Source: Icerya purchasi | Lineage: Eukaryota > Arthropoda > Insecta > Hemiptera > Monophlebidae | Assembly: GCA_039619475.1 (NCBI GenBank) | Contig: CM077116.1 | Coordinates: 296,836,464-296,900,463 of the forward strand | DNA length: 64,000 nt | Direction of reading: 5' to 3' | In this document: positions 1 to 64,000 of the stretch, piece by piece | Numbering within the stretch: position 1 is the stretch's first letter | Layout of the letters: each line of letters opens with the position of its first letter | The notes under the pieces: generated by a model | The model's input: the letters and a program-made list of their open reading frames with translations, nothing else | What the model was told of the DNA's origin: nothing | The model's database searches: none | Position numbers and translations under genes: made by a program

Positions 1-504
1 TACAAGTATGTACACCGATCAACAGCGCGATTTTTATGCATGTCAGTGTATGTATGTGAACGATCATCGTGTAGTGCGGTATTTGCAGTACATTTTCTTC
101 GGATCGTTTTTTATGTGCCTTCGATTTCGAACAATGGAACTGGAAGCGATGATCGGTCGCGCTTTTGCCGCTTTTCAGTCCGTAATATTATTAGAGTAGA
201 AGCTATACCGGCTCGTTTATCACTGATGTTTCAGTCAGTTAAAGTGCAAACACTTTCGAAATTGGTGCTGTCATCAAGAAAAAAGTTAAATATTATTCAA
301 AATGATAAATCAACGCTTAGTTTAGAAAATTTTAGTACAAAATCAAAAGGTGTGTAAAATTTTCTCTTCCATAGTTTATCAAACTTCTTTATGTATGTAA
401 AATATTTAACTGTCATTTTTAAACAAATTTATGCGCAACAATGCCCCATGGTTATTGTGAGAAGAAAAAAGATTGTTCTGTTGGGCTTGTCTTTTATTTA
501 AGCA
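1..504. other. No recognised gene
   Basis: AT-rich sequence with two short overlapping open frames (positions 8-199 and 40-357) that show no recognisable domain or codon pattern. It may include the 5' side of the hAT relic that starts near 505, but no terminal inverted repeat could be identified. Confidence 0.5.
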
Positions 505-1122
505 GGATCAAAAAATGTATGGAATGCAAATGGCTTTGACTCGATTCAGTTTTTGGGGAACACAGAAAGCTATCATGAAAAAGCAAACAAACATGTGTCT
601 AGTAATAGGTTTAATGATGTAACAAAAATTAAAATTTTTATATCTCTTAAATACAACATTTTTTTTAAATTTTCAATAAAATTTTCTGGAAGAAGACTTT
701 TTAAATTTAAAACAGAATTACGGAAACCTTTTCAATCTTGCAAGTTTGAAAAGTTTATTTTCCAGATTCTAATATGTATAAAGACACTACAGTGGTGCAT
801 CTTATACTTAACTGCTTCAGATCTAGCAGATATTTTTTCAGAAGTATGTACAGGCTTTCTCATTTAGTAACCACAATTCCGGCAACCGCTTCATCTGCAG
901 AAAGATTGTTCTCAACAGTTAAAAGGAATAAAAACGTTTTTAAGAAATACACAGCGTCGAGAGTAACTATCCCCATTAGCATTTTTTAGTATTGAAAAAG
1001 AATTATTATCAAACATTAGGAAACGACCATCCTTTTGTGATGATGTAATAGACACTTTCGCAAATAAGAACCGGATAATTGAATTAGTTTACAAAAAAAA
1101 TGAGACATTTCGTTTCTCTTAA
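505..1122 (+). pseudogene. hAT-family transposase relic, internally deleted
   Basis: Two ends of a hAT-type transposase are visible with the catalytic middle missing. Positions 505-660 read an N-terminal stretch containing GFDS...HEKANKH, which resembles the TTF/ZMYM-type zinc-finger end of hAT-like proteins (Gly-Phe ... His-Glu ... His). Positions 774-975 read IPATASSAERLFSTVKR, the hallmark of the hAT C-terminal dimerisation domain. After a frameshift near 976, the sequence continues as a short tail (LAFFSIEKELLSNIRKRPSF) ending in a stop at 1120-1122. The RNase H-like catalytic core is absent between about 660 and 774, so the copy is dead. Boundaries and target duplication were not found. 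Similarity is by family motif only. Confidence 0.72.
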
Positions 1123-2700
1123 TTAATTTCTAATTTTGCTCTGTATTTAACCGAATTTTACGCATGCTTATATTTATGTAACAAAAATATTTGACTAGGA
1201 TGCATCCTCAGTTCTGAAGTTCACGCTATGCCACTGCATTCTAGTCTCCTTATACAACGAAAGAAGGCAGTAGGGAATTAATGAAAGTGGAGAAAAGGAA
1301 GTAACACAGATCAAAGTTGGGAGAAATAGTGTTTAGACAGTTTTGCCAGTATTTTTCGAAAACCTATTTTTACTAGAGAATGACGAATTATGGAAATATT
1401 CCATCAATTATTCTGTCAGAAGATGCTTTTGTGTCCGCTGTACAACCAGAAATTTTTCTTACTCTAGTTTTTGCAACTTCTATCTTCAGTGTTGTGGAAA
1501 ACTCTATTTTTCTCTGCTCTTTGATGAAAATTTGTAATTTGATGATAAAAAATAATAATGTACAAAAACTAGCGGGCACCAGCGACACTTTCGATAAGTA
1601 TGTCGCAACCGGAAAGCTCTGCCCAGCAGAGCATTAGGCCTTTTTCTTAACACAATAAAACACGAATAAAAAAAAGAAATTCAAGGACAGAAACAAAAAG
1701 AAAAATATATACAATAAAAAAAAACTATCGAAAAACCCGCCTTACGAAGGCGGCAGCGTCTCCGCGGCAGAAATGTCACAAGCGCCCACCACGTGTGTCC
1801 AGTAAGAGATTTTAATAAAAAAGTAAAAGAAAAACCACGTATATTTCCCAACAAAGTTTTCTAAAAGTTAATATACAAAAGAAAATTTTCAAATCAAAAT
1901 GCTAAAGAAAAAAACAGAAACAACAATTTAAATATAGAACGGGATTCATAAGGAATACTTGTGCGACATTACGAGTGCGGCGGCAGCTCCACGTAGGCGA
2001 TGCCGCTGCGACCACGACCAGAAATGGAGTAAAACGGTGTTTCTTCGACGAATTTTACCAGAATTAGTAAAAAACATGACGCAACCGATTCTTCTAGAAA
2101 ATTCTTTAAACCTTCAGAATGACGATTACCCCACTTCGGAATTTTCAGGGCTCGATGTAGCTCGGTCCGCACTACCAACACATGCAACGCCAAATCGGCC
2201 CATCCACACACATTGGTCACACGCAATACGAACTAGATTGCCAGCCTGACGCCGTGCACTTATGACATTTCTCACACATTTTTGGCCGATTTAGCGTCTT
2301 TCTCGGAGAATGCAACGTATGCACACTGCTCGAGGAAGCCTGAGAAATTGAAATGATCTACCTGCGAAATTGGAAAAAAAATCGCTGTCTGGAATTCATT
2401 ACTATTATTATTATTTTCCAGCTGAGACAGCGTGATGATATATCGTCACGGCGGGCCAAACTCTATGTTTAACCAACATTTCTCGGTTTCATCCGCTTCT
2501 TGACCCGTTGTTTTTCTTTCACGCTCTGCCTCCGATAGACTGTGATTTTCAACTCGAGATTTTGAAAACGGTTTCGAAGAATCGTACTTCTAAGACTTTT
2601 TTAAACTTCTCATGAACCCTAATAGTGGCAAATATATTGTAAATAATTCTCGACAGCATGATTTTATGCAATCGACTGATTTCGATGCAACTTTTTTTCA
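1123..2700. other. No recognised gene
   Basis: No convincing coding region. Two locally GC-richer patches (about 1560-1640 and 1738-1800) and a third around 1950-2330 interrupt AT-rich sequence. The open frame at 1959-2249 has no domain I recognise, and its complement is open too. A polypyrimidine tract ending in CAG at about 2690-2701 could be a 3' splice site just ahead of the receptor exon. Confidence 0.45.
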
Positions 2701-2760
2701 GATTATCAAAGGAGCAGAATTCGATACCTAAGCGACAAACTGAAACTTTTTCACACTATC

Positions 2761-3654
2761 ATGAAATTAACAACGTTACTGGTACCGGATAAGGAAAATT
2801 TTTGGAAACGCGTCTTAAAATATGTCTGTCGCGGCTTTCTTATCGGCTTCATCTCATGGGCTACAGCAATATATGTAAACCTCGTAATTGGACGCTTCTC
2901 GAAAAAAGAGCCAGCGAAAATCCCGCTTTTTGTTCAAATGATCGCAGTCATCATTACATCCTTAACGATTGTTCCAAATTCAATGATCATTAGCGAACCG
3001 TACAGAAAAGCTATAAACGATTTCGACAATCTCGAGAAAAAAATACATCGGCTCTTGGACATAAATTTATGCGAAAATATGCCGAAAAATAAAATTTACT
3101 TCATATTTCACTTGCTATACATAGTAATCAGAATTATATTCGACGTAGTAACGGGAAGAATTAGCATACTCACCGGCCTCTTCGGCTGCTCCTATTGGAC
3201 AATAGCGTCAGTGGTTGATTATAATTTAGAAATAACTTTACTCCTCGTCAGCCGTTATTTCACAAGCATGAACGACTACTTAAGCCGAGTCAACCGACAG
3301 CAAAACATCAAGCTGGTGAACAAAGATCGGCAAAATCATCGTCATCAGTCTCGACTAATTGTTAGTCGAACTTTTCAATTGTCTAAACAGAAATGGAAAC
3401 ACTTCGTCAACATTTACACAGAGCTAGTCAATTATGCTGAACGTATGAACAGTATTTTGTCGTTTCAACTATTTTGCGTTGCCACTATACGATTTTTCGC
3501 CTTCACCAGTCAACTGCACTTAGCGTTCAACATTTTCATACACGATGCTAAGATTTTTCAATCGGCTAGTCCGATTATCGAAAGCTGGGCCATAATTATA
3601 TATTTATTCAGAACAATAACGTTTATAAAACCGGCTGATGATATTATACGTCAG
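2761..3654 (+). CDS. Insect gustatory receptor (7tm_7), large 5' exon
   Basis: Probable chemosensory receptor of the insect gustatory-receptor family, a multi-pass ligand-gated channel of the sensory neuron membrane. The frame from ATG 2761 gives 298 codons up to position 3654. GTAAGT follows immediately at 3655-3660, a consensus splice donor in phase 0. Hydrophobic segments lie at about residues 20-45, 55-76, 112-132, 135-165, 230-256 and 272-290. The arrangement and the segment reading YAERMNSILSFQLF match the 7tm_7 family. Family members are usually 370-420 residues and end in a separate exon carrying the last membrane segment with a TYxxxxxQF-type motif. That exon is not found here. Transposon sequence begins at about 3715, within 60 bp of the donor. 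Whether the gene still makes a complete protein cannot be told. If the donor is ignored the frame reads on to a stop at 3706-3708, which I take to be intronic read-through. An upstream exon is possible. Confidence 0.72.
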
Positions 3655-3660
3655 GTAAGT
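3655..3660 (+). promoter_or_regulatory. Splice donor GTAAGT after the receptor exon
   Basis: The junction reads CAG/GTAAGT, a full consensus insect 5' splice site, and leaves the reading frame in phase 0. Gustatory receptor genes typically carry a phase-0 intron just before the final membrane segment. The intron would contain at least the nested transposons that start at 3715. Confidence 0.6.
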
Positions 3661-3714
3661 AAACTGAATAGTGTCCGCAATATTCGAGGGCGAGTTAACC
3701 AGAGATGACTGCAC

Positions 3715-4209
3715 AGAGACACAATGCGGTGATTAGAGCATTGAAGAGCAAAAGAAGGACACTCCAGGAGCAGATAATTTATTGAAGTAGCAAGGAGAGG
3801 GAACAAAAGGGGCATTTAAAAAAAGACTCGCAGTTGTGTAAAAGATGATCGTGCATCAGAGAAATATGTCCGATGCGGAGCCTTGTCATGGCGACAAAGT
3901 CGGTTCTGGGAAGGTCGGAAGAAGGTAACCAGGAGTCAACACCGCGTTTTCTTTCCCTCAGAAAGGAAGCTTGTTTGAGAGCCAATCTTGCTTCCATCGG
4001 ATTGTGCAAAAATTTTTATGGACTTTATTATGTCAGAGGGGGAAAAGGCATGGGGCGCAACAGAGCTGACTTAGCAACAGTGTCAGCTAACCAATTACCC
4101 ATGAGTCCAGTGTGACCTGGTACCTACAGGAAAGTAATTTGGCGAGAGGATCATATCAGCTTTAGGATTAGGGATTGGATTAAAGTAGTTATATAGTTTA
4201 ATGGGGTAT
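3715..4209 (-). mobile_element. RNase H-bearing LINE, 3' part, split by the Jockey insertion
   Basis: Minus-strand remnant of a non-LTR retrotransposon. Reading down from 4209, it carries the end of an RNase H domain (VPGHTGLMGNWLAD, with a nonsense codon just before VPG and another upstream). It continues into a C-terminal segment RLRIGHISLMHDHLL followed by CPFC, typical of I-like LINE ORF2 C-termini. The first half of the same RNase H domain lies 20.8 kb away at 25031-25280. The two halves join in frame across a 16-bp duplicated target. The 3' end of the element is near 3715. No poly-A tail was recognised. Confidence 0.78.
4194..4209. repeat. Target-site duplication of the Jockey element, left copy
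   Basis: TAGTTTAATGGGGTAT, directly followed by the poly-T (minus-strand poly-A) of Jockey. The right copy at 25031-25046 differs at one base. Both lie inside the RNase H frame of the older element. Confidence 0.85.
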
Positions 4210-4396
4210 TTTTTTTTTTTATTTTTGCAGCCCCTAACAGGTATGTATTAACATTACAATCTAGTCTATAGACTAATCAGTAATTTAATGCTAACTTAAC
4301 TTAATATTTATACTATTATACTACTAAGCACATACCCACTGCGGTCGCTTAGTTTACATTAATTAATATGAATTATATATGGTACGAATTTCTTTA

Positions 4397-7003
4397 TTAT
4401 ACAAGCTCAAATGGTTTCGTCCTTTTCAGTCTTCTAACCGCATCCGAGTGATCCAAGAGCTGCGCTGCTTCAGCATTAATGTGCTTACGTAATTTTTCTT
4501 TGTGTTTTTTTGCAAACTTTTTAACGACATCTTTTACTGGCTCAATATTTAAATCCCTGTGGAGGTTGTTATTCCTGATGTACCATGGAGCATTAACAAT
4601 ATTTCTAAGTACTTTATTTTGGAACCGTTGTATAATCTGAATGTTGGAATTTTTGGTACACGCCCATAATTGGATTCCATAGCTCCATACAGGTTTTAGC
4701 ACTTGATTATAAAGTAATAATTTATTTTGTACTGTTAATTCGGAATTACTTCCTAATAACCAAGACATGTCTTTATATCTGATGCCCAGTTCTTCCCTCT
4801 TTTTTTTAACATGCGTTTTCCATCTTAATTTTGCATCCAATGTCATTCCTAAATACTTAGCTGAGTTGTTCAATTGCACTACCTGACCGTTTATAAATAC
4901 TGGGATCGGAGTAATTTTTCTGTTTGTAAAAACAGCATGAATTGACTTGCTTTCATTGAGTTTAATTTTCCATTTTTTTGTCCAGTTTTGTACCTTGTCG
5001 ATGGCTACTTGTAGCTTAAATGTCGCTTCTTCATTATTATTGCCTACTGCTAGGATCGCCGTTTCATCAGCAAACGTAGCTGCGACTGCATTACTTTCAG
5101 CTATCGGTAAGTCAGAAGTGTATAGAAGGTACAGTATTGGCCCCAGTACACTTCCCTGCGGCACCCCAGCTTTTATTTCTCGTATTTCAGTATATATGCC
5201 TTCTTGTTTGACTCGAAAGTATCTATTTGATATATATGATTCGATAATGTCAGTGAATTTGCAAGGCAGCATTGTTTTAAGCTTCCAAATAAGCCCATCA
5301 TGCCACACTTTATCAAACGCTTGTGCAACATCTAAAAATATTGTGGAACATATCTTCTTTTCTTCAAGCGTTTTTTGTATTAAATCGGTTACTCTATGTA
5401 ACTGATCGATAGTAGAATGTTTTTTCCTGAAACCAAATTGATATTGTGGTATCAAATTGTTCGCTTCTATTATTGGTTGCAGCCTTCTCAATAACAATTT
5501 TTCAAACAATTTCGACATAACGGGTAATAATGAAATTGACCTGTAGGATGTCACTTCATATGGTGATTTCCCTGGTTTTGGTATCATTATTACCTCAGCT
5601 ACCTTCCACAGACTGGGTACATATCTTAATTTGAATGTTGCATTGATAATATTTGTTAACTTAACTATAGCTTTCTTTGGTAGCTGCTTTAATACTTCAC
5701 CCGTAATAAGGTCATATCCGGGTGCTTTTCTGGAGTTAATATTATTCTTGATTTCAAGCATTACTTCTGCTGGTATTGTTAGTTTTATTATTTCCTCTTT
5801 GTGTTTAATTTCGTTGGAAGATTGTTCACTTTCTATTTTTGGCTTTACTTCATGAAGCGTTTCATCACTTTGTTCTGTATTAAGTTGAAAAATACCTTCT
5901 AAATACCAAACAAATTGTAATGCTTTTTGCTCACTACTTCTGGCCCATTTGCCATCTATGTCCTTTATAGGTGAATTCTGTATAATCGGTCTTTTAATCC
6001 TTTTAGTAATTTTCCAAAGTGAGTAGTTAGTTCTACTACCATCATTAGTTAATCCGTGTAGATATGTTTTGATAGTCTGATTCTTAATTACTTAGATTTC
6101 TCTTTTTAGTTGTTGACTTAATCTATTTAATTTATTTTTATCTCGCAGGTCTCTCGTCATATGCCATTTGTTTCTTTGCTTTCTTTTTTCAGCCAAAAGT
6201 TTCACTATCTCTTTTGGGTATTCATTACCGTTATTTCTTTTCTTAATCACAGGAGTACATTCCCAAGCTGCATATTGCATGTCTTTAACAAATTTTTCTA
6301 GATCAATGATTAATTCTTTCGGGCATTGTAATGATACCCTTAAATTAATTTTTTCTTCTAATTTAATTTTGAAGCTTTCCCAGTCTGTATGTTGATTAAC
6401 TAAAGCTGAGTTTTCAGGTTTGTTTATTACCTTATCGCTTATTATTAATAAAACTGGAGAATGGTCTGAACATAGATCTAATCCTTCCATTACATGAATA
6501 TAATTTGAAGTGATACTTTTGAGGATATAAAAATCAATTAAGTCTGGGATTTAACTTGGATCTGTAGGCCAATATGTGGGTTTTCCTGTTGATGCCACTT
6601 CGCAACCATATTCATTAAGTGCATTCAGCAGCTCTTTACCTTTACTTGTAGTTAGACGAGAACCCCAATAAGTATTTTTAGCATTAAAGTCACCTCCAAT
6701 GATAAACCTACCTCCAACTCGATTAAATAGTTCAATATATTGTTCCTTTTTAATCGTATGTTTCGGTGGACTATACATCGCTGCTATCTTAATTTGGTAC
6801 TTTATAGTTTGTATGCTAATTACTGTGCCTTGTATTTCATCTGTTTGGTGTTTAAATTCGTCATAATGCTTGATCGTTTCTTTTATAATGACTGCACTGC
6901 CACCTTTTGCTGAATTTTCAGGATGTGGAGTGTGGTACACTTTATATCCTGAAAATGTAATGTAAGATTGTTTTGTGAAGTGTGTTTCAGAGATAAGGCA
7001 AAT
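4397..7003 (-). pseudogene. Jockey ORF2: endonuclease and reverse transcriptase, downstream part
   Basis: ORF2 makes the AP-like endonuclease that nicks target DNA and the reverse transcriptase that primes on it. In minus-strand order it reads an endonuclease with CLISETHFT (Glu of the active site), GGDFNAKNTYWGS and SSDHSP-like CSDHSPV. A linker follows, then a reverse transcriptase with RKAPGYD, QFGFRKKHST, FLDVAQAFDKVW and GVPQGSVLGP. The catalytic box reads FADETA instead of the usual YADD/FADD, so the second aspartate is glutamate. The C-terminus has the Jockey signature APWYIRN...HRDL. All pieces lie in one frame, broken by stops at 6551-6553 and 6092-6094. This is a recently dead copy. 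No RNase H domain is present, as usual for Jockey. Confidence 0.9.
6998..7003. repeat. 6-bp target-site duplication GCAAAT, left copy
   Basis: GCAAAT lies immediately before the palindrome terminus. The second copy is at 23328-23333. Removing the insertion and one copy restores the Jockey ORF2 frame exactly (codons for Ile-Cys). The following A at 7004 could be counted either way, so the duplication is 6 bp with symmetric AGTAGTG termini. Confidence 0.9.
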
Positions 7004-7409
7004 AGTAGTGTGTAAATGGCGGAGCTGGGCCAGTTTTCCCCGATTTCCCACAGATTTTCCCCGGGGGTAGTTACCCCGAGTGTCTAGGTTTCCCCCAATT
7101 TTCCCAGGCAGCTGCTGAAATTTCACCCCAAATTCTCATCCAGGTGCTAAAAATTAACCCCAATTTCTCTTTTAGAGCCCAAAGTTTCCCCTGATTTCAA
7201 GGATTTCCTCCAAGTTTTCCCTGTTTACCCCTGATTCCTCTGGACAGTTCCACCAATTCGATCCCTAATTCCCATCAAGGTAGTCAAAATTCACCCCCAA
7301 TTAGTGTACAGGTGCTAAAAGTTCACACCAATTTGTATCCATATGGTTAAAATTCACCCAAGTTTCCCCAAAATTTCTTCAAATTTTCCTGTTTCCGCGT
7401 TCATACTGT

Positions 7410-8430
7410 TATCTGTAAAAGCGCTCACACCGTTTCCACACATATATTCAACATAGCCTTAGCAGTGTACTCGCTTTCCCATACCCGCGCCTTCTATCAT
7501 CATGTGTATGTATTATACATGACTCTGCTTGTAATGTATACAACATAATTTTTAATTTTCATTTTTTGAGGTTGGGAGGGGTAAAATTTTGCTGGAGTGA
7601 TAAAAACGTTTGAATCTCAACACTTAGAACCCAAAATTTAAAGGAATTTTCCAAGTCATGCTCTGTCCCGGCATTTTTTTTTTTTAAATTTTATTTTTAA
7701 AGAAAATATTTGAACGTTCCATCAGTCGAATGAGAGCGGGCGAGTGTGCTGCTACGAGATGTATTATGTAAGCGCACCGCGGATGTAATGGAAATATTTA
7801 AATGTTCCAGCAACTAGTTGAAACTGTCACCAGGTGAGGTGAATTCCAGTCGTTCGTTCGAAATTAACTAGCCGATCATCTATACACACTCTCACATGCC
7901 ACCGATAGAAACCTGTTCACGATCGCTACACGTTCACACACGCACACATATACACGGCCACCTGATATATATTTTTCGTCTTTTTCCGCTTCCGATCTTA
8001 TACTTAATCCGTTGATATTTTTATTTTTTTATTTTTACATATTCTCTGTTCATTGCAAAAGCACACCGTCCATTCCTGCACACATATCAAGCATTGAGTT
8101 AACCTGTACAAAGGTACACTGTACTATTCCATGCACGCTCCGTCGCCACCGAAATAAACACCGCGATATCACACACACACACACACATATATACACACCA
8201 CCACTTCGTACATATTTTATTTTCGAGTCAAAATATTATAGAATTAGCCTAAGTATATTTTTCTTTTACGCTTCTGTTTATTTCTTCTGTTTTGTTTCCC
8301 CGATTCTAAAAATTAATCTGTCAATGTATTAGCCACTCTTTCATTCGCACATAATGTTCCCTCGCACTCATCTGCTACCAGTAGTTCTTTTGTCATTCAT
8401 AATAACTTTTTCAAGTCTAATATTATAGAA
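7410..8430 (+). repeat. Arm segment shared with the solo arm at 49235-50287
   Basis: This part of the arm has a clearly recognisable, diverged counterpart in the same orientation at 49235-50287, for example GAGGTTGGGAGGGGTAAAA in both. It is the most conserved piece between the two elements and is mirrored in the right arm at about 21890-22910. The counterpart diverges abruptly after the motif CAAGTCTAATATTAT. Confidence 0.85.
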
Positions 8431-9394
8431 TCAACCTAATTATATTTTTTTTCGCTTCCAATCATTTCCTTCATCCGTTGATAATTTTCTTATTTTATTT
8501 TTTCTCAGGTTCTAAAAATAAATCCATTGATATCTTCACTAGTATGATTGTGTAAACATCTTCTAACAGTATTCCTCATATTGTTCATAATAATTTTTCA
8601 TGTCTATGTATTATGGAATTAGTCTAAAATATATTTTTTCCCCTCTAAAGTCTTTTTCCAAATGTAAGTATTCAAAAATTAATTCGAGTATATTTTTATT
8701 TAACGCTGTTTCATATTTTCCCTCTCCCCTATCCACCCAACACAAATTTCAATTCTTTTCTATTATTTTTCATGAGTACATCCCCCTGAAACTACAGTGA
8801 AACCATACCATTCATTCCCACGCACCCATCTGCTAACAATGATTTTCTCATCATTCATAATAATTTTTTCGAATCTGTTAGTTTAAGATTATTTCATTTT
8901 TTTCAAACTTTTTTTTTTTTTTCAATATCTTCCATATTTTCCCCCAATATGTCCGCGTACGCTCATAATGCAAAGGTACTCTGCTTATTTCCTTGCATGA
9001 ATGTTGCTATGCCGTTGATTTCGATCATGTGTCAAGGTCATCGAGTCTGCCCGGATCTTCTCCTTCATATCTTTTGTAGAAAAACCGGTTGACATGTACA
9101 CACCTACACACAAACACCCATAACCCAAAGATCACCTGTAAATTTCGTTCATCTGCATATGTAACCAGCTTTCACCAAAGGAATGTAGTTTTTCTGGTGC
9201 AACCCGCCCTCTTCAAAGACATGCATCGAGCTAGAATCTCGGAAGGATCTGTTCAGGCAGTCAGTATTAGTGTTACATTAAACGTGTAGAATTTGTTGAA
9301 GCTGTGTTCTTCACGCATTAATAAAAGTTTGCTCTAACGTTAAAAGTAATAATTTTCTACATTCTTAGTAAAAAGTTAAAAATATTATTCAAAC

Positions 9395-9826
9395 ATGAAT
9401 AACAATATCGATTCGATTGATATTAAAGTCGACGTATTTATTCAGAATTCATTTTTGAGTGATAGTGTCTCGCATACAACTTCATCACCTCCATCACAGC
9501 AATCAGATGATGGTTATACAGCAGAAGGATCAACATCTTCTGTACATAATATCAATGGTCCTGTATTATTATCAGAACAAGCAAATATAGCGGAATATTT
9601 TGTAGATATCAGCATCCATATAGATTGTGATTATGGTTTTCGAGTAACTGAACCAGCAATGATTGATATGTCTGGCGGAAAGTGTTTGCATACACTGTAT
9701 AAGCCAAGCAGAGCATGGCATGCATCAAAAATGCCACATTTACAATGTTCTTCGATGAGTCATTACTTGAAAAATCCTTCATTATTTCTCTATCCCCCCC
9801 CCCCCCTTAACTTAAAGTACTGGTAA
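9395..9826 (+). CDS. Hypothetical Ser-rich acidic protein in the left arm
   Basis: A 143-codon open frame starting at ATG 9395. It does not match any family I recognise. The first half is rich in Ser, Asp, Asn and Thr (SVSHTTSSPPSQQSDDGYTA), and the second half contains several Cys and His residues. Unlike other open frames in the arms, its composition is not merely the translation of low-complexity AT-rich DNA. It runs into a poly-C tract (about 9796-9808), where its frame differs by one base from the mirror copy, so the true C-terminus is uncertain. The mirror copy is at 20508-20927. It could be a captured exon, an element-encoded protein, or chance. Confidence 0.3.
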   Translation: MNNNIDSIDIKVDVFIQNSFLSDSVSHTTSSPPSQQSDDGYTAEGSTSSVHNINGPVLLSEQANIAEYFVDISIHIDCDYGFRVTEPAMIDMSGGKCLHTLYKPSRAWHASKMPHLQCSSMSHYLKNPSLFLYPPPPLNLKYW

Positions 9827-12174
9827 TGATGAATATTACAAAAATCTGAACCAGTTGTGTAAAGTGTACATATAATTATTATCTAATTTTCGAATATAAT
9901 CCCACATAATTTGTTCATTTTCTTTCTAGATTAAAAAATTATATTTTTTATTCTTTCTATAACAAACGAATCTAACTGTTCATCTTTTTCATGTACATCA
10001 CGTACATCAAGTATTTTCCGCAGCTGTGTGAGTTTTCATTAATTTGTAAGTCACAACCTAAGACCCGGAGAGTTCTCTCTAATTGCTTAAAATCTTTCAT
10101 AATCACATTTTTATAAAAATATGTATTAAGTTCACATGTTATGTAATATATTTTTTTTATTTCACATATATTTTGTCTATGAGGTGTGTTGATCAATAGA
10201 GCAACAGGTAGAAAACCTACTAGCTTACGAGACACAGCATGTTTATAGAAAAAACGTGCTAGCATGAGCAGATCAGAGTGAGAGACTGTATGCATGTATG
10301 TGTGCGAGAGCAACAGATTGATTATAAAAAACGTCGAAGATACATGCATCTATCTGTGAACAATTATCACATCAAACATAAAAAGGTTGACTAAAAGATT
10401 ATTATTTTCTTTTTTCATTCATTCTCGCCACTTTTACCATTCGCGCCCCACTGTCAAGACCTCTGAACATACATTACTAACCTCACCGACACTATAATAT
10501 TTTTTCTCTGTGTTATTAAATTAACCCAAGTATATTTTTATTCATTTGTTACGCAAACATTTGTTCAAATCTTTCGTAATATGTCATGCACAAGCCCGCA
10601 GACACTACTCGCTTCATTACCACGAATACATCTCTTTCATTCTCACTTATCATAACATAGTTTTTCCTGAAATTGTAAAAAAATTCTCTTTGCTCCATTC
10701 TTCCAAGGTGATTTATTTCCAAATTTCAAATCACGCATAATTATTTTAGAATCAAATTAAGTATATTTTATCATTTCCAAAAATCAATCATCTCTGTACA
10801 AGGCATTAACTCATTTTCACATCAAACATATTATTTTTTATCATTTAAATTTTTTTCTCAATTCACAAATAGCTAACCTATAATAACATATTGTTGTAAA
10901 CATACATACATGACGAACTCACTCCTCATAATTACATCATGAATTAATTTTTTCTTCATTTTTTTTTACAATCGTGAAATTGTAGTAGTGTTTTTTAATT
11001 TTTTTTTTATTTTTCATACATGACAAAAGCAATAGAATCACGGCATCTATGAATGTGTACACTGTACGCTTCCAATAACCTATCATGCATTTTTTTAAAT
11101 CAGTTCAAGCATACTATTTTTTCAATAACAAAGCCGATCATACATAATTTTTTCTTCTACATAATCACTAATCTATGAAAACACTTGATTCGTTTTACTC
11201 TTACTGTAGCAACCACTCCTTTTCCCTCATGCTAACAAACTTCAAAATTTAATAATATAACACAAAATTAATCTAAATATCTGTTCATGCTATTAAAATT
11301 AATATATCAATCTTTACATTCCTTTTGTACATTTCTGAAAAAAATCCTACAACATGTTTTAAAATTAATCGAAGTATACTATTTTATTACCTAAAATCAA
11401 TTATTCTCTCATACAGTTTTTTCCAATCATACATAATGTTTTTCTGTATTGTCATTATTACAAAGTCATACAAAACAACAACACATTTTTAATCATAATG
11501 AATCCTTCATTCCATTCCATTCATGCTATATACCATTATCATTCAATTCAACGTTATGAAATTAGTCTAAATATACATTCATGCTAGCAAAGTTATTATC
11601 TCACTCTTTGCATTGTTCCAAGATGATTTATTTTACATTTTTTCTTTAAATTTCCCTCATACTATTATTTTTGAAATGTAGGATGATGACTATGATTAGA
11701 ATTCATGATTATGAAGAGAGAGATGCATGCTGAAATTGTATTGTCATTATATGCGAGATGATGTGTGATTGTGGGTGAGTATGGATGCATGTAAAATATA
11801 TGAGTGTGTTAGTAAAAAACATCCGTTCAAGCGTGAACACAGGTACAGATACAGTTATAGAATGAGAGAGGTAAAAATATATATTTTGTTATGTTTGATA
11901 TGTGCATGATAAAGAGGTTAACAAAGAATAATCACATTACCCTCACAACTTAGACATTGAGTTATACCTTTGCAATATTTTAGATGTGAAAGCAGTGACA
12001 TTGACATGTGGTAAACGTTTTCATCACTTTTGACTCATTATAACCAATTTTCCAACATTTCTCTTCGTTTTTCCTACATTTTAATACTTTTACACCGTTT
12101 TAGTCAATTTTTGCTATTTAATGCCATTTTTTCCATTGTTTTTACCACCTTTCTCACAATTTTCATCATTCTTT

Positions 12175-13865
12175 CATCATCTTTGTTAGGTTTTTTCTTA
12201 CAACTCTTTAAAATTTCGATCGTTGTTAGTGATAACCATTATTATTTATGCTTTCAATCCTTCCACTTCAGCAATGCACACATACAGCTTAGCAATCGCA
12301 GCAGCCGTTGAACGTTGTAGGACAGCAATCGTGATCTCCATATGATTATTGGGATTTAAAAGTCACATCTTTGAACGCTTGATCTAATGCATCAACATGA
12401 TTTTTTTTGTATTCGCCCACCCGCTGCTGGAGGTTCCACTTAATATTCTCAACAGACTATCATACAGTCGTTTAATAAGAGAATCCGTAAGAGCCGAGAC
12501 ATTTACTTATCGTTTTCCCAACACATTCACAGACCTACCCTGTACACTAAGGAAATCTTTAAACATCTCTGTAACCATTCCTTTTAAGCTGACGGGAGCA
12601 AGGAACTCCTATAAACGTTTGTCAATCAGCACTTCATCGTTCATCGTCCATGGTTTCACTCGCCATTGCACAGACATGTAATAAACATTTTCTTCTTCTT
12701 ACTATTTTCTTATGCTTTAACACTATTACATCATTTTTCCTCGCTTCTAACTAATTGTAACCAGTTTTCCATTATTTCTTAGCATGTTCTTCTGTTTTAG
12801 GACCTTTTTGCGCTATTTTTTTTCATCAATTTATGTTATTTCACATCGTTTTTCTGGTGATTTTAGTGCCTTTCACACAATTTTACTAATTATTTTCGAC
12901 TATTTCTTAACATGTTCTTCTGTTTTAGGACCTTTTTGCACTATTTTTTCATCAATTTATGTTATTTAACATCATTTTTCTAGTGTTTTACTACCTTTCT
13001 CACAATTTTCATCATTCTTTCATGATCTTTGTTAAGTTTTTTCTTACAACTCTTTATCATTTCGATTGTCGTTAGTGATATCCATCATTATTTATGCTTT
13101 CAATCCTTCCGCTTCATCCATGCACACATACAGCTTAGCAATTGCCGCAGACGTTGATTATTGTAGGACCCCAATCGTGATTTCCATTTGATTATTGGGA
13201 TTTAAAAGTCACATCTTTGAACGCTTGATCTAATGCATCAACATGATCTTTGTATTCTCCCACCCGCTGCTGAAGGTTACACTTAATATCTTCAACAGAC
13301 TATCATACAGTCGTTTAATAAGAGAATCCGTAAGAGCCGAGACATTTACTTATCGTTTTCCCAACACATTCACAGACCTACCCTGTACACTAAGGGAATC
13401 TTTAAACATCTCTGTAACCATTCCTTTTAAGCTGACGGGAGCAAGGAACTCCTATAAACGTTTGTCAATCATCACTTCATCATTCATCGTCCTGGTTTCA
13501 CTCGCCGTTGCACAGACATGTAATAAACATTTTCTTCTTTTAAAATTTTCTTATGCTATAACACTATTACATCATTTTTCCTCGTTTCTAACTAATTGTA
13601 ACCAGTTTTTCACTATTTCTTAGCATGTTCTTCTGTTTTAGGACCTTTTTGCGCTATTTTTTCATCAATTTATGTTATTTCACATCGTTTTTCTAGTAAT
13701 TTTAGTGCCTTTCACACAATTTTACTAATTATTTTCGACTATTTCTTAACATGTTCTTCTGTTTTAGGACCTTTTTGCACTATTTTTTCATCAATTTATG
13801 TTATTTCACATCGTTTTTCTAGTGTTTTACTACCTTTCACACAATTTTACTCAATTTTTCCCCAT
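12175..13865. repeat. Tandem duplication of about 846 bp in the left arm
   Basis: Two direct copies (about 12175-13020 and 13021-13865) are nearly identical. Both contain the segment that reads from CCCGCTGCTG to CTATAAACGTTTGTCAATCA. Inside each are shorter direct repeats of about 127 bp starting CATGTTCTTCTGTTTTAGGA (copies at about 12783, 12911, 13624 and 13751). The whole array is mirrored in the right arm at about 16458-18148. Small differences between the two copies are preserved in the other arm, so the duplication predates arm homogenisation. Confidence 0.8.
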
Positions 13866-14544
13866 CTTTGAAGATTTTTTTTTTCATTTATCTCATACAT
13901 TATATGTCCGAATGTGACGATTAGCTATCCTTTTAAGTACATTTTTTAATTCGATATAAGTGAGGAGTACTTTTCAGGTTGACATGTATACTTCGTGATA
14001 TGACATTCAATTCATTATTAATCTATGTTTCAACAGGTTTGTGGTCGGTTGTTGGAGGTTTACAGAACTTTCTGTTGCATTGCTTATAGTATAATGGTTC
14101 TTGTGTGCTAGTGAGATGATGGTGTTTTGTTGGGAATAATAAACATGGGAAAGAGAAGGAGTGCGTCCCATCAAGCAGGGGGAGTGATGCTTCGTAATTA
14201 GCTTGCGTATTGCGCACATTGCATAGCAGTTATAATATGCTCAAGCAAAAATTAGTCGCTGTACTCGCATGTCGTTCATGTTATTCATTAAATGTTCACA
14301 CTGAGAGATGCAATGGGCTCATCAACATATGGATCCATGCTATCATTTCGATTTTTATAATTGTAATCTGCACTGAGCATGTATGTATTACAACAAACCC
14401 ATAAATTCTGTTACAGATGATAATGTTTGAGAATAGATAGTGAAACGTTCATTAGAACATGAATGTGTATACAAAGTGTTGTTACATCAAATGTATGTCA
14501 TCAAATTAACTAAAATGTTGCGTCCATAGTACAAAAAATAAAAA

Positions 14545-15365
14545 TAAAAAAAAATGAGGGGTTTTCCCTAAGAGGGAGATTATTATAAAATTGATGCGAT
14601 TTTAGATGGAAATGGGGTATTTTCGAGTAAAAAAGCTGTTTTGCACCTAAATGGTGAATACTTTGGAGGTTAAATGGTATTTTTCACACAAAATTTGATG
14701 TTTTTTTATAAATGTGGGTATTTTACTCCTACATGGAGTAATTTCTGCATGAGGAGTACTTTTTGGACTGACATGTATATTTCTTGATGTGGTATTCAAT
14801 TCATTCTGAAGCTATGTTTGAACAGCTTTGTAAATGGTTGGGGGAAGTTTACAGAACTTTTCTGCTGCAAAAGTTATAGTATAATAGTTTTTATGTGCTA
14901 GTGAAATGAAGGTATTTGGTTAGGAATAATAAATATGGGTAAGAGGTGGAGTGCATCCCCATCAAGCATGGGAGAGTATTGTTTGGGAATTAACTCCATT
15001 ATTTGCACACATTGCAATACAATTATAATCAGTTTGCTCGAAATTACTTGTTGTGTATCGTTCATGTTATACATTAAACATTCACACTGAGAAACAGACT
15101 GGACTCTTCGACATCAAGATCCATGCGATCATTACACTACTATTTTTTAATGTTTTGAACGGCTCTTATGATGTATTTCAGCACATTCTCACAAGTACAA
15201 AGTTCGTAATACGAAATAATTTTAATTATTTCGACAGTCTTTACACACAAATAAAATACTATACCTTTAACACACTCAACATGAAACAATTCATTACAAA
15301 TAGAAATAAACAACGAAATTGCTCAGAAATTTTAATGAAATTTAAGAAGCACAGTATATATGAAA
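14545..15365 (+). repeat. 821-bp segment present only in the left arm
   Basis: The right arm jumps from the equivalent of about 14540 to the equivalent of about 15363. The segment contains an imperfect second copy (about 14740-15110) of the sequence at 13930-14410. Both ends carry A-rich runs ending AAAATGA, which fits a deletion in the right arm through short homology. Confidence 0.75.
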
Positions 15366-15461
15366 ATGAACATATTTTTTAAATTAACACTCCAAACTTG
15401 CAGTTTCAGAATTATATCAGACCCTGACTAAGAACCCCGTTGTTCCTTTTGCTGCATATAT

Positions 15462-15682
15462 ACATATATCTACATATAAACATGTATATATCTACATATA
15501 TACATATATATCTACACATATACACATATATATCTACATATATACATATATATATCTACATGTATACATATATATATCTACATATATACACATATATATC
15601 GACATATATACATATATATATCTACATATATATGTATATATATAGGTATATGTATAATTTAATATTATATGATTATATACAT
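15462..15682. repeat. TA-rich microsatellite at the palindrome centre
   Basis: A run of TACATATATATC-like units forms the only unpaired or weakly paired centre (symmetry point about 15572). The immediately flanking 80 bp on each side are perfect inverted copies (for example GCTGC at 15451-15455 and GCAGC at 15689-15693). Confidence 0.85.
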
Positions 15683-17023
15683 ATATATGCAGCAAAAGGA
15701 ACAACGGGGTTCTTAGTCAGGGTCTGATATAATTCTGAAACTGCAAGTTTGGAGTGTTAATTTAAAAAATATGTTCATTTTTTTTTTTTTGTACTGTGGA
15801 CGCAACATTTTAGTTAATTTGATGACATACATTTGATGTAACAACACTTTGTATACACATTCATGTTCTAATGAACGTTTCACTATCTATTCTCAAACAT
15901 TATCATCTGTAACAGAATTTATGGGTTTGTTGTAATACATACATGCTCAGTGCAGATTACAATTATAAAAATCGAAATGATAGCATGGATCCATATGTTG
16001 ATGAGCCCATTGCATCTCTCAGTGTGAACATTTAATGAATAACATGAACGACATGCGAGTACAGCGACTAATTTTTGCTTGAGCATATTATAACTGCTAT
16101 GCAATGTGCGCAATACGCAAGCTAATTACGAAGCATCACTCCCCCTGCTTGATGGGACGCACTCCTTCTCTTTCCCATGTTTATTATTCCCAACAAAACA
16201 CCATCATCTCACTAGCACACAAGAACCATTATACTATAAGCAATGCAACAGAAAGTTCTGTAAACCTCCAACAACCGACCACAAACCTGTTGAAACATAG
16301 ATTAATAATGAATTGAATGTCATATCACGAAGTATACATGTCAACCTGAAAAGTACTCCTCACTTATATCGAATTAAAAAATGTACTTAAAAGGATAGCT
16401 AATCGTCACATTCGGACATATAATGTATGAGATAAATGAAAAAAAAAATCTTCAAAGATGGGGAAAAATTGAGTAAAATTGTGTGAAAGGTAGTAAAACA
16501 CTAGAAAAACGATGTGAAATAACATAAATTGATGAAAAAATAGTGCAAAAAGGTCCTAAAACAGAAGAACATGTTAAGAAATAGTCGAAAATAATTAGTA
16601 AAATTGTGTGAAAGGCACTAAAATTACTAGAAAAACGATGTGAAATAACATAAATTGATGAAAAAATAGCGCAAAAAGGTCCTAAAACAGAAGAACATGC
16701 TAAGAAATAGTGAAAAACTGGTTACAATTAGTTAGAAACGAGGAAAAATGATGTAATAGTGTTATAGCATAAGAAAATTTTAAAAGAAGAAAATGTTTAT
16801 TACATGTCTGTGCAACGGCGAGTGAAACCAGGACGATGAATGATGAAGTGATGATTGACAAACGTTTATAGGAGTTCCTTGCTCCCGTCAGCTTAAAAGG
16901 AATGGTTACAGAGATGTTTAAAGATTCCCTTAGTGTACAGGGTAGGTCTGTGAATGTGTTGGGAAAACGATAAGTAAATGTCTCGGCTCTTACGGATTCT
17001 CTTATTAAACGACTGTATGATAG

Positions 17024-17131
17024 TCTGTTGAAGATATTAAGTGTAACCTTCAGCAGCGGGTGGGAGAATACAAAGATCATGTTGATGCATTAGATCAAGC
17101 GTTCAAAGATGTGACTTTTAAATCCCAATAA
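17024..17131 (+). pseudogene. Decayed coding-like fragment in the arms
   Basis: A 35-codon frame ending in TAA with strongly protein-like composition (begins SVEDIK, contains EYKDHVDALDQAF). About 60 bp upstream in a different frame lies another coding-like stretch (GMVTEMFKDSLSVQG). A diverged second tandem copy lies at about 17700-17960, and left-arm mirrors exist (this one at 13192-13299, minus strand). Stops and a frame change separate the pieces. I do not recognise the family. The antisense frames are also open, so the coding direction is an inference. Confidence 0.3.
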
Positions 17132-19973
17132 TCAAATGGAAATCACGATTGGGGTCCTACAATAATCAACGTCTGCGGCAATTGCTAAGCTGTATGTGTG
17201 CATGGATGAAGCGGAAGGATTGAAAGCATAAATAATGATGGATATCACTAACGACAATCGAAATGATAAAGAGTTGTAAGAAAAAACTTAACAAAGATCA
17301 TGAAAGAATGATGAAAATTGTGAGAAAGGTAGTAAAACACTAGAAAAATGATGTTAAATAACATAAATTGATGAAAAAATAGTGCAAAAAGGTCCTAAAA
17401 CAGAAGAACATGTTAAGAAATAGTCGAAAATAATTAGTAAAATTGTGTGAAAGGCACTAAAATCACCAGAAAAACGATGTGAAATAACATAAATTGATGA
17501 AAAAAAATAGCGCAAAAAGGTCCTAAAACAGAAGAACATGCTAAGAAATAATGGAAAACTGGTTACAATTAGTTAGAAGCGAGGAAAAATGATGTAATAG
17601 TGTTAAAGCATAAGAAAATAGTAAGAAGAAGAAAATGTTTATTACATGTCTGTGCAATGGCGAGTGAAACCATGGACGATGAACGATGAAGTGCTGATTG
17701 ACAAACGTTTATAGGAGTTCCTTGCTCCCGTCAGCTTAAAAGGAATGGTTACAGAGATGTTTAAAGATTTCCTTAGTGTACAGGGTAGGTCTGTGAATGT
17801 GTTGGGAAAACGATAAGTAAATGTCTCGGCTCTTACGGATTCTCTTATTAAACGACTGTATGATAGTCTGTTGAGAATATTAAGTGGAACCTCCAGCAGC
17901 GGGTGGGCGAATACAAAAAAAATCATGTTGATGCATTAGATCAAGCGTTCAAAGATGTGACTTTTAAATCCCAATAATCATATGGAGATCACGATTGCTG
18001 TCCTACAACGTTCAACGGCTGCTGCGATTGCTAAGCTGTATGTGTGCATTGCTGAAGTGGAAGGATTGAAAGCATAAATAATAATGGTTATCACTAACAA
18101 CGATCGAAATTTTAAAGAGTTGTAAGAAAAAACCTAACAAAGATGATGAAAGAATGATGAAAATTGTGAGAAAGGTGGTAAAAACAATGGAAAAAATGGC
18201 ATTAAATAGCAAAAATTGACTAAAACGGTGTAAAAGTATTAAAATGTAGGAAAAACGAAGAGAAATGTTGGAAAATTGGTTATAATGAGTCAAAAGTGAT
18301 GAAAACGTTTACCACATGTCAATGTCACTGCTTTCACATCTAAAATATTGCAAAGGTATAACTCAATGTCTAAGTTGTGAGGGTAATGTGATTATTCTTT
18401 GTTAACCTCTTTATCATGCACATATCAAACATAACAAAATATATATTTTTACCTCTCTCATTCTATAACTGTATCTGTACCTGTGTTCACGCTTGAACGG
18501 ATGTTTTTTACTAACACACTCATATATTTTACATGCATCCATACTCACCCACAATCACACATCATCTCGCATATAATGACAATACAATTTCAGCATGCAT
18601 CTCTCTCTTCATAATCATGAATTCTAATCATAGTCATCATCCTACATTTCAAAAATAATAGTATGAGGGAAATTTAAAGAAAAAATGTAAAATAAATCAT
18701 CTTGGAACAATGCAAAGAGTGAGATAATAACTTTGCTAGCATGAATGTATATTTAGACTAATTTCATAACGTTGAATTGAATGATAATGGTATATAGCAT
18801 GAATGGAATGGAATGAAGGATTCATTATGATTAAAAATGTGTTGTTGTTTTGTATGACTTTGTAATAATGACAATACAGAAAAACATTATGTATGATTGG
18901 AAAAAACTGTATGAGAGAATAATTGATTTTAGGTAATAAAATAGTATACTTCGATTAATTTTAAAACATGTTGTAGGATTTTTTTCAGAAATGTACAAAA
19001 GGAATGTAAAGATTGATATATTAATTTTAATAGCATGAACAGATATTTAGATTAATTTTGTGTTATATTATTAAATTTTGAAGTTTGTTAGCATGAGGGA
19101 AAAGGAGTGGTTGCTACAGTAAGAGTAAAACGAATCAAGTGTTTTCATAGATTAGTGATTATGTAGAAGAAAAAATTATGTATGATCGGCTTTGTTATTG
19201 AAAAAATAGTATGCTTGAACTGATTTAAAAAAATGCATGATAGGTTATTGGAAGCGTACAGTGTACACATTCATAGATGCCGTGATTCTATTGCTTTTGT
19301 CATGTATGAAAAATAAAAAAAAAATTAAAAAACACTACTACAATTTCACGATTGTAAAAAAAAATGAAGAAAAAATTAATTCATGATGTAATTATGAGGA
19401 GTGAGTTCGTCATGTATGTATGTTTACAACAATATGTTATTATAGGTTAGCTATTTGTGAATTGAGAAAAAAATTTAAATGATAAAAAATAATATGTTTG
19501 ATGTGAAAATGAGTTAATGCCTTGTACAGAGATGATTGATTTTTGGAAATGATAAAATATACTTAATTTGATTCTAAAATAATTATGCGTGATTTGAAAT
19601 TTGGAAATAAATCACCTTGGAAGAATGGAGCAAAGAGAATTTTTTTACAATTTCAGGAAAAACTATGTTATGATAAGTGAGAATGAAAGAGATGTATTCG
19701 TGGTAATGAAGCGAGTAGTGTCTGCGGGCTTGTGCATGACATATTACGAAAGATTTGAACAAATGTTTGCGTAACAAATGAATAAAAATATACTTGGGTT
19801 AATTTAATAACACAGAGAAAAAATATTATAGTGTCGGTGAGGTTAGTAATGTATGTTCAGAGGTCTTGACAGTGGGGCGCGAATGGTAAAAGTGGCGAGA
19901 ATGAATGAAAAAAGAAAATAATAATCTTTTAGTCAACCTTTTTATGTTTGATGTGATAATTGTTCACAGATAG

Positions 19974-20351
19974 ATGCATGTATCTTCGACGTTTTTTATA
20001 ATCAATCTGTTGCTCTCGCACACATACATGCATACAGTCTCTCACTCTGATCTGCTCATGCTAGCACGTTTTTTCTATAAACATGCTGTGTCTCGTAAGC
20101 TAGTAGGTTTTCTACCTGTTGCTCTATTGATCAACACACCTCATAGACAAAATATATGTGAAATAAAAAAAATATATTACATAACATGTGAACTTAATAC
20201 ATATTTTTATAAAAATGTGATTATGAAAGATTTTAAGCAATTAGAGAGAACTCTCCGGGTCTTAGGTTGTGACTTACAAATTAATGAAAACTCACACAGC
20301 TGCGGAAAATACTTGATGTACGTGATGTACATGAAAAAGATGAACAGTTAG
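19974..20351 (+). CDS. Hypothetical protein fragment in the right arm
   Basis: A 125-codon open frame (mirror at 9972-10349, minus strand). The N-terminal half looks like translated low-complexity sequence. The second half (KDFKQLERTLRVLGCDLQI) is more protein-like. The next 70 bp are open in another frame with acidic, coding-like composition ending in TAA near 20392. This suggests a frameshifted C-terminus. No family was recognised. Confidence 0.2.
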   Translation: MHVSSTFFIINLLLSHTYMHTVSHSDLLMLARFFYKHAVSRKLVGFLPVALLINTPHRQNICEIKKIYYITCELNTYFYKNVIMKDFKQLERTLRVLGCDLQINENSHSCGKYLMYVMYMKKMNS

Positions 20352-20507
20352 ATTCGTTTGTTATAGAAAGAATAAAAAATATAATTTTTTAATCTAGAAA
20401 GAAAATGAACAAATTATGTGGGATTATATTCGAAAATTAGATAATAATTATATGTACACTTTACACAACTGGTTCAGATTTTTGTAATATTCATCATTAC
20501 CAGTACT

Positions 20508-20927
20508 TTAAGTTAAGGGGGGGGGGGGATAGAGAAATAATGAAGGATTTTTCAAGTAATGACTCATCGAAGAACATTGTAAATGTGGCATTTTTGATGC
20601 ATGCCATGCTCTGCTTGGCTTATACAGTGTATGCAAACACTTTCCGCCAGACATATCAATCATTGCTGGTTCAGTTACTCGAAAACCATAATCACAATCT
20701 ATATGGATGCTGATATCTACAAAATATTCCGCTATATTTGCTTGTTCTGATAATAATACAGGACCATTGATATTATGTACAGAAGATGTTGATCCTTCTG
20801 CTGTATAACCATCATCTGATTGCTGTGATGGAGGTGATGAAGTTGTATGCGAGACACTATCACTCAAAAATGAATTCTGAATAAATACGTCGACTTTAAT
20901 ATCAATCGAATCGATATTGTTATTCAT
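20508..20927 (-). CDS. Hypothetical Ser-rich protein, right-arm mirror copy
   Basis: Mirror of the frame at 9395-9826, identical over its first 137 residues and differing only where the poly-C tract length changes the terminal frame. Perfect conservation of the rest is explained by overall arm identity and is not evidence of selection. Confidence 0.3.
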   Translation of the reverse strand: MNNNIDSIDIKVDVFIQNSFLSDSVSHTTSSPPSQQSDDGYTAEGSTSSVHNINGPVLLSEQANIAEYFVDISIHIDCDYGFRVTEPAMIDMSGGKCLHTLYKPSRAWHASKMPHLQCSSMSHYLKNPSLFLYPPPPLT

Positions 20928-23327
20928 GTTTGAATAATATTTTTAACTTTTTACTAAGAATGTAGAAAATTATTACTTTTAACGTTAGAGCAAACTTTTA
21001 TTAATGCGTGAAGAACACAGCTTCAACAAATTCTACACGTTTAATGTAACACTAATACTGACTGCCTGAACAGATCCTTCCGAGATTCTAGCTCGATGCA
21101 TGTCTTTGAAGAGGGCGGGTTGCACCAGAAAAACTACATTCCTTTGGTGAAAGCTGGTTACATATGCAGATGAACGAAATTTACAGGTGATCTTTGGGTT
21201 ATGGGTGTTTGTGTGTAGGTGTGTACATGTCAACCGGTTTTTCTACAAAAGATATGAAGGAGAAGATCCGGGCAGACTCGATGACCTTGACACATGATCG
21301 AAATCAACGGCATAGCAACATTCATGCAAGGAAATAAGCAGAGTACCTTTGCATTATGAGCGTACGCGGACATATTGGGGGAAAATATGGAAGATATTGA
21401 AAAAAAAAAAAAAGTTTGAAAAAAATGAAATAATCTTAAACTAACAGATTCGAAAAAATTATTATGAATGATGAGAAAATCATTGTTAGCAGATGGGTGC
21501 GTGGGAATGAATGGTATGGTTTCACTGTAGTTTCAGGGGGATGTACTCATGAAAAATAATAGAAAAGAATTGAAATTTGTGTTGGGTGGATAGGGGAGAG
21601 GGAAAATATGAAACAGCGTTAAATAAAAATATACTCGAATTAATTTTTGAATACTTACATTTGGAAAAAGACTTTAGAGGGGAAAAAATATATTTTAGAC
21701 TAATTCCATAATACATAGACATGAAAAATTATTATGAACAATATGAGGAATACTGTTAGAAGATGTTTACACAATCATACTAGTGAAGATATCAATGGAT
21801 TTATTTTTAGAACCTGAGAAAAAATAAAATAAGAAAATTATCAACGGATGAAGGAAATGATTGGAAGCGAAAAAAAATATAATTAGGTTGATTCTATAAT
21901 ATTAGACTTGAAAAAGTTATTATGAATGACAAAAGAACTACTGGTAGCAGATGAGTGCGAGGGAACATTATGTGCGAATGAAAGAGTGGCTAATACATTG
22001 ACAGATTAATTTTTAGAATCGGGGAAACAAAACAGAAGAAATAAACAGAAGCGTAAAAGAAAAATATACTTAGGCTAATTCTATAATATTTTGACTCGAA
22101 AATAAAATATGTACGAAGTGGTGGTGTGTATATATGTGTGTGTGTGTGTGTGATATCGCGGTGTTTATTTCGGTGGCGACGGAGCGTGCATGGAATAGTA
22201 CAGTGTACCTTTGTACAGGTTAACTCAATGCTTGATATGTGTGCAGGAATGGACGGTGTGCTTTTGCAATGAACAGAGAATATGTAAAAATAAAAAAATA
22301 AAAATATCAACGGATTAAGTATAAGATCGGAAGCGGAAAAAGACGAAAAATATATATCAGGTGGCCGTGTATATGTGTGCGTGTGTGAACGTGTAGCGAT
22401 CGTGAACAGGTTTCTATCGGTGGCATGTGAGAGTGTGTATAGATGATCGGCTAGTTAATTTCGAACGAACGACTGGAATTCACCTCACCTGGTGACAGTT
22501 TCAACTAGTTGCTGGAACATTTAAATATTTCCATTACATCCGCGGTGCGCTTACATAATACATCTCGTAGCAGCACACTCGCCCGCTCTCATTCGACTGA
22601 TGGAACGTTCAAATATTTTCTTTAAAAATAAAATTTAAAAAAAAAAAATGCCGGGACAGAGCATGACTTGGAAAATTCCTTTAAATTTTGGGTTCTAAGT
22701 GTTGAGATTCAAACGTTTTTATCACTCCAGCAAAATTTTACCCCTCCCAACCTCAAAAAATGAAAATTAAAAATTATGTTGTATACATTACAAGCAGAGT
22801 CATGTATAATACATACACATGATGATAGAAGGCGCGGGTATGGGAAAGCGAGTACACTGCTAAGGCTATGTTGAATATATGTGTGGAAACGGTGTGAGCG
22901 CTTTTACAGATAACAGTATGAACGCGGAAACAGGAAAATTTGAAGAAATTTTGGGGAAACTTGGGTGAATTTTAACCATATGGATACAAATTGGTGTGAA
23001 CTTTTAGCACCTGTACACTAATTGGGGGTGAATTTTGACTACCTTGATGGGAATTAGGGATCGAATTGGTGGAACTGTCCAGAGGAATCAGGGGTAAACA
23101 GGGAAAACTTGGAGGAAATCCTTGAAATCAGGGGAAACTTGGGGTAACTTTGGGCTCTAAAAGAGAAATTGGGGTTAATTTTTAGCACCTGGATGAGAAT
23201 TTGGGGTGAAATTTCAGCAGCTGCCTGGGAAAATTGGGGGAAACCTAGACACTCGGGGTAACTTTCCCCGGGGTAAATCGGGGGTAAATCGGGGGAACTG
23301 GCCCAGCTCCACCATTTATACACTACT

Positions 23328-23333
23328 GCAAAT
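23328..23333. repeat. 6-bp target-site duplication GCAAAT, right copy
   Basis: Directly follows the right terminus (ending CACTACT). It pairs with 6998-7003 and is part of Jockey ORF2. Confidence 0.9.
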
Positions 23334-23429
23334 ATCTATCTTTTCTTTGTGTAGCACTATTTGCAATTCATGTTGATGTTGCAATAGCCCATTAGTGTTC
23401 CATTTAAGAATTTTTAATTCCCTGTTCAT
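23328..23429 (-). pseudogene. Jockey ORF2, first 34 codons
   Basis: Starts at ATG 23429-23427, overlapping the ORF1 stop as ATGA. It reads the N-terminal endonuclease start with KILKWNTNGL, the strand that opens LINE AP-endonucleases (Asn near the active site). It ends at Ile-Cys, where the palindrome interrupts it. The frame resumes at 6997 with LISETHFT. Confidence in the join is high because the duplicated hexamer encodes exactly the two shared residues. Confidence 0.9.
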
Positions 23430-24802
23430 GTTTTCCTTTTACTTCCTGGTGCAGCTCCCTTAATGCTAATTTCTATATTCTTTAATCTCTGCTCAAATGA
23501 GTTTATAAAGGCTTCTTGTTTGTTTAATTTTTCTATTATTAATTGTAAACTTTGCCCAATTTTATTCTCTTGTTGTACTACAATAGCATTACTTGTGTTT
23601 TTACTTACTAGTTGAGCAAAACTTTGCTCTTCTCTAATTTGCTGTGATGATGCAGACACGTGTTTTTTTGATAAGGTTTCTTGTTGTTTTTCAGTAATCG
23701 TCTTCGACTTTTGTTGCATTTTAGTTTTATTCATTTTGTTGTCTTTTAATTTTTGTATTTCTTTTGCTATTGTACAACCGCGATAATTTACTGGATGATC
23801 CCCTCCACAAAGCACGCATTTAGGTGTTTCACTGATTGTTTTCTTACAATCTACTGTTAAATGATGCCCAGCACACTTAACACATCTTGGGTCCCTATGG
23901 CAGTGTTTCTGAGTATGATTAAAACTTTGACACTTTTTGTATTGTGGTATTAGTTTTGAAACTATTAATGGATGGATTTCTACCCTGCATCTTAATATAT
24001 ACGAAATTTTAAATCTTTTATCAACATTTTCTTGAGGATCAAATGCTAACATAAACATATTTAATGCCTGTTTGATTCTCCATTTTAATTTATTTACTGC
24101 TTGGATGATTTTATATCCTTGGCTTTTTAAATTGGCCATAATGCTTTCCCCTTTGCATGTGTAATGTAGGTTCTTAGCTATAACTCTAATTGGTCTGTCC
24201 TGTTTGTTTTCATAAGAATGCCATAAGTATTCTTTTTCCTCAAGAAATTTCGTCAAACTTCTATTTGCGTCACTATCTGGTGTATTAAATTTAATGCTTT
24301 CATTGCCTAATAATTTCACACGATATTGGGCATTAGGTAGGTGATTTTTCAACAGTTCATGATATCCATCATAATCTTTGATCCCTTGAACAATAATTGG
24401 AGGAGAGACAAAACACTTTTTTCCCTTTCTCTTGCTGGTTATTAGTACTTAGTGTCTGAAGAGGAGAAAGTGACATGTCTAACTTTCTTTTTTTTCTATT
24501 AGTTTTATTTTTAACTCTAATCCATACGGTTTCTTTTGCCAGATCTTCTTCACCGGTATGATATGTTTGGTTCTCCTGACTAACCTGAACCGGCACAGAT
24601 TTATTTTTTATATTTGAAATCTCATTTTGTAAGTTTTTAATAGCTTCTTGCAACTGACTTATTTGCATATTTAATTGTTTATTCTCATTAACAGAATTTT
24701 TCCAAACCGTGTATAAAGTTTGTTCATTTTGCGATCTTTTAAATTTCTCTTGGAACAGAGAATTATCATTTTTAATATTAATTTGTTGATGCAATGCCAT
24801 CT
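23426..24802 (-). pseudogene. Jockey ORF1 (gag-like nucleic-acid-binding protein)
   Basis: Encodes the RNA-binding ORF1 protein of Jockey. The likely start is the Met of MALHQQINIK near 24800. The N-terminal third is coiled-coil-like (QISQLQEAIKNLQNEISNI). A one-base frameshift in an A run near 24415 separates it from the main part, which continues in frame down to TGA 23428-23426. The main part has the pre-C2HC region and then three zinc knuckles. The first has lost its leading Cys (YKKC...H...C). The second and third are intact as CX2CX3HX4C and CX2CX3HX6C, the spacing known for Jockey gag. A Lys- and Gln-rich tail follows. Confidence 0.85.
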
Positions 24803-25030
24803 GTTTATTATCAGTAGAGCTGGTAATATATAAAATCGGTAATAAATAAAAGTGGTACGAATCGATTATAGATAACAATACAGCAGATAACAAAGGTAAC
24901 TTGCCAAAATTGTCTGTACCTGAGATAACAGCTGACGTTCCAAATAAACGAATTCGACAACATACGAGAACACATCGTCTAATTTAACGCTATCACTCAA
25001 TTCTTATCACAACCGAATAAGTCGGCAAAC

Positions 25031-25046
25031 TAGTTTAATTGGGTAT
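25031..25046. repeat. Target-site duplication of the Jockey element, right copy
   Basis: TAGTTTAATTGGGTAT, one mismatch from 4194-4209. Its position inside the RNase H reading frame confirms the insertion site. Confidence 0.85.
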
Positions 25047-25280
25047 GTTGGGAAAGGGTATCCAAAGCCACACGCGAATCAGATACAATCAAAATGCGAC
25101 AGCCGGATGGGGGGATTTAACTATAGATTCAAGGGCTAAGAATATGTCATAAAGTTCGGTTTCGAGAATGGAACAATGTTCATGAAGCCGGGAGGACGAC
25201 AAAACCAGGCCAGAGTAAAAGGAACAAACAGTAGGGGACGATTCAGAACCAAGGCGCAATTTTGCACCAGTACAGTAGGA
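25031..25280 (-). mobile_element. RNase H-bearing LINE, 5' half of the split domain
   Basis: Minus strand. Reads the first half of an RNase H domain in the frame containing CSILETELYDIFLALE (catalytic Glu region) and IVSDSRVALDTL (catalytic Asp). It then reaches the duplicated target of Jockey and continues at 4209. The upstream end is cut at about 25287 by the poly-A of a CR1-like element. Confidence 0.75.
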
Positions 25281-25287
25281 CTGATGA

Positions 25288-25420
25288 TTTTTTTTTTTTT
25301 TTTTTGTTTAAATAATTTGCGGGTCCCACAAGGCACTAGCCCGTCTGTGGGTTCCCAACATAATTATATTATTTATTTGTTTAATATAACATCAACTTAT
25401 GTACTACTTTATGTTACAAT
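25288..25420 (-). mobile_element. 3' stub of a CR1-like LINE
   Basis: Plus-strand poly-T (25288-25305) followed by GGGTCCCACAAGGCACTAGC and CCCGTCTGTGGGTTCCC. This is the same 3' inverted-repeat motif found at the ends of the copies at 34046, 44795 and 57813 and, inverted, at 29980-30051. Sequence up to about 25600 may be more of its 3' UTR. No ORF2 end could be read with confidence. Confidence 0.65.
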
Positions 25421-25809
25421 ATAGAAATTGTTAGCTTATATCTTACTATATTACAAAATCCACACTCTCATTATTTATCATATATGTTACAATTATACCA
25501 CCATCTGAAATGTTACTTCTTATTATAATGTCTTAAATATTAACTTATATATACAATGATACAATGTAATTTTTATAAAACTAACACTCCCTCATTAGCA
25601 GCTTATTAATTTCTCTGGAAAACATTAATTTCTCTGTGCGTATAAAGGTTCATTATTGTTCGTGTTCATCACTATTTCTTATCAGCTTGTAAGAAAGATA
25701 ACCAAACAAGTATGACGACTTATTTATAATATTATTTCATTAACTCGCATGTCAAACTGCGTGTTCGATTAATATTTTATTATTTCCGACTCAAGTTTCT
25801 CATCAGAGG

Positions 25810-26607
25810 ATGCCGGCTAAAAGGGGTAATAAACAACACATTAAGAGGCAACTAAGCGATAAGAGCGACGAAGCTATTAAAAAAAGGTCGCATCAGGAGG
25901 ACTCGGAAGATGAGATGGAAAATACCTCGATTGCGTTGTCAGTTAACGTGATAAAGCGCGAGGTTTGTGAAATGAAAAAGTGCATTGAATTTGTGTCAGA
26001 CAAGTATGATGTCATGCAGCAGTCAAATCAAGACTTGCTAACGGAAATTAAAGCTCTACGACAGCAAGTTGAAAAATTAACAAGCGAGCTTCAAAATAAA
26101 GACCATCAGATTGCAGAGCTCACAACCACAGTTCATCAGCTTGAGCAGTACGGCCGTCGCGAAAATGTTGAGTTGCATGGAATTTCGGAAGAGAAGGATG
26201 AGAACTTGCAACGAATTATTATTCAAGTTTGCCAGAAAATTGGGGTCGAGATTAAGGAAGATGATATTGTGACGACGCACAGGCTACCTTCAAGGAATGT
26301 GAGTCTGCCGAAACCGATAATATTGAAAACAACCAGGAAATTAGCGGATAAAATTTTAGACAAAAAAAGAGAACGCCGAATCTTGGACAAAGAAATTAGT
26401 AATAATTTAAGTAGTGAACGACAGGTTTACATAAACGAAAATCTGTCGAGGTATTACAAAGATTTGCTATGGAAGGTGAAGCAAAAAGCGAAAAATCTGA
26501 ATTTTCGATTCGTCTGGTCGAAAAGAGGGAAAATTTACGTTAGGAAGGACCAGGAAGCTCACGTACTTCACATCCGATCCGAAGCGGATTTAAATAAATT
26601 ATTATAA
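25810..26607 (+). CDS. CR1/L2-like ORF1, coiled coil plus FP25K-like C-terminus
   Basis: A complete 265-codon frame. The N-terminus is basic (MPAKRGNKQHIKRQ) and resembles a nuclear or RNA-binding tail. Residues about 50-115 form a heptad-like coiled coil (EIKALRQQVEKLTSELQ). From about residue 115 the sequence QLEQYGRRENVELHGI through the end matches the FP25K-like ORF1 domain found in CR1/L2-group LINEs. The protein would bind and chaperone the element RNA. There are no knuckles. The frame is intact, which stands out among the broken pol genes here. Confidence 0.8.
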   Translation: MPAKRGNKQHIKRQLSDKSDEAIKKRSHQEDSEDEMENTSIALSVNVIKREVCEMKKCIEFVSDKYDVMQQSNQDLLTEIKALRQQVEKLTSELQNKDHQIAELTTTVHQLEQYGRRENVELHGISEEKDENLQRIIIQVCQKIGVEIKEDDIVTTHRLPSRNVSLPKPIILKTTRKLADKILDKKRERRILDKEISNNLSSERQVYINENLSRYYKDLLWKVKQKAKNLNFRFVWSKRGKIYVRKDQEAHVLHIRSEADLNKLL

Positions 26608-26624
26608 ATGTTATTATAAATGTT

Positions 26625-27491
26625 TTGTTAGTTTTCGTGTGTGCAGGAATGAGTGTGGTGCGCGTGTATTGTGTCGATCTACGGCGTCGGCTGGGCAAGG
26701 CGGTTAAGGCAGTGTATACGCGTGAAGATGATAAGAGGAAATCCGAGATCTCTGTAAAAGTGCAGTGTGTGATGGTATGTGTGCGATGGGAAGTGTACGT
26801 AATGTATGTTGATGTTTATAAGTTTGTCTGTGTGTTCAGTTGGTGTAGAACGGTTCAGTGGTACTCTAGAGTCGATGAGGTATGTCTGTCAGTTGGTCGA
26901 TGCGAAATTGTGTGTTCTTGTTCTTTGTTGTATGATGCAGATACCGAAAGAAAGTTCAGACGTTTAAAATCGAATGTTGTTGACGTGAGAGAGAACTGTG
27001 ATCGTGTAGTGTCAGTAAGTGCAACTGTCGCTTGGCCGGGGTCGTATCTTTATTGTAAGGGGCTTCGTGCGGTGGTGGTTAATTTGTTACTATTCACTAT
27101 TTCCTTCTTCTGTTTTATTTTAGATGCACTCCATTGCGATAAAATTAAATCGATTTTTTCTATGTATATAGTGTACAGAGCGTTCAACTGTAATTTGTCA
27201 GTGAGCGTGCGGAAGTGTGATTGTGTCTATATAATCTGGGTGTGTTTATATGTGTATACTAGATATTCTGTCTTATATACGAGTAAATATCGGTATATTA
27301 ATATCCTAGTCCAATTACTGATAATTTTGGCGATTAGTAGTGCAACATCGATAACCGTTTTCCGAATACAATCTGTGATAGCTCAATATTTGTCGAAATA
27401 TGATCAATTCTTTTCCTCTATACCGTACTTTAACGTTACACTATTATCGTCTATAATTCAATTTTGCAAAAAAGAAAAAAAAAAAAAATAG
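26625..27491 (+). other. GT-rich inter-ORF spacer with a long open frame
   Basis: The 927 bp between ORF1 and ORF2 are G/T-rich and happen to be open for 288 codons. The translation is rich in Val, Cys, Tyr and Ser and has no domain I recognise. A related spacer fragment occurs at 34811-35160 on the minus strand and is also open over 66 codons. It could be a leader controlling ORF2 translation or an unrecognised small protein. I favour non-coding, because residue composition simply follows base composition. Confidence 0.45.
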
Positions 27492-27534
27492 CTATCATTT
27501 CCAGTAATAATAGCTTTTGATCCTCTTCTCAAAT

Positions 27535-29062
27535 ATGACTTCTCTAATTCAATATCGCAGTAAACAAAATTGCAACAATTATATTAATATCAAAAAATGG
27601 ACTGACAATGTAAACAGCATACTAAATGTAAATAATTCACTACAAATTAATACGGAGCTTTTTCATGTGTTGCACTTAAACATAAGAACCCTGAGACGTA
27701 ACTGGGATGAATTTATAACTTACATTCACAGGTCATCTTTAAGTGTCATCATATTAACTGAAATTAATATAAGTAAGGATGAATTAAATCTATATAATAT
27801 AACTGGATTCACGAATATTGGACTACAAAGACCTATAGGGTTTAATGGAGGAATACTTGTGTTTATAAATAATAAGTTTAAATATCACATTCGGGAGGTT
27901 AATAATAGACCAAGTATGGACCTGGTGATGATAGATATAGAGATTTGCAAAAACAACCCTTTACGCTTAATTGCTATGTACAGATCACCGAGTAAAAACG
28001 TAGGCGAATTTATAAACGAAACCGCTTCACTCCTAAAAAAATTAAGCAATAAAGATAATTTCCTGATTTGTGGTGATTTTAATATTGATTTATCTATTCG
28101 TAATGTACAGGCTGAGAATTTTTTAAACGTAATTTATGGGTCAGGAGGAATACAGTTAATAAATGGAATAACGAGAGAAGAAGAACGGATTGATAGAAGT
28201 ACTCAGTCATGTATAGACAACATATTTATTAAGTATAATACAAATGAAATTACTTCGGGAATTATTCACTCGAAAATATCAGATCATTACATCATTTGTT
28301 GTGCATTTAGTATCTCAAACCGGAGTTTTCAATCTATTAGTAACCCTTTGAAATATGTTTTCGATGAAAAGAGATTGCATAATAAGATAATTAATCATAA
28401 CTGGAATGAGGTAAGGTGCGCTACAACGTCAGGAAATATATATGATAATATACATTCAGTTTTTAAAGGCCTTTACAAAGAATGCAAAATAGAAGTACCG
28501 CAGAGTAAAAAGGTGACTAAATACTGTCCTAAAAATGAATGGATGAGTCAAAAAATAATCAATTTTATGAAAATCAGAGATCAGTACTTTAAACTTAGTA
28601 AAGGGAACAGAACCAATATTCGATATAAAAATTTATTTAGAAAATATCGAAATATGGTTACAACTGAAATAAGGAATGCGAAACAGAATTATTATCGGAG
28701 TCAAATAGTTAAAGCAAACAATGATTGTAAAAAAGTATGGAATGTAATTAACAATATTGTTAATAAAAACAATAAAACATCGATCGATGATTTCATCGTT
28801 AAACATTTTGGAAATACTGCATCAGTTGCTGAACAATTTAGTGATTATTTTATATGTTCAGTGGAACATCATAGACACGAATGTCACATTCAGTTGTTGA
28901 ATTCGAATTTTGATAATCGTATTTATTCTTCCTTTTTTATTCCGCCAGCAAATAAATACCAAATAGAAGCAATAATTAATGATCTAAAAGTTTATAAGGC
29001 ACCTGGATGGGATGAAATTAGGGTTAAAGATATAAAATAAAACTTAAATATTTTTGTTCCTA
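27535..29062 (+). pseudogene. CR1/L2-like ORF2: endonuclease and start of RT (truncated)
   Basis: The start is taken at ATG 27535 because the related copy at 33712 begins with the same MTSLIQ. Endonuclease landmarks in order are ILTEINIS (catalytic Glu), GGILVFINNKF, YRSPSKN, ICGDFNIDL, SCIDNIFIKY and SDHYIICCAF (catalytic Asp-His). A linker with KQNYYRSQIVKA and the opening RT motif KAPGWDEIR follow. A TAA at 29038-29040 and then the mariner insertion at the TA of 29061-29062 end the frame. RT catalytic boxes are missing from this copy. Confidence 0.85.
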
Positions 29063-29936
29063 AAGGGTGAGCCAAAAGAACATCCCGAATTTTAAATGCT
29101 CGTCAAATAAAGACTAATATACTTACGGAAATGAAACAAACGTTAAAATACTTCAAAAAGAACGCCATTTATTGCACACTATTAGTTTTGAACAATACTC
29201 CGTATGAATAGTCACCATTTTGATTTTTACATTGTTGCAATCTTTCCTCAAAATTATGCATTACTTTTTTAAGAGTTGGTTTTTTAATCGCCGCTATTTC
29301 CTTCTGAATGGCCAATTTCATCTCGTCGGTTGTTGCTGGTTTACCCTCGTACACCTTGCTTTTCAAGTAGCCCTATAGGTAAAAATCTGTCGGTGTTAAA
29401 TCCGGACTGCGCGGCGGCCAAAACAGCTCACAGTTTCGCGAAATCAAGCGGTCCTGAAACTTCTCTCTTAATAACCGCAAAACATCGTTACAAATATGTG
29501 GTGTGGCCTCGTCTTGTTGAAACCACGTTTTAGATAATGCAATCCTCTTCCGTCTGAGCTCCGGTAGAAAAAACTCGTTTAAAATTTGGATGGAGCGGTC
29601 GCCGTTCACAGTAACATTCGCTCCGTCCTCCTCGAAGAAGTAGGGACCGATTATAGCTTTCGCACTGACTGCGCACCATACCGTGATACGAGGGGAGTGC
29701 AAGGGTACCGGGTGAACGATTCGAGGGTTCTCAGTAGCATAATACCGCATGTTTTGTTTATTAACGTTACCATTTAAATCGAAATGCGCCTCGTCGCTAA
29801 AAAAAACATAATCCAAATCGACGTCTTCTTCCTCCAGCATATCCAAAAATTTATTTCAAAATTCTAACCTTCTTGGCTTATCTGTTGGTATCAATTCTTG
29901 GGTTAGTTTTATCTTGTATGGGTGCATATTGAGGTC
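29063..29936 (-). mobile_element. Mariner-type (IS630-Tc1) element, truncated
   Basis: Minus-strand transposase fragment. It reads FFSDEAHFDLNGN (first catalytic Asp), TWFQQDEATPH (second Asp) and WPPRSPDLTPTDFYL (third Asp), then a tail with LKSKVYEGKPATTDE. There are 41 residues between the second and third aspartates, so the spacing is DD41D. Nonsense codons occur at 29373-29375 (Trp position) and near 29847. The N-terminal DNA-binding half is missing because the fragment joins CR1 3' UTR at about 29937. Its left end abuts a TA inside CR1 ORF2 and begins AAGGGTGAGCCAAAAG. The opposite terminus was not found. Confidence 0.82.
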
Positions 29937-30051
29937 TATATTGTATATATTTTTTTGAATAAACGTTAATAAGAGTGTCGGGCACTCACACAACGGGCAT
30001 ATTTGCCCTGTGAGACCCGCAACTTATTTCAAACAAAAAAAAAAAAAAAAA
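29937..30051 (+). mobile_element. 3' UTR and poly-A of CR1-like copy 1
   Basis: Matches the reverse complement of 57813-57935, including GCATATTTGCCCTGTGAGAC. It ends in poly-A at 30035-30051. This proves that the mariner fragment replaced the middle of the LINE and did not end it. Confidence 0.8.
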
Positions 30052-30159
30052 GCTGGAGATCGTAGCGAGTCTCATATCAATGTTATCAAGATATATGTGG
30101 TTATTACTATTATTACGATACAATTTTTTTTTTTTTTTTTTTTATATATTTATTTATTA
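30052..30159. other. AT-rich stretch with poly-T
   Basis: Contains a poly-T tract (about 30123-30143) between the CR1 poly-A and the plus-strand RNase H fragment. Nothing else recognised. Confidence 0.4.
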
Positions 30160-31036
30160 TAATTATTGTTACTTTTATATTTCTATTGCTCTTTACACCA
30201 TGCTATCAACCAAATTCTAACCTTGTTTTACCATCTCTCTAGATTTTTTTCATTTCGAATTTCTTTTGGTATGTTCCCCATTAATTTAATTAAAAGCGTT
30301 CTATCAGCCATCTCATCTCCATTCCCTAAACCATCGTCAGATCCTATTATTCTTTACATTCGTTCCTTAATTTATAATTTATTAACATCCCGTTCTATCC
30401 TAATTGACCTGTTCTGGATTCCGGGCCATTGCGGCATGGTTGGTAACGATCTTGCCGATTCGTTGGCATGTCTAGCTGCAGTAAATGGCCGTTGTCTTAT
30501 CGTTTTCACCATGACTTTTGGACTGATCTTTATCCGTCTCTTTTCTCCGATTTTAACTCTTTTCACCTCGCTATACAATCCTCTCCACCTACTTCTTCCT
30601 GATCTAATAATTTTCCCTGCATCAGTCGTTCTGTTATTTCTTCCATAACTCGCCTCCGCTTTAATCACAGTCTGCTTCCTGCCTCCCTCTTTCGTTTTAA
30701 TATTGTTCAGTCTCCCCTGTGTCCCTTCCATCCTCCTACCTTAAATTTGACCTGTGATGTAAATCACCTCCTATTCGAATGCTCATCTATCTCCTCAGAA
30801 CGCGCAGTCCTTTATTCTAATTTGCTTGGCCTTGGCCTCCCGACCCCTTACTGTGGCCACTACATTCTTGCTCTTCCTTCTCTTTCTGTTGTTCCTATAT
30901 TGGCTATCTTTATTTCTTCTGTTTCTAATCACTTCCTGATTTAACTTTCAAGTCCCTACGTTTCATTATTTGTTAGTCCTTTGTGCTGGGTAAATGTCCT
31001 GAGTTGACGCGCCCAAGAAAAAAAAAAAAAAAAAAA
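30160..31036 (+). mobile_element. RNase H-bearing LINE, 3' end fragment
   Basis: Plus strand. Reads the end of an RNase H domain (LFWIPGHCGMVGNDLADSLA) and, after a frameshift, the C-terminal segment DVNHLLFECSSISSERAVLY ending in a stop at 30942-30944. It closes with poly-A at 31018-31036. The same C-terminal signature (DPDHIMFECSSLSSEQ) occurs in the copy at 41235-44732, so they belong to one family. It is 5'-truncated and its poly-A abuts the broken 3' end of a minus-strand CR1-like copy. Confidence 0.78.
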
Positions 31037-33720
31037 TGAATACCTCTTCCTCTACATTGTCTATTTTACTGTTAATCCCCCTGGTTCGTATATAACAAGG
31101 TTTATCGCAATTTCTAGTCCTGTACGTTCTTGTTCTAGTTGATAACTGCCTATCTTCGAGTTTAGCACTGAGCAATTTGCTGTAATAATATAACATTTTT
31201 GCTATCATTTCGTTATTTTTGTTCCACCAAGTGATGTTATCTAATGCGTCCGTCTTGTTCTCGTTGTGTAAGACCAGTTTTAGACATTTTTTTTGTAGTT
31301 TGTTGATTTTCCTCATTTCTGTAATTTTCGCCTCACCCCAAATTCCGATTCCGTATTTAATTCTTGACATTATTACAGCTTCGAAATATAATCTTAGGCT
31401 TTTGTATGTCATACCTTGTTTTAATTTATATATTGCAAGAATATAGTCTGCCTAACTTTCCCCGCAATATTGTCAATATGGTTCCTCCATGTTAGACCTT
31501 TATCTAATGTTATCCCAAGGTATTTAAATTCATTTGCATTTTCTAACTTTTCACAATCACATATTTCCTTACTATGTAAACATTTTGTATTATGTAAAAT
31601 TAATTTAGGAACGAACGTTCTAAACCGGCTTGGCGTTCTTATATGCATCACTTTAGTTTTTTTAGCATTAATTAATAATTTTTTGTCGTGCGTCCATTTA
31701 CATACATTATTGAGATCTTCTTGTAACATTTTTTCAGCACTTTCTATATTAGAGTGTTCAATAACCAGTGCAATATCATCTGCATAAACATACACTTTAG
31801 AATTCCTTACATATCGGTAGAGCTCTTATGTAACTCCAAAACCATTTTAGAAACCTCCCTTTTACACCCATTTTTCTTAAGTCCTCAATTAGTATTTCTT
31901 GGTTCACTAGGTCAAAAGCCTTAGTGAGGTCTAAAAAAACTAACAGAAATTGTTTACCCACTGCTAATCCTTTATTTATATCTGATATTAGTGTTTTAAG
32001 TAATAATATCGTTGATTTTCCCTCTCTAAAACCAAATTGATTACTATTTATCAACTTATTTCCCTCCAAGTAATTTTTCAAATATTTTCCCACGTACTGC
32101 TCTATTATTTTTGCTATGACTGAAATTAATGTGACCGCGTTAGTTTTCACACTGTTTTCTATCTCCAGTTTTGTAAATTGGTCGCACCATACCGATTTTT
32201 AACTCTCTGGGAAATATTCCTTCTTTCAAAGAGTAGTTAATCATTTTCGTTAGTAATGGGGTTATTAGTTTCGAGTGTCTCCTGATATCCTTCACCCTTA
32301 TTCCGTCATATCCTTGGGCTTTATCCGGATTAAGTTTTTTTATTATGAATTCTATTATATCCTCTGTAGCTCTTGGAATGTATAAAGATATATTGATTTC
32401 ATCATCTATTTCAGTATTCAAGAATTTATTATCACAGAAGTGTTTCACTTTCCGTGTAATGGACAAGTAATAATTTAGGAATGCGTTAACTGCATTGTCA
32501 TAACTAGTAAAATTCCTGAGTATATCCTCATCTATTATTGCTTTTTTCTTTTTGCAGACTATTTTATTTATTATTCTCCAGGTTTTCTTCATGTCATTGC
32601 CTGCTTTTTGTAATTCCTGTATATAATATTTTTCTTTTGCTTGTCTTATTTCTTATTTAACTAGATTTCTGTAATTCTTATATAATTCTTTATATCGCCT
32701 ATTTGAATGGTTCCCTTTACACCTTTTATAATACAAATCTCTTATATGAATGTAGTTTAATATTTTCCTATTCATCAATTCATTCCTAGGGAAATTTCTC
32801 GTTTTCTCAACTGTTTGTTTTGTATACCTACATTTCTCGTAGCAATTTTTGAAAGCGTTTGCTATATTTATTGAAATTTGCTCCGTACCTGAATTCTCAT
32901 GCATGCTCTGCCAATCATATTTTTTTATTTCATCATTTAACACAATTTCGTTTAAATAACTATAGTTTGTTAATGTGTCTGCAATACATTTGTTAGTATT
33001 GATCTTAAACGCGCAGTTAACCGGGTAGTGGTCTGAGATTTTTGTCTTTATGATCCCAGCTACCACTTCATCAGCTGTGTATTTTATAAAAATATTATCA
33101 ATACAAGATTTGGTAAGACTATTTCCTCTTATTTCCTCCCGTGTAGTTCCCTTGATTAATCTGATCCCCTTGTGTTTTACTATAATGTTTAAGAAATCCA
33201 CTGCCGCAGCATTCCTTAATTCAAGATTAATATTAAAGTCGCCACATATTATATATTCCATTTCCCGGCCAAACCTTTTGAAAACCTCGTCGATTCCTTT
33301 TATAAAATCGCCGATTCTCTTACTCGGTGACCGATAAATAGCTAATGGAGTAATTTTTAATTTATTAAATAAGCTAATTTCTATCGGTATATTATCGTAC
33401 GCATCACTTTCAGTAAACAGTATTTTTGAATTCCATTCTTTTGCGACAAATATTAATATACCGCCGTTATAGTTTTTTGGCTTCCCCAGGGCGTATGAGC
33501 ACATTAGCCGTAAACGGTTGATTATGAATGTGTGCTAAGAGTTCATCCCAGTTTCGTATCAGGCTTCTAATATTCAAGTGCGTTATGTTAAAAATATCGT
33601 TATTTATTCCTCTTCCTCTGTTCCAAGTCTTTATAATCTCTGCTGTCCATTCTGCCATGCGCTCGTAGGTGCCACAACTAATTTTGTGGCAGAATTGTAT
33701 TAATGACGTCATACGGTTTT
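31037..33720 (-). mobile_element. CR1/L2-like LINE copy 2 (diverged)
   Basis: Minus strand. ORF2 begins MTSLIQFCHK at 33712, frameshifts near 33480, and then reads the endonuclease (32653-33504; YIICGDFNINL, KISDHYPVNCAF). The RT follows in several frames: GYDGIRVKDI, FGFREGKST, FLDLTKAFD, then VYADDIALVIEH. A deletion near 31797 removes the PQG box between them. The C-terminal part (30966-31412) is cut at 31037, where the plus-strand poly-A of the previous element begins. Many residues differ from copies 1 and 5, so this is an older subfamily. Confidence 0.82.
32653..33504 (-). pseudogene. CR1-like ORF2 endonuclease domain (copy 2)
   Basis: AP-like endonuclease of the LINE, 283 codons open. 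Landmarks are GGILIFVAKEW, AIYRSPSKRIGD, CGDFNINLELR, SCIDNIFIKY and SDHYPVNCAF. These give the Asp-Asn and Asp-His active-site positions. The catalytic Glu lies upstream, across a frameshift and a short deletion near 33480-33500, and was not found. The RT continues downstream in other frames. Confidence 0.78.
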
Positions 33721-34042
33721 TTTAATTGTTTTCTTCACTGTTTAGTTATCAAATGCCTATTAATATATAATTTGTGATCTATATTTTAAGTATGTCATGT
33801 TGTGCTCTGATCTCGCCTATTTAAGTTGCTATTAATACAATAGAGAATTGCGTAATTATCTATAACTATATACATTAGATTCGCACTTATACACATACTT
33901 GTTACCTGAAACCGAGATAATGCTATCAACAGAAGAAATAAACAATGATTATAACCATCACCAGTAGAATCCCCTTAACCTAACAGTACGTTTCCGGCCA
34001 GCCTTTACACATGCAGAATGTGTACACTTCCTCTCACCTTTC

Positions 34043-34045
<3 letters not shown>
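33721..34045. other. Unassigned, AT-rich
   Basis: Probably remnants of the 5' region of the CR1-like copy ending at 33720. No coding sequence seen. Confidence 0.35.
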
Positions 34046-34080
<35 letters not shown>

Positions 34081-35160
34081 AATAAGTTGTGGGTCCCGCA
34101 AGGCATACTGCCCGTCTGCGGGTGCCCAACACGCTTATCATCGTTTATTCAAGAAAAATGTGTAACAAAAGTTCTTTACTTATACTATTAACTTTCGTAC
34201 TTACAATTAGTGAGAAAACTATAAAATCTAAAAATAGAATAATAATATTAAAACAAGACTAAAATAGATGAAAACAAAGAAAAAAACTACTTATCGTTAT
34301 TCAATTTCATAACCACGAGTTCGATAAATATATTGGAATGGTCTATTCTCCGCCACAGCCAGTTCCCAGTTTATCTACTCTAATGTCACTCCGTGTTATC
34401 AATCAACCATTGCTTAATTAATAATTTCCAAGTTCCTATTTCTTTTTGCATTATAACTTCTGGGATTCGTTCTAGAAGCTTAATTAGAACTATTTCATCA
34501 ATATTATCAATCTTACTATTTATGCCTCTCGGTCGAATAAAATATACCTCCCTATTACTCCTCGTTGTCCTACTTCTTGTCATTGTAGCAATTGATCTAC
34601 TTGTGGTCTTATATTCAAGTAATCGGTGATAAAAGTAGTACATCCTTGGAGACATTTCATTTTTTTCTCTCCACCAGCTAATATTGCTGTTAACCTGATC
34701 TTTATTAGGTAATATTAATTCCGTTACTTTCTGACTTAATTCTCCTCCCCTCGTTCCTACGAATTCGTAACATAGCCTCCTATCCTTCATTCAATCATTT
34801 GAAAACTACCTCATTCCACAAAGCACGAGCTGTAGACATCATAGCAAACAACACTAACGTTACACACAGCTCGATTCACGAGAAGCACTACCTTACACCC
34901 TTTCTTACTCCTCCGAAAAGTCAGCTCTACCTCTGACTCTACGCACAAACCCTGTCCGGCAGGAAACGTATAACATAAAACGCTCGCTCGCACACTCATT
35001 TCTACACACACATAAATCTTTTATTGTACTAAATGTACCACCAGCATTCTTTTCCATTTTTATCCCTTATCAATAACGCTATCGGTTTATTAACGTAGTC
35101 GCAAATAATACTACCGCTGCGAATTATATTTATTTAAGTATATCGTTTTACTGTTAGCCG
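34046..35160 (-). mobile_element. CR1/L2-like LINE copy 3, internally deleted
   Basis: Poly-T at 34046-34075 (poly-A of the minus strand), the family 3' motif at about 34090-34130, then the ORF2 C-terminus (34386-34790; EMSPRMYYFYHRLLEY and RGINSKIDNIDE). It then jumps directly to GT-rich inter-ORF spacer (34811-35160). Nearly all of ORF2 is therefore deleted between about 34791 and 34811. Confidence 0.75.
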
Positions 35161-35412
35161 GATTTCCGGCTATCTGTAATTATAATAGTTTATTTAAATC
35201 TTCTTCAATACGTATATGAAGAATTCTATTTGAATAGCTTTGTAAGGTCGAAGAAATTCTGGCGTGGAGGGAGGAAGGGGAAATATTTTTCCCGGAGACC
35301 TGGGCAAGGGAAAAATTGATCCCGGCTGGTAGGGTAGTTCAGGCTGGAAGAGGAGAAGGTATATCAATATTCTTTAAGTGCTGGAGGTTGATGTTGGAGT
35401 GTAATAGTATTT

Positions 35413-35970
35413 CTAGTAGACGGAGGAGAGCACCATTAGACGGTAGGGTGGGGAATAAGGATCACGAAGTCCGAAAAGGAAAACTCTAAGAGAATCACGG
35501 AAAGAATGAAAGGATCTTTGAAAGTGCATGAGTGGAGAACCCAATAAGGATTGAAGGCTATGAGCGGGGGACGTGTGGTGCGCACCCAGTATCAATCGGA
35601 GACAAGAATTCTGCAGTGGATTCAAAATTTTAAGAAGGGATGAGGAAGCGGTAAAACATAATGAGCATTCGTAGGAGAAATGACTGAGAAAAATGGATTT
35701 AAAAAGTGTTAGAAGAAGCTTGGGAGAGTTATGGCTTTTGTAGAATAGATATTTAAATGCAGTGATATATTTACTGCGCTTCATTTTAACAGATAACGGG
35801 TAAGGGCGCCAGGATAATTTGCTATCAAAATTGATCCCAAGGAAAGTGGCTGTACTGCAAAATGTGATAAGGGAATTGTGTAAAAAAAGGGTTGGAATAG
35901 AAGGAGGTTTTTTTTGTCTATTAAAGTTTACACATTTAGTGTTGGATGGAGAAAAGGACAGCCCATGCAA
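35413..35970 (-). pseudogene. LINE ORF2 RT thumb region
   Basis: 185 open codons following the catalytic box. Reads LSFSPSNTKCVNFNR, TFLGINFDSKLSW and LGAHHTSPAHSL, typical of the region after FADD in I-like LINEs. The catalytic box itself, at about 36050, reads RLFIDDL in a different frame, with Ile replacing the usual Ala. Confidence 0.72.
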
Positions 35971-37237
35971 GCATGATCATTTGTCTAAGTTTGTTAACAC
36001 TTTTTGTAAAGTTTGTTGGGCATACGAAGGATTCGATAATATTAGGGAAATGTTCAGATCATCAATGAATAGACGGACAGTTACCGGAGGGGGATGCGTT
36101 CAACGATGTCGTTTATATATTAGGTAAAAAGGGTTGATCACTTTTTCCGATGTTTTAGTTAGTACCGAAATCAAAGAAATTGGCCTGTAGCTTGAAAGAA
36201 GAGTGGGGTCCTTGTCACGTTTGAGAATAGAGACTATAACAGTTTCTTTCCAGAATGACGGTATGCAGCCTTGAGTCCATATTTGATTATAGATTGTTAG
36301 AACGACGAAAGGGCCTGTGGTGACAACTGTTTTAACATCAGTAAATGAATTCCGTCGGCACCGGGGGCTGAATTTTTTAAGTGAAATTTTATTTGATAAT
36401 TGAGCTCGCTTATAATAATAGAGTTGCTGTATTCATTGGCGATATTATTAATAAATGTTATCGGGAATTTTTCTTTCCTAGTTTTATGCAATAGGAAATT
36501 TTAAGAGTAAACCGAAGACGACGATTCATGACTGAAGTGTGTGGAAAACACATTTGCCACCTCAGGCGGTTCAGCTATTGGATAGTTGTTTATTTCAATA
36601 GGTGAGATTGATGGAGTGGTAGAAATGCCGTTTATTAATTTAATTTCACCATGTGCTTTGAGTTATAGTAGAAACAAAGGCTGTCCATGCCTCCTGTTTT
36701 TTCCGGCGGATTACAAGCATGGGCTTTCCTAAAAGCAATGAGATTAGAGGCTAGGCGGGTAGATTTATATTTTCGGAGGGTTTTTTTTTCTTGCAGAAAT
36801 CGCTATATGAACTTCGCTGCACCACCAAGGGACACAACGTGGGGTTGGGAAGGGTCGAAATTTAGGAATAGGTACATTGGCAGCAGCAGTTAGTTTATCT
36901 GAATTGCACAGGAAGAAACGGAAGAGGCATGGTTCCAAGGAAAGAAGTGAAAATACTCCAGTTTGCTTTTTGATAATTGAATTTTGGGGACGGCGGATGA
37001 GAAATTGCATTGGTGTTGGGCGGAAAAGATATGAGGATGGAAAAATGATCGCTAGAGAAAGTTTTTTTTTTAAGAAGGCTAGATTCAACTTTAGGATAGG
37101 AAGAAGAGGAAATAAAAGCAAGATCAATAGTAAAGAACGAACCAGAGGAAACATCCAGGTGAGTTGGAGTAGGGGGTTTGAGTAACATATATGAATTTGG
37201 AGAGAACGTTTCCTCTTGAGTTATGGGTATTGGATCC

Positions 37238-37645
37238 CTAAAGGGGAGAGTGGCTGTTAAAATCTCTAAAAATCATGATAGGCACACAGGTGTAGAGAGC
37301 GCTAAGTTGGTAGGTGGATATGGAAATATTGGGAGAAATATATATGCTCATAATTGATATAAGTGATCCTGATAGTGACAAGAGGTATACGGATACAGCC
37401 GTTGACTGAAAGATATCTAGTGCTATGAGGGGGCTGTGGTGTATGGAATTATGAACCAATATCACAGTACCTCCGCTAGCTTTGGTTGCAATGGAATAGG
37501 GATTGTAGTATATTTGGTAGGATTTGATACAAGGGAGGTGATACTTTTTGAGGAAAGTTTCCTGCAGGCATACAATTGCTGGAGAATATTGAGAAATGAA
37601 AAATTCTAATTCGGCGAGACGAGGAAAAAACCTCTGCTGTTCCAC
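37238..37645 (-). pseudogene. LINE ORF2 endonuclease N-terminal part
   Basis: 135 codons with LEFFISQYSPAIVCLQETFL (active-site Glu in QETFL), SGGTVILVHNSI and IFRDFNSHSPL. The last is a degraded GDFNxH box with Gly replaced by Arg. The first residues before FFPRLAELEF are out of frame because of an indel in a T run. Confidence 0.7.
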
Positions 37646-37859
37646 TGAATAGTTAAAAAATTACAACTATTCGTTCGACACACGCTAGTTTGTTATACAG
37701 TAACAAAAAAAAAAAAAAAAAAAGGATCCTGAAACCGAGATTAGAATAAGAGTGCTTAAACATAAACGAACGATATACGCAATAAGTTCGACGCTTGGCA
37801 TGCTTAATGCTGACTCGCGAGTTACCGCCTCAACTCTTGGTCTAAAGCTGTTTTGCGAC

Positions 37860-39303
37860 CTTGTCGATAAGTTTTGTGAGCTTCGTCTTTAGTTTGGGAT
37901 CCTTGATGTGTGGTTTCAGGAGTTAATAATGGCAAGCAAATGGTTAGGATCTGTAGCGAATTTGTTGAAAGTGTGTAGCGGATCCTTAGAATTTAATGCC
38001 GCTTCTATGAAGGATATGAATTGCTTATGGGCCAGTAAGAAACGCAGAGAGGCACATTCGAAAAGTTCCTTAAGCCAGATAATACTAGTTGGCTGCTGTT
38101 GGACGGCCTTACTATCATTACTCAAATCCATAGGCTGAACTGCGTCATCTCTATGTAACTTGGATTCATCAGTATCACGGTCCATAGGAAGATATGCGGG
38201 AGCCTGTGCAGTTTCCGTTGCTGCTGCGCTAGCTAATGTGGGATCCTCTGATTCATAATTTTTCCATTTCTTGTAGGTCGGCGGAGTTGATGTTGGAGAC
38301 GGAAGTACGCTGAGACCTTGTGCTACGGTGTGGGTTGTGGAAACACTTCGTGCAGGTCATTTAGTAGCTGAAGGTAACGTGTTGTGCTTTAACCTCTACG
38401 CATGATGTCCGTCACGATTTCTGATATAGAGGAGTTCGAGGGGTCCGGTAGTTGGTGGGAAGAAGAAGATAGTGGGACAGCTGGCGTGAGATCGGAATTG
38501 GATGTATTACAATATGGACACGCATAGGTCGGTAGCTGGAGGAAAATACGATATTCTCTGAACCTAAAGGAAATAAAGTAACTTTCTGGAATATCTGTAC
38601 ACACGGTATCCTGTACGTATATTTGCCTTCTCCAACTAATGACGTGCGAGATTCTTCATCAGCGGAACTCGCTCAGGACAAAAATATTGCAGAGACAATT
38701 TTCAATCGCAGGCTGTTTGTTAAATGCGTTTGAATGACTTCATTCGGAATTATCGGGGAGACATTCGAAAGCAGCAGTTTCTACGAAGGGTTTTTAAGTC
38801 TTATTGCCTTGACCTGTCGATTATTCAGCTAGATGGTTCCGTCGGTTTTCATGATATTGTCGGTTATACTTTTAGAAGATAGGAATATCATAATGCGGTT
38901 CAAACTTATTTTCGATGCGGCGATAATATTGCGCGCGTCTCCAACCTTACGCTTTAAAACCAGTAAATAATACTTTAATTCAGTTTTCAGCAGAGCGGGA
39001 AATATTATTCCCGGTTCATCGGTAGGATGCTGTAAGTTTGTAACAGGAGAGATCGGTGATTTTAATTTCATTTTGTATTCGGAGAATATTGCGACGGGTT
39101 GGCGTGTTATCAGTTTGATTTTGAATATTGTTAGCGCACGTGGTGTTTTTAAGCAACGTGTTAGTAGTAGTAAGATTAGAGACAGTCTTACTTATCGAAA
39201 GCGATAAACCGGTCTTGACGGGCGAGCTGCTGCTGTCAGTATTGTTGGTGGTAGCGGGGTCCGTATTGCTGACGGCAGACGCTGGTTGCGGGAAGGAGAT
39301 CAT
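37860..39303 (-). pseudogene. LINE ORF1 (gag-like), frameshifted
   Basis: Three open pieces in different frames: 39016-39303 (Ser/Thr/Asn-rich N-terminus), 38829-39071 and 37916-38185. The last (SIIWLKELFECASLRFLLAH) aligns in character with the C-terminal domain of the gag at 55113-56192. The middle piece near 38389-38604 includes YRIFLQLPTYACPYC, a degraded zinc-knuckle entry (CX2C). Overall an ORF1 of the I-like type, not functional. Confidence 0.6.
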
Positions 39304-39399
39304 TGCTGATTACGCCTCGTACTGTTAAATGCACACACAAACTCCGTTTGATAATAAATGAGATAAAAGAACGTTAATTGAATTCACAGACTACAACGC

Positions 39400-41234
39400 A
39401 GAAATTACGATTTTACGCGATGATTCCTCTTCCATTGATAGGAAAACATGAATTGGAGAAAGGTGACTTGTAGAAGGATTTCTAGTTAGCGGTTTGGATT
39501 TTCTTGGCTACATTCGGTAACTCATGAGAAAGTAATATTATCCGACAGGACATCCGGCTGTGATAGTTGAGCGAGCAAGACAGTCATATCACTACTTGTA
39601 ATTTCAACATGACTCGGCACCCAAAGAAAGTCAATAGAACTGTCTGAGAATGAGAAATAAGGATAGAATGCGCGGAATAGTAGTCAAAAGATGGAGATGC
39701 ATGAAGAGGAGATACAGTCAAGAATACTTTTACTGTCAGAAAACCAAAGGAAAAATTCAGGTTAGGAAGAGAAAGAATGAATTCAATAGCCTGCAATCAC
39801 GCCAGTGTTTCTGCATAGTAAATTGAACATAATGTAGATAATTTAAGTAGAATGGTGATAGATAGTTATCCTCCTCGTGTTTCACCTATGATCCGTCAGC
39901 AAAAATGAGAGTGTAGTTAGAAAAAAGTAGATGTTACTAAGTGACTGAATTCATTACTTATTGTGGAAGAAGAAAAAGATCTCATATTGAACGATAAAAG
40001 AAGCAGGTTTTAGAAAATGCATAATGTCCGAAAACTGAAAATAAAAAAACAGGTGTTTATTAAAGGAGAGGTAACAAGAAGAGGGAATTTAATTAGACGA
40101 GCAGAAACATGACGGAGAATAGGGATTTTGTTGACGGTAAAACGCCAATCTTGTAACAAGAATTAATATGAATGAATAAAGTTATTTGATGAGACAAGAA
40201 GATGCTTAATAAGAAATCTTTTATTCGGATTCTTTCTTTTTTCCATGCCATCCATATTCATTTGCTATGAGTTTGTGGCCATTCTAACATCTTCGGTAAT
40301 AAAGCGGCTAATTCTTTGGCTCGGGTTGCTACTTTTCTTTCCCCCATTTTTTGGGAACGCTAACGAAGAGCAACAGCCCAATCAACCAAGGAATCTAATT
40401 AATAGCTCAAAATAAGCATAACATGTCGGATTTTAATCTGGTGCGAGATTAAATGAATGAAAGAAGCTAGGATAGGAACAACCGACAAAGAAGGAAAAGA
40501 GAGAACTTAAGAGTCCGTTGTATGGAGTAGGAAGACCAAGATCCGAAAGCTGAGAATAGAAGGGAGAACGTTCTGAAGAAAGTAAGGGACATTCGAAGAA
40601 GACATGATTGACATCACACAGAAAAAAGGAATCTTCTGGGTGATGAGGACACCGCGGAAAAGAGACGAGGGAAAAACGAAAAAGTGACGGACGGAGAAAG
40701 GTATGACCGAAACGAAGACGACATATGGCAGTGATCAGGGGACGACAAAGAGAAAGAAACTTATCAAATCAACTGGTGTCAAAGAAGGTAGGGGCTGGAC
40801 GGAAAGATAAAAGTAATTCGGATTGGAGAAAAGGGAGAAATAAATATCCTTCATAGAATAAAGACGATGAATTTAATGTAAGAGAGGCAATTTAAGAAGT
40901 ACAGATGTTGAAGAGAATGGGACTAGGACAGGAACCCTGAGGAAGGCAACGAAAAACTTTTCTTGAAGCGGAATAGCATGAAGAAGTGAATAGGTGTACA
41001 ATCCGGTTTTGGAAGAGACTAATAATAAGGGTAACAACATGGACTGTAAGCAATGGCAGCATTACATTTCTGAGAGTAGGGAGGTGAACATTATCAAATG
41101 CACTGGAAACATCAATAATGGCTGCGATAGTAAAATTTTTGTTTATATAGGAATTATAAATATCAGAAAGGAAAACACTAATGCAATCGGGAGGACCAAG
41201 ACAGGGACGGAAACCGAACATGTTGTTAGGAATT
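39400..41234 (-). mobile_element. Scrambled remnants of an RNase H-family LINE
   Basis: Two minus-strand pieces. 41234-40380 has RT NNMFGFRPCLGPPDC, DVSSAFDNVHLP and CLPQGSCPSP (40892-41221). It then passes directly to the C-terminal zinc-like region (LRFGHTFLRPSLFRFSL, CDVNHVFFECPLLSSE), so the RT end and RNase H are deleted. 40230-39400 has a linker (LQDWRFTVNK) and RNase H (DFLWVPSHVEITSSD). The order shows they are separate fragments or a rearrangement. The 41234 end is where the next element is inserted; the upstream residues continue at 44740. Confidence 0.7.
41227..41234. repeat. Target-site duplication TAGGAATT, left copy
   Basis: Lies between the older LINE and the poly-T of the inserted one. 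The partner is at 44733-44740. Joining the flanks restores the RT sequence EHNNLIPNNMFGFR of the older copy. Confidence 0.8.
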
Positions 41235-44200
41235 TTTTTTTTTTTTTTTTTTTTTTTAATATTTACTATGGGTTCGTCAGCGAGGACATTAGCCCAAGAA
41301 ATGGGAATAGAGAAAAAATCAGATTTTTATGAGGCGTGAAACATTCAACAAGAATGTATCAAGCGCCTGGATGACAGAAGGAGAAGGAAGGGAAAGAATA
41401 AATGCAGCACAATAGGGAGTAGGAACATTGTTTGATAAGAGAGAGGAGTAAAAGGAAGATTGTTCAGATGAAAGTGATGAACATTCGAACATTATGTGAT
41501 CAGGATCACATACATGTTGACTGTTAAGAGGATGTAATGGACAATACGGAGATGCCGCGAGAGAGAATCGGAAAAGCGACGAGGGAAGCCAGCTGTGCCC
41601 AAAGCGGAGGCGGCATATTGCCGAGATGCTGGAGCGACGCATAAAAGGGAAGTCAAGAAACCAGGAACAGAAAGGAAGAGAAGGCTGGATGGACAAGTAA
41701 AAGGAATCCGGGTTTGAGAATGAGGAGTAGTAGGAGTTAAACCATAATTGGTTGTGCGCTGCAGAGGACAGAAGATTAATATTGACGGATGGAAAAGTAG
41801 TAAGGAACCTGCCGGAAGAAGAAGCTCGCCGAGCTAATAAGTCAACTGACTCATTTCCTTCTATTCCAGAATGGCTAGGGATCCAAAGGAAATTAACCTC
41901 GATTGCACAAAAAAGAAAGAGGTCATGGATCAAGGAACGTATAAAAAGGATTACATAATCAGTAGAGTGGGGAGGCAGAGGAGATGCAACAGCCTGTAGC
42001 ACGCTTTGAGAGTCTGATAGAATAAGGAAATTACGAGAGACCTTCGAAGATCTGATGAAGAAAAGTGCATGGAGGATAGCAATAGACTCGGCACAGAAAG
42101 TCGAACAGAAGGAAGGAAGTTTAAAGGACTCAGAGTGATTTAATGAAGGACAAAGAAAGGCTGCACCAACTCCACTTGGGCTCTTGGAACCGTCCGTGTA
42201 GATTGTAACGTGGTTAGAATAGTGGGAGTTTAAGGTATGTAAAAATTCCGATCTAACGGCGTGATGCAGAACGGCTGTAGGGGGAGCAGAAGAGTAAAAG
42301 CAATTAATTGGATGAAGAAAGGAGGAAAAGTTAAAAGAAAAATATGGGAGCTTATCGCAAGTGTGAATGTATGGTAAAAATTGAAGGAGTCGAGTAGAAA
42401 TAAGAGACAGAATTGGTGTTTTATTGGCACTAAATCGCCAATCCTGTAGAATGAGGGAATAAGAAGGAATAAGTGAGGAAGAGGAGATAGGAAGACGTTT
42501 AATAAGGAAGCGGTAGCCCAAATAGGAACGCCGAATAAAGAGTGGAGGAATGTGGGTTTCCGCTTGAATAGCAGGGATAGGAGAAGATTTCTGAGCTCCA
42601 AGACAGAGGCGGAGGCAAGTATTTTGGACGCGATCGAGCTTGGAGAGCAAAGACCTGGAAGAGTTACCATAAATAAAACAGCAATAATCTAGAATAGAAC
42701 GGATACAGGATTTGTAGAACATGAGCAAAATGCACGGATCACCTCCCCAGTTCGTATGTGAAAGGGACTTAATAAGGTTGAGCCTTTTTAGTGATGACAC
42801 ATATATATAGTTAATATGCTTGTGGAACGAAAGACGGCTATCCAAAAATACTCCTAAGTAACGGAAATGGTTAGCCAGGGGGATCGGATTACTATTTAAG
42901 GAAAGACTAACTAAGTAGGGGTCAAAAGGACGAAGAGTAAAGACAACAGCAGAGGATTTCGTTGGAGAGATAGACAGATGAATATTAGATAAAGCGCTTT
43001 CCAAAATCGTTAAGTAATGTTGCAGCTGGGAATTAGCGGTGGAGATACTACGATGGGTGGAGTAAATGAGGATGTCGTCAGCAAAAAAAAGGGAAGAGGA
43101 GATTGTTGACAGAGAAGCAGTTTTTATAAGGTAAATGTTAAAAAGGGTTGGACTTAGACAAGAGCCCTGCGGTAGTCCACGAAAGACCAGTCTAGAAATA
43201 GGTTCGAGCGGAGAAGAGAGAAAGATAGTCCTAGATTGGAAAAGGCTAATGACAAGAGCAGAGAAGAAGGGTGGAATATTCAAGGAGAGCATGGAATCGA
43301 ATAGGGTGGGAAGGTGGACATTATCGAAGGCAGCAGAGACATCGACGAAGGAAGCAATGAGGAATTTTTTGTTGATAAAAGATAAATACACATCTGACAA
43401 GAAAGTACTGATACAATCGGGAGGGCCGCGTCCAGGGCGAAATCCAAACATATTATTTGGCAATACTTTATGTGCTCAAGCCACCAAATTAGCCGTCTAT
43501 TAATTATACTTTCAAACAGCTTTCTGGCACAGGGAGCAAGTGAGATTGGTCGAAGAGAGGAGGAGTTAGGTTTTGGGATCGGGACAACAATGAAAATATT
43601 CCAAACAGATGGAGTAGAACCAGACGAGAGAAATGAATTGAATAAATTTAAGAGGAAACGAAGAGCGGAATCAGAGAGACTTTTTAGTACGAGAAAGGGA
43701 ATTCCGTCTTTACCAGGAGAAGAATTAGAAGAATTACGTAAGGCAGCTTCCAATTCAGTGTAGGTAAAAGGAGTGAGTAGGAAATGAGAGGAGGTGAGGG
43801 GAACCGGGATGCGACAGGATTCTTGAAAGCTAGGAACGTAACAAGGAGCTAAGGAATTCATAAATGGAATTAATTTGTCCGGAGACAGGATATGATTTGA
43901 AAGATGTTGAGCTGAAGAAGATTTGAAAGTCTTCGCCATTTTCCAAATGTGAGTGAGAGGAGTGGAACGGGAGAAAGCGGAGCAGAAATTTCTCCACGAG
44001 TTCTTTTTTGCCGTTTTAAGAGTATGCCTAGCTTTGGCATTGGTACTTTTGTGAGCGAGAAAATTGGAGAGATTAGGACAGGAACGGAATGTTCTAAAGG
44101 TGGATAAACTTCGATCAAAGGCAACTTTGCACTCTTGGTTCCACCACACAGAGGAAACAAATTTGGACCTTTTATGTGTAGGAAGCTGAGCAGGAGGAGA

Positions 44201-44732
44201 AGAAAGAGTTAAGGCGTTGGAAATAGATTCCATAAAAAGGTCGTATTGAGAAGATGGATTTAAATGCGAAGGAATTAGAGACAGTGAAGAGTCAACGTAG
44301 GAACGAAAGATGGGCCAGTCTATCTTAGAGAGAACCCATCTATGAGATTGAGTAGGATTATTCAGAGTAGAATGAGAAAACTGATTTAAGGAAATGATGA
44401 TGGGAACATGGTCGCTTCCAAAAGTTCCATCCAGAGTGTTCCATGAGCAGCTAAAACCAAGATTGGGAGATGTAAAAGATAGATCAATGGAACTAGGAGC
44501 TAGAGGGTTGCTGACACAGGTGGATGTACCGTCATTAAGGAGAAATAGATCATTTTGAAGAATGACATTTTCTAGGATTGCACCATTATTATTATAGTTA
44601 GTGCAACCCCAGAAAGGTGAGTGAGCATTCCAGTCTCCGCCTATAATAAAGGGAGTCGAAAGAGAGTTAATGAAAGTAGGAAACGGAAAATCGCGTAAAT
44701 CAAAATTAGGAGGGAAATAAGCGGAGATGATG
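41235..44732 (-). mobile_element. RNase H-family LINE inserted in a relative, 5'-truncated
   Basis: Minus strand with poly-A (plus poly-T at 41235-41259). Contains the endonuclease end (about 44732-44300, GGDWNAHSPFWG and GSDHVPIIISL), linker and RT start (43500-44233), and RT plus RNase H (41319-43463). It is truncated at the 5' end inside the endonuclease and flanked by the 8-bp duplication TAGGAATT. A frameshift near 43467 splits ORF2. Confidence 0.85.
41319..43463 (-). pseudogene. LINE ORF2: reverse transcriptase plus RNase H
   Basis: A 714-codon frame, the longest clean pol segment of this family. RT motifs are NMFGFRPGRGPPDC, FVDVSAAFDNVHLP, GLPQGSCLSPTLFN and FFADDILIYS (catalytic Asp pair intact). 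Then come VFLDSRLSFHKH and a linker. RNase H has IYTDGSKSPSGVG (first Asp), FCAESIAILHAL (Glu), LILSDSQSVLQA (Asp) and FLWIPSHSGIEGNESVD. The C-terminus holds LRFGHSWLP and a Cys-His pattern ending DPDHIMFECSSL. Similar RNase H-bearing pol genes are known from the I group. The upstream part of ORF2 is in another frame. Confidence 0.86.
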
Positions 44733-44733
44733 T
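43464..44733 (-). pseudogene. LINE ORF2: endonuclease end, linker and RT entry
   Basis: Reads down from 44733. GGDWNAHSPFWG and GTFGSDHVPIIIS close the endonuclease. The stretch SSVWWNQECKVAFDRSL through KKNSWRNFCSAFSRS is the linker. SSPGKDGIPFLVLKSL, SVWNIFIVVPIPK and LRPISLAPCARKLFE are the first RT motifs. The frame is lost after LIWWLEHIK, and the correct continuation (NNMFGFRP) is in the 41319-43463 frame. Confidence 0.78.
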
Positions 44734-44740
44734 AGGAATT
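44733..44740. repeat. Target-site duplication TAGGAATT, right copy
   Basis: Partner of 41227-41234. Beyond it the older LINE continues (minus-strand NKRLVWFLEHNN at 44741-44794). Confidence 0.8.
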
Positions 44741-44794
44741 AAGTTATTGTGTTCGAGAAACCAGACAAGCCGTTTATTTGACATGTTCTCAGAG
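44741..44794 (-). mobile_element. Short piece of the older RNase H-family LINE between two insertions
   Basis: Reads ENMSNKRLVWFLEHNNLI, the RT segment joining the part at 45870-45990 to the part at 41234. It is trapped between the 41235-44732 insertion and the CR1-like insertion at 44795. Confidence 0.7.
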
Positions 44795-45883
44795 TTTTTT
44801 TTTTTTTTTTTTTTTTTATTTTTAAATAAGAAAGTTGTGGGTCTCACAAGGCAATTTTGCCTGTTTCGTGAGTTCCCGTCACCCTCATTATCGTTTATTT
44901 GACATAAATTTACAATTTACTAATAACATTTCAATACATCTAAAATAATATTTCTTATCACTATAGTAATTTAATTAATTTAGTACAGTAACTTCTTATG
45001 ACTACACACTTAGCACCTACACATCACCAACCAGTCACACTCAGAATAATCATTCCCACTAATGTAAAAGAAAGAAGATCTTTTCCGCTACATTATTGAA
45101 AATCATCTACATGCACCTGTTGTAGTTCCTGTGCTGAGCAAAGAGAAATTTAGGAACCTAATTTACGAAATAAAGAAGTCACCGACATGGTAGTACAAAT
45201 AGAAGAATCCTCGAAAGTGTCTTAATCTGCACACCAATCTATCAGCCATTTTTTTACGTCTTCCTTCCACACACCTAATCTTTTCTCCTTTAATATATTA
45301 CTTGGAATTTCCCGTAGTAATTTAATTAGTACTGTCTGCTGTGTATTATCAATCCTTAAATTGGTCCCCCTTGGTTGAATAAAGTATTTTGTATTTCGAT
45401 CTCTCGTAACTCTAATTTTAGGTCTTGATGGTATTCTGATATTATTGGTTTTGAGCTCCAATAATCTATAATAATAATAATACATTTTTGGCGACATCAC
45501 ATTGTTTACCTTCCACCATGATGATGTTGAATTATTATGCCCCCCATGAGGAAGCAGTAATTTTAAACATCTTTTCTGCAATTTCGCTATCTTGTTAAGT
45601 TGTGATTTCTTCGCTTCTCCCCATATTTGAATACCATATAATATCCTAGACATTATCATTGCGTTAAAAAAGATTTTTAGTGTTTCATATGGAAGTACTT
45701 GTTTCATCTTATATAATGCTGGAATGGTCTGTCTGATTTTTACACATAAATTTTGTATATGTTTTTTCCAATTCATATTGCTATCTATAAAAACCCCTAA
45801 ATATTTAAAATCCTTCACCTTTTCTAATGGTTTACATGCGCAAACTGGACTGTTGTTCCTTAAATATAAATCATGGACACATT
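44795..45883 (-). mobile_element. CR1/L2-like LINE copy 4, 5'-truncated
   Basis: Poly-T at 44795-44818, the 3' motif with GTGGGTCTCACAAGG and GTGAGTTCCC, and 3' UTR. Then the last 198 residues of ORF2 (45222-45818): FKYLGVFIDSNMNWKKHI, MSRILYGIQIWGEAKK, VMSPKMYYYYYRLLEL and RGTNLRIDNT. The frame is open to TGC GCA GAT and stop at 45222. Close relative of the copy at 57813. Truncated just upstream of FKYLG. Confidence 0.85.
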
Positions 45884-46351
45884 CGCTTCCTTAAACAAGG
45901 AGCAAGTGAGATGGACGAAAAGAAGCGAACTTTTTCTTTGGTATGGGTATAACGATAAAAGCATTCCAAGAAGGAGGAAGGGAAGTTTCTTCTTTCTTTT
46001 CAAAAAAATCCCATCTTTTAATTTCTTGCCGCTGTGTAAAAACTTCCATACACTTCCTCTTTTTCTAATAATCACTTCTTTCATTTGTCTCTTCAACCTA
46101 GTATTCTTTCTGATCATGGTTCCTTCTGTTTCTTTCCACGCTTTTTTGTTATCTCCATTATGCGTTTACGTTTTAATTATTCCTTGCCACCTTTCTCCCC
46201 CTTTCGCTTCTCATTAGCCTCTTCCCCATGTTGTTCTTCCCATTTAAATGATACGGGTGATGCTAATCACTTGACTGCCCAGCTCTCTCGGTGCAGTGTT
46301 TTAGCTTTGTTCTCCCATTTGCTTAGGATTGGGCTTCCTGCTCTTTATTGA
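45870..46351. mobile_element. RNase H-family LINE fragments in opposite orientations
   Basis: 45870-45990 on the minus strand reads SWNAFIVIPIPKKKFASFRP, an RT fragment belonging with 44741-44794. 46130-46351 on the plus strand reads ISIMRLRFNYSLPPFSPFRF then DANHLTAQLSRCSVLAL, the C-terminal region of a related pol ending in TGA. The stretch between (45990-46130) is coding-like but not placed. Together they are debris from at least two elements. Confidence 0.6.
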
Positions 46352-46588
46352 GTCCGTGTTTTTTTGTTTTTTTTTTTATTAAATTTTATTTATGGTCGCT
46401 ACATGACATCTTGGCCTTCAGCGACCTCGAAATTTACATTCGGTTCTTAAAGATTACGTATAATACATCCTTTACATTTACAAAAGTTATTTCAGTATTA
46501 CTTAACAAGCAAAGAAAAGAAAAGAAAAGAAAAAAAAAAAAGGAAAAGAAAAGAAAACAAAAGGGTCACGCGAGTTGTACATGAAAAT

Positions 46589-48025
46589 TTAAATCAATTT
46601 AAAAAGTGAAGCGTTTTTTAGAAAATCTATTACTTTTTTACACACATTATCGTCCATTGTCAATCCTGGATGAATATTATTGAGTCCAGCTCGGGCTCTG
46701 TCTGGCTGGTAGGCGTTACAATCGAACAGGAGATGTTTGATCGTCACTGGCTTGTCACACCGTTGGCACAAAGTTTGCGGTTCCTTGGAAATTAGATAAG
46801 AGTGAGTGAGGTGCGTATGTCCAATACGTATTCGAATGATCACTTGTTGTTCCCACCTGCTGTAGAGCGACAGATGTACTGTGTCAGATACAGTATTTCT
46901 CACGTTGTGAAGCTTACTGGGAGTTTGCAGCCAAATAGAGTTCCAGTAGCTGATTGACGCCTTACGGATCATCTTGGAAGCTTCAGTAAGTGTTAGCCTA
47001 TTGTCTGGCGAGAATTCGGCCGTGGTTGCAGATTTGGCCGCCTGGTCAGCTAATTCGTTTCCTTCGATACTAATATGGGCTGGTATCCAGACGAAGTTGA
47101 CGGTTTTATTGGAGGTCCTTAGCTGTTCTAGGATTTTGTGAACACTTTGTATGATAGGATTCGCAGTGAAACGGCTTCCGATGGCATTTAGGCAGGACAT
47201 AGAGTCTGAATAAATGGTGCTGTTCATGTTATCTTGTCTGTTACTTATTAATTTCAGAGTGTGGAGGATCGCCCTGGCTTCACATGTGAAGACGGAGTTG
47301 TGGTCATGTGCCCGTCGGGCCGCCAGCGTGTTGGTGTCAGAGATTACTGCATATCCGGTTTTATTGTTGATTGCCGAGCCATCGGTGTAATACTCGATAC
47401 TTGAGAGATACTTATCCCGTAGTTCGTGGAACCGCAGTCTAAGGATTTCAGGAGGCGTGGTTCGACGGTCTTGGTCGTTAAGCTGCAGATCAATCGTCAA
47501 GTCCAGTGAATGCCATGGAGGATAATAACCTAGCGATCGCTCATAGATCTCGGGAAGCGTAATCCCTAGCTGTGCAGCATAATAGAGTACCCGAATCCTC
47601 AATGGGTTCGGCGAGTTTAGTTCGCGGTGCCGGTCGAGAGCTGGATTTTTGTATATACACTGGTACGCCGGATTGTTAGTCGTTGAGGCGATAGCTGCGG
47701 CGTATTTGAGAGCGATTTCTGTGCGTCGGATGGTCAGGGGTAGGCTGTTAACAGGGCTTGTTCTAAAAGCGCCTAGGCAAATGCGACATGCAGAGTTAGC
47801 AATCGTTTGGAGAGAGTTCAAGAGTGAATCTTTTGCTGAGTCATACAAGACAGCACCGTAATCAAGTTTTGATCTTATGAGACTACGATAGATCCTTAAT
47901 AACGTCGTTGTACTGCTACTCCACTGCTTTCCAGCTAGAACCTTCAGGAGGTTTAACCGGCTCTGGCAATCTTTTTTCAGTAACTTGATGTGAGTTTTCC
48001 AGGTTAGTTTCCGGTCGATTGCTCT
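46589..48025 (-). pseudogene. LINE ORF2: RT thumb, RNase H and C-terminal domain
   Basis: Open frame of about 480 residues. RT end: DRKLTWKTHIKLLKKDCQ and LDYGAVLYDSAKDS. RNase H: EYYTDGSAINNKTGYAVI (first Asp), FTCEARAILHTLKL (Glu), TIYSDSMSCLNAIG (Asp) and FVWIPAHISIEGNELADQAA (final His/Asp region). C-terminal: IRIGHTHLTHSYLIS, then CQRC and HLLFDC, a CX2C...HX4C arrangement common to I-like ORF2 proteins. The frame is complete from the deletion junction to the natural stop at 46589. Confidence 0.85.
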
Positions 48026-48029
48026 TGTA

Positions 48030-48474
48030 TGGGGGCTTGATTGAGAACAGAGTCCCAATCAGTTTGCGTGAAATCAGGGCCGTTTGAGTTGAAGGTGAAT
48101 GTATCAGCCAATAAGTTAGCAGTTGTATGCGGTTGATCTGTAGTTTTACCAGTTGTGTCTACCAATGTGAGTGTGTGGAGAGAAGGGGATTTTCCGGAAA
48201 TACGTCTGATTTTTCCCCACACGACAGAGGAAGGTGTTTCGTTGTTAATAGTGGATGTGAAGGTGTTCCAACTATCCGTTTTACTTTGTTTAATTGTGCG
48301 TCGGGTGACCGCTCTGCATTTTTTAAAAGCTATCATGTTTTCTAGGCTCGGATTTTTTTTATAGCGACGGAAAGCCCGTGTTATACCCTGTCTTTTTCTT
48401 CTACATTTATTATCCCTGCCATTGTTACTTTCTTTTTTTTTTTTATGGGTACACCAATGAAGAGCAAAATCCCA
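48030..48474 (-). pseudogene. LINE ORF2 endonuclease-RT linker
   Basis: Reads RNKCRRKRQGITRAFRRYKK-like sequence, SKTDSWNTFTSTIN and VVWGKIRRISGKSP, the region just after the endonuclease in I-like ORF2. Joined to the RT thumb by a deletion near 48025. Confidence 0.72.
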
Positions 48475-50287
48475 AGTAGTCAATAAATGTTTGTTCTGGA
48501 CGGTGTGACGTCACAAATCCCGGAACTGTGTGAAGAGGGCAAAAAGTAACCCAATTTCTTGCACGGGCGCTGAAAATTCACCCAAGTTTTCCCCGATTTC
48601 CCCCAAATTTCCCCCACTTTACCACAATTTTCCTCAAATATCCCCTCAAATTCCTCTGTACAGGTTCCACCCATTTCCGATAGTCCGAAACAATTATAAA
48701 TTAACACAAGTATATTATTTAAAGCCTGAAACTAACCCAAGTCCCTGCCCACCCCTCCTGTCTACAGCATTACCATGATCTTTTTAATTATTTCAAAGTC
48801 TAAGTATATGTAATATAAAATTAGCCTAAGTATTTATTTTCAATGTGCAGAGAGTAGAAAGTAACCGATTATAAATTAACACAAGTATATTATTTAAAGT
48901 CTGAAACTAACCCAAGTCCCCACTCGTCCCTCCTACCCACTGCACTACCGCCATTTTTCAAAATTTAGGGCCTAAGTATGGAAATTCCAAATTTAACCCA
49001 AGTATACTATTTAAAGCCTGAAACTAACCCAAGTCTCCGCTCGCTCTTTCCACGATCCCGCGCATATATCCAACAAAGCGGTAGTCGCTGCGAAAGCATA
49101 CGTATCATTCCCGCGCACGCGTCGTCTGTACCCGATACTGCGATCTTTTTTTTTTTTTTAAATATTTCGAAGCCTAAGTATAAAAAATTCCAAAATTATC
49201 CTAAATATATTTTTTTCATTATCACATTTCCCCGTTTGTACAGGTAAATGTGGAAACACACACGCCGTCCCCGCGCATATATCCATCATAACGTTAATCA
49301 CAGTGAAAGTGCACACCCATTCCCACACATCGCGCCCTCTACTATCATGTGTATGTATTACACATGCCTTTGTGTGTAATATATGTAGCATACTTTTTAA
49401 TTTTCATTTTTCGAGGTTGGGAGGGGTAAAATTTTGCCGGAGTGATAAAAACGTTTGAATCTCAACACTTAGAACCCACAATTTAAAGGAATTTTCCGAG
49501 TCGTGCTCCGTTCCGGCATTTTTTTTTTAAATTTTATTTTTAAAGAAAATATTTGAACGTTTCATCAGTCGAATGAGAGCGGGCGAGTGTGCTGCTACGA
49601 GATGTATTATGTAAACGCGACCGCGGCTGTAATGGAAATATTTAAATGTTCCAGCAACTAGTTGAAATTGTCACCAGGTGAGATGAATTCCAGTCGTTCG
49701 TTTTGAAATTAACCAGCCGATCATCTATGCACACTCTCACACGCCACCGATAGAAACCTGTTCGCGATCGCTACAAGTTCATACACACGCACGTACACAA
49801 CACCACTTGATAAATATTTTTTCGTCTTTTTCTGCTTCCGATCTTATTTGTAATCCGTTGATTCTTTTTTTTATTATTTTTCCGTATTCTCCGTTCATTG
49901 CAAAAGCACACCATCCATTCATGCACACATATCAAGCATTATGTTAACCTCTACAAAGCTACACTGTACTATTCCACACACGCTCCGGTCGCCGTCGAAA
50001 TAAACGCCGCGATATCACTCCCACACACACACATACACACAACCACTTCATATATATTTTATTTTCGAGTCAAATTATTATAGAATTAGCCTAAGTATAA
50101 TTTTCTTTTACATTTCTGTTTACTTCTTCCGAACGTTCATAATTTTTATATTTTTTTTGTTTCTCCGATTCTAAAAATAAGTCTGTTAATGTATTAGCCA
50201 CTCTCTCCCGCGCACAGAATGATCCCTCGCACTCATCTGCTACCTATCGTTCTTATTAATTTTTTTCAAGTCTAATATTATAAAATT
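48475..50287 (+). mobile_element. Solo arm related to the giant palindrome
   Basis: Begins AGTAGTCAATAAATG directly at the end of LINE sequence, echoing the palindrome terminus AGTAGTGTRTAAATGG. The first 200 bp hold the same type of C-run-rich tract (CCCGATTTCCCCC style). 49235-50287 corresponds collinearly to 7410-8430 in the left arm with moderate divergence. The match stops abruptly at about 50287. No second, inverted arm is present downstream. It is therefore a truncated or differently organised member of the same family. Confidence 0.75.
48696..49035 (+). repeat. Three direct repeats in the solo arm
   Basis: The unit starting near AAGTATATTATTTAAAG and running through CTGAAACTAACCCAAGTC occurs at about 48705, 48880 and 48999 with slightly different spacers (about 176 and 118 bp). 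It is not present in the giant palindrome. Confidence 0.7.
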
Positions 50288-51160
50288 AGAAAATAATTTT
50301 CAAAAAAAAAAAGAACTGAAGTAAGAAAAGATTCTACTAATAATACGGGAGTAAAATGATTTACATTTTGTGTGGAAAAAATACTTACTTACCAGAAGGA
50401 ATAGAAAAAAAGGGAACGGGAAGTTTAAGAAACATTAAAATGATTATCTCGACTCGACTTGCGCACGCAATAAGAACCGAAAATCTTGGACACTATCAGA
50501 TTGTTGAAAAACTCCGCCGCTCTGTTCGGTCTAAATCTCGCGCGCAATTAGGCAACAAATGATTCGCACCGCATACAGCGTTGACGCTGATACCTTGGGG
50601 GCACAACAGCGGAAACAGTTATATAACTTTAAAGACAATCCGAAATTATCAAAACGCTAACTGTTAATCGTAGTGCCAAACCTACGACCAAGCTAGATAA
50701 TGCAGAAGATAAAACGAAAAAAAAACAAAAAACAACTAAGGAACAAGTGCACGGGAAGGTTGAACAAAAAAAAAATGTTCCTCGATATCTGATAGGGGGG
50801 TTTGTTTTGTAAGAAATAAATTCAATCGGCCTCTTATTATGTCTTCCGGCTTTATCAAGAAGATCAGTCGATAGGACAAGAGGAAATACTTAATTGGTTT
50901 TATCATTAAAAGAAATTTGCAGTAACTAGAAACAACCGGACAGAATTTAGGCCCGACATTGTAATTTAGACTATTTTTAAATACAATTTGAACTTAATCT
51001 CAGAAAATAGTGAATTACATTTGTGCTTTAGAATGATTATCTTTAATAGTTTGTTTTTTTTTATTGGCCTGAACAAATACAATTCATTTAGCCAGCAAGC
51101 GACACTATGAATAGATATGGAAAATTAATATTAACAGAAAAAGGAATAAAAAGCAGAGAA
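50288..51160. other. Unassigned; possible protein remnants on the plus strand
   Basis: A 69-codon frame at 50356-50562 (contains RTENLGHYQIVEKLRRSVRS) and coding-like stretches further on (near 50566 and 50860) have mixed, charged composition unlike the AT-rich background. No family was recognised. It follows the solo arm directly and could be interior sequence of that element or host sequence. Confidence 0.3.
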
Positions 51161-51164
51161 GGAA

Positions 51165-51345
51165 ATTTCATTCTATTCTACATTATGGCCGCAACTACAG
51201 AGTAGTGCCCACAATGATCAATGAAATTAACCAAAAAGAAAAAATAAATAAAATAAGAAATCAAAATAGGTTATCATTCTACAGTATGGCCGCAACTGCA
51301 GAGCAGTGCCCACAATGCGCAATGAAATGAATCAAGGAAAAACAA
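51165..51345 (+). repeat. Two repeat units next to the LINE 3' end
   Basis: Units at about 51165-51267 and 51268-51345 share TCTACATTATGGCCGCAACT and CAGAGCAGTGCCCACAATG-like sequence. Each contains an ACTGC-AGA-GCAGT mini-hairpin or a variant. Further units lie at 56172-56385, at the other end of the LINE. Confidence 0.75.
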
Positions 51346-51351
51346 AGAAGA

Positions 51352-54300
51352 AATTATTTATTTATTTATTTATTATTTGAATTAGCGTGCCGTGTTTAGC
51401 AACTATTGGCTAGAGGCACGGATAATTACAAGCGAATATAATAAGTTAACGAGGAGTGAAGTTATATTGTATGATATAGATTTGCTTGATGTAGGAAACG
51501 GATTAAGTTCGAAAGGATTATGGGGTCATCAGAGAGAATGGTAGATAAGGAGGAGGGAAGGTTATGTGAAAATCTGAGGGAGGAGAACTGAGGACATGGA
51601 GAACAGTTAGATTAGTGTTACAAATATTGCAGATTGGAGCCGGAGTCCTTTGCAGCAGATGGCCATGTGTGCTTTGTGTGTGTCCCAGCCGGAGTCTGGT
51701 GACAATTACATCGTCCTTTCGTCGGGTTAGGTGAGTCGTCCACGGTCGAACGTTTTGTTTGATTTGGCGAAGTTTATTGGAACACGGGACGGCCAGCCAT
51801 CGCTGGTGCCATAGTGTGGCCAAAGCCAATTTGAGATGGCGGACATAATCTGAAGCTGGTACCGGAATGTCTGGAACGGGGAGAATCGTTGCAGCTTCCT
51901 TTGCTGTTCTGTCGGCCAGCTCGTTTCCAGGAATTCCCGAGTGACTTGGAATCCAGAGGAATGATATCGCGCGAGCAGGGGCAGATATTTGTAGATTGGC
52001 AACTTCCTTCGCAATGGGGTGTTGTTTATCGTTATAGACATCGGATATGGAATTCAAAGCCGCAACGGAGTCGGAACAGATTACTACTGAATTGTCTGTT
52101 TCCTGATTCAAGAAGAACTGTAGTGCTAAGAGTATTGCGTGTAGTTCAGCCGAGAGGATGGAGAAGAATTCAGGAAGTGAGTATCGAATTAGTGCGGCAT
52201 CTCCTTTTATCACTGAACACCCTACGAAAGTGTCGAAGATAGACGCGTCCGTAAAGAGTACTGATGCATTGCGGGCATATGAAGATATCTTTGATTTAGC
52301 CTCCTCGGAGATAATATTTTCGTTGCGGCTGCAATTTAATAAATCTAGATCCACTTTAACTGGATTGTGGTCCCATGGTGAAATGACTGCGGCTGAATGA
52401 GAGATTAACTGTGGTTGCCTAGTGTTGATGGTTGATAATATCCGCTGGTAATGTGAGAGGATAGTCTCGGCTGTTTCCATTCTAGCTTGAAGAGTAATTG
52501 GAATTACACGCGGAGGTCTGAAGTTTGAGGCGATGCATTGGATGTAAAAGTTGGACGAGCGAGCCATTTGTTGAATATCTGGGGGCCATTCGGGCATCTC
52601 TGCATGTAGACTATCGATGGGAGTAGTGCGGAATGCTCCTGTAGAAAGCCGTAGAGCTGTATTATGGATGATGTTTAATGATCGTAAGTAGCTCTGGTTA
52701 CCTGTTGAGTATATCTCCGAGGCATAGTCACATTTGGATCTTATTACTGCGCGATAAATTCGAAGTAGCGAGACACGGTCTGATCCGTAAGTGGTGTGTG
52801 CGAGTTTTCTTAATAGGTTAATTTTCTGGAAGCAGGATTGTTTCAATTGCTTTATATGGGGTTTCCACGATAGAGTTTAGTCAAAAAGTAGACCGAGGTA
52901 ACGAACGGAGGAAGCTGCGACCAGCTGATTACTATCCAGGTTAATGGAAATTTTGTGTTTGCATTTTCGAATCCGACAAAAGTGAATAGCCTTGGTCTTT
53001 GAGATGGAAATTTGGAGGCCATTTTGATAGCACCATTCGGAGATTCTTGTTGTTGTTCTCTGTAATACTTTCTCTCCAATTTTTATGGTGTTGCAGTTCA
53101 CGAAAATGGTAAGATCGTCAGCAAACAGTGAGCACTGCACCGGCGGTTGTACAGCGGAGGGAATATCACTGGTAGCAATATTAAATAGGGTCGGACTGAG
53201 GACAGAGCCTTGTGGGACTTCGTTCTTTAGTGAGCGTAACGAGGAAGAGTGCTTTCCTATTCGAACGATAAATTTCCGTTCGGATAAGAAGTTACTTATA
53301 AACGATGCTAAGTTACCTCCAAGGCCCCATTTGCAGAGCTGAGCCATAATTTTTGATCTGTGAATTCTGTCGAACGCCTGGGTAAGGTCGAAGAAAACAG
53401 CTAACAGGTGAGTTTTTTGAGCTGACGACTCTATTATAGCATTATGAAGAATGTACAATGGGTGTAACGTAGAACGCCCGCTCCGGAATCCAAACTGTGA
53501 TTTATGTAGTCGGTTTTCCGAGTTTAATATTCTGTTCAGACGGCAGAGAACTATTCGTTCAAAAATTTTGCACAACACCGAGGTTAGTGATATTGGCCGA
53601 TAGCTTTCTGTGAGTGCAGGATTTTTGTTAGATTTCAAGATGGGAGTAATAATCGCTGTCTTCCAGGCCGAGGGAAAAGTGTTTTCAGTCCACATCTTGT
53701 TGTATATTTGGAGTAAGACTTGATGGGTTTCAATGGGAGCGTTTTTGAGCATGGAGATGTGTATATTGTCACTACCGGGAGCAGCTTCTTTTGTGCGTTT
53801 GATAGCTGAGGATAGTTCTTGGAGAGTGATGGGCTGGTTGTATGGCTCGTTATCACAATTAGAGTTGAAGGAAATAAGCTGTTCCGCAGTGTGCGAGTTA
53901 TCTGTACCAGTGGAAGAATGCTCATAGTGATCGGCGAAAGCAGAGATTATTTCGGTAGGATCGCTTGTTCGGAAGTTGCTGACTTTGATAGCTGCGGGAA
54001 ATAAGTTAGATGAGAGATGGTCTAAAGAGCGGATTTTTGACCACAGTAGGCTTGCTCGTGTTGATGCTGTGATTGTAGAGGTAAAATCTCTCCATGTTTT
54101 TCGCTGAGCCTGCTTGATTGTCCATTTTGCTTTTGCACGAGCTTTCCTGTAAGCTGTGTGGAGTTCAATCGTGGGGGCCGATTTTAGTTTTCTCAGTGCA
54201 CTGCGTCTGAGGCGAATGGTAGTAGCACATTCGGTCGTCCACCATGGTACTAACTTCCGTGTGGGTTGTTTGGGCGCTGGGGTGTTTGACCGTGCTGCAT

Positions 54301-56176
54301 TGAGTAGAGCTGAGGTGAAGTTATCCACTACGAAATCAATATCCTTGGTTAAGTTCAGCGAAATAGTGCGGCATTGGGCTATGTAGCGAGACCAATCAGT
54401 TTTTCTGTAATTCCAGTGAGTTATATGAGTTCCTAATGACGCTGAGCTGACGATTTTATTGACCAGCATGGGAACGTGATCACTGTCCGCGAGATCAGCA
54501 TGATGGAATACCATTAAGGAACTGGCTATTTGAGGAGATGAAATGATTAAGTCTAGTTTAGACCATGTACGAAACGCGAAATTATAGTGCGTGGGCTCCG
54601 GTGGATTTAGTATGCATAGGTTAAGAGTGTTTAGTAGATTTTCTATTAAGCGACCATTAGGATTGGTATAATTACTGTCCAGACAAGGAGTATGACAGTT
54701 GAAATCGCCAACGAGAATTATCGGTGTCGGAAGTTGTTGAATTAAAGTGAGGAAATCAGCTACAATTACAGTTTCTTGTGGAGGGAGATAGAAAGAGCAT
54801 AGAGTGAAAGGCTGGTCAAGATGGACACGAATACATAGATTTTGAAGCTCTGAATTAAGTCGGATGTACTGAAATGACAGATTTCTCCGGATTGCTAATA
54901 GGACACCCCCGTGGGCATTGCGCCCAGCTGGTGAGGGGGACTTCAGGACAGAATAAGAAGCTAGGTTTGGTATTTGATTTGTTTTGAGCCTTGTTTCTTG
55001 AAATGAGATTATTGCTGGATGATATGTAGAGATAAGCAACTTTAGTTCTTCATAATGAGCGAAAATTCCGTTGCAGTTCCAATTCAATATAAGGGAGTTC
55101 ATGATCGCAGATTTATGGATTATTGTTTACGATTTGCAATTTGGTTTGAAGTTTGTTAATTATTTTGGTGAAACGAATTTTCATTGATCTGTCCGTTAAT
55201 AAGGGGTGATTGTCCCGAAGCATTTGGATAACAGCAGGAATATCTGTGGAGAATTCAGCTGCTATGTCCTGAAGTATAGGCGCTCCTTGGCACATGTCGA
55301 CAAATAGCTGAAAATTGACAAAAGATATTGGGTAGGAGCCTTCTTTTTCCATAAATTTTTCCTCCAGTGGTTGGAATATTTGTTTCATCGAGGGCGGAGC
55401 GCTGCCTTCTGCGTCTATCTCGGCGTGAGGACTGTTAGTCTGAGGCTGATCTGGCGGGACAACTGATTTGTTTCGTTTGTTGGGCTTCTTTGGAGGTTTA
55501 AGATTCTCCGGATGGAGTTGAGGTAGATCAGAAGATTGCGAAGAGGATGATGAGAGTTGCCTTTTGATAGATCGCTGTTGTAAGTCCAAGTTGTTTTCCA
55601 GCATAAGGTCTGGAACTTTTGTAGAGGCTTGAATGCTACATTGATTGTCGCCCTCTGCGGAAGAAGATGGAGAGAGTTGTTGAGTATTTATACTTTGATT
55701 GTCTGGTTCATCTATGCTGGCTTGGTTTCCTAGGGCGTTGTGAGCCACTTGTATCTCGGACATGTCAAGACTCTCCTCATTCGGTGGTCCATCGGCGGGA
55801 ACAGAAATCTTTTTTTCAGTTTCCACATTGTGCATATTCCATGGCTGGTCAGTTGAGGGGCATGTGGAGGCTTTGTGACCTGTCGAGTTACATTTGAAAC
55901 AGACATGGTCATCGCAGGTGATGAAAATGCGGTAGTCCCGGTCATTATATGGAAGGAGAAAGGAATGAGGACATTCGATGTCTTCCAGATTCGAAACGTA
56001 GACTTGGCGTCTCCAACTCACGATGTGGCCAAATTCTTCGTCAAGTGGTTGGACTCTGAGGATCGAGATAGGCGAGGCTAATTTAAATCCAAGTTTCTCG
56101 GTTAAGTGCGATTGAAGGGCTTCATTAGGGATAACTGCTGATACATTAGATAGTACGATTTTTTTAGCAGACGTAT
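51352..56176 (-). mobile_element. Nearly intact RNase H-bearing LINE (I-like)
   Basis: Minus strand from about 56176 to an (AAAT)n tail at 51352-51378. ORF1 lies at 56192-55113 and ORF2 at 55102-51518. ORF2 is a single frame of 1195 codons with one nonsense codon (52874-52876) and a damaged extreme C-terminus. The 3' UTR includes an inverted-repeat motif GTGCCGTG...GGCACGG (51389-51423) also seen at 63579-63608. It is the best-preserved autonomous-type element in the window. Confidence 0.88.
51518..55102 (-). pseudogene. I-like LINE ORF2: endonuclease, RT and RNase H
   Basis: Start ATG 55102, 10 bp after the ORF1 stop. Endonuclease: LILNWNCNGIFAHYEELK, ISFQETRLKTN, LVGDFNCHTP and DSDHVPMLV. 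RT: AAPGSDNIHIS, SYRPISLTSVL, QFGFRSGRSTL, FFDLTQAFDRIHR, EVPQGSVLSPTLFN and SLFADDLTIF, all boxes intact. The stop at 52874-52876 falls at the Lys position after YLGLLFD. RNase H: VLFTDASIF, ILSAELHAILLAL, VVICSDSVAALNS and FLWIPSHSGIPGNELADR. The C-terminal CX2C is present (ICNICNT), but the final HxxxxC is disturbed (HVLSSPPSD), probably by an indel near 51590. A single recent nonsense change plus this defect make it inactive. Confidence 0.9.
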
Positions 56177-56192
56177 TAAAATAGGTTATCAT
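55113..56192 (-). CDS. I-like LINE ORF1 (gag-like, one zinc knuckle)
   Basis: An uninterrupted 359-codon frame. The first 95 residues form a beta-rich domain like LINE gag RNA-binding folds (RVQPLDEEFGHIVSWRRQVY). Residues 98-111 hold one CX2CX4HX4C knuckle (CFKC..H..C). Residues about 130-260 are Ser/Gln/Pro-rich and probably disordered. A conserved C-terminal domain (FVNFQLFVDMCQGAPILQDI) ends the protein. ORF2 follows after 10 bp, suggesting reinitiation. The frame start lies at the extreme 5' edge of the element, so the true Met may be a little downstream. Confidence 0.8.
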   Translation of the reverse strand: MITYFNTSAKKIVLSNVSAVIPNEALQSHLTEKLGFKLASPISILRVQPLDEEFGHIVSWRRQVYVSNLEDIECPHSFLLPYNDRDYRIFITCDDHVCFKCNSTGHKASTCPSTDQPWNMHNVETEKKISVPADGPPNEESLDMSEIQVAHNALGNQASIDEPDNQSINTQQLSPSSSAEGDNQCSIQASTKVPDLMLENNLDLQQRSIKRQLSSSSSQSSDLPQLHPENLKPPKKPNKRNKSVVPPDQPQTNSPHAEIDAEGSAPPSMKQIFQPLEEKFMEKEGSYPISFVNFQLFVDMCQGAPILQDIAAEFSTDIPAVIQMLRDNHPLLTDRSMKIRFTKIINKLQTKLQIVNNNP

Positions 56193-56385
56193 TCTACATT
56201 ATGGCCGCAACTGCAGAGCAGTGCCCACAATGCCTGATGAAACTTAACAAACAGAGATCAGATTTTTCTTTCAGAGGAGAAAACAAAAAACAAAAAAGAC
56301 AAAATGAGAAATACAAATTAAAAAATTGAAAAATTCCCATCTTACAATATGACCACAGTTGCCTGGCAATGTTCACAATGCCTGA
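56172..56385 (+). repeat. Two repeat units at the LINE 5' end
   Basis: Units at about 56172-56320 (AGGTTATCATTCTACATTAT, GCAACTGCAGAGCAGTGCC) and 56335-56385 (degraded). They match the units at 51165-51345. Either the LINE inserted into a repeat array or the units are 5' UTR monomers of the LINE. Confidence 0.7.
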
Positions 56386-56589
56386 TGGGAAAAAGAAGTT
56401 GTAAGAAAAATAAATAATTGAATAAAGAATGTAACAAATAGATTGATAAAAAATAAAATGAAATAAAACTAACTGACTTCATCAATAAAGTAATAAACTT
56501 CAATAAATAAGAAAAGGAACGAAAAAGAAAAAAAATTCTGGTTCCTTTAATAAAATCTTTCCTTAATTTTCTTTTTTCTCTATCCTGTT
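56386..56589. other. A-rich stretch, nothing recognised
   Basis: Low-complexity A-rich sequence between the repeat units and the poly-T of the next LINE. Confidence 0.4.
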
Positions 56590-57812
56590 CTTTTTTTTTT
56601 TTTTTTTTAATATTTTTTTTTTTTTTCTCTATTTACTAATATTATAATTAAATCAAAATGTTATTATTAATTATAAAGCGAACCATAATAAAAATTGCTG
56701 TATGTCCAGAACACAGTAAGTAATGAACACTATATGGAGGGAACAATCCGCATGAAATTAATTCTTTATAAAACCTTTTCCTATTGTGCTCGTATTTGTC
56801 ACAGCTGAACAGCAAATGATTAATGTCATCAATGAAGGTAGACCTAGTATGATTACTGTTGCATCCAGAGGAGTCTGCAAAATTTAGAGGCACTCGAGAA
56901 TGCCCCATACGCAATCTACAAACTAGTGTGACATACTTACGAATAAGACGACCGGGGATAGACTGTGGAATATCGAAATACCAAGGAAGCGAAGGTATAT
57001 CAGACTGAACCATATTGTAATATCTACCAGTATTCTGCCTATCTCTATAAGTTATCCAATCCTCCAAGGCAGTGGCTTGACTCCTGTGATATAAGTCTGA
57101 GGAAGGAATGAACGGGAATATAATTCCATTCAAGGCAGCGCATTTAGCCGCGGCATCAACGTCATCATTTAGCCCAATCCCGCGATGACTGGGAATCCAA
57201 CAAAAGTTTAAACAGCCATTGTTATTAATAATTTGAAGGTATTTAGTTTTGATCTCGTAAATAAGCGGGTGACATTTATAATTAAACGAACTATGATCTA
57301 GGGCGATCAGGGCACCCAGGCTATCGGAGAAAATTGTAAATTTATTATCCGGGTTAAGAACATTTAATATGAAATCAAGAGCCTTATCGATAGCCAACAG
57401 TTCGGCGGTAAAAACAGATGCATCAGGAGGAAGCTTGAATTTTTGAATTGTAACGTTAGCTACAATGAAAGCGGAACCAGTGAGACTATGGGGACCTATG
57501 AGCTTAGCACCATCTGTAAATATTTTGATGCAATCCGGATATTTGTTATTAATAAAATTATTGAACCACAGTACGGATAACGATAGATTAGTATCTTTAA
57601 TTTTCTGAACTAACGTGGTGTCAATATTTATATTTATTATATTAATGAAAAATGTATAAGAGAAATAGTGAGATGGAACCTTAGGAATAAGAGCGAGGCA
57701 ATACTTGTGATAGATCGAGATTCGTCTTGCTAATAATGGTAACTTAGAAGAAACAAATCTCCAATGGGTGCTGATAACTTTGGGTTGATGCACTAGAGAG
57801 GGGAATCGGTAA
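56590..57812 (-). mobile_element. RNase H-bearing LINE, 3' part
   Basis: Poly-T rich 3' end at about 56590-56636, then a pol C-terminal half (56648-57812) cut off at 57812 by the poly-A of the CR1-like copy. Nothing resembling its 5' part is seen beyond 61000. Confidence 0.82.
56648..57812 (-). pseudogene. LINE ORF2 C-terminal: RNase H and Cys/His tail
   Basis: Open for about 388 residues from the truncation. RNase H motifs are IKIFTDGAKLIGP (first Asp), VFTAELLAIDKALDF (Glu), FTIFSDSLGALIAL (Asp) and FCWIPSHRGIGLNDDVDAAA (last region; GN.LAD is changed to LNDDVD). The C-terminal has LVCRLRMGHSRVPLN, a single-Cys remnant and DINHLLFSCDKYEHNR. The sequence is distinct from the other RNase H copies here, so it represents another family. 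Confidence 0.83.
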
Positions 57813-60800
57813 TTTTTTTTTTTTTTTTGTTTGAAATAAGTTGTGGGTCTCACAGGGCAAATATGCCCGTTGTGTGAGTGCCCGACACTCTTATTAACGT
57901 TTATTCAAAAAAAAAAAATATATACAATATAAAAATTATAATTTATCTTAACTTATTCTATAATCATAATATTAGTACTCTAGCGTTAAGATTAAGTATA
58001 AATATATATACGCATGCAACTACGTAACACGCCCCGTAATACGTATCTGTACATTATTACATGCCGACAGCTCAATATTTAAAATAGGAAACATAATCTT
58101 CTTTACGACTTAATGTCCGGTAAAGACACTAGGAAGTCAAAAACAAAAACGTAAAAAGAAAGGAGCATTAAAAGGTAGAGAGATTCAGAACGTAGCTTGT
58201 TGTTTAATCTTTGCACCATTCCTTTAACCAATTTTCCACCTCCTTTTTCCACGCACCAATTCTTTTTTCCTCTAATATATGATTCGGGATTGTACTTATT
58301 AATTTAATTAAAACCGAATTATCCGTATTATCAATTCGCAGATTTACCCCACGAGGATAGATGTAGTATGTATTACTTTGGTTTCTTGTCAATCTAGTTT
58401 TTTGCCTAGATGGTAATTTTATATTATTGACGTTAAATTCTAGTAGTCTGTAATAGTAATAGTACATCTTGGGGGACATTTCATTGTTTTCCTTCCACCA
58501 TGTTGATCCAGGGACATTTTGCTTCCAATGAGGAAGTATGAGTTTCAAACACCTCTTCTGTATTTTACTTATTTTATTTATTTCAGTTTTCTTAGCCTCG
58601 CCCCATATTTGGATTCCATATAAAATTCTAGACATTATAATTGAGTTATAGTATATACGTAGTGTTTGATATGATAGTACCTGCTTTATTTTATATAAAG
58701 CTGGAATTGTCTGTCTTATTTTTGAGTTTAAACTTAAAATGTGTTTTTTCCAATTCAGGGATTTATCTATATATACACCTTAATATTTAAAGTCATTTAC
58801 GTTTTCTAACGGTGGACAAGGACATAAATGGGTGTTGATATTTACATGAAGCTCATGAATGCAATTGTTACTGTGGAGGATAATTCGCGGATCGCGTATT
58901 TTATATTTAGAACTATTCCGAATGTGTAATACTTTTGATTTATTTATGTTTATACATAACTTTCTATCATGTGCCCATTTACTAAAATTATCTACATCAT
59001 CTTGTAGTAATTTTTCCGCCATCTCAAAATTGTTGTGCTCGATTAACAAAGCAATATCATCAGCAAAAACATATACCTTTGCATTTTTAATATGTTTGTG
59101 TAACGAGTTGGTATAAATAAGAAAAAGAATCGGGGCCAATATGGTACCCTGACCTACTCCATAATGAATATTTTTTTCATTAATTTTATTCCCTGCAATT
59201 TTGACCATACTTTTCCTATTTGTTATATAATTCTTAAACCACTCAAGTTGATTGTTTTTAATGCCTAGATTTTCTAAATCCTTGATCAGTAATTCATGAT
59301 CAACTAAATCAAACGCTTTGGATAGGTCAATAAATGAAATTAAAAATTGGTTCCCCATCGACAATCCCATATTTATCCTATTTACAATTGTTCTCAATAA
59401 TGTTATCGTGGATCTTTTTCTTCTAAAACCGTGTTGGTTTTCGTAGAGTAGATTGTTTTTTTCCAGATAATTTCTTAAGTGTTTATCAATGTAGTGTTCT
59501 AAAATTTTAGTTATCACAGATGTTATTGTTATTGGACGGTAGTTTTCATACTGATTCTTCATTCCTTTTTTATATATTGGTCTAACAATACCTCTTTTAA
59601 GCCCATCAGGAGTAATAGCTTCCTTTATAAAATAGTTAACCATGTTCGTCAAAATAGGAACAAAAATATTTAAGTTTTGTTTTATATCTTTAACCCTAAT
59701 TTCATCCCATCCAGGTGCCTTATAAACTTTTAGATCATTAATTATTGCTTCTATTTGGTATTTATTTGCTGGCGGAATAAAAAAGGAAGAATAAATACGA
59801 TTATCAAAATTCGAATTCAATAACTAAATGTGACATTCGTGTCTACGATTTTCCACTGAACATATAAAATAATCACTAAATTGTTCAGCAACTGATGCAG
59901 TATTTCCAAAATGTTTAACGATGAAATCATCGATTGATGTTTTATTGTTTTTATTAACAATATTGTTAATTACATTCCATACTTTTTTACAATCATTGTT
60001 TGCTTTAACTATTTGACTCCGATAATAATTCTGTTTCGCATTCCTTATTTCAGTTGTAACCATATTTCGATATTTTCTAAATAAATTTTTATATCGAATA
60101 TTGGTTCTGTTCCCTTTACTAAGTTTAAAGTACTGATCTCTGATTTTCATAAAATTGATTATTTTTTGACTCATCCATTCATTTTTAGGACAGTATTTAG
60201 TCACCTTTTTACTCTGCGGTACTTCTATTTTGCATTCTTTGTAAAGGCCTTTAAAAACTGAATGTATATTATCATATATATTTCCTGACGTTGTAGCGCA
60301 CCTTACCTCATTCCAGTTATGATTAATTATCTTATTATGCAATCTCTTTTCATCGAAAACATATTTCAAAGGGTTACTAATAGATTGAAAACTCCGGTTT
60401 GAGATACTAAATGCACAACAAATGATGTAATGATCTGATATTTTCGAGTGAATAATTCCCGAAGTAATTTCATTTGTATTATACTTAATAAATATGTTGT
60501 CTATACATGACTGAGTACTTCTATCAATCCGTTCTTCTTCTCTCGTTATTCCATTTATTAACTGTATTCCTCCTGACCCATAAATTACGTTTAAAAAATT
60601 CTCAGCCTGTACATTACGAATAGATAAATCAATATTAAAATCACCACAAATCAGGAAATTATCTTTATTGCTTAATTTTTTTAAGAGTGAAGCGGTTTCG
60701 TTTATAAATTCGCCTACGTTTTTACTCGGTGATCTGTACATAGCAATTAAGCGTAAAGGGTTGTTTTTGCAAATCTCTATATCTGTCATCACCAGGTCCA

Positions 60801-61000
60801 TACTTGGTCTATTATTAACCTCCCGAACGTGATATTTAAACTTATTATTTATAAACACAAGTATTCCTCCATTAAACCCTATAGGTCTTTGTAGTCCAAT
60901 ATTCGTGAATCCAGTTATACTATATAGATTTAATTCATCCTTACTTATATTAATTTCAGTTAATATGATGACACTTAAAGATGACCTGTGAATGTAAGTT
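57813..61000 (-). mobile_element. CR1/L2-like LINE copy 5, 5'-truncated
   Basis: Poly-T at 57813-57828, then the 3' motif with GTGGGTCTCACAGGG and TGTGTGAGTGCCCGACAC and a 3' UTR to about 58200. ORF2 runs from 58204 up to about 60990, where it is cut within the endonuclease. It is nearly identical to copy 1 in the overlapping endonuclease region. Confidence 0.88.
58204..60990 (-). pseudogene. CR1/L2-like ORF2: endonuclease and complete RT
   Basis: All parts are in one frame, broken by TAG at 59821-59823 and TAA at 58780-58782 (in FKY*GVYID, where relatives have Leu). Endonuclease: ILTEINIS, GGILVFINNKF, ICGDFNIDL and SDHYIICCAF. RT: KAPGWDEIRVKDI, QHGFRRKRSTITLL, FIDLSKAFDLVDHE, GVGQGTILAPILF and VYVFADDIALLIEH (Asp pair intact). 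C-terminal: MSRILYGIQIWGEAKK, EMSPKMYYYYYRLLEF and RGVNLRIDNTD. There is no RNase H, as expected for the CR1/L2 group. This copy supplies the RT that copy 1 lost. Confidence 0.88.
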
Positions 61001-62677
61001 ATAAATTATTTAATAGTTAGTAAGCGCTGTTGAGATTTATTTACAGATCTTGTCCACGTGTCGCCAAGAGTCCAGCTGGGTAAAAGTAAACGCCTCAGAA
61101 AGTTGAATTTGTCTGTACACTCCGTGAAATGATCGCAGCACCAACAGCACAGCTATAGGCTGACGAAATTTATCTCTACTATTAGTAAATATTACCGAAA
61201 AATCAGAGTACCGAAATTTAATTTCACCAGTAAAAACAAGTTCTCCCGCGGGGAGGATAAGTACTGTTTATTTAAATCTTTAGAAGAGGTTACATTAATA
61301 TCTAGAATCAGTGGTTTGATGCGTGGGAAAAACAAAGAGTTATCTCGATGACGAAACGGGAATAAAAGAGCTGAAATAAATTCGTGTTATAATTCGCTTG
61401 ACAAGAACTTTCTCGGAAACAAATTGCCATTCTGAATGCAACTCCATAGTATTAGGTATAAAGAGGGCGAAGGTAGAATGATTTAATTAAAAAACTAGAT
61501 CTACTCTTTATAAAAGAACTAGTTTGGTATTCGTCGCGACAGCCTAGTTGCTAGAGCGCTTGACTTCCGTTACGGAGGTCACGGGTTCGATCCCGGGCGA
61601 CGACAGAACTTATTACAAAGAATTAAATTAAATACTCGTTAATAATCACGTGGAAGGCAATGGCAAACAAGCATACCATCATATGTGCGCTAGTTAGTAC
61701 ACACAGTAGACATACACGGGACTGCATTTGTATATGCCGATATAAATCAAACGATTACTAATCAGTTCCGAATGAAGTCTTGCGCGTGTACACATTCGTA
61801 CTGCATATAAACAATTGCCTAGTACATTACCTATATCTGTACAGCTGAGATGTACGAATAGGTAGTCGCCGACGCTCAGGAATTAAATATGGCGTTTTAA
61901 AGAAAGTTTGGTATCCTGATCGGATGATTTTACACTAATAAACCTCAGGCCTATGTTCTCTATAGATCCAATTTTATTAAGTAGGCTATTCCGACACACA
62001 TAGAAAAGCGTCTCACATAGTCACAAGTTTAGCTTTTATTAATGCCGTATATAACACTAATTCCACTAGTGTCTGAAACAGATCCGAACAAAACTCTGTA
62101 TCATTACATTATTAAACTAACTGTATCATTTGTGTAATCGGGTGTCAATGCTACTTTTAGCGTATCGAAAAAAAAGAAAAAAAAGAATATATATATATAC
62201 CTTAAGGACGTGTTTTGAGCTTACATATTCGGACACCGATTTAGCGTGTTCAATTTTTATTTTTAAAAATTAAAATAAAAGGCTTAGTAAACAACCGCGT
62301 GCCTAAAAGGTCGCATTACGCGTTGAAATTAAACGATTTCGATAATTTTCCATTCGATATAAAACGTATATTATACTAGTACTTTGCAATTTTAAGAAAA
62401 TTTGAAAGATTTTTTCGGTTAACCCACTGCTTATGGACAGTAGTTTGATGGTGAAAAATGGGAGTTACGATTTCACGTTTATTATTTGCACAATTTCACT
62501 ATGAATCACTTTTTGTGACTTTCCTCCCACGATTCTTTTTACATAACATTATATTGAGAAAAAGTTCACTTTAGGAAAAAAAAAAAAAAAAAACGAGAAA
62601 AAGGACCAGAGAGATCGAAAATTCCAGACGATATTTATAAATAGTCTATTTTGCGAGCTTATAAATAAATTAATTTG
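61001..62677. other. No gene recognised apart from a tRNA-like stretch
   Basis: Mixed-composition, mostly AT-rich sequence with poly-A runs near 62170 and 62577. No long open frame and no exon of the gustatory receptor could be recognised. A tRNA-like stretch lies at 61531-61604. Confidence 0.45.
61531..61604 (+). other. tRNA-like sequence, probably a SINE head or tRNA pseudogene
   Basis: Has an A-box-like TAGTTGCTAGAGCG (61545-61558), a strong B box GGTTCGATCCC (61584-61594) and a perfect 7-bp acceptor-like pairing of 61531-61537 with 61597-61603. The T arm pairs CGGG/CCCG but has a 6-base loop instead of 7. The anticodon arm (ACTTCC/GGAGGT, 61563-61579) leaves an ambiguous anticodon. I read it as a polymerase III promoter remnant, not a working tRNA. 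Confidence 0.55.
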
Positions 62678-62829
62678 TATAATAAAATAAACTTTAATAA
62701 CAAACAATATAGATCAATAAATTAGATAAATACCTATTTAGAAACGTTTTCGGGCATAACCCATCATCAGCTAACACTAACTTAAAGGAAACTTAAAACA
62801 TACTGAAGTGAATATAGGGAATACATGTG
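62678..62829 (-). repeat. Left inverted terminal repeat of the Penelope-like element
   Basis: Reverse complement of 63320-63471 with one difference (AGATAAATACC against AGATAAGTACC). Contains the hammerhead-like motif in minus orientation at 62738-62774. Confidence 0.9.
62738..62774 (-). ncRNA. Hammerhead ribozyme-like motif, minus strand
   Basis: Reverse complement of the motif at 63375-63411. Same core bases CTGATGA and GAAA, same tiny stem III. Confidence 0.6.
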
Positions 62830-62934
62830 TATATATAGTAGATGTAAAGAGGAATAAACATGGCAGGTATAAAAATCTATAGGTTGAAAATGCTAATAAT
62901 TAATATAAAATATAAAATAAAACAAGAAGACAAA

Positions 62935-63276
62935 AAGTTAAATTTTTATATTAAACAGTGGATTATTATTATTAGGTGTTTGGTCATTTAAAATATTATT
63001 TTTATATTTATTTATATAATAATTTTCTGCAATGTTCATATTATTACCTTTGTGATAAGTGGCCAGGATGGTTACAGTATTTTCTATTGAATTAGGTTTA
63101 TGTTTATTTTTAATTAGATGTTCTGCATAGGTTGATTTTTCTATTTCATTATTATTAAATGCTTTTATATGTTCTTTATATCTGCAATTGATTTTTCGCC
63201 CTGTTTGACCAATGTATGATTTCTCACAATCAGTACAATTTATTTTATATATACCGCTATTTTCGTAAATATTATT
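62935..63276 (-). pseudogene. Penelope-like GIY-YIG endonuclease domain
   Basis: An open frame on the minus strand ending in TAA near 62935. It reads GIYKINCTDCEKSYIGQTGR, the GIY...YIG core with the Cys pair typical of Penelope-like elements. The catalytic Arg region follows (RYKEHIKAF), then AEHLIKNKHKPN and the C-terminal AENYYINKYKNN (Glu-Asn motif). The fold would nick DNA for target-primed insertion. No ATG and no RT precede it. The element is truncated. Confidence 0.82.
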
Positions 63277-63319
63277 ATTTTTTAAATTTAATGTGTTTAT
63301 TTTATATTTTAAATTATTT

Positions 63320-63471
63320 CACATGTATTCCCTATATTCACTTCAGTATGTTTTAAGTTTCCTTTAAGTTAGTGTTAGCTGATGATGGGTTATGCCCGAA
63401 AACGTTTCTAAATAGGTACTTATCTAATTTATTGATCTATATTGTTTGTTATTAAAGTTTATTTTATTATA
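63320..63471 (+). repeat. Right inverted terminal repeat of the Penelope-like element
   Basis: Partner of 62678-62829. Contains the plus-strand hammerhead-like motif. Confidence 0.9.
63375..63411 (+). ncRNA. Hammerhead ribozyme-like motif, plus strand
   Basis: Order TTAG, CTGATGA (63379-63385), stem II GGG...CCC (63387-63397) with a 5-base loop, GAAA (63398-63401), a self-complementary stem III AACGTT (63401-63406), a free T at 63407 as the expected cleavage position, then CTAA pairing with TTAG as stem I. The base after CTGATGA is an unpaired T, slightly off consensus. The very short stem III is typical of hammerheads in Penelope-like elements, which may act as dimers. Confidence 0.62.
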
Positions 63472-63559
63472 CCATTTTAACAAACAGGATGTATTCACCT
63501 ACATTTAAATTAATTTGTCTCGAGCTTTTCTTATTTTTTCTCTCGCTATTACTTTCTTC

Positions 63560-63635
63560 TTCTTTGATTAACGTGCCGTGTACTGCCGCCTAGGCCAAAG
63601 GCACGGATAAGATAAGATTTTTTTTTTTTTTTCCT
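63560..63635 (-). mobile_element. LINE 3' end fragment with a shared inverted-repeat motif
   Basis: GTGCCGTG (63579-63586) and GGCACGGATAA (63601-63611) repeat the arrangement at 51389-51425 in the I-like LINE 3' UTR. Only this short 3' piece is present, next to a poly-T run. Confidence 0.5.
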
Positions 63636-63711
63636 TTGACCCAACAACACGAAAAATTAAAAAATAGAACTAATTAGCCAGGCGGTCAGAAATGGAAAGA
63701 ACAAACTCTAT

Positions 63712-64000
63712 AAATCCTGTCTTAAAAGACTTAATCTCCTTAAATCTCTCTCTCCCCTCAGATGGGGAGGCGATCCGTTTATCCTTCTAATTCTTTTCAA
63801 AGCCATCATCCGGTCCAAGCTCGACTATTGTTCCTTTATCTACGGTAATTCCTCCAAGTCTCTCCTTACTAAACTTTACGCGATCCAGAACTCTTGCCTC
63901 CGTTTGTGCATTGGAGCCTTGAAATCCTCCCCCATTCCCGCAGTTCTATCAGAGTCGGTTGCCCAACCACTGTTTATTCGCCGTTCTCAGCTTGGGTATC
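63712..64000 (+). mobile_element. RNase H-family LINE, RT fragment running off the window
   Basis: Plus strand. Reads SLSPLRWGGDPFILLILFKA, RSKLDYCSFIYGNSSKSLL, NSCLRLCIGALKSSPIPA and LFIRRSQLGY. This is clearly the RT thumb region of the family at 41235-44732 (NWGGDPCILL, LDYCCFIYGNSSRSLL). It is 5'-truncated near 63712 and open to the window end, so RNase H may follow outside. Confidence 0.82.

Follow-up and report, generated by a model that had tools for sequence, protein, structure and literature searches.

The 16.3-kb palindrome at 7004-23327 of the window, the 64,000-nucleotide stretch of Icerya purchasi DNA analysed here, is probably a non-autonomous palindromic derivative of a Polinton (Maverick) and one member of a large family in this genome. 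Its novelty lies in the palindromic form and in the coupling between the two arms. Among the titles and abstract openings listed from the open literature, none describes palindromic Polintons; the part of PMC12368964 that bears on the subject deals with a palindromic hAT MITE and, separately, with Maverick density.

As originally predicted, a near-perfect palindrome lies between two GCAAAT repeats. In a blastn alignment, 7004-14544 and 15779-23327 agree at 7528 of 7551 columns, with 11 mismatches and 12 gap columns. The element begins with AGTAGT at 7004 and closes with ACTACT ending at 23327. The features of the locus are as follows.

4397-7003, minus strand: host LINE, ORF2 side, with endonuclease and reverse transcriptase (domain matches)
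6998-7003, no strand: 6-bp target-site duplication GCAAAT, left copy (one GCAAAT retained in the sequence used to look for empty sites)
7004-14544, plus strand: paired part of the left arm, starting AGTAGTGTGTAAATGGCGGAGCTGG (blastn, with 15779-23327 reverse-complemented)
9395-9826, plus strand: 143-codon ORF, a truncated form of the 287-codon family arm gene (residues 1-136 at 9380-9787)
12098-13882, plus strand: tandem duplication within the arm, its units 12098-13045 and 12946-13882 sharing 92% identity; the right arm has a mirrored counterpart
14545-15362, plus strand: inner stretch of the left arm, 818 bp, whose right-side partner is absent in the window copy
15363-15781, no strand: centre, an inner inverted repeat (15363-15479 and 15665-15781) flanking an AT-rich 22-bp tandem array
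15779-23327, minus strand: paired part of the right arm, terminating in ...CACTACT
20535-20942, minus strand: mirrored counterpart of the truncated arm gene, with residues 1-136
23328-23333, no strand: 6-bp target-site duplication GCAAAT, right copy
23334-24448, minus strand: host LINE, ORF2 start and ORF1 (PRE_C2HC) (domain matches)

The arms had been described as having almost no spacer between them, which proved incorrect: the outer arms stand 1,234 bp apart, separated by the 818 bp found only on the left and by the inner inverted repeat around its tandem array. Part of these 818 bp, 14750-15133, repeats 13961-14347 in diverged form. Differences between the arms are clustered, 10 of 12 falling inside the first 65 bp; this count comprises 11 substitutions and a 1-base gap, and excludes an indel of 10 bp at 7187 as well as a gap in poly-C at 9798.

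LINE domains are confirmed in the flanks, and the ORF2 frame is restored once the flanks are joined with one GCAAAT, as had been claimed. A 300-bp query made of the joined flanks with a single GCAAAT returned 52 candidates, of which 40 were scored as uninterrupted LINE copies; all 40 match across the junction at 90-97% identity and represent paralogous empty sites. With the target duplication and the further copies described below, these sites bear out the view of the palindrome as a mobile unit. Fold-back artefacts of assembly or sequencing do occur, and another locus, L012, which mirrors its own flanks as well (2981 of 2981 bases), may be one. For the window palindrome, such an origin is highly improbable and already largely refuted, given that the left and right flanks differ and are accompanied by a 6-bp duplication and empty sites, that the arms differ from each other and carry the 818-bp asymmetry, and that elements of the same form are present at other loci. 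The genome was also assembled from HiFi reads, according to the sequencing details in PMC11183206. The original argument against a simple fold-back error is upheld by the unlike flanks, the duplication, the empty sites and the asymmetry of the arms.

The end motif occurs at 650 places in the assembly (322 and 328), and a reversed-pattern control gave 0 and 0. Copies were picked by similarity to the left end of the window element, and both of their ends were located. Both ends were read in 12 elements, and the 6-bp target duplication is exact in 9 of them (the window element and 8 of the 11 others); in two more the repeats agree at 5 of 6 bases and in one at 4 of 6. In E8, E13 and the window element, all of them long copies, the same AT-rich centre lies close to arm position 8.5 kb. 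In its long form, about 17 kb in length, the family would consist of one end dimerised in inverted orientation around this centre. One deletion is mirrored in both arms of E10, and LINE insertions persist in only one arm of E3 and E4. A 1246-aa ORF in E4 was considered as a PolB and rejected, being the LINE inserted into one arm.

Vertebrate Mavericks are described in PMC8097293 as having (AGT)2//(ACT)2 ends and a 6-bp target duplication, and the window element has both, in its AGTAGT...ACTACT termini and its GCAAAT repeats. The suggestion of an undescribed class, in the sense of an unrelated one, is thus not sustained. Terminal inverted repeats are a further common feature, represented in the window by the 7.5-kb paired arms (for Mavericks and Polintons, PMC8097293 and PMC6431247). 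Within the same genome, an 8.7-kb element with the same ends (L013) encodes a Pox_A32 ATPase and an rve integrase above Pfam cut-offs, and a PolB locus (L042) has one end like that of the window element, 91% identical over 909 columns. Over its outer 3.3 kb, the arm contains stretches common to the ends of PolB- and integrase-bearing Maverick-like elements. Similarity between the inner 5 kb and the PolB stretches compared is confined to scraps of 20-39 bp. The genome also contains a PolB-bearing palindrome, with a centre different from that of the window family, and at least five more convergent PolB pairs are found among those listed. The original prediction had offered, as one option, that the end of a larger element had dimerised in inverted orientation; this came close, given the Maverick-like outer 3.3 kb and the existence of the PolB-bearing palindrome.

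The window copy differs from a Maverick or Polinton in several respects. Pfam searches of the six frames of its left arm found no match for PolB, rve integrase, A32-type ATPase or capsid genes, and we therefore call it a non-autonomous derivative, short of a full member of the group. The earlier claim of no recognisable enzyme gene agrees with this empty search but overlooked the truncated family gene. Moreover, the inverted repeats extend to the centre, which makes the element a palindrome, and many family copies carry a single uncharacterised gene in each arm. Against the Polinton reading we count the lack of PolB, integrase and ATPase in the window copy and the scant similarity of the inner 5 kb, together with the facts that L042 shows one end only and that none of the 66 distinct end pairs listed encloses any of the 89 PolB places. 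With their great length and internal tandem duplication, the arms resemble those of Foldback and Galileo elements, and assignment to this type, within the P superfamily, would be the alternative to a Polinton. Target duplications are 9 bp in Foldback and 7 bp in Galileo, and those of the present family are 6 bp; the AGTAGT...ACTACT ends and the enzyme relatives also differ, with L013 bearing its integrase and ATPase between these same ends, so that a Foldback or Galileo identity is scarcely credible.

In the copies examined, the two arms resemble each other far more than they resemble other copies. For all 24 arms compared, the partner arm is the nearest, at 0-1.3% divergence against medians of 4.6-6.7% to other copies, although in L011 it is so by a narrow margin (1.33% versus 1.46% to E8), which we count against the arm-copying account. 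End 25-mers match in 28 of 33 listed pairs (shuffle mean 2.4, maximum 9) and end 35-mer variants in 37 of 39 (shuffle mean 2.2, maximum 10), the two lists overlapping. Most listed end pairs are identical to the last base, including those of a 309-bp element, and a TAA stop is present in both arms of two elements.

Large chromosomal palindromes are homogenised by gene conversion, and the likeness of the arms in every element examined could have arisen in this manner, in Polinton derivatives with long terminal inverted repeats whose arms were converted within the integrated palindrome after insertion. This explanation has a modest chance of being correct. It is at odds with the persistence of the one-armed LINE insertions in E3 and E4, with that of the 818-bp one-sided deletion and unmatched outer 65 bp in the window, and with the full matching of the ends in the majority of listed pairs, the 309-bp element included; none of these observations is decisive. 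Matched arms would also be explained, without any copying between them, if each palindrome arose separately from a single-armed precursor that dimerised just before insertion, the palindromic form itself being non-heritable. The distinct centre of the PolB-bearing palindrome and the five further convergent PolB pairs listed are in keeping with such separate origins. The AT-rich centre common to E8, E13 and the window element speaks against them, as does the equal spacing of mirrored arm genes, and an unsystematic look identified no single-armed precursor; we give separate dimerisation a small chance.

In the explanation we consider probable, the Maverick integrase and protein-primed polymerase of same-ended relatives would most likely mobilise the window element, as we infer from the Maverick-type end motif and 6-bp duplication that it bears. 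Within each copy, the two arms would be re-matched around the time of movement, when a displaced single strand may fold back and one arm template the other during replication, and such foldback copying would renew both the palindrome and its matching ends. Arm-copying does not predict the difference between the window element's own ends (10 differences in 65 bp), which we count against it. A bolder reading, possible rather than probable, is a lineage of self-perpetuating palindromic Polinton satellites: the heritable unit would in effect be one arm, the two-armed form would be rebuilt in each round from a single foldback strand with its matching end barcode renewed too, and the arm gene would serve this lifestyle.

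Of the 287-codon arm gene, 136 copies were scored; they include 61 mirrored pairs, 46 of them with a spacing of 10.0-11.2 kb. Third-position or synonymous changes are not in excess, so the reality of the gene rests on its open frame, 282 open codons having a chance of about 9e-9 at the base composition of the arm. It is absent from the three PolB stretches checked (L035, L041 and L042). The predicted structure of the window's 143-aa ORF has a mean pLDDT of 32.9, too low to be informative. A large protein set yielded no homologues of the arm protein and likewise no relatives of the host Maelstrom exon, a silence that means little since this set is possibly poor in insect proteins. Any function of the gene would be conjectural. 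The Maelstrom domain has an E...C-H-C pattern, and a similar pattern was noticed by eye in the full-length arm protein. Identification as a Maelstrom-domain protein was rejected: there was no Pfam match and no PDB match, the three genome matches to PF13017 all lie at the locus of the host gene, and pairwise scores were within those of shuffles (1008, 2886 and 1838 shuffles out of 3000 score at least as high as the real sequences).

Palindromic deletion derivatives occur among invertron-type replicons. Invertron-type linear plasmids and adenovirus have terminal inverted repeats, as does the window element, and are protein-primed; strand displacement has been proposed for them, as have forms of the snap-back or panhandle type (PMC1864894), and these would account for arm copying in the palindrome family. 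Unlike the window element, they replicate outside the chromosomes and have a polymerase of their own (PMC1864894). Polinton replication has so far been inferred mostly from gene content. Hundreds of terminus copies, with the arms matched down to the end barcode in each copy examined, provide a natural record of end copying, and through this family the foldback (panhandle) model becomes testable by sequence. The family also shows that animal chromosomes can host a palindrome about 17 kb long as a successful form of transposon, and with it comes an uncharacterised, highly repeated gene.

The element at 7004-23327 of the window is a non-autonomous, palindromic variant of the Maverick/Polinton transposons. 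The text of PMC8097293 gives (AGT)2//(ACT)2 as the most frequent termini of vertebrate Mavericks and 6-bp duplications in intact ones; termini of this type and a 6-bp duplication are both present here.

Features of the palindromic element
6998-7003 and 23328-23333: direct repeat GCAAAT, bordering the element on both sides
7004-14544, + strand: left arm, paired part, from alignment to the right arm
9395-9826, + strand: arm-gene open reading frame of 143 codons; same region mirrored in the right arm
14545-15362: left-only stretch of 818 bp between the arms
15363-15479 and 15665-15781: smaller inverted repeat enclosing an AT-rich 22-bp tandem array
15779-23327, - strand: right arm, paired part, from alignment to the left arm

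In the alignment of the two arms, 7528 of 7551 columns are identical, 11 are mismatches and 12 are gaps. Of 12 differences (11 substitutions and a 1-base gap, not counting the 10-bp indel at 7187 or a gap in poly-C at 9798), 10 fall within the outermost 65 bp (7004-7068 against 23263-23327; binomial 1.5e-19), and no substitution occurs between 7068 and 14527. C-rich short tandem repeats adjoin these outermost 65 bp; similarly, in another copy, L013, arm positions 32-96 contain 8 mismatches.

A single LINE lies on both flanks, with its endonuclease and reverse transcriptase on one side and a PRE_C2HC ORF1 on the other. As the original prediction claimed, joining the flanks with a single GCAAAT restores the LINE reading frame. 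Empty sites, which it had also proposed to look for, were sought with 150 bp of each flank joined (52 candidates, 40 scored), and all 40 scored places match across the junction at 90-97% identity. These are paralogous empty sites and show the window insertion, with its 6-bp duplication, to be precise. Elsewhere in the window, inverted copies of a 1.35-kb LINE segment (27710-29062 and 59655-61007) are 99% identical.

The assembly comprises 1,103,370,081 bases in 41 contigs, the two largest being C1 (601.66 Mb) and C2 (497.30 Mb). PMC11183206 describes a hifiasm assembly of the scale insect Icerya purchasi, built from HiFi reads (average depth 31) and amounting to 1,103.38 Mb, with two chromosomes and a scaffold N50 of 601.66 Mb; the word Maverick is absent from its main text. 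A 501-bp left-end query returned 848 candidates, and the best 40 scored contain at least 14 +/- pairs besides the window, 12 of which were fetched for reading together with one single end. One of these, L012 (C1:549921626-549927747), was set aside because its 1-kb flanks are mirrored too (2981/2981 bases); this could reflect either an inverted duplication of greater extent or a fold-back during assembly. Among the 11 remaining elements, the 6-bp duplications anticipated for other copies are exact in 8, two match at 5/6 bases and one (L013) at 4/6.

Matches to a 25-base end pattern number 322 forward and 328 in reverse, whereas a reversed-pattern control gives 0 in both orientations. Among the matches listed (the first 100 of 650 places and the first 100 of 143), 66 distinct +/- end pairs span 309 to 56,618 bp, 30 of them at 15-18 kb. 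Short copies include one-sided internal deletions, such as L009, whose remaining arms measure 1.4 kb and 4.7 kb. An inner-arm query (window 14000-14500; 1881 candidates, 40 scored) also has +/- pairs among its listed matches, the majority flanking a centre at a spacing of 2-4 kb. A minimal, MITE-like form of 309 bp lies at C1:306366948-306367256, with an identical 35-mer at each end. Window 49227-50286 is a diverged relative (84% identical) of arm stretch 7392-8431, with no end found.

In a sample of 12 elements, biased towards copies resembling the window's left end and with both ends found, the nearest relative of each arm over the first 900 bp is its own partner (24/24 arms). Partner arms differ by 0-1.3%, whereas the median distances to other elements are 4.6-6.7%; the margin is slim for L011 (1.33% to its partner, 1.46% to the nearest other). 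Two less biased, overlapping lists of end pairs give the same pairing. With 25-mers (34 variants), 28 of 33 adjacent +/- pairs less than 35 kb apart are identical and four more differ by one base (shuffle mean 2.4 matched pairs, maximum 9); with a longer pattern, 37 of 39 pairs below 60 kb are identical (shuffle mean 2.2, maximum 10). The window copy's own ends are unmatched. Internal features are also shared: a TAA stop is in both arms of two elements, arm positions 1906-2229 are missing from both arms of E10, and, taking equal score as a proxy for arm-gene identity, 26 of the 30 gene pairs with at least one arm off the commonest score are equal and 4 unequal.

Side-by-side inheritance predicts that arms of one element differ at least as much as separate copies do. 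The observed difference is far smaller, so the arms have been re-matched, at transposition or later. Transposition appears the likelier time in view of the LINE insertions confined to one arm in E3 and E4, the one-sided 818-bp deletion, the matching of the very last bases and the existence of very short elements. Snap-back or panhandle forms have been proposed for protein-primed replicons (PMC1864894). Protein-primed replication displaces a single strand; a displaced palindromic strand would fold on itself, and repair synthesis on this foldback would presumably copy one arm onto the other. Foldback copying does not account for the mismatches in the terminal 65 bp of the window copy, for which sequence patched in from a different element and slippage within the C-rich repeats are possible causes.

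The arm gene is whole only in E4 (287 codons) among the fetched elements. E13 has every residue in a broken frame, E3 extends to residue 179, and the majority of the rest, the long copy E8 among them, end at residues 132-136. Genome-wide there are 3069 candidates; the best 136 were scored, an order that enriches for intact copies, and all 136 span residues 1-287 with 98-100% identity; a stop codon is present in five. They comprise 61 mirrored pairs, with 14 copies left single. In 46 of the pairs the spacing is 10.0-11.2 kb, which, from positions only, matches expectation for long palindromes. Seven copies compared differ at 1-7 per 861 bases, indicating that the intact class is young. Searches of Pfam, PDB and a large protein set found no homologues, and substitutions give no sign of selection. 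Our guess is that the gene is a helper of the element; alternatively, it is a recently captured passenger.

The link to Polintons is carried further by L013 (C1:220055984-220064691; 8.7 kb), which begins on the left with the family end pattern, shares its first 28 bases between its two ends, and has a 1063-bp inverted repeat (1042 identical) with 85-92% identity to the palindrome's end. Its Pfam matches above cut-off are to an ATPase (Pox_A32), an integrase (rve) and a phospholipase-A2-like domain; a match to Chromo falls below cut-off. A PolB (PF03175) search found 638 candidates, and the 91 that were scored yielded 133 matches. At one PolB locus, L042, the single end seen is AGTAGTGTATAAATGGCGGAGCTGG, and 909 columns align to the arm at 91% identity; at L041, short arm pieces from near positions 2130 and 3170-3270 recur before PolB in the same order. 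Beyond 3.3 kb, the window arm shares only 20-39-bp scraps with the PolB stretches compared (best E 0.008). None of 89 PolB places lies between the two ends of a listed pair (66 pairs).

Six convergent PolB pairs less than 10 kb apart occur among the 89 places. One, C1:540603403-540618754, is itself a palindrome, with 6449 of 6456 aligned arm columns identical, further shorter matched pieces, a 197-bp centre and an open PolB frame in each arm; neither termini nor a target duplication could be located for it. At C1:427202338-427223292, four PolB frames alternate + - + - in 21 kb, as two neighbouring convergent pairs. The PolB cluster at C1:135376000-135419470, with four same-orientation end motifs about 4.7-25 kb apart, is possibly a tandem Polinton array. 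Endonuclease VII scores above cut-off at L041 and L042; at another PolB locus (L029, C1:474732517) the frame also passes the cut-off for F-box, while its Endonuclease VII match falls short.

Many combinations of neighbouring end-slot variants are observed, which suggests that slots are exchanged between elements by recombination even as each element keeps its own two ends matched. The titles and abstract openings listed in literature searches gave no description of palindromic Polintons. The novelty lies in the palindromic form, whose arms match each other and whose ends carry matching barcodes, and in the unknown gene carried in its arms.
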